Below, one piece after another: positions 1-40,095 of a DNA stretch of 40,095 nucleotides. The notes beneath the pieces are model-generated. The model saw only the letters and a list, made by a program, of their open reading frames with translations, made no database searches and was not told the origin of the DNA. Made by a program: the position numbers and the translations under genes. Each line of letters starts with the position of its first letter. The stretch's first letter is position 1. This DNA is from a virus: positions 1 through 40,095 of IMG/VR virus record IMGVR_UViG_3300023229_000976; one strand, 5' to 3'.

Positions 1-2
1 AC

Positions 3-305
3 TTTAGAATACATTTATGGAGTTTCGATACTGCTGTGTTTAATCCACAGGTGTTTACGCCAGACAATGCAGACGAAATCGAAGACTATGTGTTAGGGTC
101 AGGTGGCGGTACCGAGTTTGAATGTAATTGGGAATTTATGAAAGCAGAAGGCATAGAGCCTAAGAAGTTTATAATGTTCACAGACGGATGGCCGTTTGAC
201 AGTTGGGGTGACCCTGACTACTGTGACACTGTGTTCTTGATCAACAACAAGTATGAGAGAAACATAGAGGCTCCGTTTGGATTAACAGTGACCTATGAAG
301 ATTAA
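3..305 (+). CDS. VWA-like domain protein (C-terminal end, cut by window edge)
   Basis: The frame is open to the left edge of the window, so the start lies outside it and the internal GTG at 36 is probably not the real start. About 100 C-terminal residues are visible. The segment KKFIMFTDGWP, followed by a Gly-Asp-Pro-Asp-Tyr-Cys-Asp stretch and TVFLINN, resembles the late strands of a von Willebrand A fold, where FTDG is typical. T4-like marine phages often carry a VWA-like or metallopeptidase-like protein, commonly paired with a MoxR-type AAA ATPase. I expect that partner upstream, but it is not visible. The metal-binding DxSxS motif would be in the missing part. The stop overlaps the next start by 11 bp, which suggests translational coupling. 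The family assignment is moderately secure; any enzymatic activity is not. Confidence 0.6.
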   Translation, partial: FRIHLWSFDTAVFNPQVFTPDNADEIEDYVLGSGGGTEFECNWEFMKAEGIEPKKFIMFTDGWPFDSWGDPDYCDTVFLINNKYERNIEAPFGLTVTYED

Positions 306-567
306 TCCACGTAATTTTCATCCTAGAAAATTAATAACTCTGCCACCACATTTCGCCACCATGGATATAGGATTTAAAAATGATGGTGAAATAGATATAC
401 TGGCTCGTTGGATCTACCAAAACTGCTACAGCAGGTTTGCTGTTGTTAAACAAATTAAATACAATAAAGACAAGATTGACCCAACCACTGTGGTTGGTTT
501 TGAAGAACCCAGCGACCTCACACTGTTTGCACTCAGTGGACCGATCCATAAGCGTCGGGCTGTTTGA
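295..567 (+). CDS. small conserved phage protein, unknown function
   Basis: This 90-residue protein has no signal peptide, membrane segment or cysteine cluster. It begins with a basic, His- and Pro-containing stretch (MKINPRNFHPRK). The middle is LARWIYQNCYSRF, followed by VVKQIKYNKDKID, and the end is a hydrophobic LTLFALSGP segment before a basic tail. The ATG lies inside the end of the VWA-like gene, so the two are probably co-translated. The sequence has the look of a small conserved protein of T4-like marine phages, but I cannot name a family or a function. The coding call rests on the 11 bp overlap with its neighbour and the absence of any better frame. Confidence 0.65.
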   Translation: MKINPRNFHPRKLITLPPHFATMDIGFKNDGEIDILARWIYQNCYSRFAVVKQIKYNKDKIDPTTVVGFEEPSDLTLFALSGPIHKRRAV

Positions 568-592
568 TATATTTCGATAATTACACAACACA

Positions 593-1225
593 ATGAAAGC
601 GTTTATATTATTTTTAAAGGAAGTTGAGAGCACCCATACTCTGGCACAACAGGCATTGACTTCTGCCAAATCACACGGATTGGATGCAGAATTATTTGAA
701 GGGTATGTGCCTTCTCGTGCAGACGAATATATCAAACGTGAAAATTTAAAACCATATACACCGGGTCCTAAATTATACAAAATAAAATGGAGCAAAGGCG
801 GAGTGAGAGGTTGTATGATTTCGCATTTAGAAATGTGGAAAAAATGTGTTGCATTGAACGAAACTGTGGTAATACTAGAGCACGACTCTGTTGTGGTTTC
901 AGACACTTGGAAAACTCCGTTTGATGAGTTACTGCATTTAGACAAACACAGATTTATAGAACCTGATCCAGAGCTAGGACGAGAGCCTTACGTGGAAAAA
1001 TTAGAACACTATCGCAAAGGTGAACGGCAATTGCAAGGCACATATGGCTATGTGATCAAACCAACAACAGCCAAACGATTGATCCGAGGAGCATACGAAG
1101 AAGGATTGACTGCCGCGGATATGTTCGTGAAGGACATGTACTGTAACATACAAGTGGTCAGCCCGCGAGCAGTTACACACAACAATCAAGATTCATTAAC
1201 CTCCAACAGAGAATTCTATATATAA
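593..1225 (+). CDS. glycosyltransferase family 25-like protein
   Basis: This 210-residue protein resembles GT25 enzymes of lipooligosaccharide biosynthesis, which move galactose or a related sugar from a nucleotide donor onto surface glycan. The visible signatures are a starting strand AFILFLK, then GCMISHLEMWKKC at about residues 73-85 (GT25 usually shows GCxxSHxxxW), and VVILEHDSVVV at about 93-102. In most family members this acidic motif is LEDD; here the second acid is His (E96-H97-D98), so metal binding may differ. GYVIKPTTAKRLI near residue 160 matches the family's later conserved block. The gene is followed after 5 bp by an FkbM methyltransferase and then a truncated glycosyltransferase, giving a short glycan-modification block. 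The family call is good; donor and acceptor are unknown. Confidence 0.8.
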   Translation: MKAFILFLKEVESTHTLAQQALTSAKSHGLDAELFEGYVPSRADEYIKRENLKPYTPGPKLYKIKWSKGGVRGCMISHLEMWKKCVALNETVVILEHDSVVVSDTWKTPFDELLHLDKHRFIEPDPELGREPYVEKLEHYRKGERQLQGTYGYVIKPTTAKRLIRGAYEEGLTAADMFVKDMYCNIQVVSPRAVTHNNQDSLTSNREFYI

Positions 1226-1230
1226 CTTGT

Positions 1231-1881
1231 ATGAAGCTATTAGATGACGGCTACTATATTCCAGATGGTGACGATCCAGTACATCACACAGGCGGAAATG
1301 TTAAAGAGCACGATGATAAAATACACGAAGAAGTTCTAAAAAGATCTGTGGGCAAAAAACACATGGTTGATGTGGGAGGAAATGTAGGCAGATGGTCTAA
1401 ATATTACGCAGATATTTTTGAACATGTCACAGCATTTGAACCCGCTGATTACAACATTGAATGTTTTAAAATTAATACCAAAGACAAAACAAACATCACA
1501 CTCAACGAATACGGTCTTGCAGACAAACCCGGCAGAGGAAAACTTGCTGTGGCCATAGAAGAACATCTAGGTTCCACGAGAGTATGGCCCGGCGATGAGG
1601 GCGATATTGTGTTAAAAACTCTAGACGAACACAACTACGATGTTATCGATGTGCTTAAAATTGATGTGGAAGGGCTTGAAATACCAGTGCTCAATGGAGC
1701 AAGGAAAACATTAGAAAGATGCTCACCTGTGATCATTATAGAAAGATGTGTGTTGAATTCCGAAGCATACGGTTACAAAAAAAACGACAGTCATAAGTTG
1801 TTAGTAGAATTGGGCTACCAAAGAGCAGTTAAAATAACCAGAGACTGCATCTATACCAAACACAATGTCCACAGAAAATAA
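1231..1881 (+). CDS. FkbM family SAM-dependent methyltransferase
   Basis: This 216-residue class I methyltransferase has the SAM-binding motif VDVGGNVG at about residues 46-53. The acidic end of strand 2 is in TAFEP at about 68-71. The FkbM signature LKIDVEGLEIPVLNGA spans about 142-157, and a following strand reads PVIIIERC. FkbM enzymes O-methylate sugars or polyketide hydroxyls using S-adenosylmethionine. The length is near the core domain size for the family, so the gene looks intact. It lies 5 bp after the GT25-like gene, and its end overlaps the next glycosyltransferase start by 17 bp. A role in methylating a surface or virion glycan is inferred from this context. No clear Shine-Dalgarno sequence is visible, so translation may depend on coupling to the gene upstream. 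Confidence 0.87.
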   Translation: MKLLDDGYYIPDGDDPVHHTGGNVKEHDDKIHEEVLKRSVGKKHMVDVGGNVGRWSKYYADIFEHVTAFEPADYNIECFKINTKDKTNITLNEYGLADKPGRGKLAVAIEEHLGSTRVWPGDEGDIVLKTLDEHNYDVIDVLKIDVEGLEIPVLNGARKTLERCSPVIIIERCVLNSEAYGYKKNDSHKLLVELGYQRAVKITRDCIYTKHNVHRK

Positions 1882-2347
1882 TATAATCATCTGTTGTCCC
1901 AGCAGAGGCCGGCCTGATCTTGCAAAACGAATGGAACAATCGGCCTACGATACTGCTAGATATCCTGACCTTATTAAAGTTAAATTCTATCTCAATGATG
2001 ATGATCCTGCTTTGGATGCATACAAAAAACACAACCTACGAAATGTTGATATAGGTGTTGACCGTAGCACGGTGATGAGCTGGAATGTGTTGGCCGAGAA
2101 CGAAAACAGTAAAATGTATAAAATGGTCGGGGATGATGCTGAATTTGTCACACCAGAGTGGGATCTTATATTTTTAGAACAGCTCAATAAACATCCAGAT
2201 GGCATATTTGCTATTGGCACAGCAACCGGTAAGGAGCACGGATTAGAGCATCAAACATGTCCACATCCTACTGTTGCCAGGCAATGGCGTGATGCACTTG
2301 TGTGTTTTGGCATTGCAAAAAATGTGCAAAGAACGTGGGTATCATGA
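1865..2347 (+). CDS. glycosyltransferase-like protein, C-terminally truncated
   Basis: This 160-residue product starts like a GT-A/GT2-type glycosyltransferase of marine phages: a first strand IIICCPSRGRPDLA, then VKFYLNDDDPALDAY, and a KMVGDDAEFVTPEWD segment around residues 94-108 that would hold the nucleotide-sugar and metal site. Around residue 140 the sequence reads CPHPTVARQWRDAL, after which intact relatives continue with a conserved hydrophobic acceptor-side segment. Here the frame instead runs about 16 unrelated residues to a stop. From about 2295 the DNA encodes, in another frame, the end of an SGNH-hydrolase-like protein. I infer a deletion or recombination that removed the 3' part of this gene. 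It is probably inactive unless the shortened catalytic domain folds alone. Confidence 0.6.
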   Translation: MSTENNIIICCPSRGRPDLAKRMEQSAYDTARYPDLIKVKFYLNDDDPALDAYKKHNLRNVDIGVDRSTVMSWNVLAENENSKMYKMVGDDAEFVTPEWDLIFLEQLNKHPDGIFAIGTATGKEHGLEHQTCPHPTVARQWRDALVCFGIAKNVQRTWVS

Positions 2348-2579
2348 CTATTATATGGAAGGGTGGACCAATATTGATTGGAAATACTACGGCATAGACA
2401 AAACAAAGTTTTTACCAAAAAGTGCAACAGAAATGTTCGGTGCTGATACAAATACCAGAACATTAGAACTAACGAAGTTTCAGGACAATGAATACATAAC
2501 ACCCAACAAGTATCATCCCAACCAAAAAGGACACGAGTTAATTGCAGAAGAACTGTATCAATTTATTAAAAAACAGTAG
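2274..2579 (+). pseudogene. C-terminal remnant of an SGNH-hydrolase-like gene
   Basis: The last ~85 residues of this frame look like the C-terminal part of an SGNH/GDSL-type hydrolase. A segment DYYMEGWTNIDWKYYG is followed at the end by YHPNQKGHELIAEELYQFI, which resembles the usual catalytic-His block (HPxxxGHxxxA). The N-terminal block with the nucleophilic Ser is missing. The first residues encoded here come from DNA that in another frame belongs to the truncated glycosyltransferase. The apparent ATG at 2274 is therefore probably accidental; an ATG at 2310 (Met-Cys-Lys-Glu-Arg) is the nearest alternative. A complete SGNH-like gene lies at 9360-10148 on the other strand. This remnant is unlikely to be catalytic. 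Confidence 0.6.
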
Positions 2580-2627
2580 CATACCCATTTTACCAAAAGA
2601 TAGGCTCATAAACGCCAAACTGTTTAA

Positions 2628-2657
2628 TTGACATCCATAATTACATAGTAGTATAAT
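2628..2657 (+). promoter_or_regulatory. consensus sigma-70-type promoter (TTGACA-N18-TATAAT)
   Basis: TTGACA occupies 2628-2633 and TATAAT 2652-2657, with 18 bp between them. This is a full consensus match to the bacterial housekeeping promoter. Transcription would start near 2664 and read into the gene at 2702, which has AAGGAG at 2685-2690. The promoter lies in the only substantial intergenic gap of the plus-strand block (2580-2701). It probably lets the host polymerase transcribe the three genes up to 3896. Confidence 0.75.
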
Positions 2658-2671
2658 ATACGTATATTATA
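2652..2671. repeat. perfect 20 bp palindrome over the -10 box (operator-like)
   Basis: The half-sites TATAATATAC and GTATATTATA are exact reverse complements with no spacer, and they include the -10 hexamer of the promoter at 2628-2657. A symmetrical site here is a natural place for a dimeric repressor, though an AT-rich palindrome can also arise by chance. Confidence 0.5.
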
Positions 2672-2672
2672 A

Positions 2673-2686
2673 TTAATTGCAATTAA
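2673..2686. repeat. perfect 14 bp palindrome next to the ribosome binding site
   Basis: The half-sites TTAATTG and CAATTAA are exact reverse complements. They begin one base after the 20 bp palindrome and end inside the AAGGAG ribosome binding site (2685-2690). In RNA this could form a weak hairpin touching the ribosome binding site; in DNA it could be a second operator. Confidence 0.45.
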
Positions 2687-2701
2687 GGAGAAACTAACAA
2701 C

Positions 2702-3031
2702 ATGGCGACCAAGAAAAAAGACAAGAAGAAAGAAACAGCGGCGGCGACGGCTTCTACTGCATCTGCTTCTACAACCGCACCGAACACTGCACCAGCGGCA
2801 GGACAACCAGGTGCTGATCTGTCCATCGCAGATTTAAAAAATTTAGCAACAATAATTGATGTTGCTTCTACTAGAGGTGCCTTCAGAGCAAACGAGATGG
2901 CAACTGTGGGAGTGATGTTCAATAAATTGTCGGCATTTTTAGCCCGAGTAGCACCAACGGATACACCGGCAGAACAACCAGTAGTAGGTAAAGACGGGGC
3001 TGAACAAGCACCAATACCTACTGGAAAATAG
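2702..3031 (+). CDS. small conserved phage protein with low-complexity N-terminus
   Basis: This 109-residue protein has a Lys-rich start (ATKKKDKKKE) and a long Ala/Thr/Ser/Pro linker to about residue 37. A compact helical core follows: DLSIADLKNLATIIDVAS, then TRGAFRANEMATVGVMFNKL and SAFLARV. This type of core, with its RGAF...E...VG...Y/F...L pattern, is familiar from small conserved proteins of T4-like marine phages, but no function is established that I know of. It is the first gene after the promoter at 2628-2657. It has a good ribosome binding site, AAGGAG at 2685-2690, 11 bp before the ATG. The minus-strand ORF that overlaps it is a shadow created by the Ala-rich codons. Confidence 0.72.
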   Translation: MATKKKDKKKETAAATASTASASTTAPNTAPAAGQPGADLSIADLKNLATIIDVASTRGAFRANEMATVGVMFNKLSAFLARVAPTDTPAEQPVVGKDGAEQAPIPTGK

Positions 3032-3040
3032 GAGAGTAAA

Positions 3041-3574
3041 ATGGTACAACCAATGATGCCTATGGATTCTGTAGGAACTACAGAAACTATAAATTCTAAC
3101 AGAAAAAAAATCAAACACGTAGGTAAACTAAAAGATGGCGGTGCCGCTGTTGCTATTATTTTTAGAACAGTTCCGGGAGAGCCTAAAAACTGTCTTGTAA
3201 TTGGTCCAAAATTTTTAGATGAAAATTATCAGGTCACATTCATGAAGGCTCTAGAAAGTGCAGAAGGTCAATCAGCATTTGAACTGGGTCATCATCTTAT
3301 GAAATCCAGGTTCACAGATGGTATAGAAATACTGCCGTTTTTACATCAAGGCAATTTCATTAAAAAAATGCCCACTGAAAAAGTGATTGTTACAATGGGA
3401 GTAGGGGCCGCAGGCGAAGTGCCTTTGGATGAATTAAACGAAATAATTGCTAAAGAAAAAGGCATCAGTGTCGACGAACTCTCTTTGTTGGATCAACCAA
3501 AAACAGCAAAAAAAACTGAGACCAAAAAAGAATCAGATGCCGCTAAACCCAAAGCAACCAAGTCCAAAAAGTAA
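3041..3574 (+). CDS. conserved phage protein, unknown function, Lys-rich C-terminus
   Basis: This 177-residue protein has a ribosome binding site (GGAGAG) a few bases before the ATG. The core, residues ~22-145, alternates short strands and helices: KHVGKLKDGGAAVAIIFRTVPGE, CLVIGPKFLDENY, VTFMKALESAEGQ and GIEILPFLHQGNF. The last ~25 residues are an Ala/Lys/Thr-rich, probably disordered tail. The conservation-style pattern fits a widely shared protein of marine T4-like phages, but I cannot assign a role. It sits 9 bp after the previous gene and overlaps the next by 38 bp, which supports a three-gene transcription unit driven by the promoter at 2628. No catalytic motif is evident. Confidence 0.7.
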   Translation: MVQPMMPMDSVGTTETINSNRKKIKHVGKLKDGGAAVAIIFRTVPGEPKNCLVIGPKFLDENYQVTFMKALESAEGQSAFELGHHLMKSRFTDGIEILPFLHQGNFIKKMPTEKVIVTMGVGAAGEVPLDELNEIIAKEKGISVDELSLLDQPKTAKKTETKKESDAAKPKATKSKK

Positions 3575-3896
3575 AAAAACCTGGGTTCAGCTCACACAGG
3601 AATTTGTAAGGGAATGGCCCGAAATATTAGAGGGCCTCACCTTTACGAACATGCCCATTCGTTACGTCAAGTGGTGCGACATAGTGCTCAAAAATAAACT
3701 CACCATACACATAGACATTGAAAAAGACCTAGAAAGCAAGTCACAGAATGTCGTTGCAAGGGCTGTGAAATCGTACATTAAAAAAAATTACAACAACATA
3801 CAGACCGTGGATTTGAAATTCGATGTTCCGCGATTGCGGGAGGACATGCAGTCCAAGACAGCTAAACTGATGGACAGGACGTTTAAGAAGAGCTAA
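3537..3896 (+). CDS. conserved small phage protein, unknown function
   Basis: The frame is open from 3447, but its first 30 residues are a low-complexity shadow of the Lys-rich tail of the gene before. I therefore choose the ATG at 3537, giving 119 residues. The body begins KTWVQLTQEFVREWPEILEGL and continues MPIRYVKWCDIVLKNKLTIHI, a mixed alpha/beta pattern. It ends with a basic helix (SKTAKLMDRTFKKS). The pattern is like a small conserved protein of T4-like phages, with no assigned function. Its stop overlaps the stop of the opposing gene by 4 bp, marking the switch to the long minus-strand block. A later start is possible. Confidence 0.65.
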   Translation: MPLNPKQPSPKSKKTWVQLTQEFVREWPEILEGLTFTNMPIRYVKWCDIVLKNKLTIHIDIEKDLESKSQNVVARAVKSYIKKNYNNIQTVDLKFDVPRLREDMQSKTAKLMDRTFKKS

Positions 3897-5200
3897 CTGT
3901 ATCGTTGGTCGTATAGACGATCCACATAATCCCATTCATAACTTTTGAAAACAACTCCGAAGTCATAATTCTGAGACTCTACAAATGTTTTGGCATCTTC
4001 GCCCGCGGCTCGCACATACGAACTGCCCGGCACTAGATCGGGATCCAACCATTTGTTCAAAATAAAACCGTTTTCCACTGTGGGTGTTAGATGCGTGTTG
4101 TACATCAGTTTTACGATCTCTCGAAAAGCAGTTCTATAGCACACACGGGGATCTGTGTAAAACACAGTCTCAGCACTCAGTAGAGGTATGTGATCGTGCT
4201 TCTGTGCCAGTGTGAAGTCCAATCCCTTGCCGTCATTCTCCAACACCAATCTTTTATTGTACAGAATCACTGCTTGATGTCCGTAGGTGTAATCGATAAC
4301 AGGATTATAACAGTCAAAGATATAATGCCTCGGACTCTTTAAACTGTCTGGCACATAATCAAAATGGAAATCTTTATCTATCTTTAGTTTGGCAAACACA
4401 GCATAGAAATATTCTGACACACTGGTCCTGGCCGCGGTCTGGTATGCTTCGCGGCGACCTTGTACCCTTGCGATCTCGTGCAGGCGATTGGGACGGCCTT
4501 TTAGATGCTGTTTGAGCAGTCGTAGGTTGTCTTCTGCCTGTGGTTCTCCGTTGTGTATGTAACACACATCAAAATTCACAGTGGAGGTGCTGGGTTGATC
4601 CATGAGGAATTTCGGAGAATACTCGTACAGCTCTTCATTTATATCACATCTAGGAATCAGCAGATTAAGTCGTTTTTCATCATACACATAGAGTTTTTGA
4701 TCTTCCCAAAAACTAGGCGCAATATGCAAGGGTTCTAGATAATGATAATTCACGTATCGTGCTTTCTGTGATCGAACCTGATCTATAAGGTCATCGAATG
4801 TGAAAGAACTGCAATTCCAATTCACCGCGGAGATGCTGGTGTCACTGTGATAGTTTATATCTTTGAAATCTCTTAAAAATTTTAATCCTGTGATTTGTTT
4901 TTTAAATTCAGCAGTGGGAATCAACATCAAATCACCCTCTGTTTGATCTCTGCCGTTCCACACGTGTATCTGGCGTTGCTCGTGCTGTTCGGGTATGTAA
5001 TCAAAATCAAACTGCTGTGTGTTCACGAGGTCTGTTACCAACCAAAAGAATTCTGTATCAACAGTTTCCACAAAACTTTTTAGAATATCCAAATAACTGC
5101 CCACAAACGGTGTGACTCGAGCATAGGGAAACTGCTCAAGAGCATTCGCTTTAAATGATTCGTTATTTCGGAAATCTACAAATACACAATCAAACGCCAT
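3893..5200 (-). CDS. duplicated-domain protein, possibly glycosyltransferase-related
   Basis: I do not recognise a named family for this 435-residue protein. It contains an internal duplication. Residues ~49-82 (EFFWLV..., then FDFDYIPE, then a hydrophobic strand and WN) match ~262-296 (EYFYAVFAKL, then FHFDYVPD, then HYIFD). A segment between them, FDVCYIHNGEPQAEDNL followed by a Gly-Arg-Arg-Glu-Ala-Tyr helix at ~250, resembles the opening of GT-A glycosyltransferases, but this is only suggestive. A strand VILYNKRLVLEN and an acidic C-terminus complete it. It is the last gene of the long operon. Its start overlaps the aminotransferase end by 11 bp, and its stop overlaps the opposing gene by 4 bp. 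A sugar-related role is inferred mainly from its neighbours. Confidence 0.62.
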   Translation of the reverse strand: MAFDCVFVDFRNNESFKANALEQFPYARVTPFVGSYLDILKSFVETVDTEFFWLVTDLVNTQQFDFDYIPEQHEQRQIHVWNGRDQTEGDLMLIPTAEFKKQITGLKFLRDFKDINYHSDTSISAVNWNCSSFTFDDLIDQVRSQKARYVNYHYLEPLHIAPSFWEDQKLYVYDEKRLNLLIPRCDINEELYEYSPKFLMDQPSTSTVNFDVCYIHNGEPQAEDNLRLLKQHLKGRPNRLHEIARVQGRREAYQTAARTSVSEYFYAVFAKLKIDKDFHFDYVPDSLKSPRHYIFDCYNPVIDYTYGHQAVILYNKRLVLENDGKGLDFTLAQKHDHIPLLSAETVFYTDPRVCYRTAFREIVKLMYNTHLTPTVENGFILNKWLDPDLVPGSSYVRAAGEDAKTFVESQNYDFGVVFKSYEWDYVDRLYDQRYS

Positions 5201-6254
5201 TGAAATCGTTTATCCTTTCGCAGACATAGTCAACTTCACTGAGGGATAGATATGGATAGATAGGTAAGCTGAGTGCCCGTTTACAAATTTTTTCTGCTAC
5301 CGGGTGCGATCCCACAGTGTCCAACGGCTTGGTATAGTGTATCTTGGTTTCTATGCCGTGTGTGGCAAGATATTTTTGTAGCTCATCTCGCCGGTTGTGC
5401 AGTATAACCAGCTTGTGATAACTGCTGGCAGTGTCTTTGTTTGCTCGTACAAACTCTTCATAAGGCAAATTTTTAAAATAACGTTCTGCTATCTTTGTTC
5501 TCCTGGCCTGCAGTGAATCAAATTTATCCAGCAACAGGTTCAACTGTGCGGCGTGATCCTCTGATATTAAACTGTTGTAACCATAAGGTATTCTTTTACC
5601 TTGTAATCCGTGTCTTCGCAGACTGAGCAATCTTTCGTACACATCCTGAGAATCCGTTAAAACCATTCCGCCTGATCCAAAGCTGGGTAAATTTTTCGTG
5701 GGATCAAAACTGAACACAGACACGTCTCCCAGTTGCCCGGACAATTTCTTGTTGGGCCAAGACCCAATCGAGGCACCTTGTGATTGTGCGGCATCTTCTA
5801 TGAGGTATGCTTTGTTCTCATCACAGTATTTTCTTATTCGTGCATAGTCTGCTGTGTTGCCATAGAGATTGACATAAACTATCGCCTGTGGTTTTTGTTG
5901 TGATTGTAGATCTCCCAGATTGCCTTGTGCATCTACATCGGCAAAATTTAATTTGGCTCCTAGTCTTCGCACGGCGCCTGCTGTGGCAATATAACTCAAC
6001 GCAGGACATATGATAGTAGAACCTTTATTCAACTGCAGAGCTCTCATAGCAAAATAAAGACCATCCGTGGCCGATCCCACTCCCACTGCATATTTGCGTT
6101 TGTATTTCTTGCAGAATGCTTTTTCTAAATTTTCCAATTCGGGACCTTGCAACACGTTGCCTGAACGCCACACTCGTTTGGCACGTCGAGTCAAACGCCA
6201 GCTGTAGGCGTCATACAAACGAGCTATACCATTGAATTTAACCTGTGTTACCAT
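5190..6254 (-). CDS. DegT/DnrJ/EryC1/StrS family PLP-dependent sugar aminotransferase
   Basis: This 354-residue protein matches the nucleotide-sugar aminotransferases, which convert a keto-sugar nucleotide to an amino sugar with pyridoxal phosphate and usually glutamate. The GSATDGL loop is at about residues 60-66. IEDAAQSQG at about 152-160 contains the Asp that contacts the PLP ring nitrogen. The PLP-binding Lys is in SFDPTKNL at about K187, followed by SFGSGGMV. A C-terminal YNSLISEDHAAQLNLLL block is also typical of the family. The length is normal, about 350-400 residues. It overlaps the epimerase by 7 bp and the next gene by 11 bp. With the epimerase, cupin and carbamoyltransferase it forms a sugar-modification cassette. 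The exact substrate cannot be read from sequence. Confidence 0.9.
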   Translation of the reverse strand: MVTQVKFNGIARLYDAYSWRLTRRAKRVWRSGNVLQGPELENLEKAFCKKYKRKYAVGVGSATDGLYFAMRALQLNKGSTIICPALSYIATAGAVRRLGAKLNFADVDAQGNLGDLQSQQKPQAIVYVNLYGNTADYARIRKYCDENKAYLIEDAAQSQGASIGSWPNKKLSGQLGDVSVFSFDPTKNLPSFGSGGMVLTDSQDVYERLLSLRRHGLQGKRIPYGYNSLISEDHAAQLNLLLDKFDSLQARRTKIAERYFKNLPYEEFVRANKDTASSYHKLVILHNRRDELQKYLATHGIETKIHYTKPLDTVGSHPVAEKICKRALSLPIYPYLSLSEVDYVCERINDFNGV

Positions 6255-7246
6255 GTGTTGTCTGTTTTAATCTCTGTGACATCTTCTCTGATTGCTGGAT
6301 CGAATTCCGTCATCCAATCATGGTAGTTGTTCAATCCTTTCAACAGTGATACTTTTGGTTGATATCCTAGGATATCCGTCGCTCGAGTTATGTCCAGAGC
6401 ACCACGAGCAGGATACAATGCATTTCTGCCCGCCACTTCGATCTTGCTCTTGCTGTCTGTGATTGATACTATGTGTTCCGCCAGCGTTGTCAACTGTGTG
6501 CCTTCTCCCGAAGATATGTTGAAACTGAGATTGGCCGCACTCGGATGTACAGCACACTGTATGATACCTTCCGCGGCATCGGTCACATACGTGAAATCCA
6601 CAGCATTGATGCCCTTGTGTACCGTGATGTCTTGGTGCTTCACTGCTTGGTCATAAAATTTGGTCACCACCCGATCCGGTATGTCACCAGGACCGTACAC
6701 TCCCGATGGTCGGGCTATTGTGTATTCCACATCTGAGAATTGTTGGAAATGTTTGCAGAATCGTTCTGCGGCCAATTTGGCTTCGCCGTAGATGTTGATG
6801 GGTTTGGTCCTTGCATTCTCTTTCACGCCGTCTTCAAAATGACCGTATATCATCGACGACGATACAAACACGAATCTCTTGGTTCTAAAATTCTTGCAGT
6901 GCTGTAGTAGATTTATAGTGCCATCCACGATGTTGTTCACCCCCAACAGAGGATTGTTGTTGACTAATTTTGCTCGTGGGTAAGAAGCAAGATGTATCAC
7001 CACATCAGGGTTGTTGTTGAACACCCTCAGCAGTGTGTCCTGGGACGTGACTGTTCCTCGATATCTCAGTACCTGCGGAGCCCAATTCCTCTGTCTCCAA
7101 CGATGCGTTTTACTCAACTCGTCCGCTGTCAACAAACCATACGTGTCATGATTGTCCAGAGTGATCACCTGATGCTTCAACTCACACAATCGTTCCACGA
7201 TGTGTGATCCAATAAATCCTTCTCCGCCTGTTACCAATATCTTCAA
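6248..7246 (-). CDS. NAD-dependent epimerase/dehydratase (extended SDR)
   Basis: This 332-residue protein is an extended short-chain dehydrogenase of the nucleotide-sugar type. The NAD-binding Rossmann motif TGGEGFIGS is at about residues 6-14. A catalytic Ser lies in FVFVSSSMIYG near 130, and Tyr153/Lys157 in INIYGEAK form the YxxxK pair. PSGVYGPGD at about residue 180 is the usual substrate-side loop. Such enzymes act as UDP- or dTDP-sugar 4-epimerases, 4,6-dehydratases or reductases; the sequence alone does not decide which. It starts 2 bp after the cupin gene and overlaps the aminotransferase by 7 bp, so the two probably act in sequence on one sugar nucleotide. Confidence 0.9.
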   Translation of the reverse strand: MKILVTGGEGFIGSHIVERLCELKHQVITLDNHDTYGLLTADELSKTHRWRQRNWAPQVLRYRGTVTSQDTLLRVFNNNPDVVIHLASYPRAKLVNNNPLLGVNNIVDGTINLLQHCKNFRTKRFVFVSSSMIYGHFEDGVKENARTKPINIYGEAKLAAERFCKHFQQFSDVEYTIARPSGVYGPGDIPDRVVTKFYDQAVKHQDITVHKGINAVDFTYVTDAAEGIIQCAVHPSAANLSFNISSGEGTQLTTLAEHIVSITDSKSKIEVAGRNALYPARGALDITRATDILGYQPKVSLLKGLNNYHDWMTEFDPAIREDVTEIKTDNTW

Positions 7247-7248
7247 AA

Positions 7249-7581
7249 TTAATGCCTCCTTTGGCCGTCGAACACACAGACGAAATACAATTCCTTGTCG
7301 CTGGTGTTGTACACTCGATGGAATACATCATCCTCTATGAGGACTATATCACCTGCTTTGACTGCGAAGCGTTTTTCATCCAACAGCATCTCTCCTGTGC
7401 CTTCCATGAACATGTACACTTCTTCCTGTCCCTCGTGTCGGTGACCCGTGGTCTCCTTGCCGGGATTCAGTCGAGTACTGCTTAAAATTAAGTTCTTGAG
7501 TAATTTATTGTCCTGGACAACATAACGTTCATCCTGCTTGACAACTTCGCCACCCACATTGAATTTTCCTTCTATCTTCAT
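7249..7581 (-). CDS. small single-domain cupin
   Basis: This 110-residue protein is a single cupin beta-barrel. Motif 1 is visible as TGHRHEGQEEVYMFMEGTG (residues ~45-63), supplying His47, His49 and Glu53 or Glu54 as metal ligands. Motif 2, AGDIVLIEDDVFHRVYN (~76-92), supplies His88. The family includes sugar-phosphate isomerase-like and keto-sugar isomerase-like proteins, as well as sensors and dioxygenases. Its place between the carbamoyltransferase (4 bp overlap) and the epimerase (2 bp gap) points to a sugar step. It is shorter than the FdtA/WxcM type 3,4-ketoisomerases, so that specific assignment is not made. Confidence 0.85.
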   Translation of the reverse strand: MKIEGKFNVGGEVVKQDERYVVQDNKLLKNLILSSTRLNPGKETTGHRHEGQEEVYMFMEGTGEMLLDEKRFAVKAGDIVLIEDDVFHRVYNTSDKELYFVCVFDGQRRH

Positions 7582-9065
7582 AGTACCCTTACATTGTACT
7601 TGGTTTCGAATCGTTTTGCATCCGTTTTATCGTTCACAATGGGCTCTCCCTTGATGTTCAGGCTGGTATTCAGCAGTATGGGACAACCGGTGCGTTTTTT
7701 CCACTGTTTTAACAGCTCATAGAACCCTGGATTGTCCGTCTTATTGACGGTTTGTACCCGACTTGTTCCGTCACAGTGTAATATGGCAGGACAGTCATTA
7801 CCATGCGTGTACGCCGCTGTGTATTGCATATAAGGGGCTCTTTTAACACCTTTAGGCAGGGCGAAATACTCATGTACGTCCTCTTCCAGTATGGCCGGTG
7901 CGAATGGTCTGAACTCCTGTCTGCGTTTGATGCGGTTCACTGTGTCCTTGATTCCCGGTCCCCTGGGGTCTGCCAGCAGTGATCTATTACCAAGTGCTCG
8001 AGGTCCAAATTCTGCCCTGCCTGAGGCCACTCCCACCATTTTGTTTTCGGTCAATTCTTTGATCAGTGCATCCACCGGATATTCTCCCTCGATGTTGTGG
8101 CCCAGGAAAGGAGTACGCCATTTTAAATGTTTCTTCTGAGAAGCGGCTATACAGCCCAATGAAGAGCCTGCATCACCTGGGTTTGGCATGATCCAACAGT
8201 CGTCATACACTCCCTGGTTCATCAGCACAGCGTTGGCCACACAGTTGAGGGCCACACCTCCACTATAACATAGATTTCGTGATTCGCCGAACCGACTCAC
8301 TGCTTGTTGTCCCTGTGGTATGAACGATGTGCTCCGTTTCCACATTTGCAACAGCAGTTCTTCTGTGACTTTCTGTATGGAAGCGGCAAGATCCATGGGA
8401 TCAGCGCCTGGCATCCAATCTCCCAGGCCTCTGTGTAGATTTCTTTTCAATTTAAAAGTCTTGAAATCTATGAGGTCCTGATAGATGGCATCTCTGTGTT
8501 TGGTCTCGCCGTATGCAGACATACCCATCAGGATGTATTCTTCTTCACAGGGTTTTAATCCGCATCTCTGTGTGAATGCCGAATACAACAGTCCCACGGA
8601 ATGCGGGTAACGCAGTGAATCCAATTTCTCTAATCTTTTGCCATGGCCTTTCCACAGAGTCATAGTTTCCCATTCGCCTATGGCATCCACACACAGAACC
8701 ATGGCATCTGTGAAAGGTGATGTGTAGTAACTGCCCGAGGCGTGTGAGTGATGGTGATCCACATACTCATCTATTTTGATGCCAAACTGTCGTAGATGCT
8801 GTGAGGGTAAATTTTCGGTAGTGAACACTTCTGAGTATTGTCCTGCACTGAACTGTCTTCGTTTCTTGTTCCATGGTTTTTCATAATACACCACTCGATC
8901 AAAAGGACCGTGGGTCAATGCTTCATCCACAATCGCTTGATTGAGATAATGATCGTTCTTGATCTTGGAATAGCGTTCTGAGTGTGCGGCCCACAGTATC
9001 TCGGAACCGTCCACCACTGCCATTGCGGCATCGTGATTCAGACAGTTGATGCCCAGTATCCTCAT
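7578..9065 (-). CDS. NodU/CmcH family O-carbamoyltransferase
   Basis: This 495-residue protein has both halves of the carbamoyltransferase fold. The N-terminal Kae1-like part starts RILGINCLNHDAAMAVV, with ERYSK at ~30-34 and the metal-binding DHHHSHASG cluster at ~103-111, followed by VLCVDAIGEW. The C-terminal domain has the signature GRAEFGPRALGNRSLLADPR and the later PILLNTSLNIKGEPIV block. Enzymes of this family use carbamoyl phosphate and ATP to place a carbamoyl group on a hydroxyl of a sugar or antibiotic. It overlaps the cupin by 4 bp and the 60-residue gene by 4 bp. The length is a little below many members but all motifs are present, so it should be active. The acceptor is unknown. 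Confidence 0.92.
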   Translation of the reverse strand: MRILGINCLNHDAAMAVVDGSEILWAAHSERYSKIKNDHYLNQAIVDEALTHGPFDRVVYYEKPWNKKRRQFSAGQYSEVFTTENLPSQHLRQFGIKIDEYVDHHHSHASGSYYTSPFTDAMVLCVDAIGEWETMTLWKGHGKRLEKLDSLRYPHSVGLLYSAFTQRCGLKPCEEEYILMGMSAYGETKHRDAIYQDLIDFKTFKLKRNLHRGLGDWMPGADPMDLAASIQKVTEELLLQMWKRSTSFIPQGQQAVSRFGESRNLCYSGGVALNCVANAVLMNQGVYDDCWIMPNPGDAGSSLGCIAASQKKHLKWRTPFLGHNIEGEYPVDALIKELTENKMVGVASGRAEFGPRALGNRSLLADPRGPGIKDTVNRIKRRQEFRPFAPAILEEDVHEYFALPKGVKRAPYMQYTAAYTHGNDCPAILHCDGTSRVQTVNKTDNPGFYELLKQWKKRTGCPILLNTSLNIKGEPIVNDKTDAKRFETKYNVRVL

Positions 9066-9244
9066 TCAGTGATCACCCAGGCCCTGTGATAGTAATCGTC
9101 GATGTTCTGTTGTATCAACGTTTTGGCCAACTTGTTGGCTTCGTCTGGAGCCATCGGACCGTACTGTCGTGAGGTAGAAAAGTCCATCGTGCTCTTGTCG
9201 TTGGGATCTAGATGTGTGCCTTCTATGACGTAATATGTGGTCAT
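9062..9244 (-). CDS. 60-residue protein of unknown function
   Basis: The product starts TTYYVIEGTHLDPND, followed by a polar middle with SRQYGPM and a helix APDEANKLAKTLIQQNIDD, and ends YHRAWVITE. The pattern suggests a short beta strand plus a helix that packs on it. There is no cysteine, signal peptide or membrane segment. Its stop overlaps the carbamoyltransferase start as ATGA, so the two are probably translationally coupled. It lies just after a 34-residue gene and the SGNH/radical SAM genes. It could be a subunit or regulator of the carbamoyltransferase, or a leftover phage protein; nothing in the sequence decides. Confidence 0.62.
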   Translation of the reverse strand: MTTYYVIEGTHLDPNDKSTMDFSTSRQYGPMAPDEANKLAKTLIQQNIDDYYHRAWVITE

Positions 9245-9245
9245 G

Positions 9246-9350
9246 CTATTTGTAGATGAAAGGATCTTTTTTCTTAAGTTCTTTTAACCTTTTTCTATAC
9301 TTTAATTCTTGTTGAATCTTGTTGTACAGATCTTTTATCCATTGTATCAT
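9246..9350 (-). CDS. 34-residue basic helical micro-protein
   Basis: This gene fills the apparent gap between 9245 and 9359. Reading the minus strand, an ATG at 9350 follows a strong ribosome binding site (AAGGAG, 9356-9361) by five bases and opens a 34-codon frame ending in TAG at 9246-9248. The product is one amphipathic, highly basic helix: it begins MIQWIKDLYNKIQQELKYRK and ends with a Leu-Lys-rich stretch and DPFIYK. Short proteins with this LKxLKKxDPFIYK-like ending are a recurring feature of marine T4-like phages as far as I recall. That makes a phage-housekeeping protein more likely than a peptide substrate of the radical SAM enzymes. Its function is unknown. Confidence 0.72.
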   Translation of the reverse strand: MIQWIKDLYNKIQQELKYRKRLKELKKKDPFIYK

Positions 9351-9355
9351 TGTGT

Positions 9356-9361
9356 CTCCTT
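9356..9361 (-). promoter_or_regulatory. strong ribosome binding site for the 34-residue gene
   Basis: AAGGAG on the minus strand, five bases before the ATG at 9350. It overlaps the stop codon of the SGNH-like gene (9360-9362). It is the main evidence that the short frame is translated. Confidence 0.75.
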
Positions 9362-10148
9362 ATTGGTTGTATAATTTGTTAAATGTGGGCAACATCAATT
9401 GTACAGCATCTGTGTGTGCTGAGTCAAGCGGATGTGTGGTGGCCCTGGGATAATCGTTCATCAGTGCCCACTGGTTGAATCCCATGTGTCGTTCTCCAAA
9501 CGTGAACCATCGAGAAAAATCAATCTCGGAATGCATGGCTCGCATCAGGGCATCTTCCTCCCACAGTGGTGTGAACTCGTCATAGAACAGGGTGTTGTCC
9601 GCCAGGGTGAACATGTAGGGTATCTTACGCTTTTCCAGTATGTGCTGTAGCCACACGATGGATTTCCAGCTCAGGTAGGTCTCGTGGTAACGATTCGCGG
9701 CGTGGCGATACAGGGCATCAGCGAATGGTCCTATGCCGGTTTGTTGATATTGTTGTCTTCGCTTTTTCCAAGTTTCTAATATGCCATTGTCCCCTGATAA
9801 TTTTGCATAAACTTCATTTTGTTTTGATTCAGTGTCCCAGGGTGTTATGGTGGCCCAGCGAGTGTCTTCCAACACATTGTTGCGAGGCATGGCCCAGTCA
9901 TAACGAGAACAGAAACTCCACATCACTGTGACGAAACATTCCTCTTTTGTGTTTGCAATGTAGTTGAACACTCTGCGAGCAATACCAGGATTGCCTAGTC
10001 CGCCTTTGGCCACACAGAAGTAGTTGGCTCCCACTGAGTTGCTTAGGTGTGATGCCCATGCTTTCTTGCTGGGTGTTTTGCCGTCATCGTCAGACAGCTC
10101 GTTGCCAAATGTGAATGAGCATCCGCCCGATAGTAGTGTCCTAGTCAT
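9360..10148 (-). CDS. SGNH-hydrolase-like protein
   Basis: This 262-residue protein opens RTLLSGGCSFTFGNEL. GCSFT at residues 9-13 stands for the GDSL block, with Ser11 as the likely nucleophile. A Gly/Asn block follows (KGGLGNPGIARR), and a C-terminal THPLDSAHTDA holds His239 and His245 as candidate catalytic bases. Enzymes of this fold add or remove acyl or acetyl groups on carbohydrates and other esters. The Asp that normally precedes the catalytic His by two or three residues is not obvious, so activity should be tested. The start overlaps the stop of the last radical SAM gene by 8 bp. In this operon, O-acetyl removal or transfer on a glycan is plausible but unproven. Confidence 0.75.
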   Translation of the reverse strand: MTRTLLSGGCSFTFGNELSDDDGKTPSKKAWASHLSNSVGANYFCVAKGGLGNPGIARRVFNYIANTKEECFVTVMWSFCSRYDWAMPRNNVLEDTRWATITPWDTESKQNEVYAKLSGDNGILETWKKRRQQYQQTGIGPFADALYRHAANRYHETYLSWKSIVWLQHILEKRKIPYMFTLADNTLFYDEFTPLWEEDALMRAMHSEIDFSRWFTFGERHMGFNQWALMNDYPRATTHPLDSAHTDAVQLMLPTFNKLYNQ

Positions 10149-11307
10149 ATATCTCCAGTACGTTATTTAAAAGAGGGAACACTTCGCCAAAATTTTCTTT
10201 CCTGTACTGATCTGTTTGCAGTATTCTCTTTTTCCTCTGTTCACGCATCTGTGCTGTGTCTCTGTCAGCAGAATTCATGAATCTCAGTGTGGGCTGGAAA
10301 TTGGTCAGCATGCTGTATCTGGAATTTACTATGTTTTTTACCTGCTTGGGCAGTGTCTGCACATTGAAATAGTCTGGATCAAACAGTGTGTTCACATAAA
10401 AGAACTTGGGCTGGTATTGTGCCACCCAAAAAGCAATCTTGGCCCAGTTGAACACATTGAAGATGGATACTGTGGTGCATATTTGGAAATCCATGTTGTG
10501 TGTTTTTGATTCCTTGAACTTGACAAGGTTTGCATTGACTTCTTGCCAATTGGCCGGGTGTCGTTGATATTCAAAAGGTTCGCCCACATCGTCTATTGAG
10601 AATGCTATCTCAACATGTTTGAAACGCGACCAAAGGTCAAATATCTCCCGTGGTGGCAGTTGCGTGCCGTTGGTGTTGTAGTGTATGTCTATGTTCTTGG
10701 CATATCCCTTCTCCACACAGTGCATCAATATCTTAAAATGATCCTGTATCATGAACGGCTCTCCACCCGTGAACTCAAAATATTCCACGTGTGCCAGATC
10801 ATCCTTGAGGTCCTCAAAGAACTGTGGATTGCGTTTGGGCCATCCGCCATCTTTTAAATTTTTCCGAGCCACAGGGTTCTCCCCATACTCCATTTCTTCC
10901 TGTGCCCATTTGCTCGAACTCCATGATCCGCATATCCGACATTTTAAATTACACACGTTGCCCAGCTTAAAGTCAATGAAACGCAGTGTTGGCTCGCTAT
11001 CGGGTGTCCATTCTGTGAGACTTTTCTTCATCTTGTATATGGAGTTCTGTCTCTTGGACGTTTTGCCTGCATCCTCCTCCTGCCAACAGCTCTGGCATCC
11101 TGTGGGACGTTCACCGTCACGGAACTGTGTTCTCAGATTTGCCATGTATTCCGTTTGTTGTATCGAACTCAGGCTCTGTTCATACACCTTGACCCCGGGC
11201 ACACTGCCCTTGTACAGACAGCAAGGTGACGCTCCCCCGTTCACATCCACTTCCAGATGTGTCCACGGCAGAGGACAGATGTTTGATTTTATATACCGTT
11301 CCACCAT
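10141..11307 (-). CDS. radical SAM protein with N-terminal twitch/SPASM-like cysteines (array member 5)
   Basis: This 388-residue protein has the radical SAM cluster site CNLKCRIC (C119, C123, C126), the SAM-contacting FTGGEPF motif and an iSIDDVGE strand. Before the core are extra cysteines: C11 in NICPLPWTH, C29-C30 in GGASPCC, and C71/C74 in GERPTGCQSCW. They resemble the ligands of the SPASM/twitch auxiliary iron-sulfur cluster, which normally lies after the core. The reaction would begin with reductive SAM cleavage to the 5'-deoxyadenosyl radical; the substrate is unknown. The start has AAGGA seven bases upstream and overlaps the previous gene by 19 bp. The C-terminus is a basic helix followed by VFPLLNNVLEIYD. 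It is the shortest of the five members and the last transcribed. Confidence 0.88.
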   Translation of the reverse strand: MVERYIKSNICPLPWTHLEVDVNGGASPCCLYKGSVPGVKVYEQSLSSIQQTEYMANLRTQFRDGERPTGCQSCWQEEDAGKTSKRQNSIYKMKKSLTEWTPDSEPTLRFIDFKLGNVCNLKCRICGSWSSSKWAQEEMEYGENPVARKNLKDGGWPKRNPQFFEDLKDDLAHVEYFEFTGGEPFMIQDHFKILMHCVEKGYAKNIDIHYNTNGTQLPPREIFDLWSRFKHVEIAFSIDDVGEPFEYQRHPANWQEVNANLVKFKESKTHNMDFQICTTVSIFNVFNWAKIAFWVAQYQPKFFYVNTLFDPDYFNVQTLPKQVKNIVNSRYSMLTNFQPTLRFMNSADRDTAQMREQRKKRILQTDQYRKENFGEVFPLLNNVLEIYD

Positions 11308-12572
11308 GCCAGTATCCTTGTGTCTCTGCTCAATATGTTTGTTATATCCTGTTTACGTATTGCGTCTATGCGTTCCTGTCTCTGTTTGCCTTTTAGTGTG
11401 GCTGTGAATGTATCTCTGGTTTTTAGATTCTTTAACACGTCCGTTAATGCTCGTTGTTTTCGAGTTGCACGTGGTTCCATGTATGCCAGTGCTTCATCTA
11501 TTATGGTGTGCAACAGTTCTCGAGGCAACGACAACGGACTTAGTATTTCGTCGTTGGAGAATGTGAACATCACTTTGGTTAGTATTTCAGCATCTAATTC
11601 CTGACTCAGATCAAACATATTTTTAAGCTCTAACAGTCCTGGCAAGGTGAGTGTGTAATCCAATCTCATTTCCCTGGCGGTCTTGGCCACGGCCAGACCT
11701 TCTTTAAAATTATTCATCCAATCTGCATAGTTCAATCCGTCTCTGATGTATTCTCCCACTTCTGCTGTGCCATCCAAAGAAGCACACACCTGCCAGTCTT
11801 GAAACTGTGGCAGAAGATCAAACAGTTTGATGCCTTTGAACGACGTCCTGCTTAGATTGGTATTGTATCGCACACACACATCTTTAGCGAATCCTAGTTC
11901 TATTATTCTCTGCATGGCCTGCCAGTGTATATCCCACATCAGGGGTTCTCCCCCGCACCAATATATCTCTTTTATGGTCTTAGATTCTATGGCACTTAAG
12001 AACTCTTCCACAACCTGTGTGTCTTGGAACTGTTTGATCTGCTCTCTCAGCGGTGATGCCATCCACGGCTGATTGTCCTTGTTCCAGGTGCCCTGCTTTC
12101 GTGATTCTGCTTCCCAACTGCTGGACAACATATCTCCGCACATCCTACATTTAAAATTACATAGATTGTTAAAACGATAATCAAAACTTATTGTGGGCAT
12201 TGTGGTGGCGCCCGTGTCATCTGTGCTGTCGTACGCTTCGTCGATCTTATCAGCAAACAGTTGATTCCAGTAGGATCTGTAAACATCAGTGTTCAATAAT
12301 TTGTGTGTGCATACTTCACATTCAGACAATTCTTCTCCGGCCATCATACGCAGTCGTACAGATCGCATATGTTCTGAATTCCAGTGCTCTTTGAGTGTGA
12401 GAGGGTTGTATTTGTTTGCATCATTGCCTGCGTCTATGTACTGGCGGAAACTCTGTGCTGGTTCCCTGGATGCACAACACAGTCGTCTTTCTGTCTGTGG
12501 TGACAGGTAGGTGTGTGTCCATGGTGCCATACAGAACGTCTCGTTGCCCTCACTTGGCTTAATCTTTTTCAT
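11289..12572 (-). CDS. radical SAM protein with N-terminal twitch/SPASM-like cysteines (array member 4)
   Basis: This 427-residue protein has the radical SAM motif CNFKCRMC (C138, C142, C145), WCGGEPLM, and a predicted substrate-side strand VCASLDGTAE. The N-terminal extra cysteines are C14 in TFCMAPWTH, C32-C33 in RRLCCASRE, and C85/C88 in SECEVC. One extra Cys (WCGGEP) immediately precedes the GGEP motif and is not shared by the other four. Its C-terminus ends RILAWWNGI, close to the AWYNGL ending of member 2, and lacks the FPE motif of members 1 and 3. No strong ribosome binding site precedes the ATG, so translation probably relies on the 14 bp overlap with member 3. The substrate is unknown. 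Confidence 0.88.
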   Translation of the reverse strand: MKKIKPSEGNETFCMAPWTHTYLSPQTERRLCCASREPAQSFRQYIDAGNDANKYNPLTLKEHWNSEHMRSVRLRMMAGEELSECEVCTHKLLNTDVYRSYWNQLFADKIDEAYDSTDDTGATTMPTISFDYRFNNLCNFKCRMCGDMLSSSWEAESRKQGTWNKDNQPWMASPLREQIKQFQDTQVVEEFLSAIESKTIKEIYWCGGEPLMWDIHWQAMQRIIELGFAKDVCVRYNTNLSRTSFKGIKLFDLLPQFQDWQVCASLDGTAEVGEYIRDGLNYADWMNNFKEGLAVAKTAREMRLDYTLTLPGLLELKNMFDLSQELDAEILTKVMFTFSNDEILSPLSLPRELLHTIIDEALAYMEPRATRKQRALTDVLKNLKTRDTFTATLKGKQRQERIDAIRKQDITNILSRDTRILAWWNGI

Positions 12573-13842
12573 ACAATTCTGCTAATTCTGGAAATACAGT
12601 TAATATGTTTTCATCTCTGATAGCATCTATACGCTTCATGCTGTCTTTGAACTGCTGTAGGTCCTTGGAGTTGTCTCTCCTCATCATGTAATCTAGTCCT
12701 GATTCAAATCCCTTGGTTGCACGAGTTAGATTATCCTGTGGACGTAACCATTCTAGATGTTTTTCGTATTTTTCTTTTATTCGTTGTTTAAATGCGTCGG
12801 GCAATAGATCTATCCTCTGTGCATACGGAAATTGTAATAGATTAAAATTAAAATCCTGGGGTTTTAACAGTCCTTGATCTACCCAATTGCGATGGAAGTC
12901 TGGAATGTGCAGAGCATTGATAAGTCCCACTGTGCTGGATATGTAGAAGTCCACTTTAGGACAGACTTCCAGCATACGTCGTCTGTTTGCTACCACATCC
13001 GACCACACAGTGCCTTTACGCATGAACTCTCCTCTAGTTCCTTCAGCATCCAGACTGGCTCCTATGGACACAGAATCAAATTTGTTCCATAGTTCCAACA
13101 CATCCATATCTTTGAATTTTAACTTTGTAAAGTTTGTGTTGTAGATCAATCTCACGTGATACATTTTACGTCTATCTAGTTCTTTTAGAATCCTATAATG
13201 CTCTTCCATGATAAGTGGTTCTCCACCTGCAAAATAAAACTGCTCCACGTGATCAAACTGTTCCAACATCTGCTCCCATATATCATCAGAGCTTCTGCCT
13301 ACTCGCATGATCTTTGCATGTTCAGGTGGTTTGCCTGTTAGTTTTTTATGATCTTCATACCAATTAGACGAGAACCATGTGCCACAACTCCTACAAGCAA
13401 GATTGCATAGGTTACTGAATCTTATATCCCAATACTTGATAACAAATTCCGCACTACCATCTGCTTGTGTGTTTTCTGTCATGCCGATGTTGTGTCCAAA
13501 ATGTTTGTTTGAACTCAAACGCAATGAGAAGAATCCTGACTTCTCTTGATCGTAACATTTAGTACACTGCTTACTTGGTTTGTTTGCCAACATGTTTGTT
13601 CGCATCTGTCGCATATCTGGCCCATTAAACACAGTTTCCATAGAGTCTTTGTTTAAATCCCCTACAGGGTATCGGTCCAGGGCAAAACAGCAAGGATATG
13701 CACGACCGTCTGGAAAGGCATGCAGATGTAGCCATGGCATCATACAGAAAGTATCTGACTCCAGCAGGAGTTCCTTCTCAGTAGGAGTCATGTCTTTTAT
13801 CTTTAATTTTTCAGGCTCTTTAGCCCCGTATTCATAAGCCAT
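12559..13842 (-). CDS. radical SAM protein with N-terminal twitch/SPASM-like cysteines (array member 3)
   Basis: This 427-residue protein has CNLACRSC (C146, C150, C153), FAGGEPLIM and a SIGASLDAEG strand, all in the order of a radical SAM core. The N-terminal part has C33 in TFCMMPWLH, a Gly turn PDGRAYPCC with C51-C52, and C93/C96 in KQCTKC. The CxxPW...G...PCC arrangement looks like the SPASM entrance motif moved in front of the core. The C-terminal helix ends RIDAIRDENILTVFPELAELYEKD. AGGAG lies nine bases before the ATG, and the gene overlaps member 2 by 11 bp. Members 3, 4 and 5 form one subgroup because all have a CC pair. Confidence 0.9.
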   Translation of the reverse strand: MAYEYGAKEPEKLKIKDMTPTEKELLLESDTFCMMPWLHLHAFPDGRAYPCCFALDRYPVGDLNKDSMETVFNGPDMRQMRTNMLANKPSKQCTKCYDQEKSGFFSLRLSSNKHFGHNIGMTENTQADGSAEFVIKYWDIRFSNLCNLACRSCGTWFSSNWYEDHKKLTGKPPEHAKIMRVGRSSDDIWEQMLEQFDHVEQFYFAGGEPLIMEEHYRILKELDRRKMYHVRLIYNTNFTKLKFKDMDVLELWNKFDSVSIGASLDAEGTRGEFMRKGTVWSDVVANRRRMLEVCPKVDFYISSTVGLINALHIPDFHRNWVDQGLLKPQDFNFNLLQFPYAQRIDLLPDAFKQRIKEKYEKHLEWLRPQDNLTRATKGFESGLDYMMRRDNSKDLQQFKDSMKRIDAIRDENILTVFPELAELYEKD

Positions 13843-15178
13843 TGTACCATGCTCCTATCTTTGGGAAAGTCTTGGCAAAATCCTTGCCTCGTCTCTCGTC
13901 GTATTGTTTATAGAAATTTTTAAAGTCTGACCTCAGTTTTGGTAAATCAAATGCTTCAGAATGCGGTGTTTTTACTGTGTCTAGATAGTCTATTAATCGT
14001 TGGGTGTGTGCCACTTCCATGGGTTCTAAATTCCCTATCTGTCGAGTTAACCATGCATCTAGATTGTTTTTAAACTCTGTTCTCAAGTGGTCTGGCAGTA
14101 CCAGCGGTGATTGGAATGATGGGAACCTTAAAATGTTTAGGGTGAAATTAACATCCACTCCGTAGACTCGCTTGGCATCAATCTTGTTTTGTACGATCTT
14201 GTCCAGGAACTCTGGCAATGATTCCAGGCACAGTGCATTCACCGTACACATGTTGTGCATACCTGCAGGTCGTAATTGATTGATCACATTGGCAAAATTC
14301 ATGTACCATTCAGAGAAATTCATTCCGTCTCTGATGTAATCCGATTGAGCAAATGTGGCTTCGTTGGAAGTGTATATGTGTAGGTTGGGCACATTTTTAC
14401 ATTTCTCGATAAACTTGAGAAACAGATCCCCTTTGGGTACAAGGTTAGAATTTATAGCAAATCTCATCTTAGGATTTACTCGGTGTTTCTCAGTTTCAAA
14501 CCAATCTAGCAGTCTCCATAGGTGTGGGCTCATCATGGGCTCTCCGCCTGTGATTCTCAATTCTTCCAGTGTGCGATGTAGATCAGATTCCCACCATTTG
14601 AAAAATGCTTCCACATAGGGATTGGTCTCGTCCAACTTGTATGGCTGTGCAGATTCGTGTGAGTGTGTGAAATGATTTCTACCATCTGATACCAATTCAG
14701 TGTACGATCCTTTTTGTTTGATGTCTTTGGCCCAGGTGGTTGAGAATGCTGGATTACAATATGAACAAGCAAAGTTACAGGTCCTGTCAAAGGCAATCTC
14801 CAAAGTCTTAAGGTCAACGTCCTCTGTTATGGGCGTTTGGCTTGCTACCTCGAGGTCCACATCTGAATAAATTTTACTTTTATAAACTCTGTCACTCACA
14901 GCATCTTTGCCCATGTCCTCGATCTTCCAACAGTATTCACACCCCGCGGGTCTTTCTCCTGCAATCATTTTAGCACGATCCTGTTTTTTCTGAGGAGTGT
15001 TGTGCAGTTCTTTTGGGTTCTGCGTTACTTTAGCAAGATCAACTCGGTGTGCTGGAGGATGGTGACAGCTTGTGGTCATGCCTGATCCCAGCCATATTGT
15101 GGCATTGTACCATTTGGCTCCACAAAACGATGGAGAAATAGAATCTAGTATCTGTTTTTTATAGTCTATGTCTTTCAT
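13832..15178 (-). CDS. radical SAM protein with N-terminal twitch/SPASM-like cysteines (array member 2)
   Basis: This 448-residue protein is a close relative of member 1. The radical SAM site is CNFACSYC (C134, C138, C141), then ITGGEPMM and a strand around NMCTVNAL. The N-terminal cysteines are C19 in SFCGAKW, C38 in TTSCHHPPAH (a single Cys, not the CC pair of members 3-5), and C80/C83 in GERPAGCEYCWK. His39 and His40, or the HPP motif, may compensate for the lost Cys. It ends DERRGKDFAKTFPKIGAWYNGL. AGGA precedes the ATG by about eight bases, and the gene overlaps member 1 by 4 bp. Tandem duplication from a common parent with member 1 is likely. Confidence 0.9.
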   Translation of the reverse strand: MKDIDYKKQILDSISPSFCGAKWYNATIWLGSGMTTSCHHPPAHRVDLAKVTQNPKELHNTPQKKQDRAKMIAGERPAGCEYCWKIEDMGKDAVSDRVYKSKIYSDVDLEVASQTPITEDVDLKTLEIAFDRTCNFACSYCNPAFSTTWAKDIKQKGSYTELVSDGRNHFTHSHESAQPYKLDETNPYVEAFFKWWESDLHRTLEELRITGGEPMMSPHLWRLLDWFETEKHRVNPKMRFAINSNLVPKGDLFLKFIEKCKNVPNLHIYTSNEATFAQSDYIRDGMNFSEWYMNFANVINQLRPAGMHNMCTVNALCLESLPEFLDKIVQNKIDAKRVYGVDVNFTLNILRFPSFQSPLVLPDHLRTEFKNNLDAWLTRQIGNLEPMEVAHTQRLIDYLDTVKTPHSEAFDLPKLRSDFKNFYKQYDERRGKDFAKTFPKIGAWYNGL

Positions 15179-16548
15179 TGTGTGTTCCTACACTCCTCCC
15201 AGAATTCTCTCATCTCCGGAAATGTTTTTAACAAACTAGTGCCACGTCTACGATCGTGTTCCGTAAAAAATGTGTAAAAATTCTTTTTTTGTTCTGTAGT
15301 GTTTGCGTAATTTTTTTGCCAGTACGCTAAATTGCGTTGCATTTTTTGAATCTCAAAGTCTTTGAACAGTGTATAATCCGTTTGATCTTCTCCTGAATTT
15401 GCCTGCATCCACTCTATGTTCTCTTGATGTATCAGCTGGTACGACTCGGGTAGCAGTGTGATCTGTTGCCAAGCAGGCTGACGCAGTAGGGGGATATCGA
15501 ACCATACTCGCTGATAGGTGGTGGAATGTTTTCTCCTCAACTGCTGTATGTCCTCCAACAGTGCCCTCAACGAAGTGACAGATAGATTGTTGTAGGTTAT
15601 TATGAAAGTGACGGAATTACGCACAGGGATCATGGTTAAAAAATCATCCACATTGGCCATCATTTTTTTATAATCTAACCCGTGTCGCATGTACTCTGCC
15701 TGTCGGCCCCATCCGTCCACTGAAACAAACTGCATGAAATGTTCCACTTTCTTTTCGTGACATATACGACTCACAGCATTGAAGTATTTGGATTTCAGTT
15801 TGGGGTCTGGTGGGCACATGTTAGATGTCACATTCAGGTGTAGATCTGGTTTGGGGTGATCTATGACATAATCAAACACTCGATACGTGTTCCGGTCCAT
15901 CATGGGTTCTCCACCGGTCATACGGAAATGTTTCAATCCTTTGTACAGCTCCGGCCACCAACGCCAGAATGCATCCACATAAGCATTGGGATCTTTGTTG
16001 GGTATGGGTTTTCGACGACCCGCAAAGTGCTCAGGTGCATTATGCTGTGGAGAGGTGGGATATGCTCCGTATCGGTCGATCTCTTTGCCCCACGTGGTGG
16101 AAAACTGTGGGGAACAGTAGGAACAAGCAAAGTTACAAGCATTGTTGAAATTCACTTCCACATAACGAGGAGTGTGTGTGGCATCAAAGGGATCTAATTT
16201 TATCTTCTCTAGATCTTCCATGGCCCAGGGCTCACCAGAACGATAGTGACGATCTGACATCTCACCTGTGTCTTCCATTTTCCAACAGTAGGAACACCCT
16301 GCAGGTCGTTCGCCCGCAATCATCAGTTTTCTTTGTTTTAGTTTTTCCGCTGTGTTATGCAGTGCGGCTGGATTGGCGGCCAGCGAGTCAGCATCTATCT
16401 CGTGGAGAGGTGGATGATAACAAGAATTTGTAAGTCCTGTGGGCAGATGCAGTGATACCTGATTCCATTTGGCCAGACACATGGTGGGAGATATTTTCTC
16501 TAACTCCTGTTTGGCTCGTTCTGCGTCTGCTTTGTAGTTACTACTCAC
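15175..16548 (-). CDS. radical SAM protein with N-terminal twitch/SPASM-like cysteines (array member 1)
   Basis: The longest frame begins at an ATG at 16626, but that would overlap the preceding gene by 86 bp. I choose the GTG at 16548 instead. It has AGGAG nine bases upstream (16558-16562), overlaps the neighbour by only 8 bp, and gives an N-terminus matching the start of member 2. The 457-residue product has CNFACSYC (C138, C142, C145) and MTGGEPMM, with extra cysteines C24 (TMCLAKW), C43 (TNSCYHPPLH) and C85/C88 (GERPAGCSYCWK). It ends HDRRRGTSLLKTFPEMREFW. Members 1 and 2 share TxSCxHPP, LHNT and MIAGERPAGCxYCWKxED. It is the first of the five radical SAM genes to be transcribed. Confidence 0.88.
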   Translation of the reverse strand: MSSNYKADAERAKQELEKISPTMCLAKWNQVSLHLPTGLTNSCYHPPLHEIDADSLAANPAALHNTAEKLKQRKLMIAGERPAGCSYCWKMEDTGEMSDRHYRSGEPWAMEDLEKIKLDPFDATHTPRYVEVNFNNACNFACSYCSPQFSTTWGKEIDRYGAYPTSPQHNAPEHFAGRRKPIPNKDPNAYVDAFWRWWPELYKGLKHFRMTGGEPMMDRNTYRVFDYVIDHPKPDLHLNVTSNMCPPDPKLKSKYFNAVSRICHEKKVEHFMQFVSVDGWGRQAEYMRHGLDYKKMMANVDDFLTMIPVRNSVTFIITYNNLSVTSLRALLEDIQQLRRKHSTTYQRVWFDIPLLRQPAWQQITLLPESYQLIHQENIEWMQANSGEDQTDYTLFKDFEIQKMQRNLAYWQKNYANTTEQKKNFYTFFTEHDRRRGTSLLKTFPEMREFWEECRNTQ

Positions 16549-17437
16549 GGTCTTGTACTCCTGTGTTCTTGTAGGATGGTTGGCAGAACTTGAAGAAACA
16601 ACTGGCATCGGCATCGTAATCTGCAAGGGGTAATCCCAATCGTTGTCGCAGTGAGTTGCCGTACATTTTGATCAGTTCCTCGGTGTCTTTCTCTATAAAA
16701 AAGCTCATGCAATAATCTAAATCTCTAGTGCGTTCAATGTTGAATCCTGTGTTGTTGGCATCGCCGAGAGTGACATTGTAACAGCCCATCCTTGCACCCA
16801 ACATGGCATACTTGCCGTTTTCCACATCTGCTCCCACACTCTGCCATGTGGCAAGTGTCTGTAAATTTTGTCGGTGTATCCGACTCATGAAATCTGCTGG
16901 CTGTATGCGTTCTCCCTGATCCAGACTCATTTTGACACCTTCCCTGAATCCTGCCAGGAATGCCTGTTCTGGAGATGCATGGATCACGGTCTCTGAGTAG
17001 ACATTGTGTAGGTTCTCGTGTGGCACCGTCCAACAGAAATCTATCTTGGCCCGCTCGTCCACTGCGTTCTCATGGGTTCGCATTGTGAGGCAGGTTTCTC
17101 TGGGCCATCCTACCACGCCGCCGTTGCCATATATCAATCCGTTGATGGAATTCCTGGCTCTCCAACGATGCACTGCTTTCCTGTCAGTTTTAGACCAGTC
17201 CATTGTCTGTAGTAAAAACTTGGGATCAATCACGTTGTCACCGTCCACGGATATAAAGAATTCTGTTTCCGCAATCTCTGCCGCGGCTTTGTGTGCTGAA
17301 TCAAATCCCACCACACCGTCCACTCGTTTGGCCCATGGCACGATGTTTAATAGATCAGCATAATTGTATTCCTTGTTGGGTTCACGGAATGATATGAACA
17401 CGAAATCTAGATCTGATATCCTTACTTTTTCTGCCAT
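16541..17437 (-). CDS. glycosyltransferase-like protein (GT-A type)
   Basis: The frame opens at 17479, but I use the ATG at 17437: AAAGGA lies seven bases upstream and the overlap with the previous gene falls to 16 bp, giving 298 residues. The N-terminal half looks like a GT-A fold. The first strand is DFVFISFREPN, and a helix AAAEIAETEF leads into FISVDGDNVID, where VDGDN at ~64-68 is a DxD-like metal and nucleotide-sugar site. RWRARNSINGLIYGNGGVVGWPRE at ~91-114 resembles the acceptor-side block of marine phage glycosyltransferases. The C-terminal half is helical with a GARMGCYN segment. It directly precedes the radical SAM genes. Donor and acceptor are unknown. Confidence 0.72.
   Translation of the reverse strand: MAEKVRISDLDFVFISFREPNKEYNYADLLNIVPWAKRVDGVVGFDSAHKAAAEIAETEFFISVDGDNVIDPKFLLQTMDWSKTDRKAVHRWRARNSINGLIYGNGGVVGWPRETCLTMRTHENAVDERAKIDFCWTVPHENLHNVYSETVIHASPEQAFLAGFREGVKMSLDQGERIQPADFMSRIHRQNLQTLATWQSVGADVENGKYAMLGARMGCYNVTLGDANNTGFNIERTRDLDYCMSFFIEKDTEELIKMYGNSLRQRLGLPLADYDADASCFFKFCQPSYKNTGVQDRE
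16558..16562 (-). promoter_or_regulatory. ribosome binding site that decides the GTG start at 16548
   Basis: AGGAG on the minus strand, nine bases before GTG 16548. No similar site precedes the upstream ATG at 16626. The resulting 8 bp overlap equals those at 10141-10148 and 18552-18559. Confidence 0.7.
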
Positions 17438-17766
17438 GAATACATCCTTTCTCCTTTGTCTATAAACGTTTCTGGCCAATATGGATTGCTTTGTAACAAT
17501 TTATACCCTTTTTCGTCTGTGGGCAATAATTCGTCTTCCAATGTTTTTAATTTTACAACAGGTCTAGGCAATATCTTTAAACCATTCCATATATAATTCT
17601 CTAAACCGCCGTCACGTAATTTAGCATAAGTTTCTGAATTTATTTCTATTACTTTTTCTAATTCTTTGTGTCCTATATGGGTTATTTTTTCCCTTTCCAC
17701 TTTCATAAAATATTTTAGTCTAGGTCTAGAGTTGAATTGTGAAAGGGCTTTAAAAAATTCGGTCAT
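17422..17766 (-). CDS. 114-residue protein of unknown function
   Basis: I do not recognise this protein. It starts TEFFKALSQFNSRPRLKYFM and continues with a charged KVEREKITHIGHKELEKVIEI segment, then TYAKLRDGGLENYIWNGL, and ends near WPETFIDKGERMYSWQKK. It has no cysteine or membrane segment. The mixed Lys/Glu content and short aromatic clusters suggest a small soluble alpha/beta protein. GGAGG lies six bases before the ATG. It overlaps the upstream glycosyltransferase-like gene by 17 bp and the downstream one by 16 bp, so it is a real member of the operon rather than a shadow. It may be a partner of one of the flanking transferases. Confidence 0.68.
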   Translation of the reverse strand: MTEFFKALSQFNSRPRLKYFMKVEREKITHIGHKELEKVIEINSETYAKLRDGGLENYIWNGLKILPRPVVKLKTLEDELLPTDEKGYKLLQSNPYWPETFIDKGERMYSWQKK

Positions 17767-18559
17767 TTAAATCCTCCCTGATAGACTTTTCATAGTAGTG
17801 CCATAATCTGTTAGGTCTGTAACCGCCAATATAGTAGTCATCACCAATTTGATAAGGACTCACGTAATTATAGAGAGTTTTATCCTGATGTATATTTTTT
17901 TGTATGCCAATCTTGCCGTGTATAAAATTAAACCATTCGTATCTTACAGAATACTGTTGTGTTGGATCCTGTATCTTGCTGGCCAATCCGTACACCACAT
18001 CGGTTGTGGGATTGTCGTCATGACAGTTGAGTAATATATTTTGTTTTACAAACTCCCAATGTTTGATTATTAGCTCGCATAATGTGTAGAACTCAAATGC
18101 TCGTTGACTGCGTCTAAAATAGTGTAATCCGTTGTACACATCAGGCAGTAGATTCTGTCTGTTAATGTTCCTGTATGGAGAATACTCAACAATGTTGTCT
18201 TGATAGTCTCTGCAATGATGTGAAAAGATCAAATCGTGTTGTTGTAGATGATTCCACCACCAATCTATATTTTCAGGAACGATAACATCTGCTTCCAATT
18301 TAATTGTGTGCGTGAATGGTGATAGATTAAAAACTTTATATTCGTTGTTCAATTTCCACTCAATATCGTTGCTGTCATCGGTCTCCATCACAATCACGTG
18401 ATCAAATACATCTGCCAGTACCGGTGTTTGCTTGTCTGTTATTACTGCCACTTGATTTATACTGCATTTACTTTTGATGTTCTTACATAGTTCAATACTC
18501 AGTTGCATATAATCCACTGTGGAGTTGTTCTGTGCTATCCATAGAAATCCTCTAGTCAT
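17750..18559 (-). CDS. glycosyltransferase-like protein (GT-A type), weakly recognised
   Basis: The frame opens at 18589, but ATG 18559 is the better start: AAGGAG lies seven bases upstream (18567-18572) and the overlap with the gene before becomes 8 bp, giving 269 residues. The product starts RGFLWIAQNNSTVDYMQLS with a helix and VAVITD, as expected for a nucleotide-sugar binding Rossmann-like half. It then has FTHTIKLEADVIVPENIDWW, where LEADV at ~88-92 sits where GT-A enzymes carry the metal-binding acid motif. The middle (YSPYRNINRQ, VYNGLHYFRRS) resembles acceptor-binding regions of small phage glycosyltransferases. The call rests on this pattern and on the adjacent similar protein. Confidence 0.62.
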   Translation of the reverse strand: MTRGFLWIAQNNSTVDYMQLSIELCKNIKSKCSINQVAVITDKQTPVLADVFDHVIVMETDDSNDIEWKLNNEYKVFNLSPFTHTIKLEADVIVPENIDWWWNHLQQHDLIFSHHCRDYQDNIVEYSPYRNINRQNLLPDVYNGLHYFRRSQRAFEFYTLCELIIKHWEFVKQNILLNCHDDNPTTDVVYGLASKIQDPTQQYSVRYEWFNFIHGKIGIQKNIHQDKTLYNYVSPYQIGDDYYIGGYRPNRLWHYYEKSIREDLNDRIF

Positions 18560-19295
18560 TCCAATACTCCTTGTCAAAAACGTGTACATCTTGATTCTCT
18601 ATAGTTGCTTGATATGTTTTCCAATTATAAGTTAATGCATTATCAGTTATATCTAATATGTTAGCATCAGCACCCATCATAAACATAGGCTCTGGCAGAC
18701 AATATTCTGTTGAGTTGAAACCGTACATCTGATGTAGTGCTATAGCAAATGCATAATCATTCCTGTAATTTTTGTGTTTGATTCTGTACAAATTTCTATA
18801 GTGATGATAATAGTTTCTCACGTGTTTTATCATGTCAAACACCGATGACACCCGGTTGTTTTTTTTAAATATAACCACTGTGGCCCACACTAACGGAATC
18901 AAACTATCGCGAGGATCCCAAAGATTACGTTGGTGAGTGATGTCGTACACTCGATCGTGTACTAGAATATCATCCACCGCGTTGCTCAGTTCTAACAACC
19001 GATCTGACATAACAAAATAATCACAATCCATCAGTATGGTTGTGTCGTAGGGACTGTGCTCATAAACATTGGCTCTCTCATAGTTGTACCATGGTACCAT
19101 CTTATCCTGGTAGCGTCTTTGATTGCCTGTGGTGGGCGAAACCTTTATGTTATTGACTCCGTCAAAACCTCCATCTCCCACCACAGTTATAGGCAGTCCC
19201 AAATGAGTATTAATGTGATGTATGCATCTTTTGGTGATAGTGGAATATCGGTGTTGATCTGTATTGAAACTGTAGAGCAGAACCCCTGTGGTCAT
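18552..19295 (-). CDS. glycosyltransferase-like protein (GT-A type)
   Basis: This 247-residue protein begins TTGVLLYSFNTDQHRYSTITKRC and continues with a strand LPITVVGDGG. A PYDTTILMDCDYFVMSDRL segment places DCD at ~90-92, where GT-A enzymes have the DxD site. A later VWATVVIFKKNNRVSSVFDMI strand-helix pair, then a Tyr/His-rich helix and FAIALHQMYG, match the second half seen in small phage glycosyltransferases of the GT8-like type. It overlaps the next gene by 8 bp and the previous one by 4 bp. Together with 17750-18559 and 16541-17437 it gives three transferase-like proteins just ahead of the radical SAM genes. Confidence 0.7.
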   Translation of the reverse strand: MTTGVLLYSFNTDQHRYSTITKRCIHHINTHLGLPITVVGDGGFDGVNNIKVSPTTGNQRRYQDKMVPWYNYERANVYEHSPYDTTILMDCDYFVMSDRLLELSNAVDDILVHDRVYDITHQRNLWDPRDSLIPLVWATVVIFKKNNRVSSVFDMIKHVRNYYHHYRNLYRIKHKNYRNDYAFAIALHQMYGFNSTEYCLPEPMFMMGADANILDITDNALTYNWKTYQATIENQDVHVFDKEYWND

Positions 19296-19615
19296 TTTTT
19301 TGCTCGTGTTTTAAATTGTGAATAGATCTGGTGATATCGATTAACAGTTTCTTGATTGCGTTCAATTAGTTTTTCTAAAAATTCTGCAGGATGTGTGATC
19401 GCACAAGGATTGTTGTTTGTGTCCATCACGTAGACAGTGCCGTTGACTCGTTGGCTCAGCACAGCGACCAGATTAATGGTTTCGGCATTGGCTCGAAATA
19501 GGTGATGATTATAGACTAGTATCTGTCGGCTCTTTATTTTTTCCAGAGCATTTTGCTTGTCAACCGCGATCGAGTGAGCTAGATCAGATTTTTCTTTGAG
19601 TGTGTTGATATCCAT
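19292..19615 (-). CDS. conserved small phage protein, unknown function
   Basis: The frame can start at GTG 19630 or ATG 19615. Neither has a clear ribosome binding site. I prefer the ATG because the protein then begins DINTLKEKSDLAHS, like other small T4-like proteins of this type, giving 107 residues. The rest is a helix with KQNALEKIKSRQ, then a strand ILVYNHHLFRANAETINLV, another strand TVYVMDTNNNPC, and a helix EFLEKLIERNQETVNRY ending in a basic tail. I recall similar proteins in marine T4-like phages without a known function. It is the first gene of the minus-strand cargo operon, 71 bp downstream of the tail gene at 19687. Confidence 0.65.
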   Translation of the reverse strand: MDINTLKEKSDLAHSIAVDKQNALEKIKSRQILVYNHHLFRANAETINLVAVLSQRVNGTVYVMDTNNNPCAITHPAEFLEKLIERNQETVNRYHQIYSQFKTRAKK

Positions 19616-19686
19616 AAAGATATTGTACACTTAATTATCTGTAAAATCAACGATGAAAATATTTTACCAAAACTATAATGGTTGGA

Positions 19687-20715
19687 TTATAAACTAGAGG
19701 CAGAACCGTCATCGTTTCTGGTGCTGGAAACTTTGGCCACAGTGATAGTGTTCATGCCATTGGTAACATCCAATCCACCGGAGTTGTTTGGATCCATTGT
19801 ACCAAAAATTGAGGTGGTAGGTCCCATGGAATTTTGTTGCACTCCATCTTGGCCTGTGCCTGTTTGTGTTGCATCTCCTGTGTCATAATCAGTAGTGACA
19901 CCATCATCGGCATCGATGGTGAATCTCAGAGTGACTACTTCGCCGTTGTTGCCTGCTCCGTCCGCGTGTGCGGCACTGGTTTTAGCTTCAACTACCACAC
20001 TCAATTGGTTGTTGTAGCTGGTGTTGTATGTGCCTGTGGTTTCTGTTAAAGTAAAAACATTCTGATATGAAGTGGTCAGATCGTAGTAGCCTATGTTGAG
20101 ATCCCCGGACACTGTGTCTGCTGGTGTGCCTGTGACGGTGCTGGCGGTTGATCCCAGTCTAAACGATCCCATCTGTGTGAACAGATCTGTCATCACGGTG
20201 TCTTTACCTGTGGTGTGGGTCGCTGTGTTAGCGGCAGAGGTGATTCCCACTTTTCCTCCGGCATTGAAGAACCAACGAGCTTCATTCCCGCCAAGAAAAG
20301 TGTAAGACACTTCCATGACGTGCGATTGGTCAAATACAGCTCCTGATGCCAGTGATAGATCTGATGTTATAGCATCGATGTTTGCTCCGGCGACTGTTCC
20401 GGCCGCTACTCCATTTTTCAAAGACAATAGATTCGCCTCTAAAGTTGATTTGACTGCTATAGAATCCCCTGCTGACACATCAGTTGTTGAATCCACTGAC
20501 ACACCAGTGTGTGCGGCAATAAGATCCATTTGATCAAAAAGATTGTTCCACTGTGATGCGGAGATAGTGTCACCTGCTGTGACTGCGGCAACGGCCGATT
20601 GTCCAAGGCCAAGATTTCCTGTGCCTGTGCTTGCTAGTGTGTTGACACCGTTGGTGCCGTTGATAAATGCCAAATACTCGTCGTCTAAAATTGCGTCACC
20701 TGCTTGATATGCCAT
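19687..20715 (-). CDS. virion structural protein (tail/baseplate accessory type)
   Basis: This 342-residue protein begins AYQAGDAILDDEYLAFINGTN, a start shared with putative structural proteins of marine T4-like phages. The composition is typical of phage fibre or decoration proteins: rich in Thr, Gly, Ser, Ala, Asp and Asn, almost without Cys, with many short beta segments (VSYTFLGGNEARWFFNAGG, VVVEAKTS, VTLRFTIDADDG). There is no signal peptide. GGAG lies about 12 bases before the ATG. It starts 4 bp after the stop of the tail fibre at 20720-22345. It ends TNGMNTITVAKVSSTRNDD, which looks like the last strand of a beta domain. The precise location in the virion is not shown by the sequence. 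Confidence 0.66.
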   Translation of the reverse strand: MAYQAGDAILDDEYLAFINGTNGVNTLASTGTGNLGLGQSAVAAVTAGDTISASQWNNLFDQMDLIAAHTGVSVDSTTDVSAGDSIAVKSTLEANLLSLKNGVAAGTVAGANIDAITSDLSLASGAVFDQSHVMEVSYTFLGGNEARWFFNAGGKVGITSAANTATHTTGKDTVMTDLFTQMGSFRLGSTASTVTGTPADTVSGDLNIGYYDLTTSYQNVFTLTETTGTYNTSYNNQLSVVVEAKTSAAHADGAGNNGEVVTLRFTIDADDGVTTDYDTGDATQTGTGQDGVQQNSMGPTTSIFGTMDPNNSGGLDVTNGMNTITVAKVSSTRNDDGSASSL

Positions 20716-20719
20716 AAAA

Positions 20720-22345
20720 CTATTTAACTCCTATTACACACTCGTGTAGTTCTGTTTGTTCTGAGTATTTAGCCTGGATCAGTCTGCCCAGGGTGTTAAA
20801 AGCGGTACATTCGTCTAGGTTGGCCACCCGTGCCTCACCATTGCCTGCGGAAACCACACGATCTCCTGCCTGTCCTGTGCCTGCTATCTTGACACTGACC
20901 CGTCCTTTGAGTGCTATCATGGGGTGTGAGTCATTGTTGCCTGCATCTGCGTTCATCAAGTAGGCTGGTTTGTCAGATACAACTCCAAACACAGCATCGT
21001 CCAATTCCCTGTTGCACAGTGTGATCTCCTGTGTGCCGCCCAATATCACCACATCTCCCACTGACACAGGTACATCTGTGGCATAACGCTCGGCCAAGTC
21101 AGCGTACTGTGCTGATGTGGATGTTGCATGCACTATGTTGGCTCGTATGTCCACCAACGTGGGGGCGGACAGCTCATCCTGTCCTGCGGATTTGAATGCT
21201 GTCCAAGCACCGCCTGCGTTGCCGTATATTGATGATCCATCATCTGCGAATGTCTCGTCCCACACCCAGTACAGGTCCTGCTCGGTGTCAACCGACGTGA
21301 ACCCTCTGTTTACCTTTAGTCCTGAGTAGTTGGGCATCGCCGCCGCGGTGGAAACATTTCTGTTCACTTCAATGATGTTGTCTTCAACGGACAGGGTGGT
21401 TGTGTTGATGATGGTCTGTGTGCCATCCACTGTGAGATTGCCTGACACTCTTAAATTGTTTATTGCTCCGTCTGTGAATGTAACCTGTCCATCACCGCCG
21501 TCCAGCGTCATTAATGTTTTGGTAACTCCGCCATCGTTCACTGTGAAAAGTATATCACCATTGGATGATGTGTTGGCCACAGTGACGTCTGTGCCTGACA
21601 CCGTAACAGTTAGATCCGATCCTGCACCCACTGTCAATCCTGAATCGCTGAGGATACCCAGTGAGCCTGACGTGGTGTCATTTGCATTGCTTCTCAAGTA
21701 GTTTGCCGCGGCAACTCCGCCCAGTGCATCTGCATCTGTGGCAGTGCCTGTGAGTCTGTTGGAAGCGATTGCCGTGGACAGTGTGATACCTTTGGATATC
21801 GTGGCAAAACCTGATATGGCTGTGCCTGGTGTGAATTCTTCCGCGGACACTATGCCTACCACGGCGTCATTGGTTATGAATTTTAAAATGCTTTTGTTCA
21901 CTCCCACGTTGTCTGCGACCACTTCTGCGGATGCCTGTGTCACTCCCGATCCTGCCACTGTGGTCGGACCAATCAAGGTCCATGCTGTGCTGTTGTACAC
22001 GTAAAACTGTGAGTTGTTGGTGTCAAACCAAAAATCCCCTGTGTTGGCGTTGGTGGGTGCTGTGGTGGCATTGGTGGAAGATCCCACTGGTTTGAATTTG
22101 GATCCGTTCCACACCTTGAGTTGATTGTTTAATGAATCATACCATAGCTGACCTTTTTGTTTGTTGGCCGGTGCGGACGTGTTTGAGAAATTCTCTAGGA
22201 GTTTGACAAGGTTTTCATTCAGTCTTTCACCGAATCCTGCATAGCCTTTACCAAACAGAGCAAGGTCCGTCGTGACAGTGTCGATGGTTCCGTCTGTCAG
22301 GGTGACCAGTGTTGCGCCGCTTGTGTTGTTAATGACGTATGCCAT
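20720..22345 (-). CDS. tail fibre-like protein with C-terminal G2/IMC-type domain (paralogue A)
   Basis: This 541-residue protein has the N-terminal module of marine T4-like tail fibres: AYVINNTSGA, LFGKGYAGFGERLNENLVKLLENF, GQLWYDSLNNQLKVWNG, then a second short WFDTNNSQFYVYN repeat. Variable beta-rich shaft segments follow (RLTGTATDADALGGVAAANY, LRVSGNLTVDGTQ). The C-terminal part, from ~residue 410, reads TSTSAQYADLAERYATD, then VVILGGTQEIT, AVFGVVSDKPAYLMN and LKGRVSVKI. This is the pattern of the Peptidase_G2/IMC chaperone-type domain, which in some phages cleaves itself after trimer assembly. AAGGAG precedes the ATG by four bases. It shares DNA and protein blocks with 25373-26863. Confidence 0.85.
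   Translation of the reverse strand: MAYVINNTSGATLVTLTDGTIDTVTTDLALFGKGYAGFGERLNENLVKLLENFSNTSAPANKQKGQLWYDSLNNQLKVWNGSKFKPVGSSTNATTAPTNANTGDFWFDTNNSQFYVYNSTAWTLIGPTTVAGSGVTQASAEVVADNVGVNKSILKFITNDAVVGIVSAEEFTPGTAISGFATISKGITLSTAIASNRLTGTATDADALGGVAAANYLRSNANDTTSGSLGILSDSGLTVGAGSDLTVTVSGTDVTVANTSSNGDILFTVNDGGVTKTLMTLDGGDGQVTFTDGAINNLRVSGNLTVDGTQTIINTTTLSVEDNIIEVNRNVSTAAAMPNYSGLKVNRGFTSVDTEQDLYWVWDETFADDGSSIYGNAGGAWTAFKSAGQDELSAPTLVDIRANIVHATSTSAQYADLAERYATDVPVSVGDVVILGGTQEITLCNRELDDAVFGVVSDKPAYLMNADAGNNDSHPMIALKGRVSVKIAGTGQAGDRVVSAGNGEARVANLDECTAFNTLGRLIQAKYSEQTELHECVIGVK
21694..21732. repeat. 39 bp exact direct repeat, copy 1 (in tail fibre paralogue A)
   Basis: The segment encoding the ALGGVAAANYL region is identical over 39 bp to 26206-26244 in paralogue C. 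It runs from TCAAGTAGTTTGCC to CAGTGCATCTG. The flanking bases also match except for scattered changes. Such islands of identity allow recombination between fibre genes. Confidence 0.85.
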
Positions 22346-22353
22346 TATTCTCC

Positions 22354-22530
22354 TTAGTTAGGTCCGTTGTCTCTAATAAATGTTAAAATACTCACATCAC
22401 CCAACAGTTTGATCAATATCTCTGCTGTTTCTGGTGTTAACACAGCATCAATCTGTGCTATCTCTGCGTCCGTTAACAAAGAATTGATGTTAGCGTTGAT
22501 GTAATCTGCTACTTCTTGTTGTGTTGCCAT
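22354..22530 (-). CDS. 58-residue small protein between tail fibre genes
   Basis: This gene occupies what looks like a gap between two large tail genes. Reading the minus strand, ATG 22530 is preceded by AAGGAG at 22540-22545 with nine bases between, and the frame runs 58 codons to TAA at 22354-22356. The product is acidic and helical: it begins MATQQEVADYINANINSLLT, continues with DAEIAQIDAVLTPETAEILI, and ends FIRDNGPN. There is no cysteine or signal peptide. Its last codons overlap the ribosome binding site of the next gene. It may be a small structural or chaperone protein for the flanking fibres. The function is unknown. Confidence 0.72.
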   Translation of the reverse strand: MATQQEVADYINANINSLLTDAEIAQIDAVLTPETAEILIKLLGDVSILTFIRDNGPN

Positions 22531-22539
22531 ATTGTTGTT

Positions 22540-22545
22540 CTCCTT
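22540..22545 (-). promoter_or_regulatory. strong ribosome binding site for the 58-residue gene
   Basis: AAGGAG on the minus strand, nine bases before ATG 22530. It supports translation of a frame short enough to be overlooked. Confidence 0.72.
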
Positions 22546-22551
22546 ATGTAA

Positions 22552-23952
22552 TTATCCTTTTTGTGGATCATAAATCTCTAACCATTTTGCAAATTTTTTC
22601 TCTACAAAAGGTGTTGCAATCGCTCCTACGATCCAACAGAAACTCTCACCTATTATTCTTGTTGCTATACCTAATGCATCTCTGTCCTTTTTCACTCCCA
22701 TTGCATAGCATAATTCGTTTGCTCGAGCCTGTGCTAGAGCTCTGATCACTCGTATCACCAACTGGCCGAACCAACTGTTGTTCTTTTCTGATTGAGTCAT
22801 GTACTGTACCAAAGGTACTGCCCAAAACCAATATCCAATTTTAACTGTCCTACTGATGTATTTTACACTATATTCGGTGTCAGTTGCAAGATCTTCTGCT
22901 GAAAATAAACCTCTTTGTTGTAGCCAAGTACAAATAACTCTACCTCCACCACCTCCACCTCCAGAACCTGGCGTGCCTGATGATGAATTACCCGATGAAT
23001 CTCCAAAACCTGCGGCTGTGGATGCGAAATTTACTCCTGCGTTGAACATGGCTTTCCATGCTCCTGAAACTTTGGTGTATGCGGCTGTGACCTGCTTCCA
23101 TGACCCTAAAACTTTGGTGTACATGTTTGTAGTGTCTTTCCATGCACCTGCCACTTTGTATTTCGCTTGTACTCCGATGTTGAATGTAATAACTGCTAGA
23201 CCATTTGCACCTGTACTTGCGGCACCGGCTCCTTGAGCCACACCTGCTTGATACACTGCATCTCCTGTGCCTCCGGGTGTTTGTCCTGAACCATTGTTCT
23301 CTGAACCACTCACAGCTAGATTGGATCCTGAATAACCTCCTGTGCCTCCGTTGTCTCCTGAACCACCTGAACCTCCCTTGCCTCCGTCAGCGCCTCCTCC
23401 AGCGCCTCCTCCACCGCCACCGTCTCCAGAGTGATCGGCACCATTTTCTCCCAGTGTGCCTGGTGTTTCCGTTGTGGCTGAATTTGTGTTGATACCTGCT
23501 GTACCGTTTGAACCTTGGCCTGCTCCTGCGCCGCCGCCTCCGCCGCCTGCAATTGCAATCGCTGTGGAATCTATTAATACCACTGTGGCTCCTCCTCCAG
23601 CACCTCCACCTCCTGAATAAGGAGTAGGTCCTGCGTTACCACCTCTTCCGCCTGAATAACCTGTTAAACTTTTTCCGTTTGCACCACCTGGTGCTCCTCC
23701 CCCGGATCCTCCACCAGCTCCACCACCGCCCACTCCCACTTTGAGAGTATCTCCAATGTTTGATGATAAACTGATAGATGACTTAGTGACATAATGTCCA
23801 GCGGCTCCTACGCCTCCTGGTCCACCTGCATCACCACCGCCACCGCCTCCACCGCCTCCCCATAGAGAAACATCTATAGAAGTTGTGCCAGCTGGTACGA
23901 CCACCTGTTGAGTTGTGCCTGTGTAGGTAAAAGTTTTAACGACTGTTGGCAT
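22552..23952 (-). CDS. glycine-rich adhesin-like tail protein
   Basis: The 466-residue protein starts PTVVKTFTYTGTTQQVVVPAG, then SIDVSLWGGGGG, and residues ~30-235 are dominated by Gly in runs of three to nine. Such polyglycine-rich regions form packed polyglycine helices in phage receptor-binding proteins, as known for T-even gp38-type adhesins. A linker with three 14-residue WK repeats follows (KVAGAWK, KVLGSWK, KVSGAWK; ~262-300). The C-terminal ~130 residues hold VICTWLQQRGL and VKIGYWFWAVPLVQYM, seen at the ends of some phage tail proteins. A receptor-binding tip protein is the likely role. The plus-strand ORFs here are shadows of the Gly-rich codons. Confidence 0.78.
   Translation of the reverse strand: MPTVVKTFTYTGTTQQVVVPAGTTSIDVSLWGGGGGGGGGDAGGPGGVGAAGHYVTKSSISLSSNIGDTLKVGVGGGGAGGGSGGGAPGGANGKSLTGYSGGRGGNAGPTPYSGGGGAGGGATVVLIDSTAIAIAGGGGGGAGAGQGSNGTAGINTNSATTETPGTLGENGADHSGDGGGGGGAGGGADGGKGGSGGSGDNGGTGGYSGSNLAVSGSENNGSGQTPGGTGDAVYQAGVAQGAGAASTGANGLAVITFNIGVQAKYKVAGAWKDTTNMYTKVLGSWKQVTAAYTKVSGAWKAMFNAGVNFASTAAGFGDSSGNSSSGTPGSGGGGGGGRVICTWLQQRGLFSAEDLATDTEYSVKYISRTVKIGYWFWAVPLVQYMTQSEKNNSWFGQLVIRVIRALAQARANELCYAMGVKKDRDALGIATRIIGESFCWIVGAIATPFVEKKFAKWLEIYDPQKG
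23035..23170 (-). repeat. three 42 bp tandem units encoding WK repeats
   Basis: Three tandem units encode a 14-residue motif with the pattern KVxGxWK. The DNA string AACTTTGGTGTA recurs at 23068-23079 and 23110-23121, exactly 42 bp apart; the third unit is more diverged. It lies between the Gly-rich part and the C-terminal domain of the adhesin-like protein. Confidence 0.65.
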
Positions 23953-23958
23953 AGGAGA

Positions 23959-25362
23959 TTAAGCCTCCCTTACGAACCAAAAGTCTCCGTCAGCGCCGTC
24001 ACCTGAAGTGGGTGCAGACGTGGAAACTGTTTTTGCTGATGTACCCCAAAGAGGTTGTTGTGCGGCCATTAATGTTGCAACAGCACCTGTGGAAGGCACA
24101 GTGGCTACACTTGTGTCAGTGAGTGCAAAAGAGCCTACTGCTCCCAGTGTTAACGTGGTCACTTTAACTTGTCCTGAACCGTCTACTTTTAAAACTTTGC
24201 TAGCATTAGCATGACCGTCTGTGGTAGCATCTGCCAATCGTATAATCTGCGAATATGTTTGATTTTCACCTGCTGACCAATAGTTTTCTGATACATCGTA
24301 GAACATTCTAGCATCATCTGTGTCTGATGTTTCAACAATCATTCCTGAATCAGCTTCTGAGTTTCCTGAATTTACTTTAATAAAAGCATCATCATAGGTT
24401 GAGATGTTTGATACCGAAGAATTGTATTCTCCCGAAATATTTAAATTTCCTGTGATTGTCACATCACCTGTTAGTGCAATATTGCCTGTGGATCCTGTGA
24501 TTGCTATAGGAGTTTTTGTTACTCCTCCGTCATTGACTGTGACTGATAAATTTTTGTCTTCAGATGTTTGTGCAAGAGTTATGTTTCCTGTGCTTGCTGT
24601 GATTGAAAACTCCTGGCCGTCTCCAACAACAATACCGCCGTCTGCATCTATTGTTAATGCTCCTGTTGTGGTGTCTGCCGCATCTGCTCGTAGGAAGTTA
24701 CCACCAGCAATAACAGTGCCGGAGGTGTTTGTTGTTCCAGACACATCTAGTGTTGATGCCTGCGTTGAATTACCTGAGAATGATGCTCCCAGTGTTGAAT
24801 TTAATGTGAGACCTGCACTAACCGATGCAAAGCCTGTGATAGCAGAATCTGGTGTGAATGTTTCTTTTGAAAGTATAGCAACTCTGACGTTGCCCACGTA
24901 CATGGATGAAATAACTTTGCTGACACCTGATGCTGTGACTGTTTCAATTTTCCAACCGGACAGTGTTTGTCCTGCTGTGTATTGTGGTCCTACCAATATC
25001 CATGCAGACCCTGAATAAAAGTACAATTGACTGTTGGTTGAGTCCTGCCAAAGATCTCCTGCTGAGGGTGATGTGGGTTGTGTGCTCTGCACTTTTGCTC
25101 CACCAGTGGGTTTGAAACTTGATCCATCATACACTTTGATCTGTGCTGTGGATGTGTCAAACCATAATTCACCTTCTATCGGAGCAGACGGTGCTGATGT
25201 GGATGCTGAATTTTCTAATAATTTTACAAGATTTTCGTTGAGTCCTTCACCAAATCCTGAGTATGATTTACCGAACAACTGCAATGTTGTGGTGTTATCC
25301 ACTGTACCGTCAGTGATTGTGGTAAGTGCTGTGCCTCTTGTGTTGTTAATTACGTATGCCAT
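23959..25362 (-). CDS. tail fibre-like protein (paralogue B)
   Basis: This 467-residue protein shares the N-terminal fibre module with its neighbours: AYVINNTRGTALTTITDGT, LFGKSYSGFGEGLNENLVKLLEN, GELWFDTSTAQIKVYDG and LWQDSTNSQLYFYSGSAW. Beta-rich shaft segments with repeated Asn-Asp-Gly-Gly-Val-Thr-Lys-Thr blocks and ITGNLNISGEYNSS follow. Unlike paralogues A and C it lacks the G2/IMC-type C-terminus. It ends instead PLWGTSAKTVSTSAPTSGDG and a short DFWFVREA, a terminus common among shorter marine fibre proteins. No clear ribosome binding site precedes the ATG, though TATAAATA lies just upstream. Host-range function is inferred. Confidence 0.8.
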   Translation of the reverse strand: MAYVINNTRGTALTTITDGTVDNTTTLQLFGKSYSGFGEGLNENLVKLLENSASTSAPSAPIEGELWFDTSTAQIKVYDGSSFKPTGGAKVQSTQPTSPSAGDLWQDSTNSQLYFYSGSAWILVGPQYTAGQTLSGWKIETVTASGVSKVISSMYVGNVRVAILSKETFTPDSAITGFASVSAGLTLNSTLGASFSGNSTQASTLDVSGTTNTSGTVIAGGNFLRADAADTTTGALTIDADGGIVVGDGQEFSITASTGNITLAQTSEDKNLSVTVNDGGVTKTPIAITGSTGNIALTGDVTITGNLNISGEYNSSVSNISTYDDAFIKVNSGNSEADSGMIVETSDTDDARMFYDVSENYWSAGENQTYSQIIRLADATTDGHANASKVLKVDGSGQVKVTTLTLGAVGSFALTDTSVATVPSTGAVATLMAAQQPLWGTSAKTVSTSAPTSGDGADGDFWFVREA

Positions 25363-25369
25363 ATACCTA

Positions 25370-25377
25370 TATTTATA
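25370..25377 (-). promoter_or_regulatory. TATAAATA, possible T4-type late promoter element
   Basis: TATAAATA is the exact T4 late promoter -10 element. It sits on the minus strand, seven bases before ATG 25362, and overlaps the stop codon of the gene before. Transcription would begin almost at the ATG, so the transcript would be leaderless or would serve the genes further on. The motif could be chance in AT-rich DNA. Confidence 0.3.
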
Positions 25378-26863
25378 GTTTTCCTACAGATACAAAGATC
25401 ATCCCTGTGCCTGCTGAACTATGATTCTCCAATGCTTTACCTATTATAGTACCAGTTTTTGGATCTATTGCTTTCCTGGCATGACCCGCATTCTGTCCGT
25501 CTGTGGTTAATAGATCTCCTTTTGAAATCTGTCCAAACACTTTCACTGGCACTTTACCCAACAGTGCCACAGCAACTCCATCTGATGTACTATTCATTAG
25601 GTATGCTGGATTGGTGGATACCACTCCTGCTACTCGAGTGTCCTGTGCGAATGTGGATACTGTAACTTCTTTGTTGCCACCAAACACCAACACTGTGCCG
25701 GGTTCATAGTTATAGTCTGCAGTGTACATCTCTGCCACGTCAGCGTACTGTGCTGATGTTGCTCTAGCATATACCATGCTGTAACCAAAACTGGATGTGC
25801 CTAAATCATATGTGTTGTTTGCTGAAGGTCTGATTGCTCGAGATATCAATGTGCCGGTCATGGTATCTCCAGCTTTTAATACGTTGGAGCTTGCCGCTCC
25901 TGTGACTGCTCCTGTCAACGGTCCTGCGAATGCTGTGGCTGTAAGTGTACCAGATACTTCTAATGCTGTGGATGGTGTTATAGTGCCAATACCTATTCGA
26001 GACGATGATGCATCGATGGTCATTACTGTGTTGGTTACACCGCCATCATTCACTTTGAATGTGATGTCTGTGTCAGGAGTGATGTTAGAAATAACAGCAC
26101 CTGTGCTGTCTACTTGTATTTTAAAATCGTTGTCTGCACCAACAGTCAATCCAGAATCATTCACAATACCCAGTGTGCCTGATGTGGTGTCGTTGGCATT
26201 GCTTGTCAAGTAGTTTGCCGCGGCAACTCCGCCCAGTGCATCTGTGTTTGTGGATGTGCCTGTGAGTTTATTACCTGACACATCAGTGGATAAATTAATA
26301 CCTGCTGTGATTGAAGCGAACCCAGTGATAGAAGATTTTGGTGTGAAAGAATCCTCTGATATAATTGCAATTCTTGTGCCATCGTTGTACACATTTGTAA
26401 CATTTTGGTCAGTGTCTGTGGAGTCTGCTATAACTTCAAATGTTAGACCGTTTGTGGTTCCCGAGGATGAAGGTGGTCCTACCAGTACGTTGGAAGAGCC
26501 GTTGTAAAAATATAATTGTCCCGTACTGGAATTGATCCAGAAATCTCCCGAAATCTGTCCCAACGGAGCCTCTGTGGCATATGTGGCACCGCCCAGCGGT
26601 GAGAACACGCCGGACGAAGTGTAAACTTTTAATCTGTCTTCTGACTTATCATACCATAGTTGGCCAATAATGGGTTTAGTGGGTTGCGTTTGATCTGCGA
26701 AATTTTCTAATATGTGTAGGAAGTTCTCAGCAATCTGTTCTCCATATCCTGCATAGCCTTTTCCTATGAGACTAATGTCTGTTTGATCATTGACCACAGA
26801 ATCCTGCACAGTGTAACTGTTAGGTGTTGCCGATGTGTCTGTTTTGTTTACTGTGTACGCCAT
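25373..26863 (-). CDS. tail fibre-like protein with C-terminal G2/IMC-type domain (paralogue C)
   Basis: This 496-residue protein starts AYTVNKTDTSATPNSYTVQD, then ISLIGKGYAGYGEQIAENFLHILENF and GQLWYDKSEDRLKVY, and carries the same fibre module as paralogues A and B. Its shaft repeats KLTGTSTNTDALGGVAAANYL, which at DNA level is almost the same as in A. The C-terminal domain, from ~residue 365, reads ATSAQYADVAEMYTADYN, TVLVFGGNKEVT, RVAGVVSTNPAYLMNS and VALLGKVPVKVFGQI, ending IIGKALENHSSAGTGMIFV. This matches the Peptidase_G2/IMC-type domain more closely than A does. A and C may be alternative fibres or pieces of one fibre. Confidence 0.85.
   Translation of the reverse strand: MAYTVNKTDTSATPNSYTVQDSVVNDQTDISLIGKGYAGYGEQIAENFLHILENFADQTQPTKPIIGQLWYDKSEDRLKVYTSSGVFSPLGGATYATEAPLGQISGDFWINSSTGQLYFYNGSSNVLVGPPSSSGTTNGLTFEVIADSTDTDQNVTNVYNDGTRIAIISEDSFTPKSSITGFASITAGINLSTDVSGNKLTGTSTNTDALGGVAAANYLTSNANDTTSGTLGIVNDSGLTVGADNDFKIQVDSTGAVISNITPDTDITFKVNDGGVTNTVMTIDASSSRIGIGTITPSTALEVSGTLTATAFAGPLTGAVTGAASSNVLKAGDTMTGTLISRAIRPSANNTYDLGTSSFGYSMVYARATSAQYADVAEMYTADYNYEPGTVLVFGGNKEVTVSTFAQDTRVAGVVSTNPAYLMNSTSDGVAVALLGKVPVKVFGQISKGDLLTTDGQNAGHARKAIDPKTGTIIGKALENHSSAGTGMIFVSVGKL
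26206..26244. repeat. 39 bp exact direct repeat, copy 2 (in tail fibre paralogue C)
   Basis: Second copy of the 39 bp block found at 21694-21732, in the same orientation and the same position of the protein domain. The copies are about 4.5 kb apart with a third fibre gene and the adhesin between them. Recombination between them would delete that interval. Confidence 0.85.
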
Positions 26864-26870
26864 TTAATCC

Positions 26871-27554
26871 TTATTCAGTAAATGTGGTTAAACTCTGTAT
26901 TCTTACTGTGTAGTCAATCTGTATCAATCTGTTCAAACTTTTTTGTACTGGATGAAAAATTACATGAGTTAACAATTTATTTGTTGCTCCATCTTCTGTA
27001 CCTTCCCATGATTTCAACCCTAATTCATCAAACACATAGTTGCCATTAAAATCTGTTGTGTTATCGAATGCCGCTTGTCCTGCAGGTTCACCATAATCCA
27101 GTGTGCAGGTTACAACAATATCTGTGTACTTGTTGCCGGCTGTGTGTCGAACTTCCATTTTATTTCTTGTGGTGTCTTTGTTTGTGGCAGAATTATCATC
27201 GATCACTTTATAGTAAGTCTGATTGTACAAAGAAGCATTTGTACCTGTGGAGTTTGGAGTTAGGTATGTGATAATTCCTGTTGGATCCACTGTGGTTCCA
27301 CCATTTCCAAAAGACATTTCATGCACAAATCCTGTGCTCTTGTTTGCTAGGCTGTTGGCCAATGCAGAACTCATGTTCTCATAATGAATAGCATTACGCT
27401 TGTCCACAATTACTTCTCCCGTGGAAGGATCCCAAATTTTGATATGACCTTGCATAAACACTCCGTTTTTATCCTGTGGCTTGTTCATCTCAGTTTTCTC
27501 TGTTTCTGTCTCTTTAGATTGTTCTGTCATTGTATTGTATTTATTCAGGTGCAT
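26871..27554 (-). CDS. virion structural protein, T4-like marine type
   Basis: This 227-residue protein has a polar N-terminal stretch and then [39 protein letters not shown], a block I associate with a structural protein conserved in marine T4-like phages. The rest is beta-rich: [46 protein letters not shown] and [13 protein letters not shown]. The ATG at 27554 has GAGGAG seven bases upstream (27562-27567) and overlaps the giant gene's stop by 14 bp. An ATG at 27530 (starting Met-Thr-Glu-Gln) is the alternative but has no ribosome binding site. Together with the giant gene it marks the start of the tail cluster in transcription order. The role in the particle is not established. Confidence 0.7.
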
Positions 27555-30500
27555 TTGTTGGCTCCTCTGCTATGAATTTACCTTGGTTAGTTGTTGATTT
27601 TTGTAGTCCTGCACCATTTGATGCAGTGCTGGCACCTGTTGTATACCAAACTTGTCCACGTTTTTGTAATATTTTCACTTGCACACCCGATGATGGCACT
27701 GTTGTGGTAAGAGTCACTGCTGTCGTTGACCCATCCACTGTGTAATTTACTGTGCTACCATCTTCTGCTGTGAGCAACAATCGTTGGCCACCAATGAATA
27801 TGTCTAACTCGTCAGCAGAAGCTGGTGCATGGGTTGTGGTAAATGTGGCAGACGAACCATCACCAGTGTGTGTGCTGGTGTATACGGTATCTGCATAAGG
27901 TACAGTTTGATTGCCGCCAGCGTCTACCACTTGTGCGCCTACAGCATGTGCCTTAATTCCTGTTCCAAGAGTTCCTCTTCTCAATTGTGAAAGAGTGTTG
28001 CCTGATTTTTGGAAAAATTCTATTCTCTCCTTGTCTATAAAAATTACACCCGGTGCATTGATTGATGCTACTGGTGTACTCACCAGTGTGCCATCTGCCA
28101 CTGTCATCGCAGTGTCTGCTATATCTAAAGTCGCAGTCAATGTGGTGGTTTGCGTTTGAGAAATTCGTTTGTAGAATGTTCTGTTCAACATGTCTTTAAA
28201 AATTCTAAATCCTGTGGATTTCACAGCAGACTCTACTGCAAAATACATCACATCCAATCGGTCACTGCTCGTAAAAGTTTGACCTAATACTGTGATTTTA
28301 TTACCTTCTAATACATAATCAAACCCTGCTACTAATGTTTCTGTAGAGTTTAATACCACATATACATAATCTGCGTTCAGAGGTTCATGAGCTAGATAGT
28401 ATTCACCTGACGGTCTTCCTTCTAATATTTCTCTTCGCTGTTTCATACCTAGAGCATTATTAAATGTTGTAACTGTTATTACATTATTAGCATTAAATGT
28501 TATGCTGTCCGCGGTCAATTGTGCAGTGTCAAATATAATGTCTGTGCCTTCCATTCTGTAGTGTTTGTCTACTAGTGTAGTAACAGCAATTATATCTCCT
28601 GCTGTGGGCACTGTTACAAATGATACAGTCTGTGTGCCTATGTCCACTGTATAGTCAGTGCTTAAGAATTTTTTAGTACCATTAATATAAACTTCTATTT
28701 GTGCAGTACTGGTTATTGTTTTTGCAGGATCCACAGTAGAATCATCTGAAAGACCTGCAACCACACCATAAGAATATGTGGAACCATCTGCATAATAATA
28801 AGTGTTGTCAGGTCCTCTCAACAGAGCACCATTAACTTCTGCTAGAGTTAATCCTGCGTAAGGTCCTATCGCTCCTGGTGGATAGGTCAATGCGTATCTT
28901 GTTGTAGATCCGTCATACGTGATTGTGTTGGATCTTAATTCTGCATATGATCGTGCAGTGGAATCTTGATTGAATCCTGCAACCTGTATCGCTTGACCTG
29001 CTGTCGGTGCAGAGTTAAAATTCACAGTGATTGTTTTATTAGATTCTGTTGTGGTATAAGCTGTGGTCGATACTCCATTCACTGTCACATATAGAGTTGG
29101 CAGAGCACTGTCTAACTGATAGGTGTCTCGGGCAGATGTTGTGAATGCAGTGGTGCTTCCATCACCTGTGAAATCATTTAGAACCACATAGTTAGATCCT
29201 GAAACTGCAAAACTCTTGATGTTGATCACTGAATGCAGTGCTGGTGCTGAAGCAAATGTTACAGTTTTTGCCGCAACATCCACTGTGAATTCTGTACCTA
29301 GTGTTTGAGTGGTTCCATTTACTGAGACAAACACACCTGCTTGTGTGCCCGGTCGTTGACCTATCGAGAATGTGGTGGTCACTGCATCTCCTATAGCATT
29401 TCTGTTTACTATAAACGGCACACCCGACTCAGGAGTTGTGTAAACTTTTATGTCCAGTGTGTCAAACATAGATCCTGGTACATTTTCTTCTGGTGCGTAA
29501 GAAGTGTCTGGTGTAATAAAGCCGTCGCCTTCTACTAGAATATCCGACGGTGCAATACCCACAGCAGATGAAAACAATCCACCTGACATCAACGTATCGA
29601 GTGTTCTGTCATCTGTTGGTGTTAATACTTTATCGTCATCAAAAGGAATTAATTCTACCTTAACTCCAGCTCCTGGCGCTGATGCTAGTGAAAATAATGT
29701 GGTGATACCGTCGCCTCTGAATACATCTGCAATTTGTCTCACACCGCCATAATAAACTGTGTAAACATCTGTAGCACTCGGTGCAGAATCAAATGTGTAA
29801 GAAGCAGTAGATCCGTCTCCATAAAAAGTTTTTACTCGAGTAGTTCCGTATGTGTCCCAAGTTGCATCATACCAAGGTGAGCTATCCCATCCTTGATCAT
29901 TTGTGAATGCAAGACCTGTTACCATCACTCCGCCGTAATCAATACCCTGCATCAACTGTGCTAACTCGTTGCCTGGCATGCCTGTTTGTGGATTATAAAG
30001 TCCTAGTGTTCTTTCTGCGGCAGTGATATAAGATTCGTCACCTCTCAATTTTGTTAGGTTATCTGTGTTGTCATCAAAATCTGTAGTGGATGTGTATGCT
30101 GTGACCACTTGATATAATTCATTGTTGTATCTTATAAGATCTGCTACTGCATAAGATGTAGATGCTGTCCATGTCAACACTGTGCCTGATCGTGCTACTC
30201 GGTCAAATTTCATTGTAACATCAATGTCTCTTACCATTGCGTTCGTTAAATTAGCATATGCTCGAGACGGAGTGCTCGGTGCTGAACCTCCTGATTGTCC
30301 GCCTGATAGTATCACCGATGGTGTGGTGGTGTATCCTGATCCTGCTGATGTAACTGTGATGCTCTGTACAGAACCATTACTGATTTTTGCTACTGCTGTG
30401 GCTCCGGTGCCTCCACCGCCTGTGATAGTAACTGTGGGAGCCAGTGTGTAATCTGCTCCTGCGTTGAATACTGTGACCGAACTCACTGTTTTTTTATAGT

Positions 30501-33500
30501 TGTCGTTCCACAGTTTGTACGGATATGTTGCAATTAATGCTGTGTCTGTGTTAGGATTTACTGCTCGAATTGTTGCTGTTTCTGCGTCATAGAACACAGG
30601 TAGATCAAAGTCAGAGAACAATCCATCTTGAACCTCTGTGTTGGTATAACCTAATTTATAGTCTCTGATTTTTGTGTGGTACGGTTTAACTTCATTGATG
30701 TAACTCTCCACATATTCATCTGTGCCTGTGGTGTAGGTTTTTCTTTGGTCTAGTGCTCGAGCACTGTTGGTCACATTAATGAAACTGGTTTTAAACAACC
30801 AATCTACAAATATCTGTTCTTCTAAAACTTTTCTCAGACCTATAAAGAATAGATTATTGTATTCCACTTTAAGCTCGCCTACAAAGATATCATCTCTCAG
30901 TGCTGTTAAAATTTTACGAGTTTCTAAAACAGGTTCTGCATCAAAGAAGTTGCCATCGAACACATCCTCACCAGCAAATCCTGTGTTGTTTAACGCATAA
31001 TCATACAGTGTGGTGCTGAGCTGTATTGTGCCATTTTCTGTGGCAACGTTGTCCCATCCTGTGTTGGTGCGTACAAATAATTTCCACCCGCCTGTGTCTG
31101 CGGCAGTGACTTTGACCACTGTGCCCACTGCAACTGTTAAAGTGTCTAATTGATATTGATATACAACCTGACGATTTATTGCTGTAGCTGTGCTATAATC
31201 GCCCGCATACCAATCTGCTAATCGATAGTAGGCTGATGTGTTATAAGTTTGTACTCGTGTTCTTGAAAATACTAATCCATCCCATTGATATATTGCCCAA
31301 AATCCGTTGCTGTTTTCTTCATCGGCTCGTACAAGATAGTTGGCATTGCCCGATATGTCTCGAGTATCAATATAGGTTAAATCAGCATGGGTGTCTACTG
31401 CGGCATCCCATATGCCTGATTGTGTTGTGGGTTCTGCTTCTGCAGAATTTAGATTTGTGTAACTGATAGTGTTGGCCAATTGGTTTTTAATCAGCACTGA
31501 GTTTGTGTAATCCACGATCTGTTTTAAAGCGGCAAATCTATCCACATACCAAGACTGACGTGGTCTAATGTTGTTGCCGTATCTCTGATTCACTGGTAAA
31601 TCAATGTCAGGCACTGCGTCACCTGCACTGTTTATTCCGATCAAACTATCCCACCATTGCGATTCAATTTTTGTAGCTGGACGATCGTCCTTGTTGCCTT
31701 CTTGTATAATTTTCCATACACTGTGAGTTTTACCTTCATGTTCGTTGGCAGTGTAATCCACATCCAGCACCACATTGTAATTTGCTAGACTGTCTTTTAA
31801 ATTGAATGTGATCAATTTGTTGGAGGCACTTACAGCAAAATATTTTAATCCACTCGCGAAAGGATTTGTGATAATGTTACTGACGTAAGCTGTGGTATTT
31901 TTTCTTGTGACCACAGATTTTAACGAATCCGGTATGAACACAGAATTTTTCACCCAATAATAATAGTAGTTCACAAATCCATCCACTGCGGAATCGTATT
32001 TTTGTTTCACTGTGAGCACAGTGTCATTGTTTATTAATGGTTGTCCAGATATGTTGTTCGCTAATCCTGTGGCTGTGTTGGATCTCGACGACCATGCCGA
32101 TGGCAGTAGTGTGGATTCTATCCATTCATACACATCTATTGTGGATCCTGGAAACAGTCGACCCCAGTTGTTTGTTCTAAATTCTTGTGTGCCCTGCTCG
32201 TACCAGGTCCAACGAGCAGAAGAAAGATCCCACCACACTTCACCGATGTGTTCTTCTCCCCACGCTTGATTCTCATTAACATCTTTGTCTGTTGTGCCAA
32301 CGTTGTATGTTGCTGGATCCCATTCTGTTTTATAATTTATTTCTCTGTCTGCAACACCTAGTATTCTGCCTTTGATAGGATCATAATAATCTATGTACTC
32401 TATGATAGCATTTTTAGATCTATCAAATATAAAAGCAGACTGAATTTTTGTATTGTCTATCAGCGGTTCTTCATTCACCAACAGACTCCAAGCATAAGTG
32501 CCTGGGGTAGTCACGTCAAACACTGCTAATGATCCTGTGTCTGTGGCAGAATTGTCATCGTTGGGTGACCCTATGTACACCTGATCATTGTTTATGAACA
32601 CGCCTTTACCAAAATCATCATTGTCTGTGACTCTGTCTGTGATTAAGCGATCATCTATTACAAATTGTGTATCGTACATTGTGGCAGTAAACGCTCCACC
32701 TGATCCTGTGTTGAGATCACCGATGTTGGTGTCTCCCAGATCAAAAGTGGTCGTGCCTGAGTCAAACTGCATGGTTCTGAAATTGGCCGATCTCTCTGCT
32801 CCAATCACTATTCTTGTGCCTGCATCATTTATATCCAGAGAAGATCCAAAACGCATGTTAGTCTGTGTGTCTGGACTTGTTATAGTCTGTTGCAGAGTAA
32901 ATGCCTGTGTGGAATCCCCGTCGGCATCCCATTTGTAGTAGTATACTGCACCGGCGTCTGCTTGTTCTCCGTTATCATAAGCAGGTGCACTGATTATTAA
33001 TCGTGTGCCATCTTTGCTCATGGTTACAGCTTCACCAAAACTTAAATTGTTTGTGCTACCATCCGAAGACACACCATTAATGGTCTGTCTGTGTACCCAT
33101 TGAAATTGTGTGCTTCCATCATTGGTTGTGCCGCTTCTAGTAAATATTTCTACTTTTCCCGCATTGCCTGGCGCAAGAGAACTCACTGCAATTATGTCTC
33201 CGTTGTCGTTGACTGCGATTCTGTGGCCAAATCTCTGTCCTGCATCTGCATCATTGCTTCCAAAGCTCGATTCCTGTGTCCATGTGTCCACTCCGTCCCA
33301 TGTGTACATATACACTGTACCTGTGTCACTGTCACTGCCTGGAGCTCCCACATACAGATAATTTGTAGCACCTGCTAGTGCATGACTCCATCCAAAATTT
33401 AAATCAACTGATGCTGACGACCCATCTGTTGGTGGAACTATAGTGGTCGATTCTTGATAGTTCAATGCTGTTGTATTCCATTTGTACATTTTAATCAATC

Positions 33501-36500
33501 CAGCATTTGTGTACACTGTGCTGTCGCTTAATTCAGGGTTTGCATAAGGAGCACCAGCCATTACAAAATTTTCATCTGAACTGATTGATAGACTTTCTCC
33601 TAATCTTGCTGTGGAGTTTCCATCAACAGTGATACTGTCGGTCATTGTTAAACTGTTTTGAATAGTGAATGCATCACCTGCTGTGTTCTGACGTCGAAAG
33701 AAGAAATGTATAGTGCCTTGTCCTGCGCCAGGAGCAGAAACGATCACTGTTCTTCCGTCATTCCTTGCTACAACCTTATGTCCAAACTCCTGCAGGCTCG
33801 TTGAATCAGGCGATGCTAGAGTGCGTGTGGTGTATGGATCACATTTTTCATAGATGTTCCATAGTCCTGCACTGTCTGTGTCTGCAAAAACTCGATCGCC
33901 GTTTCTATCATTCACTGGATCTATGTCTCGATAGTCCGCATATGATAACAGATCGTTTACATTGTTCATCGAAGACAGGCGAACACTGATAAATTTTAAC
34001 ACATTGCCGTACGTGGCCAACGTGGATTCGTCTGCCAACAATCCCAACCCTGTCACCTGATCTGATTTTCCAAAATCAAAAATAATTGTACGGTAATCTA
34101 CCACTGCGTACACTGTGTACACACCATTCAATCCTGCAAATTGTGAATTAGATATAGCAAAATAATCTCCTGCTGTAAAACCGTGAGCACCTGTCAGCAC
34201 AACTTCTAACTGTGAGCCGCTGTTGATGGATCGTGTGCTCGCCACTTTAACATCAGGAGATGTCACTCTCTGCACGTCCCAATCTGTGTTGGATTTTTTT
34301 GCTATCCATATCAAATCGTTGGTTTCAAGCTGTGCAACATCTAAATTTAAAATATCGTCTACATCAAATGCTGTGTGCTGTACATCTTGCGATCTAACGT
34401 ATCCTGCAGTTTTGTATGCCGTTACAGTGTCTCTGGTGACTCCTTCTTTTGAATAATCATACTGAGGGAAAGCAGAAGCGGCTGTAAACTCTACAGGTTT
34501 GTTGTAAAGATCATTTTTAGACACTGTGGCAGAACGTGCCCAATCCACTGTGTCTGTGGAATTGTCTAAAAGCTCTATGCTCTGTATGTTGTCATTGAAC
34601 GTGTTGTCATACAGTGTGACCTGAATAGATTTATTGCCATCGGCATTTCCAAATTCGCCTGTGCGAATCATCCACTCTGGGTAAATGTCTAAAGAAATAT
34701 CAGCATTGTTGTATTTGGATTTTAACAATTTGTCTATGGCATTCTGTGTGCCTTTTTCTCTGATATATCCTTGATAGAATTTATATTGTGTGATATCATT
34801 GACAAAAAGATTTTCTAAATAATCTCTGCTTTGGTATCCTGTTAGATGCTGTGCTAATCTCTGTTGAGATTCATCAAAGTTGTTGGTCTCGAGATTATAG
34901 AAATCATTGAACTGTGCAATCTTGTAATCAAAGTTCGGTATCAGTTGAGGTGCTGGTTTATTGTCTTTCTTCTGCCATTGGTTGATATCAAACGTGTTGC
35001 CAGAATTATGGTTGGTTTTTGCCACATAAAATCCTGCTTGATACTCTACTGTGTCACCGTTTTGATAATCTGTGTTGGCCAACCATTTGGTCACCTGTGC
35101 GGCATCGAATACAAAACCTGGAGCGTAATAATCTCCGTTCCATTCTCCGGTCTTCCAACCCACCATTCGTAATCTCTGTTGACGGAATCCAGTGCTCAAT
35201 TGAAATATAATGTCTGAGAACACTGTTTGATTGTCAAACAATAATATGTGCTCTTTCTGTACAGCATTCATTACAGCATTGTATATGCCCTGGTCTGGAG
35301 TTTTAGATGTTATTCCAAATGTTGTGCCTACTTTTTTTGTAGAAATATTGTTTTTATCAATGGTTCTTCCGCCGGCATCAGTTATGGTATATTCTCCTAG
35401 AAGGTTAGTGAGACGACTGATAATGCTGTTGTCTGTGGTAAGGTTAAATCCTGACGCTCCTGCTGACACAGTGATTGCAGATCCTGGTGCCCATCCTTGT
35501 CGTGTCCAGTATAAGAATTCTTTAGCCGCAGTATCCCAATTCATTACTTCTTTTAATTCATTGCTGAATGCATCGAAAGAAAAACCCTGTGATTCTAAAT
35601 ACTTGCCGTATCCTGTTAGGAAGTCTACCACGTCCTGTGAAGTTCGAAACACTGTACCGTATGTGACCACTGTTGCTGTTGTAGCAAACTGTTGATACAG
35701 AGTAGCACTAGCATTGCCCACTTGTAAGTTAGACGAACTACCATTCTTTAACGGAGCAAAGGTTTTAAAATATGGTCTTAGAGTATTATATCCAATCACT
35801 TTATAACCGCCTTCCAAAGAAGAGCCGTCTGCTGTAACATTCGTGTTCATCTCTATCAGTACACCTGAATAATCATAACGTGCTACTGGATTAGATGTTC
35901 TAAATAATAGTTTATAGTTCTCAGCTGGTATAAACTGTGAGCCCGAAGATGATCCTGGCGACACAGAATCTGTTAGAATTTTTAAATTGTCTTTGTCTGT
36001 GAATCCGCCCAACTTGTATGCCAACTGCACATTTAAATTTTTCATCTTGTCGTAGTAGAATACTGACGGATCAAGATTGTTTTTAATCAAATAGTTCACT
36101 ATCAGCGGTTGATACCCAGCTGTTTGGTATCGAGTGACTGTTCCTGTTTCTGTGTTTGTTACAGTTTCTAAATGGTATTTGGCTGTGTTTAATCTCTGTC
36201 TGGTGCCTGTGTCTGAGTCAATCACATTGCCTGCTGTGTTCGTTGTAAGACGAGAATTGTCTAAGAACAAGCCAAAAAATTTCGCAGGACGAGTTAATGC
36301 TAATAATTTAACGATGCTGTAAGCATATGCAGTGCTTCTTCTCCATGCAGTTTCTGCTGGTGCTTGATCTCCAAAGTTCCATCTGCCTGAGATAGCTCTA
36401 CCTTCATAACTGTGTATCACTCCCGCGGCTGTGGGATCTTTTAATTGGCCGTTGTCATCCACAGGAATGTAATTGCTCAATCCTGTTCTGATGTATCTCT

Positions 36501-39500
36501 CTATTGTGGTATTCTGTGTTCTGTCGTATCCTGCTTCAAGGTCTTCCCACAGCACAGCATTGCCTGACGAGTAAGGTGCTGGTCCATAATTGTCTTCCCA
36601 CGCAACAGGTTTTTCTGAATAGCCTAGCATTTCCCATGGATGAGTGTGCGGTCGATCTGTATCATAGAACAATTTGTATATCGCTCTCCAATGTCCTGGC
36701 AATAGGGAATTGTCTATGATATTTCTAGACTTGTTGTAGTTGTACGTGAAAGGATCTGCAGATTTATAAGTGTTGTTGATCTGATAGTCTATGCTGTTCT
36801 TACCTGCCCACGCATAAAAATCTGTGCTCAATACATCGTTAATTTCTGCACTGGTATAATCTGTTGCTGTAAACACGGAAGGTCTTACTTCTGTCTCTGT
36901 TAGTAGTGTGGTGTCATACACAGTCTTGCAGTTGTTGTAGATTCTTTTCTCTAGTTCTAACAGTATGTCATCTCGGAAATCACCGTATGCCACTGTGCGT
37001 GATCCGTCATGTCCTACAATCACATTGGTTGCAGTTCTATAGGTATTATCAGATACTAGCTCAGGTTTAAATTTAGGATACATTCCAAGTTTTGTTGGAG
37101 TAGGTGGTATGAAACTGCCTGTAGTATCTGTGTAATCTTTAATTTTAATAATATCACCAGCAACAAGTGTGGCTGATACATTAACACTGTCATCTGCTGT
37201 GCTGAATGTATAATCCGTGTCTCTGATTAATTGTACATCATTTAGATACACGTACACAGCTCTGTTGCTCACTGTGGTAATGTCAAATTGTGCGTCTATC
37301 GCATATTCTATTTCAGAAGCATCTTGTACTGTGTAGGTTCTTGTGGTAACATTTTCTCCCGTACCTATCATGTCTTCATAGTAGAATGGGAAACTGTTGT
37401 CTTTGTTTGCAGACATGTCAGCAATAATCTCATCTACTCTGTCCGCTACTACACCATCGTATGTGGTGCCGGGTTGATAACCTAAAAATGACTGTCGGAA
37501 ATTTTGATATTCTTGATTCACATAATCAATTGCTGAGACTGCATTAGCTCTTTGATCGATCAAATTGAACATGGCGGCAGTCAGTGGTCCACGGTGTTGT
37601 AGTATGGTTCCGCCTTTTAATCGTACATCTGGCAGGTCTCGAAGATTGGTAGATCCTGGAAATATACCTGTGATGTTTAAATTCTTTTCGTGAATGTCAT
37701 GCACGTGTGTCATTACCTGGCCATATGTAAATTCGTTTAACTGCTCGTTGAGAGGATTTATAGAAAGATTTTCTGGTACTTCGTATAAACCTTTTCCGTC
37801 TACTTTCTTAGCAGAACTATAACATTCTAATTTTACAAGGTCTCCCACAGCAAGATTCAAATTAAACTTAACATATTTGTTTGTGGTTCCGTCCACCAAT
37901 GTGTAGTTTGTGGTTAAGTCTTGTCTAATATGATTCACATCCACACTTACTGCTAGGTCAGAAAGATTGTTACTGTCTTTAAAAACGTCTACAGCAAAGT
38001 ATTGCAACTCATCTTCTGTGACTGTGTAGGTTCTGATTACTCGTTGTTTGCTCTGCTCTGCTCGTTGTACCCAAGCAGATTTAGAATTGTGCGTGGTTCT
38101 ACTAGTGGTATAATGCAGGTGTCCTGCTCCATAATTCTTTGTAAGGAAAGTGTTTCCGTTCTTGTATGTAAATGTGCCTGAGCTTAGATCTGATTCAAAA
38201 ACAATATCTCCTACATTATTAATAGTGTTGTATTTTACTTGTAACCCTAACACAGTATCAATGGTTGATGTGTCTGATATTTTATAATTGAATACTTTTG
38301 CACCTGTGAATGAGCTGTTAGGATATGCAGTAGTATCGTCAAAAGAAGTATGACTATTATCAAACATCGCAAATAGAGGCTGTTGATTTAATACTGTTTT
38401 AGTCTGTCCTGTTTTCCACGTGGTTGTACTGCTGTCATAGTAATATGTTTTACCTTGATTGTTGGTTCCTAATTCAACGAACACCGAATCACTATCTGCG
38501 GGTGTTGTGTCTGTGGTTTCTGTTAGTGCTATCACACTGTTGGCACCCACTGTAACAAAATTAACTGTGTAGATTTTATTTTTAACCAGAGCATCTGTGT
38601 CCGCTGTGAATAAAACTCGCATACCGTTCACAAGACTGATTCCGTCAATAATATAACCTGTGGCATTCACAATCGTAGAGAACACATCTGTGGTCACTGT
38701 GTCTATTAGAGCCACTGACTGTTTCGCAATCAATCCGTGATTGTACAGAGCCAATCCTGAATCAAACTCTATGATGGGTCTTTTTGCTCGATCACTCTCT
38801 AACAATTCTGGCGTGTAACCGTTGGCTACTCCGGCGGCTTCGATCACTGCTCGGTGAGTCCATCTGTTGTATCTTGACCAAGCGTTCCTGTCTAAACTGT
38901 CTTTCTTAATTGTGATATAGTCTGGAGTTACTGCTCTATAGTAACTGATGGAATATGGCCTGTCATCATAAGCAATTGAGTCATACAGTGTGGTGCTCTC
39001 TTCTGAATAAGATTCTGGCACAATTAATTCTGATGTGTCTGTGAGTGTGATACTGTCACCTACTCCTTCTACGTAGAATTCTTTACCAGCATATGTGGTT
39101 GTGTCTGTGACATTACTGCCAAATTTAATTTTCATTCCGTTGGAAAATTGTACTCCTGATGCAGAAGTATAGTTGTTGGCACCTACTATATTTTTTGCAA
39201 CATCTATTGTTGTGGTTTCTGAAACAGTTTTAATTTGGAAGATACCATGCATGGATGCGTGTGTGCTACACTGATAATATAGAACGTCTGGAGCCGTATC
39301 TGGCACTGTAAATGTAACAGTTCCTGTTCCTGTTCCGTTACCGGTTACTCCGTTGCTGTATATCACCGACGTGCTTCCGTCCACTGCTATGCCTGTTTTA
39401 AAAGGCTCAGTCATTATGTTGAAAGGATGCCCTGCTGAATTTAAAATAAATTTATAAGTGTTGCCTCTGTATAGAGTGACTGTGGGATTGTCAGTGGTGT

Positions 39501-40092
39501 TGTGTGTGCTGAACTGATAAGAGCTGGATCCACTGTTCACTACTTTTATTTCGCCAACAGCGCCTGTGCCCACTGTAGGAATTAGAATAGGATTTGGTCC
39601 TTCTGGTAACCAATAGTATTCTCTGTAATTGATTAGTTTGTCGTAATCTATCGCAGGATTCCAGGCATACACATTTTCTCTGTTCAATCTATCATGATTG
39701 TCGGTCTTACCACCAAAGTAGTTGAGTTGATTGATGTAATCATCGTAGGTGGCAGAAAATTTTACCTGGTCTTCTGGATTAATAGAACTGGTGTCTCGGT
39801 CTGTGTAGGTCACAGCAGGCTCTAACTGATAGTCAGCACGAGCTTCGTTGGTAGCTGAAATGTATGAGTCTGTGGGTTTTGTTGTGTAGGCATACTGTCG
39901 TCCAACATAGCCATCTAATCTTTCTAGTGCACCAGGTTGAATTAATTGATCCAACGTGCTGGAAAGAAATCTTTCATTAGAATCTGTTCGATAGTATGAT
40001 GGTAACTGTGCTACGGATCTACGTATCTTAGCACCGTTCTTGTCAGTGACCACTTCGTAGTTTTTGGATGAGTTAAGAGGTGAATCTGCCAT
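27541..40092 (-). CDS. giant virion structural protein (4183 residues), possibly baseplate-associated
   Basis: The ATG at 40092 is three bases from the window edge, so an earlier start cannot be excluded. The N-terminus ([40 protein letters not shown]) and a [11 protein letters not shown] segment look like a conserved assembly domain. A cupredoxin-like domain lies at ~204-288. Residues ~2100-2530 contain seven FG-GAP-like repeats, enough for a seven-bladed beta-propeller. A pair of [19 protein letters not shown]-type motifs is near 3200-3265. Many copies of a short beta unit (GDG..T.F, then YV.VNG, then AP..G) follow toward the C-terminus, which has [17 protein letters not shown] near 4036-4053. 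A large virion protein, possibly a baseplate or spike component, is inferred. Confidence 0.78.
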
Positions 40093-40095
40093 CGT

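Follow-up and report, generated by a model that had tools for sequence, protein, structure and literature searches.

A marine phage gene run with a conserved radical SAM and carbamoyltransferase core and an exchangeable aminotransferase module

The enzyme-gene run and its parts

The window analysed here is a 40,095-nucleotide stretch of a marine bacterial virus (IMG/VR record IMGVR_UViG_3300023229_000976). It holds a run of enzyme genes from 3893 to 19295, all on the minus strand, which is longer than the four-gene block (5190-9065) singled out by an earlier sequence-only reading; co-directional genes adjoin that block on both sides, at 3893-5200 and upstream from 9062. The run comprises three genes resembling glycosyltransferases, five N-twitch radical SAM genes, all intact, a gene for an SGNH fold, the NodU/TobZ-type carbamoyltransferase (CTase), cupin, SDR and DegT genes, and a tandem GT-A-type gene (Table 1). 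Genes of tail-fibre or virion type precede it on its own strand. The window contains no tRNA and matches no Rfam family.

Table 1 Genes of the run and opposite-strand neighbours, with the evidence for each.
Feature	Position	Strand	Evidence or remark
Opposite-strand neighbour: GT25	593-1225	+	group 593..2347
Opposite-strand neighbour: FkbM methyltransferase	1231-1881	+	group 593..2347
Opposite-strand neighbour: glycosyltransferase-like by PHROG	1865-2347	+	group 593..2347
Tandem GT-A-type protein; neither repeat retains DxD	3893..5200	-	predicted fold, locus comparison
DegT/DnrJ/EryC1/StrS PLP aminotransferase, exchangeable	5190..6254	-	ORF, Pfam, NCBIfam, solved-enzyme alignment, L004 comparison
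Extended SDR, NDP-sugar epimerase/oxidoreductase type, SSSMIYG...YxxxK, not dehydratase-type	6248..7246	-	Pfam, NCBIfam, motif alignment
Small Cupin_2 protein, metal-site-type histidines	7249..7581	-	Pfam, motifs, locus comparison
O-carbamoyltransferase, NodU/CmcH/TobZ family, 495 aa	7578..9065	-	Pfam, PHROG, conserved blocks, tree
60-aa ORF between SGNH and CTase genes; L004 counterpart 92% identical	9062..9244	-	ORF, locus comparison
SGNH/GDSL carbohydrate-esterase-like fold; S11, G50, N53, H245 conserved	9360..10148	-	predicted fold, conserved blocks
N-twitch radical SAM 1 (RS1)	10141..11307	-	Pfam, NCBIfam, cysteine motif
N-twitch radical SAM 2 (RS2)	11289..12572	-	Pfam, NCBIfam, cysteine motif
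N-twitch radical SAM 3 (RS3)	12559..13842	-	Pfam, NCBIfam, cysteine motif
N-twitch radical SAM 4 (RS4)	13832..15178	-	NCBIfam, cysteine motif
N-twitch radical SAM 5 (RS5)	15175..16626	-	NCBIfam, cysteine motif
Glycosyltransferase-like (VDGDN), homologue of 3893-5200 protein	16541..17479	-	TTG start uncertain, 86-bp overlap
Glycosyltransferase-like by motif only (LEADV)	17750..18559	-	start set at an internal ATG that relatives share
Glycosyltransferase-like by motif only (MDCDYF)	18552..19295	-	motif

The sequence-only reading had described four adjacent genes with intact key residues, and this description holds. The four ORFs are spaced by -7, +2 and -4 bp, and their Pfam matches all exceed the cut-offs (DegT, PF01041: E = 1.2e-71, 242.3 bits against 19.8; SDR, Epimerase of the PF01370 superfamily: 2.8e-44; Cupin_2: 1.3e-16; Carbam_trans_C: 5.1e-55; Carbam_trans_N: 7.1e-47). 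The DegT block SFDPTKN, which presumably contains the PLP lysine, aligns with solved DegT enzymes; the cupin carries HRHEGQEEVY and a further His downstream, and the CTase carries HHHSHA, EFGPRALGNRS and LNTS. Gene order is conserved in related phages and dN/dS against a related contig, L004, is low (CTase 0.069, cupin 0.076, SDR 0.064), so the arrangement is more than chance. The same reading saw no nucleotidyltransferase, in agreement with our search: PF00483, the family searched, is absent from the window and from 11 related records (G001 and G006 are counted separately, although the 21 kb compared shows no difference between them).

The SDR combines SSSMIYG with YxxxK. All 14 SDRs aligned have SSSM(I/V)YG instead of the Asp-Glu pair before YxxxK, which we take to mark RmlB-type dehydratases, and we reject a 4,6-dehydratase role on this ground. 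Scores against the NCBIfam equivalogs for dTDP-glucose 4,6-dehydratase (RmlB; 110.3 bits, cut-off 365.1) and the NDP-sugar 4-epimerase GalE (TIGR01179; 118.3 bits, cut-off 262.3) both fall short. Of the proposed epimerase/dehydratase, the dehydratase role is thus unsupported, and with it a "deoxy" sugar. A scan of genome contigs for a cellular source returned three SDR relatives at 22-26% and one 33-residue match at 52%. At a Pfam threshold of 1e-3 the cupin matched Cupin_2, and the FdtA-type ketoisomerase model (PF05523) was not among the matches.

All five radical SAM proteins have the CxxxCxxC cysteines and exceed the 170-bit cut-off of NF033640 (N-twitch radical SAM), with 374, 311.7, 417.4, 296.7 and 318.5 bits for RS1 to RS5. 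The SGNH-fold protein has no relevant Pfam match; its predicted fold is closest to acetyl-xylan esterase Est2A in Foldseek (4.2e-06) and matches TesA in VIA (Z 15.0, rmsd 2.7, 155 aligned). It combines this fold with the Ser/Gly/Asn/His blocks that we take as the SGNH hydrolase signature.

For the tandem GT-A-type protein, Foldseek ranks chondroitin polymerase first (3.1e-06) and VIA lists B4GALNT1 (Z 11.8, rmsd 2.9, 139 aligned, only residues 207-368 being well covered). Because cytidylyltransferases such as IspD follow just behind (Z 10.0-10.7), the predicted GT-A fold alone cannot separate a glycosyltransferase from a nucleotidyltransferase. At the usual post-strand place both repeats have lost DxD, where the VDGDN homologue has DGD. 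This homologue matches Pfam Glycos_transf_2 only at E = 0.086 and nothing in NCBIfam; the LEADV protein, of which 14 of the 16 related records contain a relative, is without Pfam or NCBIfam support, and neither database gives a glycosyltransferase match for the MDCDYF protein. In phages of the Tasman Sea, genes for radical SAM proteins and glycosyltransferases are counted among the main auxiliary genes (PMC7150976).

DegT exchange at gene borders beside a conserved core

We compared 22 of the 33 related loci L004-L036, leaving out those on the same contig as, or closely related to, one shown (L009, L017, L022, L024, L025, L028, L029, L030, L031, L034, L035). No radical SAM array can be seen in L004, L032 and L033, which are truncated, and in L019 and L020 the sequence stops within the CTase. 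Compared with L004, the window is 91% identical on one flank of a replaced segment and 98-99% on the other; within that segment the DegT and tandem GT-A-type genes of the window give way to another glycosyltransferase, another DegT and a Gfo/Idh oxidase. L007 and L012 form a second pair with an exchanged DegT module. We show that DegT exchange occurs at gene borders, as a module separate from the core. The core of radical SAM, SGNH and CTase genes is constant in 14 of the 22 representative loci (at least four of five radical SAM relatives with the CTase), a stretch that L007 and L012 share.

The DegT identity matrix does not correlate with those of six other genes (rho 0.02-0.12, Mantel p at least 0.175). 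Because identities do not co-vary between the tandem GT-A-type gene and DegT (rho 0.07), these two are, judged by their sequences, not a fixed pair. Nor is an obligatory FdtA/FdtB-like pair of cupin and DegT tenable: the cupin occurs in only two of the 22 loci (L004 and L005), L004 retains it though its DegT is exchanged, and eight loci (L006, L007, L011-L014, L016, L032) have a DegT of at least 46% identity and no cupin.

Gfo/Idh-type genes adjoin divergent DegTs in L004, L010, L015, L033 and L007 (Pfam-checked for L004 and L007); the best NCBIfam match of the L007 protein is UDP-GlcNAc 3-dehydrogenase, at 61.4 bits below the cut-off of 450. A PIG-L de-N-acetylase (Pfam) lies in L007, with a relative in L006. 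Functions given to ORFs of relatives by appearance are tentative. One relative, G001, has genes for portal, head protease, major head, tail sheath and terminase and is therefore a tailed phage.

The proposal of amino-sugar and carbamoyl chemistry on a phage agrees with these gene families, with the Gfo/Idh and PIG-L genes in the relatives' slots, and with the tandem GT-A-type and carbohydrate-esterase-like predicted folds in the neighbourhood. Of the proposed four-gene cassette, adjacency and common direction stand; a single cassette does not, since DegT is a separate module, the cupin is rare and the core is larger. Unrelated phylogenies, which the sequence-only reading named as counting against it, were found in part, the histories of DegT and CTase being uncoupled.

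A proposed surface glycan and competing explanations

The clean replacement between near-identical phages separates a conserved enzyme core from an exchangeable amino-sugar module. Bacterial surface-antigen loci exchange types in comparable fashion. A module replaced cleanly while the core stays fixed suggests that a surface glycan made by the phage is under selection, and it places a conserved five-gene radical SAM set in a testable chemical context.

What the analysis shows is which genes the run contains, the predicted folds of two proteins, that three genes are conserved under purifying selection, and that the DegT module is replaced at gene borders. We think it fairly probable that the run serves the phage as an operon for making and decorating a carbohydrate, with either the phage adsorption apparatus or the host envelope as acceptor; our best reading includes an exchangeable amino-sugar module and a host-supplied sugar nucleotide. 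Glycosyltransferases would build up a short glycan out of sugar nucleotides of the host, and the core, comprising the five radical SAM enzymes, an SGNH esterase or acyltransferase, the O-carbamoyltransferase and the SDR, would modify it, the CTase using carbamoyl phosphate and ATP to place a carbamoyl on a sugar hydroxyl. The exchangeable module would provide a variable amino sugar, DegT transaminating, probably at C3, with the SDR in the window phage or a Gfo/Idh oxidase in others. Since no dehydratase-type gene was recognised and no PF00483 nucleotidyltransferase found, the source of the keto-sugar precursor would be the host, or else an oxidation step carried out by the SDR or by one of the radical SAM enzymes. 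Because tail-fibre-type genes precede the run on its strand, our first choice of acceptor would be the adsorption apparatus of the phage itself, the host envelope being about as likely; module exchange would then alter the surface glycan between sister phages.

The same chemistry might instead be aimed at host LPS or capsule during infection, blocking co-infecting phages or easing progeny release, which we regard as possible but on the unlikely side. Cell-envelope enzymes are among the named relatives of DegT and SDR, and large LPS-type gene clusters of unresolved function are known in cyanophages (PMC3037559, in part); the position of the run after tail-fibre-type genes and the tailed relative argue against it. 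Incidentally, nothing noticed in the sequences hinted at lysogeny.

SPASM/twitch radical SAM enzymes are best known as peptide modifiers, and part of the operon may therefore act on protein. That the array matures peptides or proteins (RiPP-like or virion proteins), the sugar genes being neighbours with a separate job, seems improbable to us. SPASM domains are present in RS1-RS3 (Pfam), and among solved structures the profile search ranks 8vpo first (3.3e-08), a radical SAM protein of unstated role. However, the array is kept in synteny with the SGNH and CTase genes, and RS1 and CTase identities correlate (rho 0.50, p = 0.016), as those of neighbouring genes would anyway; nor did a precursor peptide happen to be noticed. 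A bolder form of the surface-glycan reading, which we consider doubtful, has the five radical SAM enzymes themselves oxidise, epimerise or deoxygenate glycan residues, making keto sugars for the swappable DegT: a radical-based route, free of dehydratases, to a hypermodified carbamoylated surface glycan, its type switched by DegT exchange.

Still harder to sustain is one dedicated pathway from the four genes to one carbamoylated amino deoxysugar. The genes are adjacent and co-directional, and L005 also holds all four together (identities: CTase 83%, cupin 95%, SDR 74%, DegT 64%), but DegT is exchanged independently and is absent from L018 among the 22 loci, the cupin is rarely present, and the SDR is not a dehydratase.

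The CTase belongs to phrog_1601 (Nol-like carbamoyltransferase, 4.9e-93). In our CTase tree (40 rows, 30 distinct, L001/Mosig and L002/C48C1 being the same proteins twice; seven loci with a cut-short CTase, L019, L020, L028, L029, L031, L032 and L033, omitted), it falls outside a DNA-type clade (support 100/100) of Xp15, BF503P2 and Effie, each of which lies near a relative of thymidylate synthase or dCMP hydroxymethylase. At TobZ positions 408, 421 and 423, mapped by counting, it has Val, Gly and Arg; at 421/423, Xp15 and BF503P2 have Cys/Thr and Effie Gly/Thr. Of the 11 related records, only the one with L036 has a member of the thymidylate synthase family, and a tblastn search with the enzyme of Xp15 gave nothing significant in the window or in the incomplete G001. 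Tet_JBP was found in none of the 11, a blank that is uninformative since no control genome gave a match. In favour of the carbohydrate reading, HTVC008M and XacN1, whose CTases fall outside the DNA-type clade, have glycosyltransferases near them, and HTVC008M also a UDP-glucose dehydrogenase; against it, the CTases of S-CAM8, P-SSM2 and S-SSM7 lie among genes without sugar annotation. A phage CTase carbamoylating 5-hydroxymethylcytosine in DNA has been demonstrated (PMC8670742), and absent genes prove little in an incomplete G001, but clade, residues and the lack of a thymidylate synthase relative beside the window CTase make it most improbable that it carbamoylates modified DNA, with the sugar genes feeding hypermodification.

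Comparison with known systems

That marine phages carry sugar, LPS-type and carbamoyltransferase genes has long been remarked upon, without a role being assigned to them (PMC3037559). A text search of titles and abstract openings returned no description of the present arrangement. The window CTase shares both Pfam domains and the conserved blocks with solved NodU/CmcH/TobZ enzymes (decarbamoylnovobiocin CTase, GdmN, TobZ), and differs in being phage-borne, 495 aa long and in having Val at mapped TobZ W408. The 5-hydroxymethylcytosine enzyme (PMC8670742, in part; absent from our tree) is likewise phage-borne and of the same superfamily, whereas the window CTase sits in another clade than the thymidylate-synthase-linked CTases, with a differing residue.

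Among solved structures, QdtB, DesV and WbpE are some of the closest to the window DegT (164, 147 and 134 bits; ArnB scores 96), and they match the L004 DegT more strongly; the top solved match of both is 7b0d, a glutamine--scyllo-inositol transaminase (180 bits for the window DegT). QdtB, DesV (2oga) and WbpE are sugar C3 aminotransferases.

PMC5332604 describes T4-like marine phages rich in Fe-S genes, one genome having 12 radical SAM genes; the window phage is similarly marine and radical SAM-rich, and the words carbamoyltransferase, aminotransferase and glycosyl do not occur in the main text of that paper. In L027, an A-type carrier and an IscU-like gene (by appearance) lie near a CTase.

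Closer in setting are cyanophage and pelagiphage Nol-like CTases and the cyanophage LPS clusters (PMC3037559, in part), which share the PHROG, the marine tailed phages and the sugar genes. Identity to phrog_1601 phage CTases is 28-36% among the near-full-length matches listed, and 43% to single-cell record AG-345-D19; in the stretches examined, HTVC008M, S-CAM8, P-SSM2 and S-SSM7 have no annotated radical SAM gene among many hypothetical proteins. Pelagibacter phage Mosig EXVC030M, at 64-68 kb, has DegT, a MoaA-like radical SAM and CTase adjacent as in the window, with neither SDR nor cupin between them, and its CTase and DegT are 33% and 32% identical to ours.

The gene run beyond the four genes

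The gene run most probably represents a carbohydrate locus from a marine tailed phage, in which the decoration core is conserved and the amino-sugar module can be exchanged. The sequence-only reading had proposed that four adjacent genes, coding a DegT aminotransferase, an SDR protein, a cupin and a carbamoyltransferase (CTase), form a cassette for one modified sugar. All four were found intact in the IMG/VR virus record of 40,095 bases, which may be a fragment, and their close packing was borne out (spacings of −7, +2 and −4 bp). The families do fit an amino- or carbamoyl-sugar, but the single unit did not hold, since DegT is exchanged and a cupin relative occurs in only 2 of 22 representative loci. 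The SDR gene starts with TTG, preceded by AAAGGAGG, and its relatives (ORFs as called) start at the same place except in L036 (+7 residues).

The co-directional run extends in both directions beyond these genes. On the downstream side DegT shares 11 bp with a 435-aa gene; upstream follow a 60-aa ORF, 115 bp, the SGNH gene, five radical SAM genes (RS1-RS5) and three glycosyltransferase (GT)-like genes, mostly overlapping, and, farther upstream on the same strand, tail-fibre/virion-type genes and a 4,183-aa protein. The latter is 57% identical in G001, the longest related record and the contig of locus L025. The genes of G001 include those for portal, head maturation protease, major head, tail sheath and terminase, which makes this lineage a contractile-tailed phage, for which we infer the label "T4-like".

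Features of the window and of related loci
Record	Coordinates	Strand	Feature
Window	593-2347	other	GT25, FkbM and GT-like genes; 99-100% identical in L004
Window	3893-5200	minus	GT-type candidate
Window	5190-6254	minus	DegT
Window	6248-7246	minus	SDR
Window	7249-7581	minus	cupin
Window	7578-9065	minus	NodU/TobZ-type CTase
Window	9360-10148		predicted SGNH hydrolase
Window	10141-16626		five tandem radical SAM (N-twitch) genes, diverged from one another
Window	16541-17479		relative of 3893-5200 protein; VDGDN retained
Window	17750-18559	minus	GT-type candidate
Window	20720-22345, 23959-25362, 25373-26863		common N-terminal phrog_15511 matches; weaker virion/tail-fibre matches
Window	27541-40092		4,183-aa protein; FG-GAP repeat match (65.9 bits), CBM5/12 just below cut-off, virion-structural PHROG match
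L027	8428-9135		IscU-like gene (by appearance) and A-type Fe-S carrier near CTase
L036	7387-8792	opposite to CTase and radical SAM genes	DHFR-like gene (by appearance) and thymidylate synthase (4.1e-109) beside SDR/DegT pair
G001	22667-26054		by appearance only: a tandem pair of amidinotransferase-like genes, and a QueE-like radical SAM gene

Exchange of the DegT module

Searching viral contigs with the CTase yielded 30 loci, and with DegT three, two of them on contigs already found. Of the five radical SAM relatives, four or more are present in 14 of the 22 representative loci; L021 and L023 carry a CTase and no radical SAM relatives, and L008, L026 and L027 have other, distant ones instead. 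An SDR of at least 50% identity follows the CTase in 12 loci, and three (L006, L007, L036) have one of 31-35% close by, on the opposite strand. DegT is found at no less than 46% identity in nine loci and as a divergent form (29-38%) in five, and in this gene content comparison L018 was without it. The 17750 gene has a relative in 14 of 16 records. L010, L011, L016 and L020 carry a thioredoxin reductase-like protein (322-330 aa, by appearance) inserted in the core between SGNH and CTase; A-type Fe-S carriers occur in 1 of 11 related records, in two copies.

Between the window and L004, DNA identity is 91% from 10440 to 6250. Window 3897-6249 (DegT and the GT gene) has different genes in L004, namely an 81-aa ORF, a GT gene and a DegT with protein identities of 38% and 30%, and a Gfo/Idh gene. 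Beyond this replacement the two again match closely, at 98.4% starting at 3896 and 99.5% starting at 2308. In a second pair, L007 and L012, identity is 98.9% across 11.6 kb, beyond which their SDR/DegT content differs. The GT25/FkbM/GT-like group was absent from the available L005 stretch by tblastn, with only a 30% FkbM match elsewhere.

Identity-matrix correlations (11-16 loci per gene pair, Mantel test) showed that CTase identity correlates with that of RS1 (0.50), SGNH (0.46), SDR (0.34), the 3893 gene (0.57) and the flanking gene 3041 (0.85; P ≤ 0.038 each), whereas DegT identity correlated with none of six other genes (ρ = 0.02-0.12, P ≥ 0.175). The 3893 gene and DegT did not co-vary (ρ = 0.07, P = 0.249) and are therefore not a fixed pair. 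Between the window and L004, CTase, cupin and SDR are under purifying selection (dN/dS 0.064-0.076), weaker in the SGNH gene (0.207); DegT silent sites are too diverged for a ratio.

Predicted enzyme functions and sugar precursor

The window DegT matched 7b0d (named glutamine--scyllo-inositol transaminase; 180 bits), QdtB (164), 2oga (147) and WbpE (134), with ArnB lower (96); the L004 DegT matched that leading group more strongly. On the known roles of these entries, we read DegT as probably aminating at C3. For the L007 Gfo/Idh gene, the best NCBIfam match was UDP-GlcNAc 3-dehydrogenase, far under cut-off. The dehydratase role suggested for the SDR fell away, as the dehydratase residue pair is absent; its closest solved structures are sugar epimerases, and it scored under cut-off for each of 25 NCBIfam models among the matches listed. 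As first noted, the window gave no nucleotidyltransferase match (PF00483), nor did any of 11 related, possibly incomplete, records, while 14/14 control genomes were positive. A GDP_Man_Dehyd-type SDR occurs in 9/11 related records, with two copies in four; in G001, the second copy bears a GalE-like motif (SSSAATYG) and matches the nucleotide-sugar epimerase PHROG.

All five radical SAM proteins passed the NCBIfam N-twitch model (296.7-417.4 bits, cut-off 170) and have retained both the CxxxCxxC motif and the N-terminal cysteines, RS2-RS5 being only 22-30% identical to RS1. Their profile matched one radical SAM protein of solved structure (3.3e-08); its match to cytosylglucuronate decarboxylase, a sugar-nucleoside enzyme, is too weak as support (9.1e-04). 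RS2 identity is bimodal among the loci compared (50-56% or 65-85%) and RS1 mostly 70-85%, which suggests allele exchange within this array too.

The 9360-10148 protein had no relevant Pfam match; its AlphaFold2 model (mean pLDDT 81.5) predicts an SGNH hydrolase fold, nearest to acetyl-xylan esterase (Foldseek) and TesA (VIA). The 3893-5200 model (pLDDT 85.4) predicts a tandem GT-A-type protein, with DxD lost from both repeats. Same-fold nucleotidyltransferases rank close behind in the VIA list, so the fold does not fix its role.

Acceptor and comparison with known phage systems

The acceptor may be the virion or, about as likely, the host envelope, a reading that we rate below even odds and slightly lower because G001 carries virion genes named by annotation tools. 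It is highly improbable that the CTase carbamoylates 5hmC of phage DNA, with the sugar genes feeding DNA hypermodification: PMC8670742 describes a phage CTase with 5hmC carbamoylation, linked to thymidylate synthase, and names W408, G421 and R423 (TobZ numbering) as the positions that differ most, but three CTases near thymidylate synthase/dCMP hydroxymethylase relatives group in a separate clade (100/100) and carry Thr at position 423, where the window CTase and 36 other tree rows have Arg. The tree tool gave a long-branch warning on that clade, the residue difference being independent of the tree; TobZ positions were assigned by counting residues through the motif, and the tree does not include the 5hmC enzyme of that paper. 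Our preferred reading remains the carbohydrate locus. The literature searched held no description of the present arrangement and its modular exchange; phage sugar clusters and phage CTases are already known.
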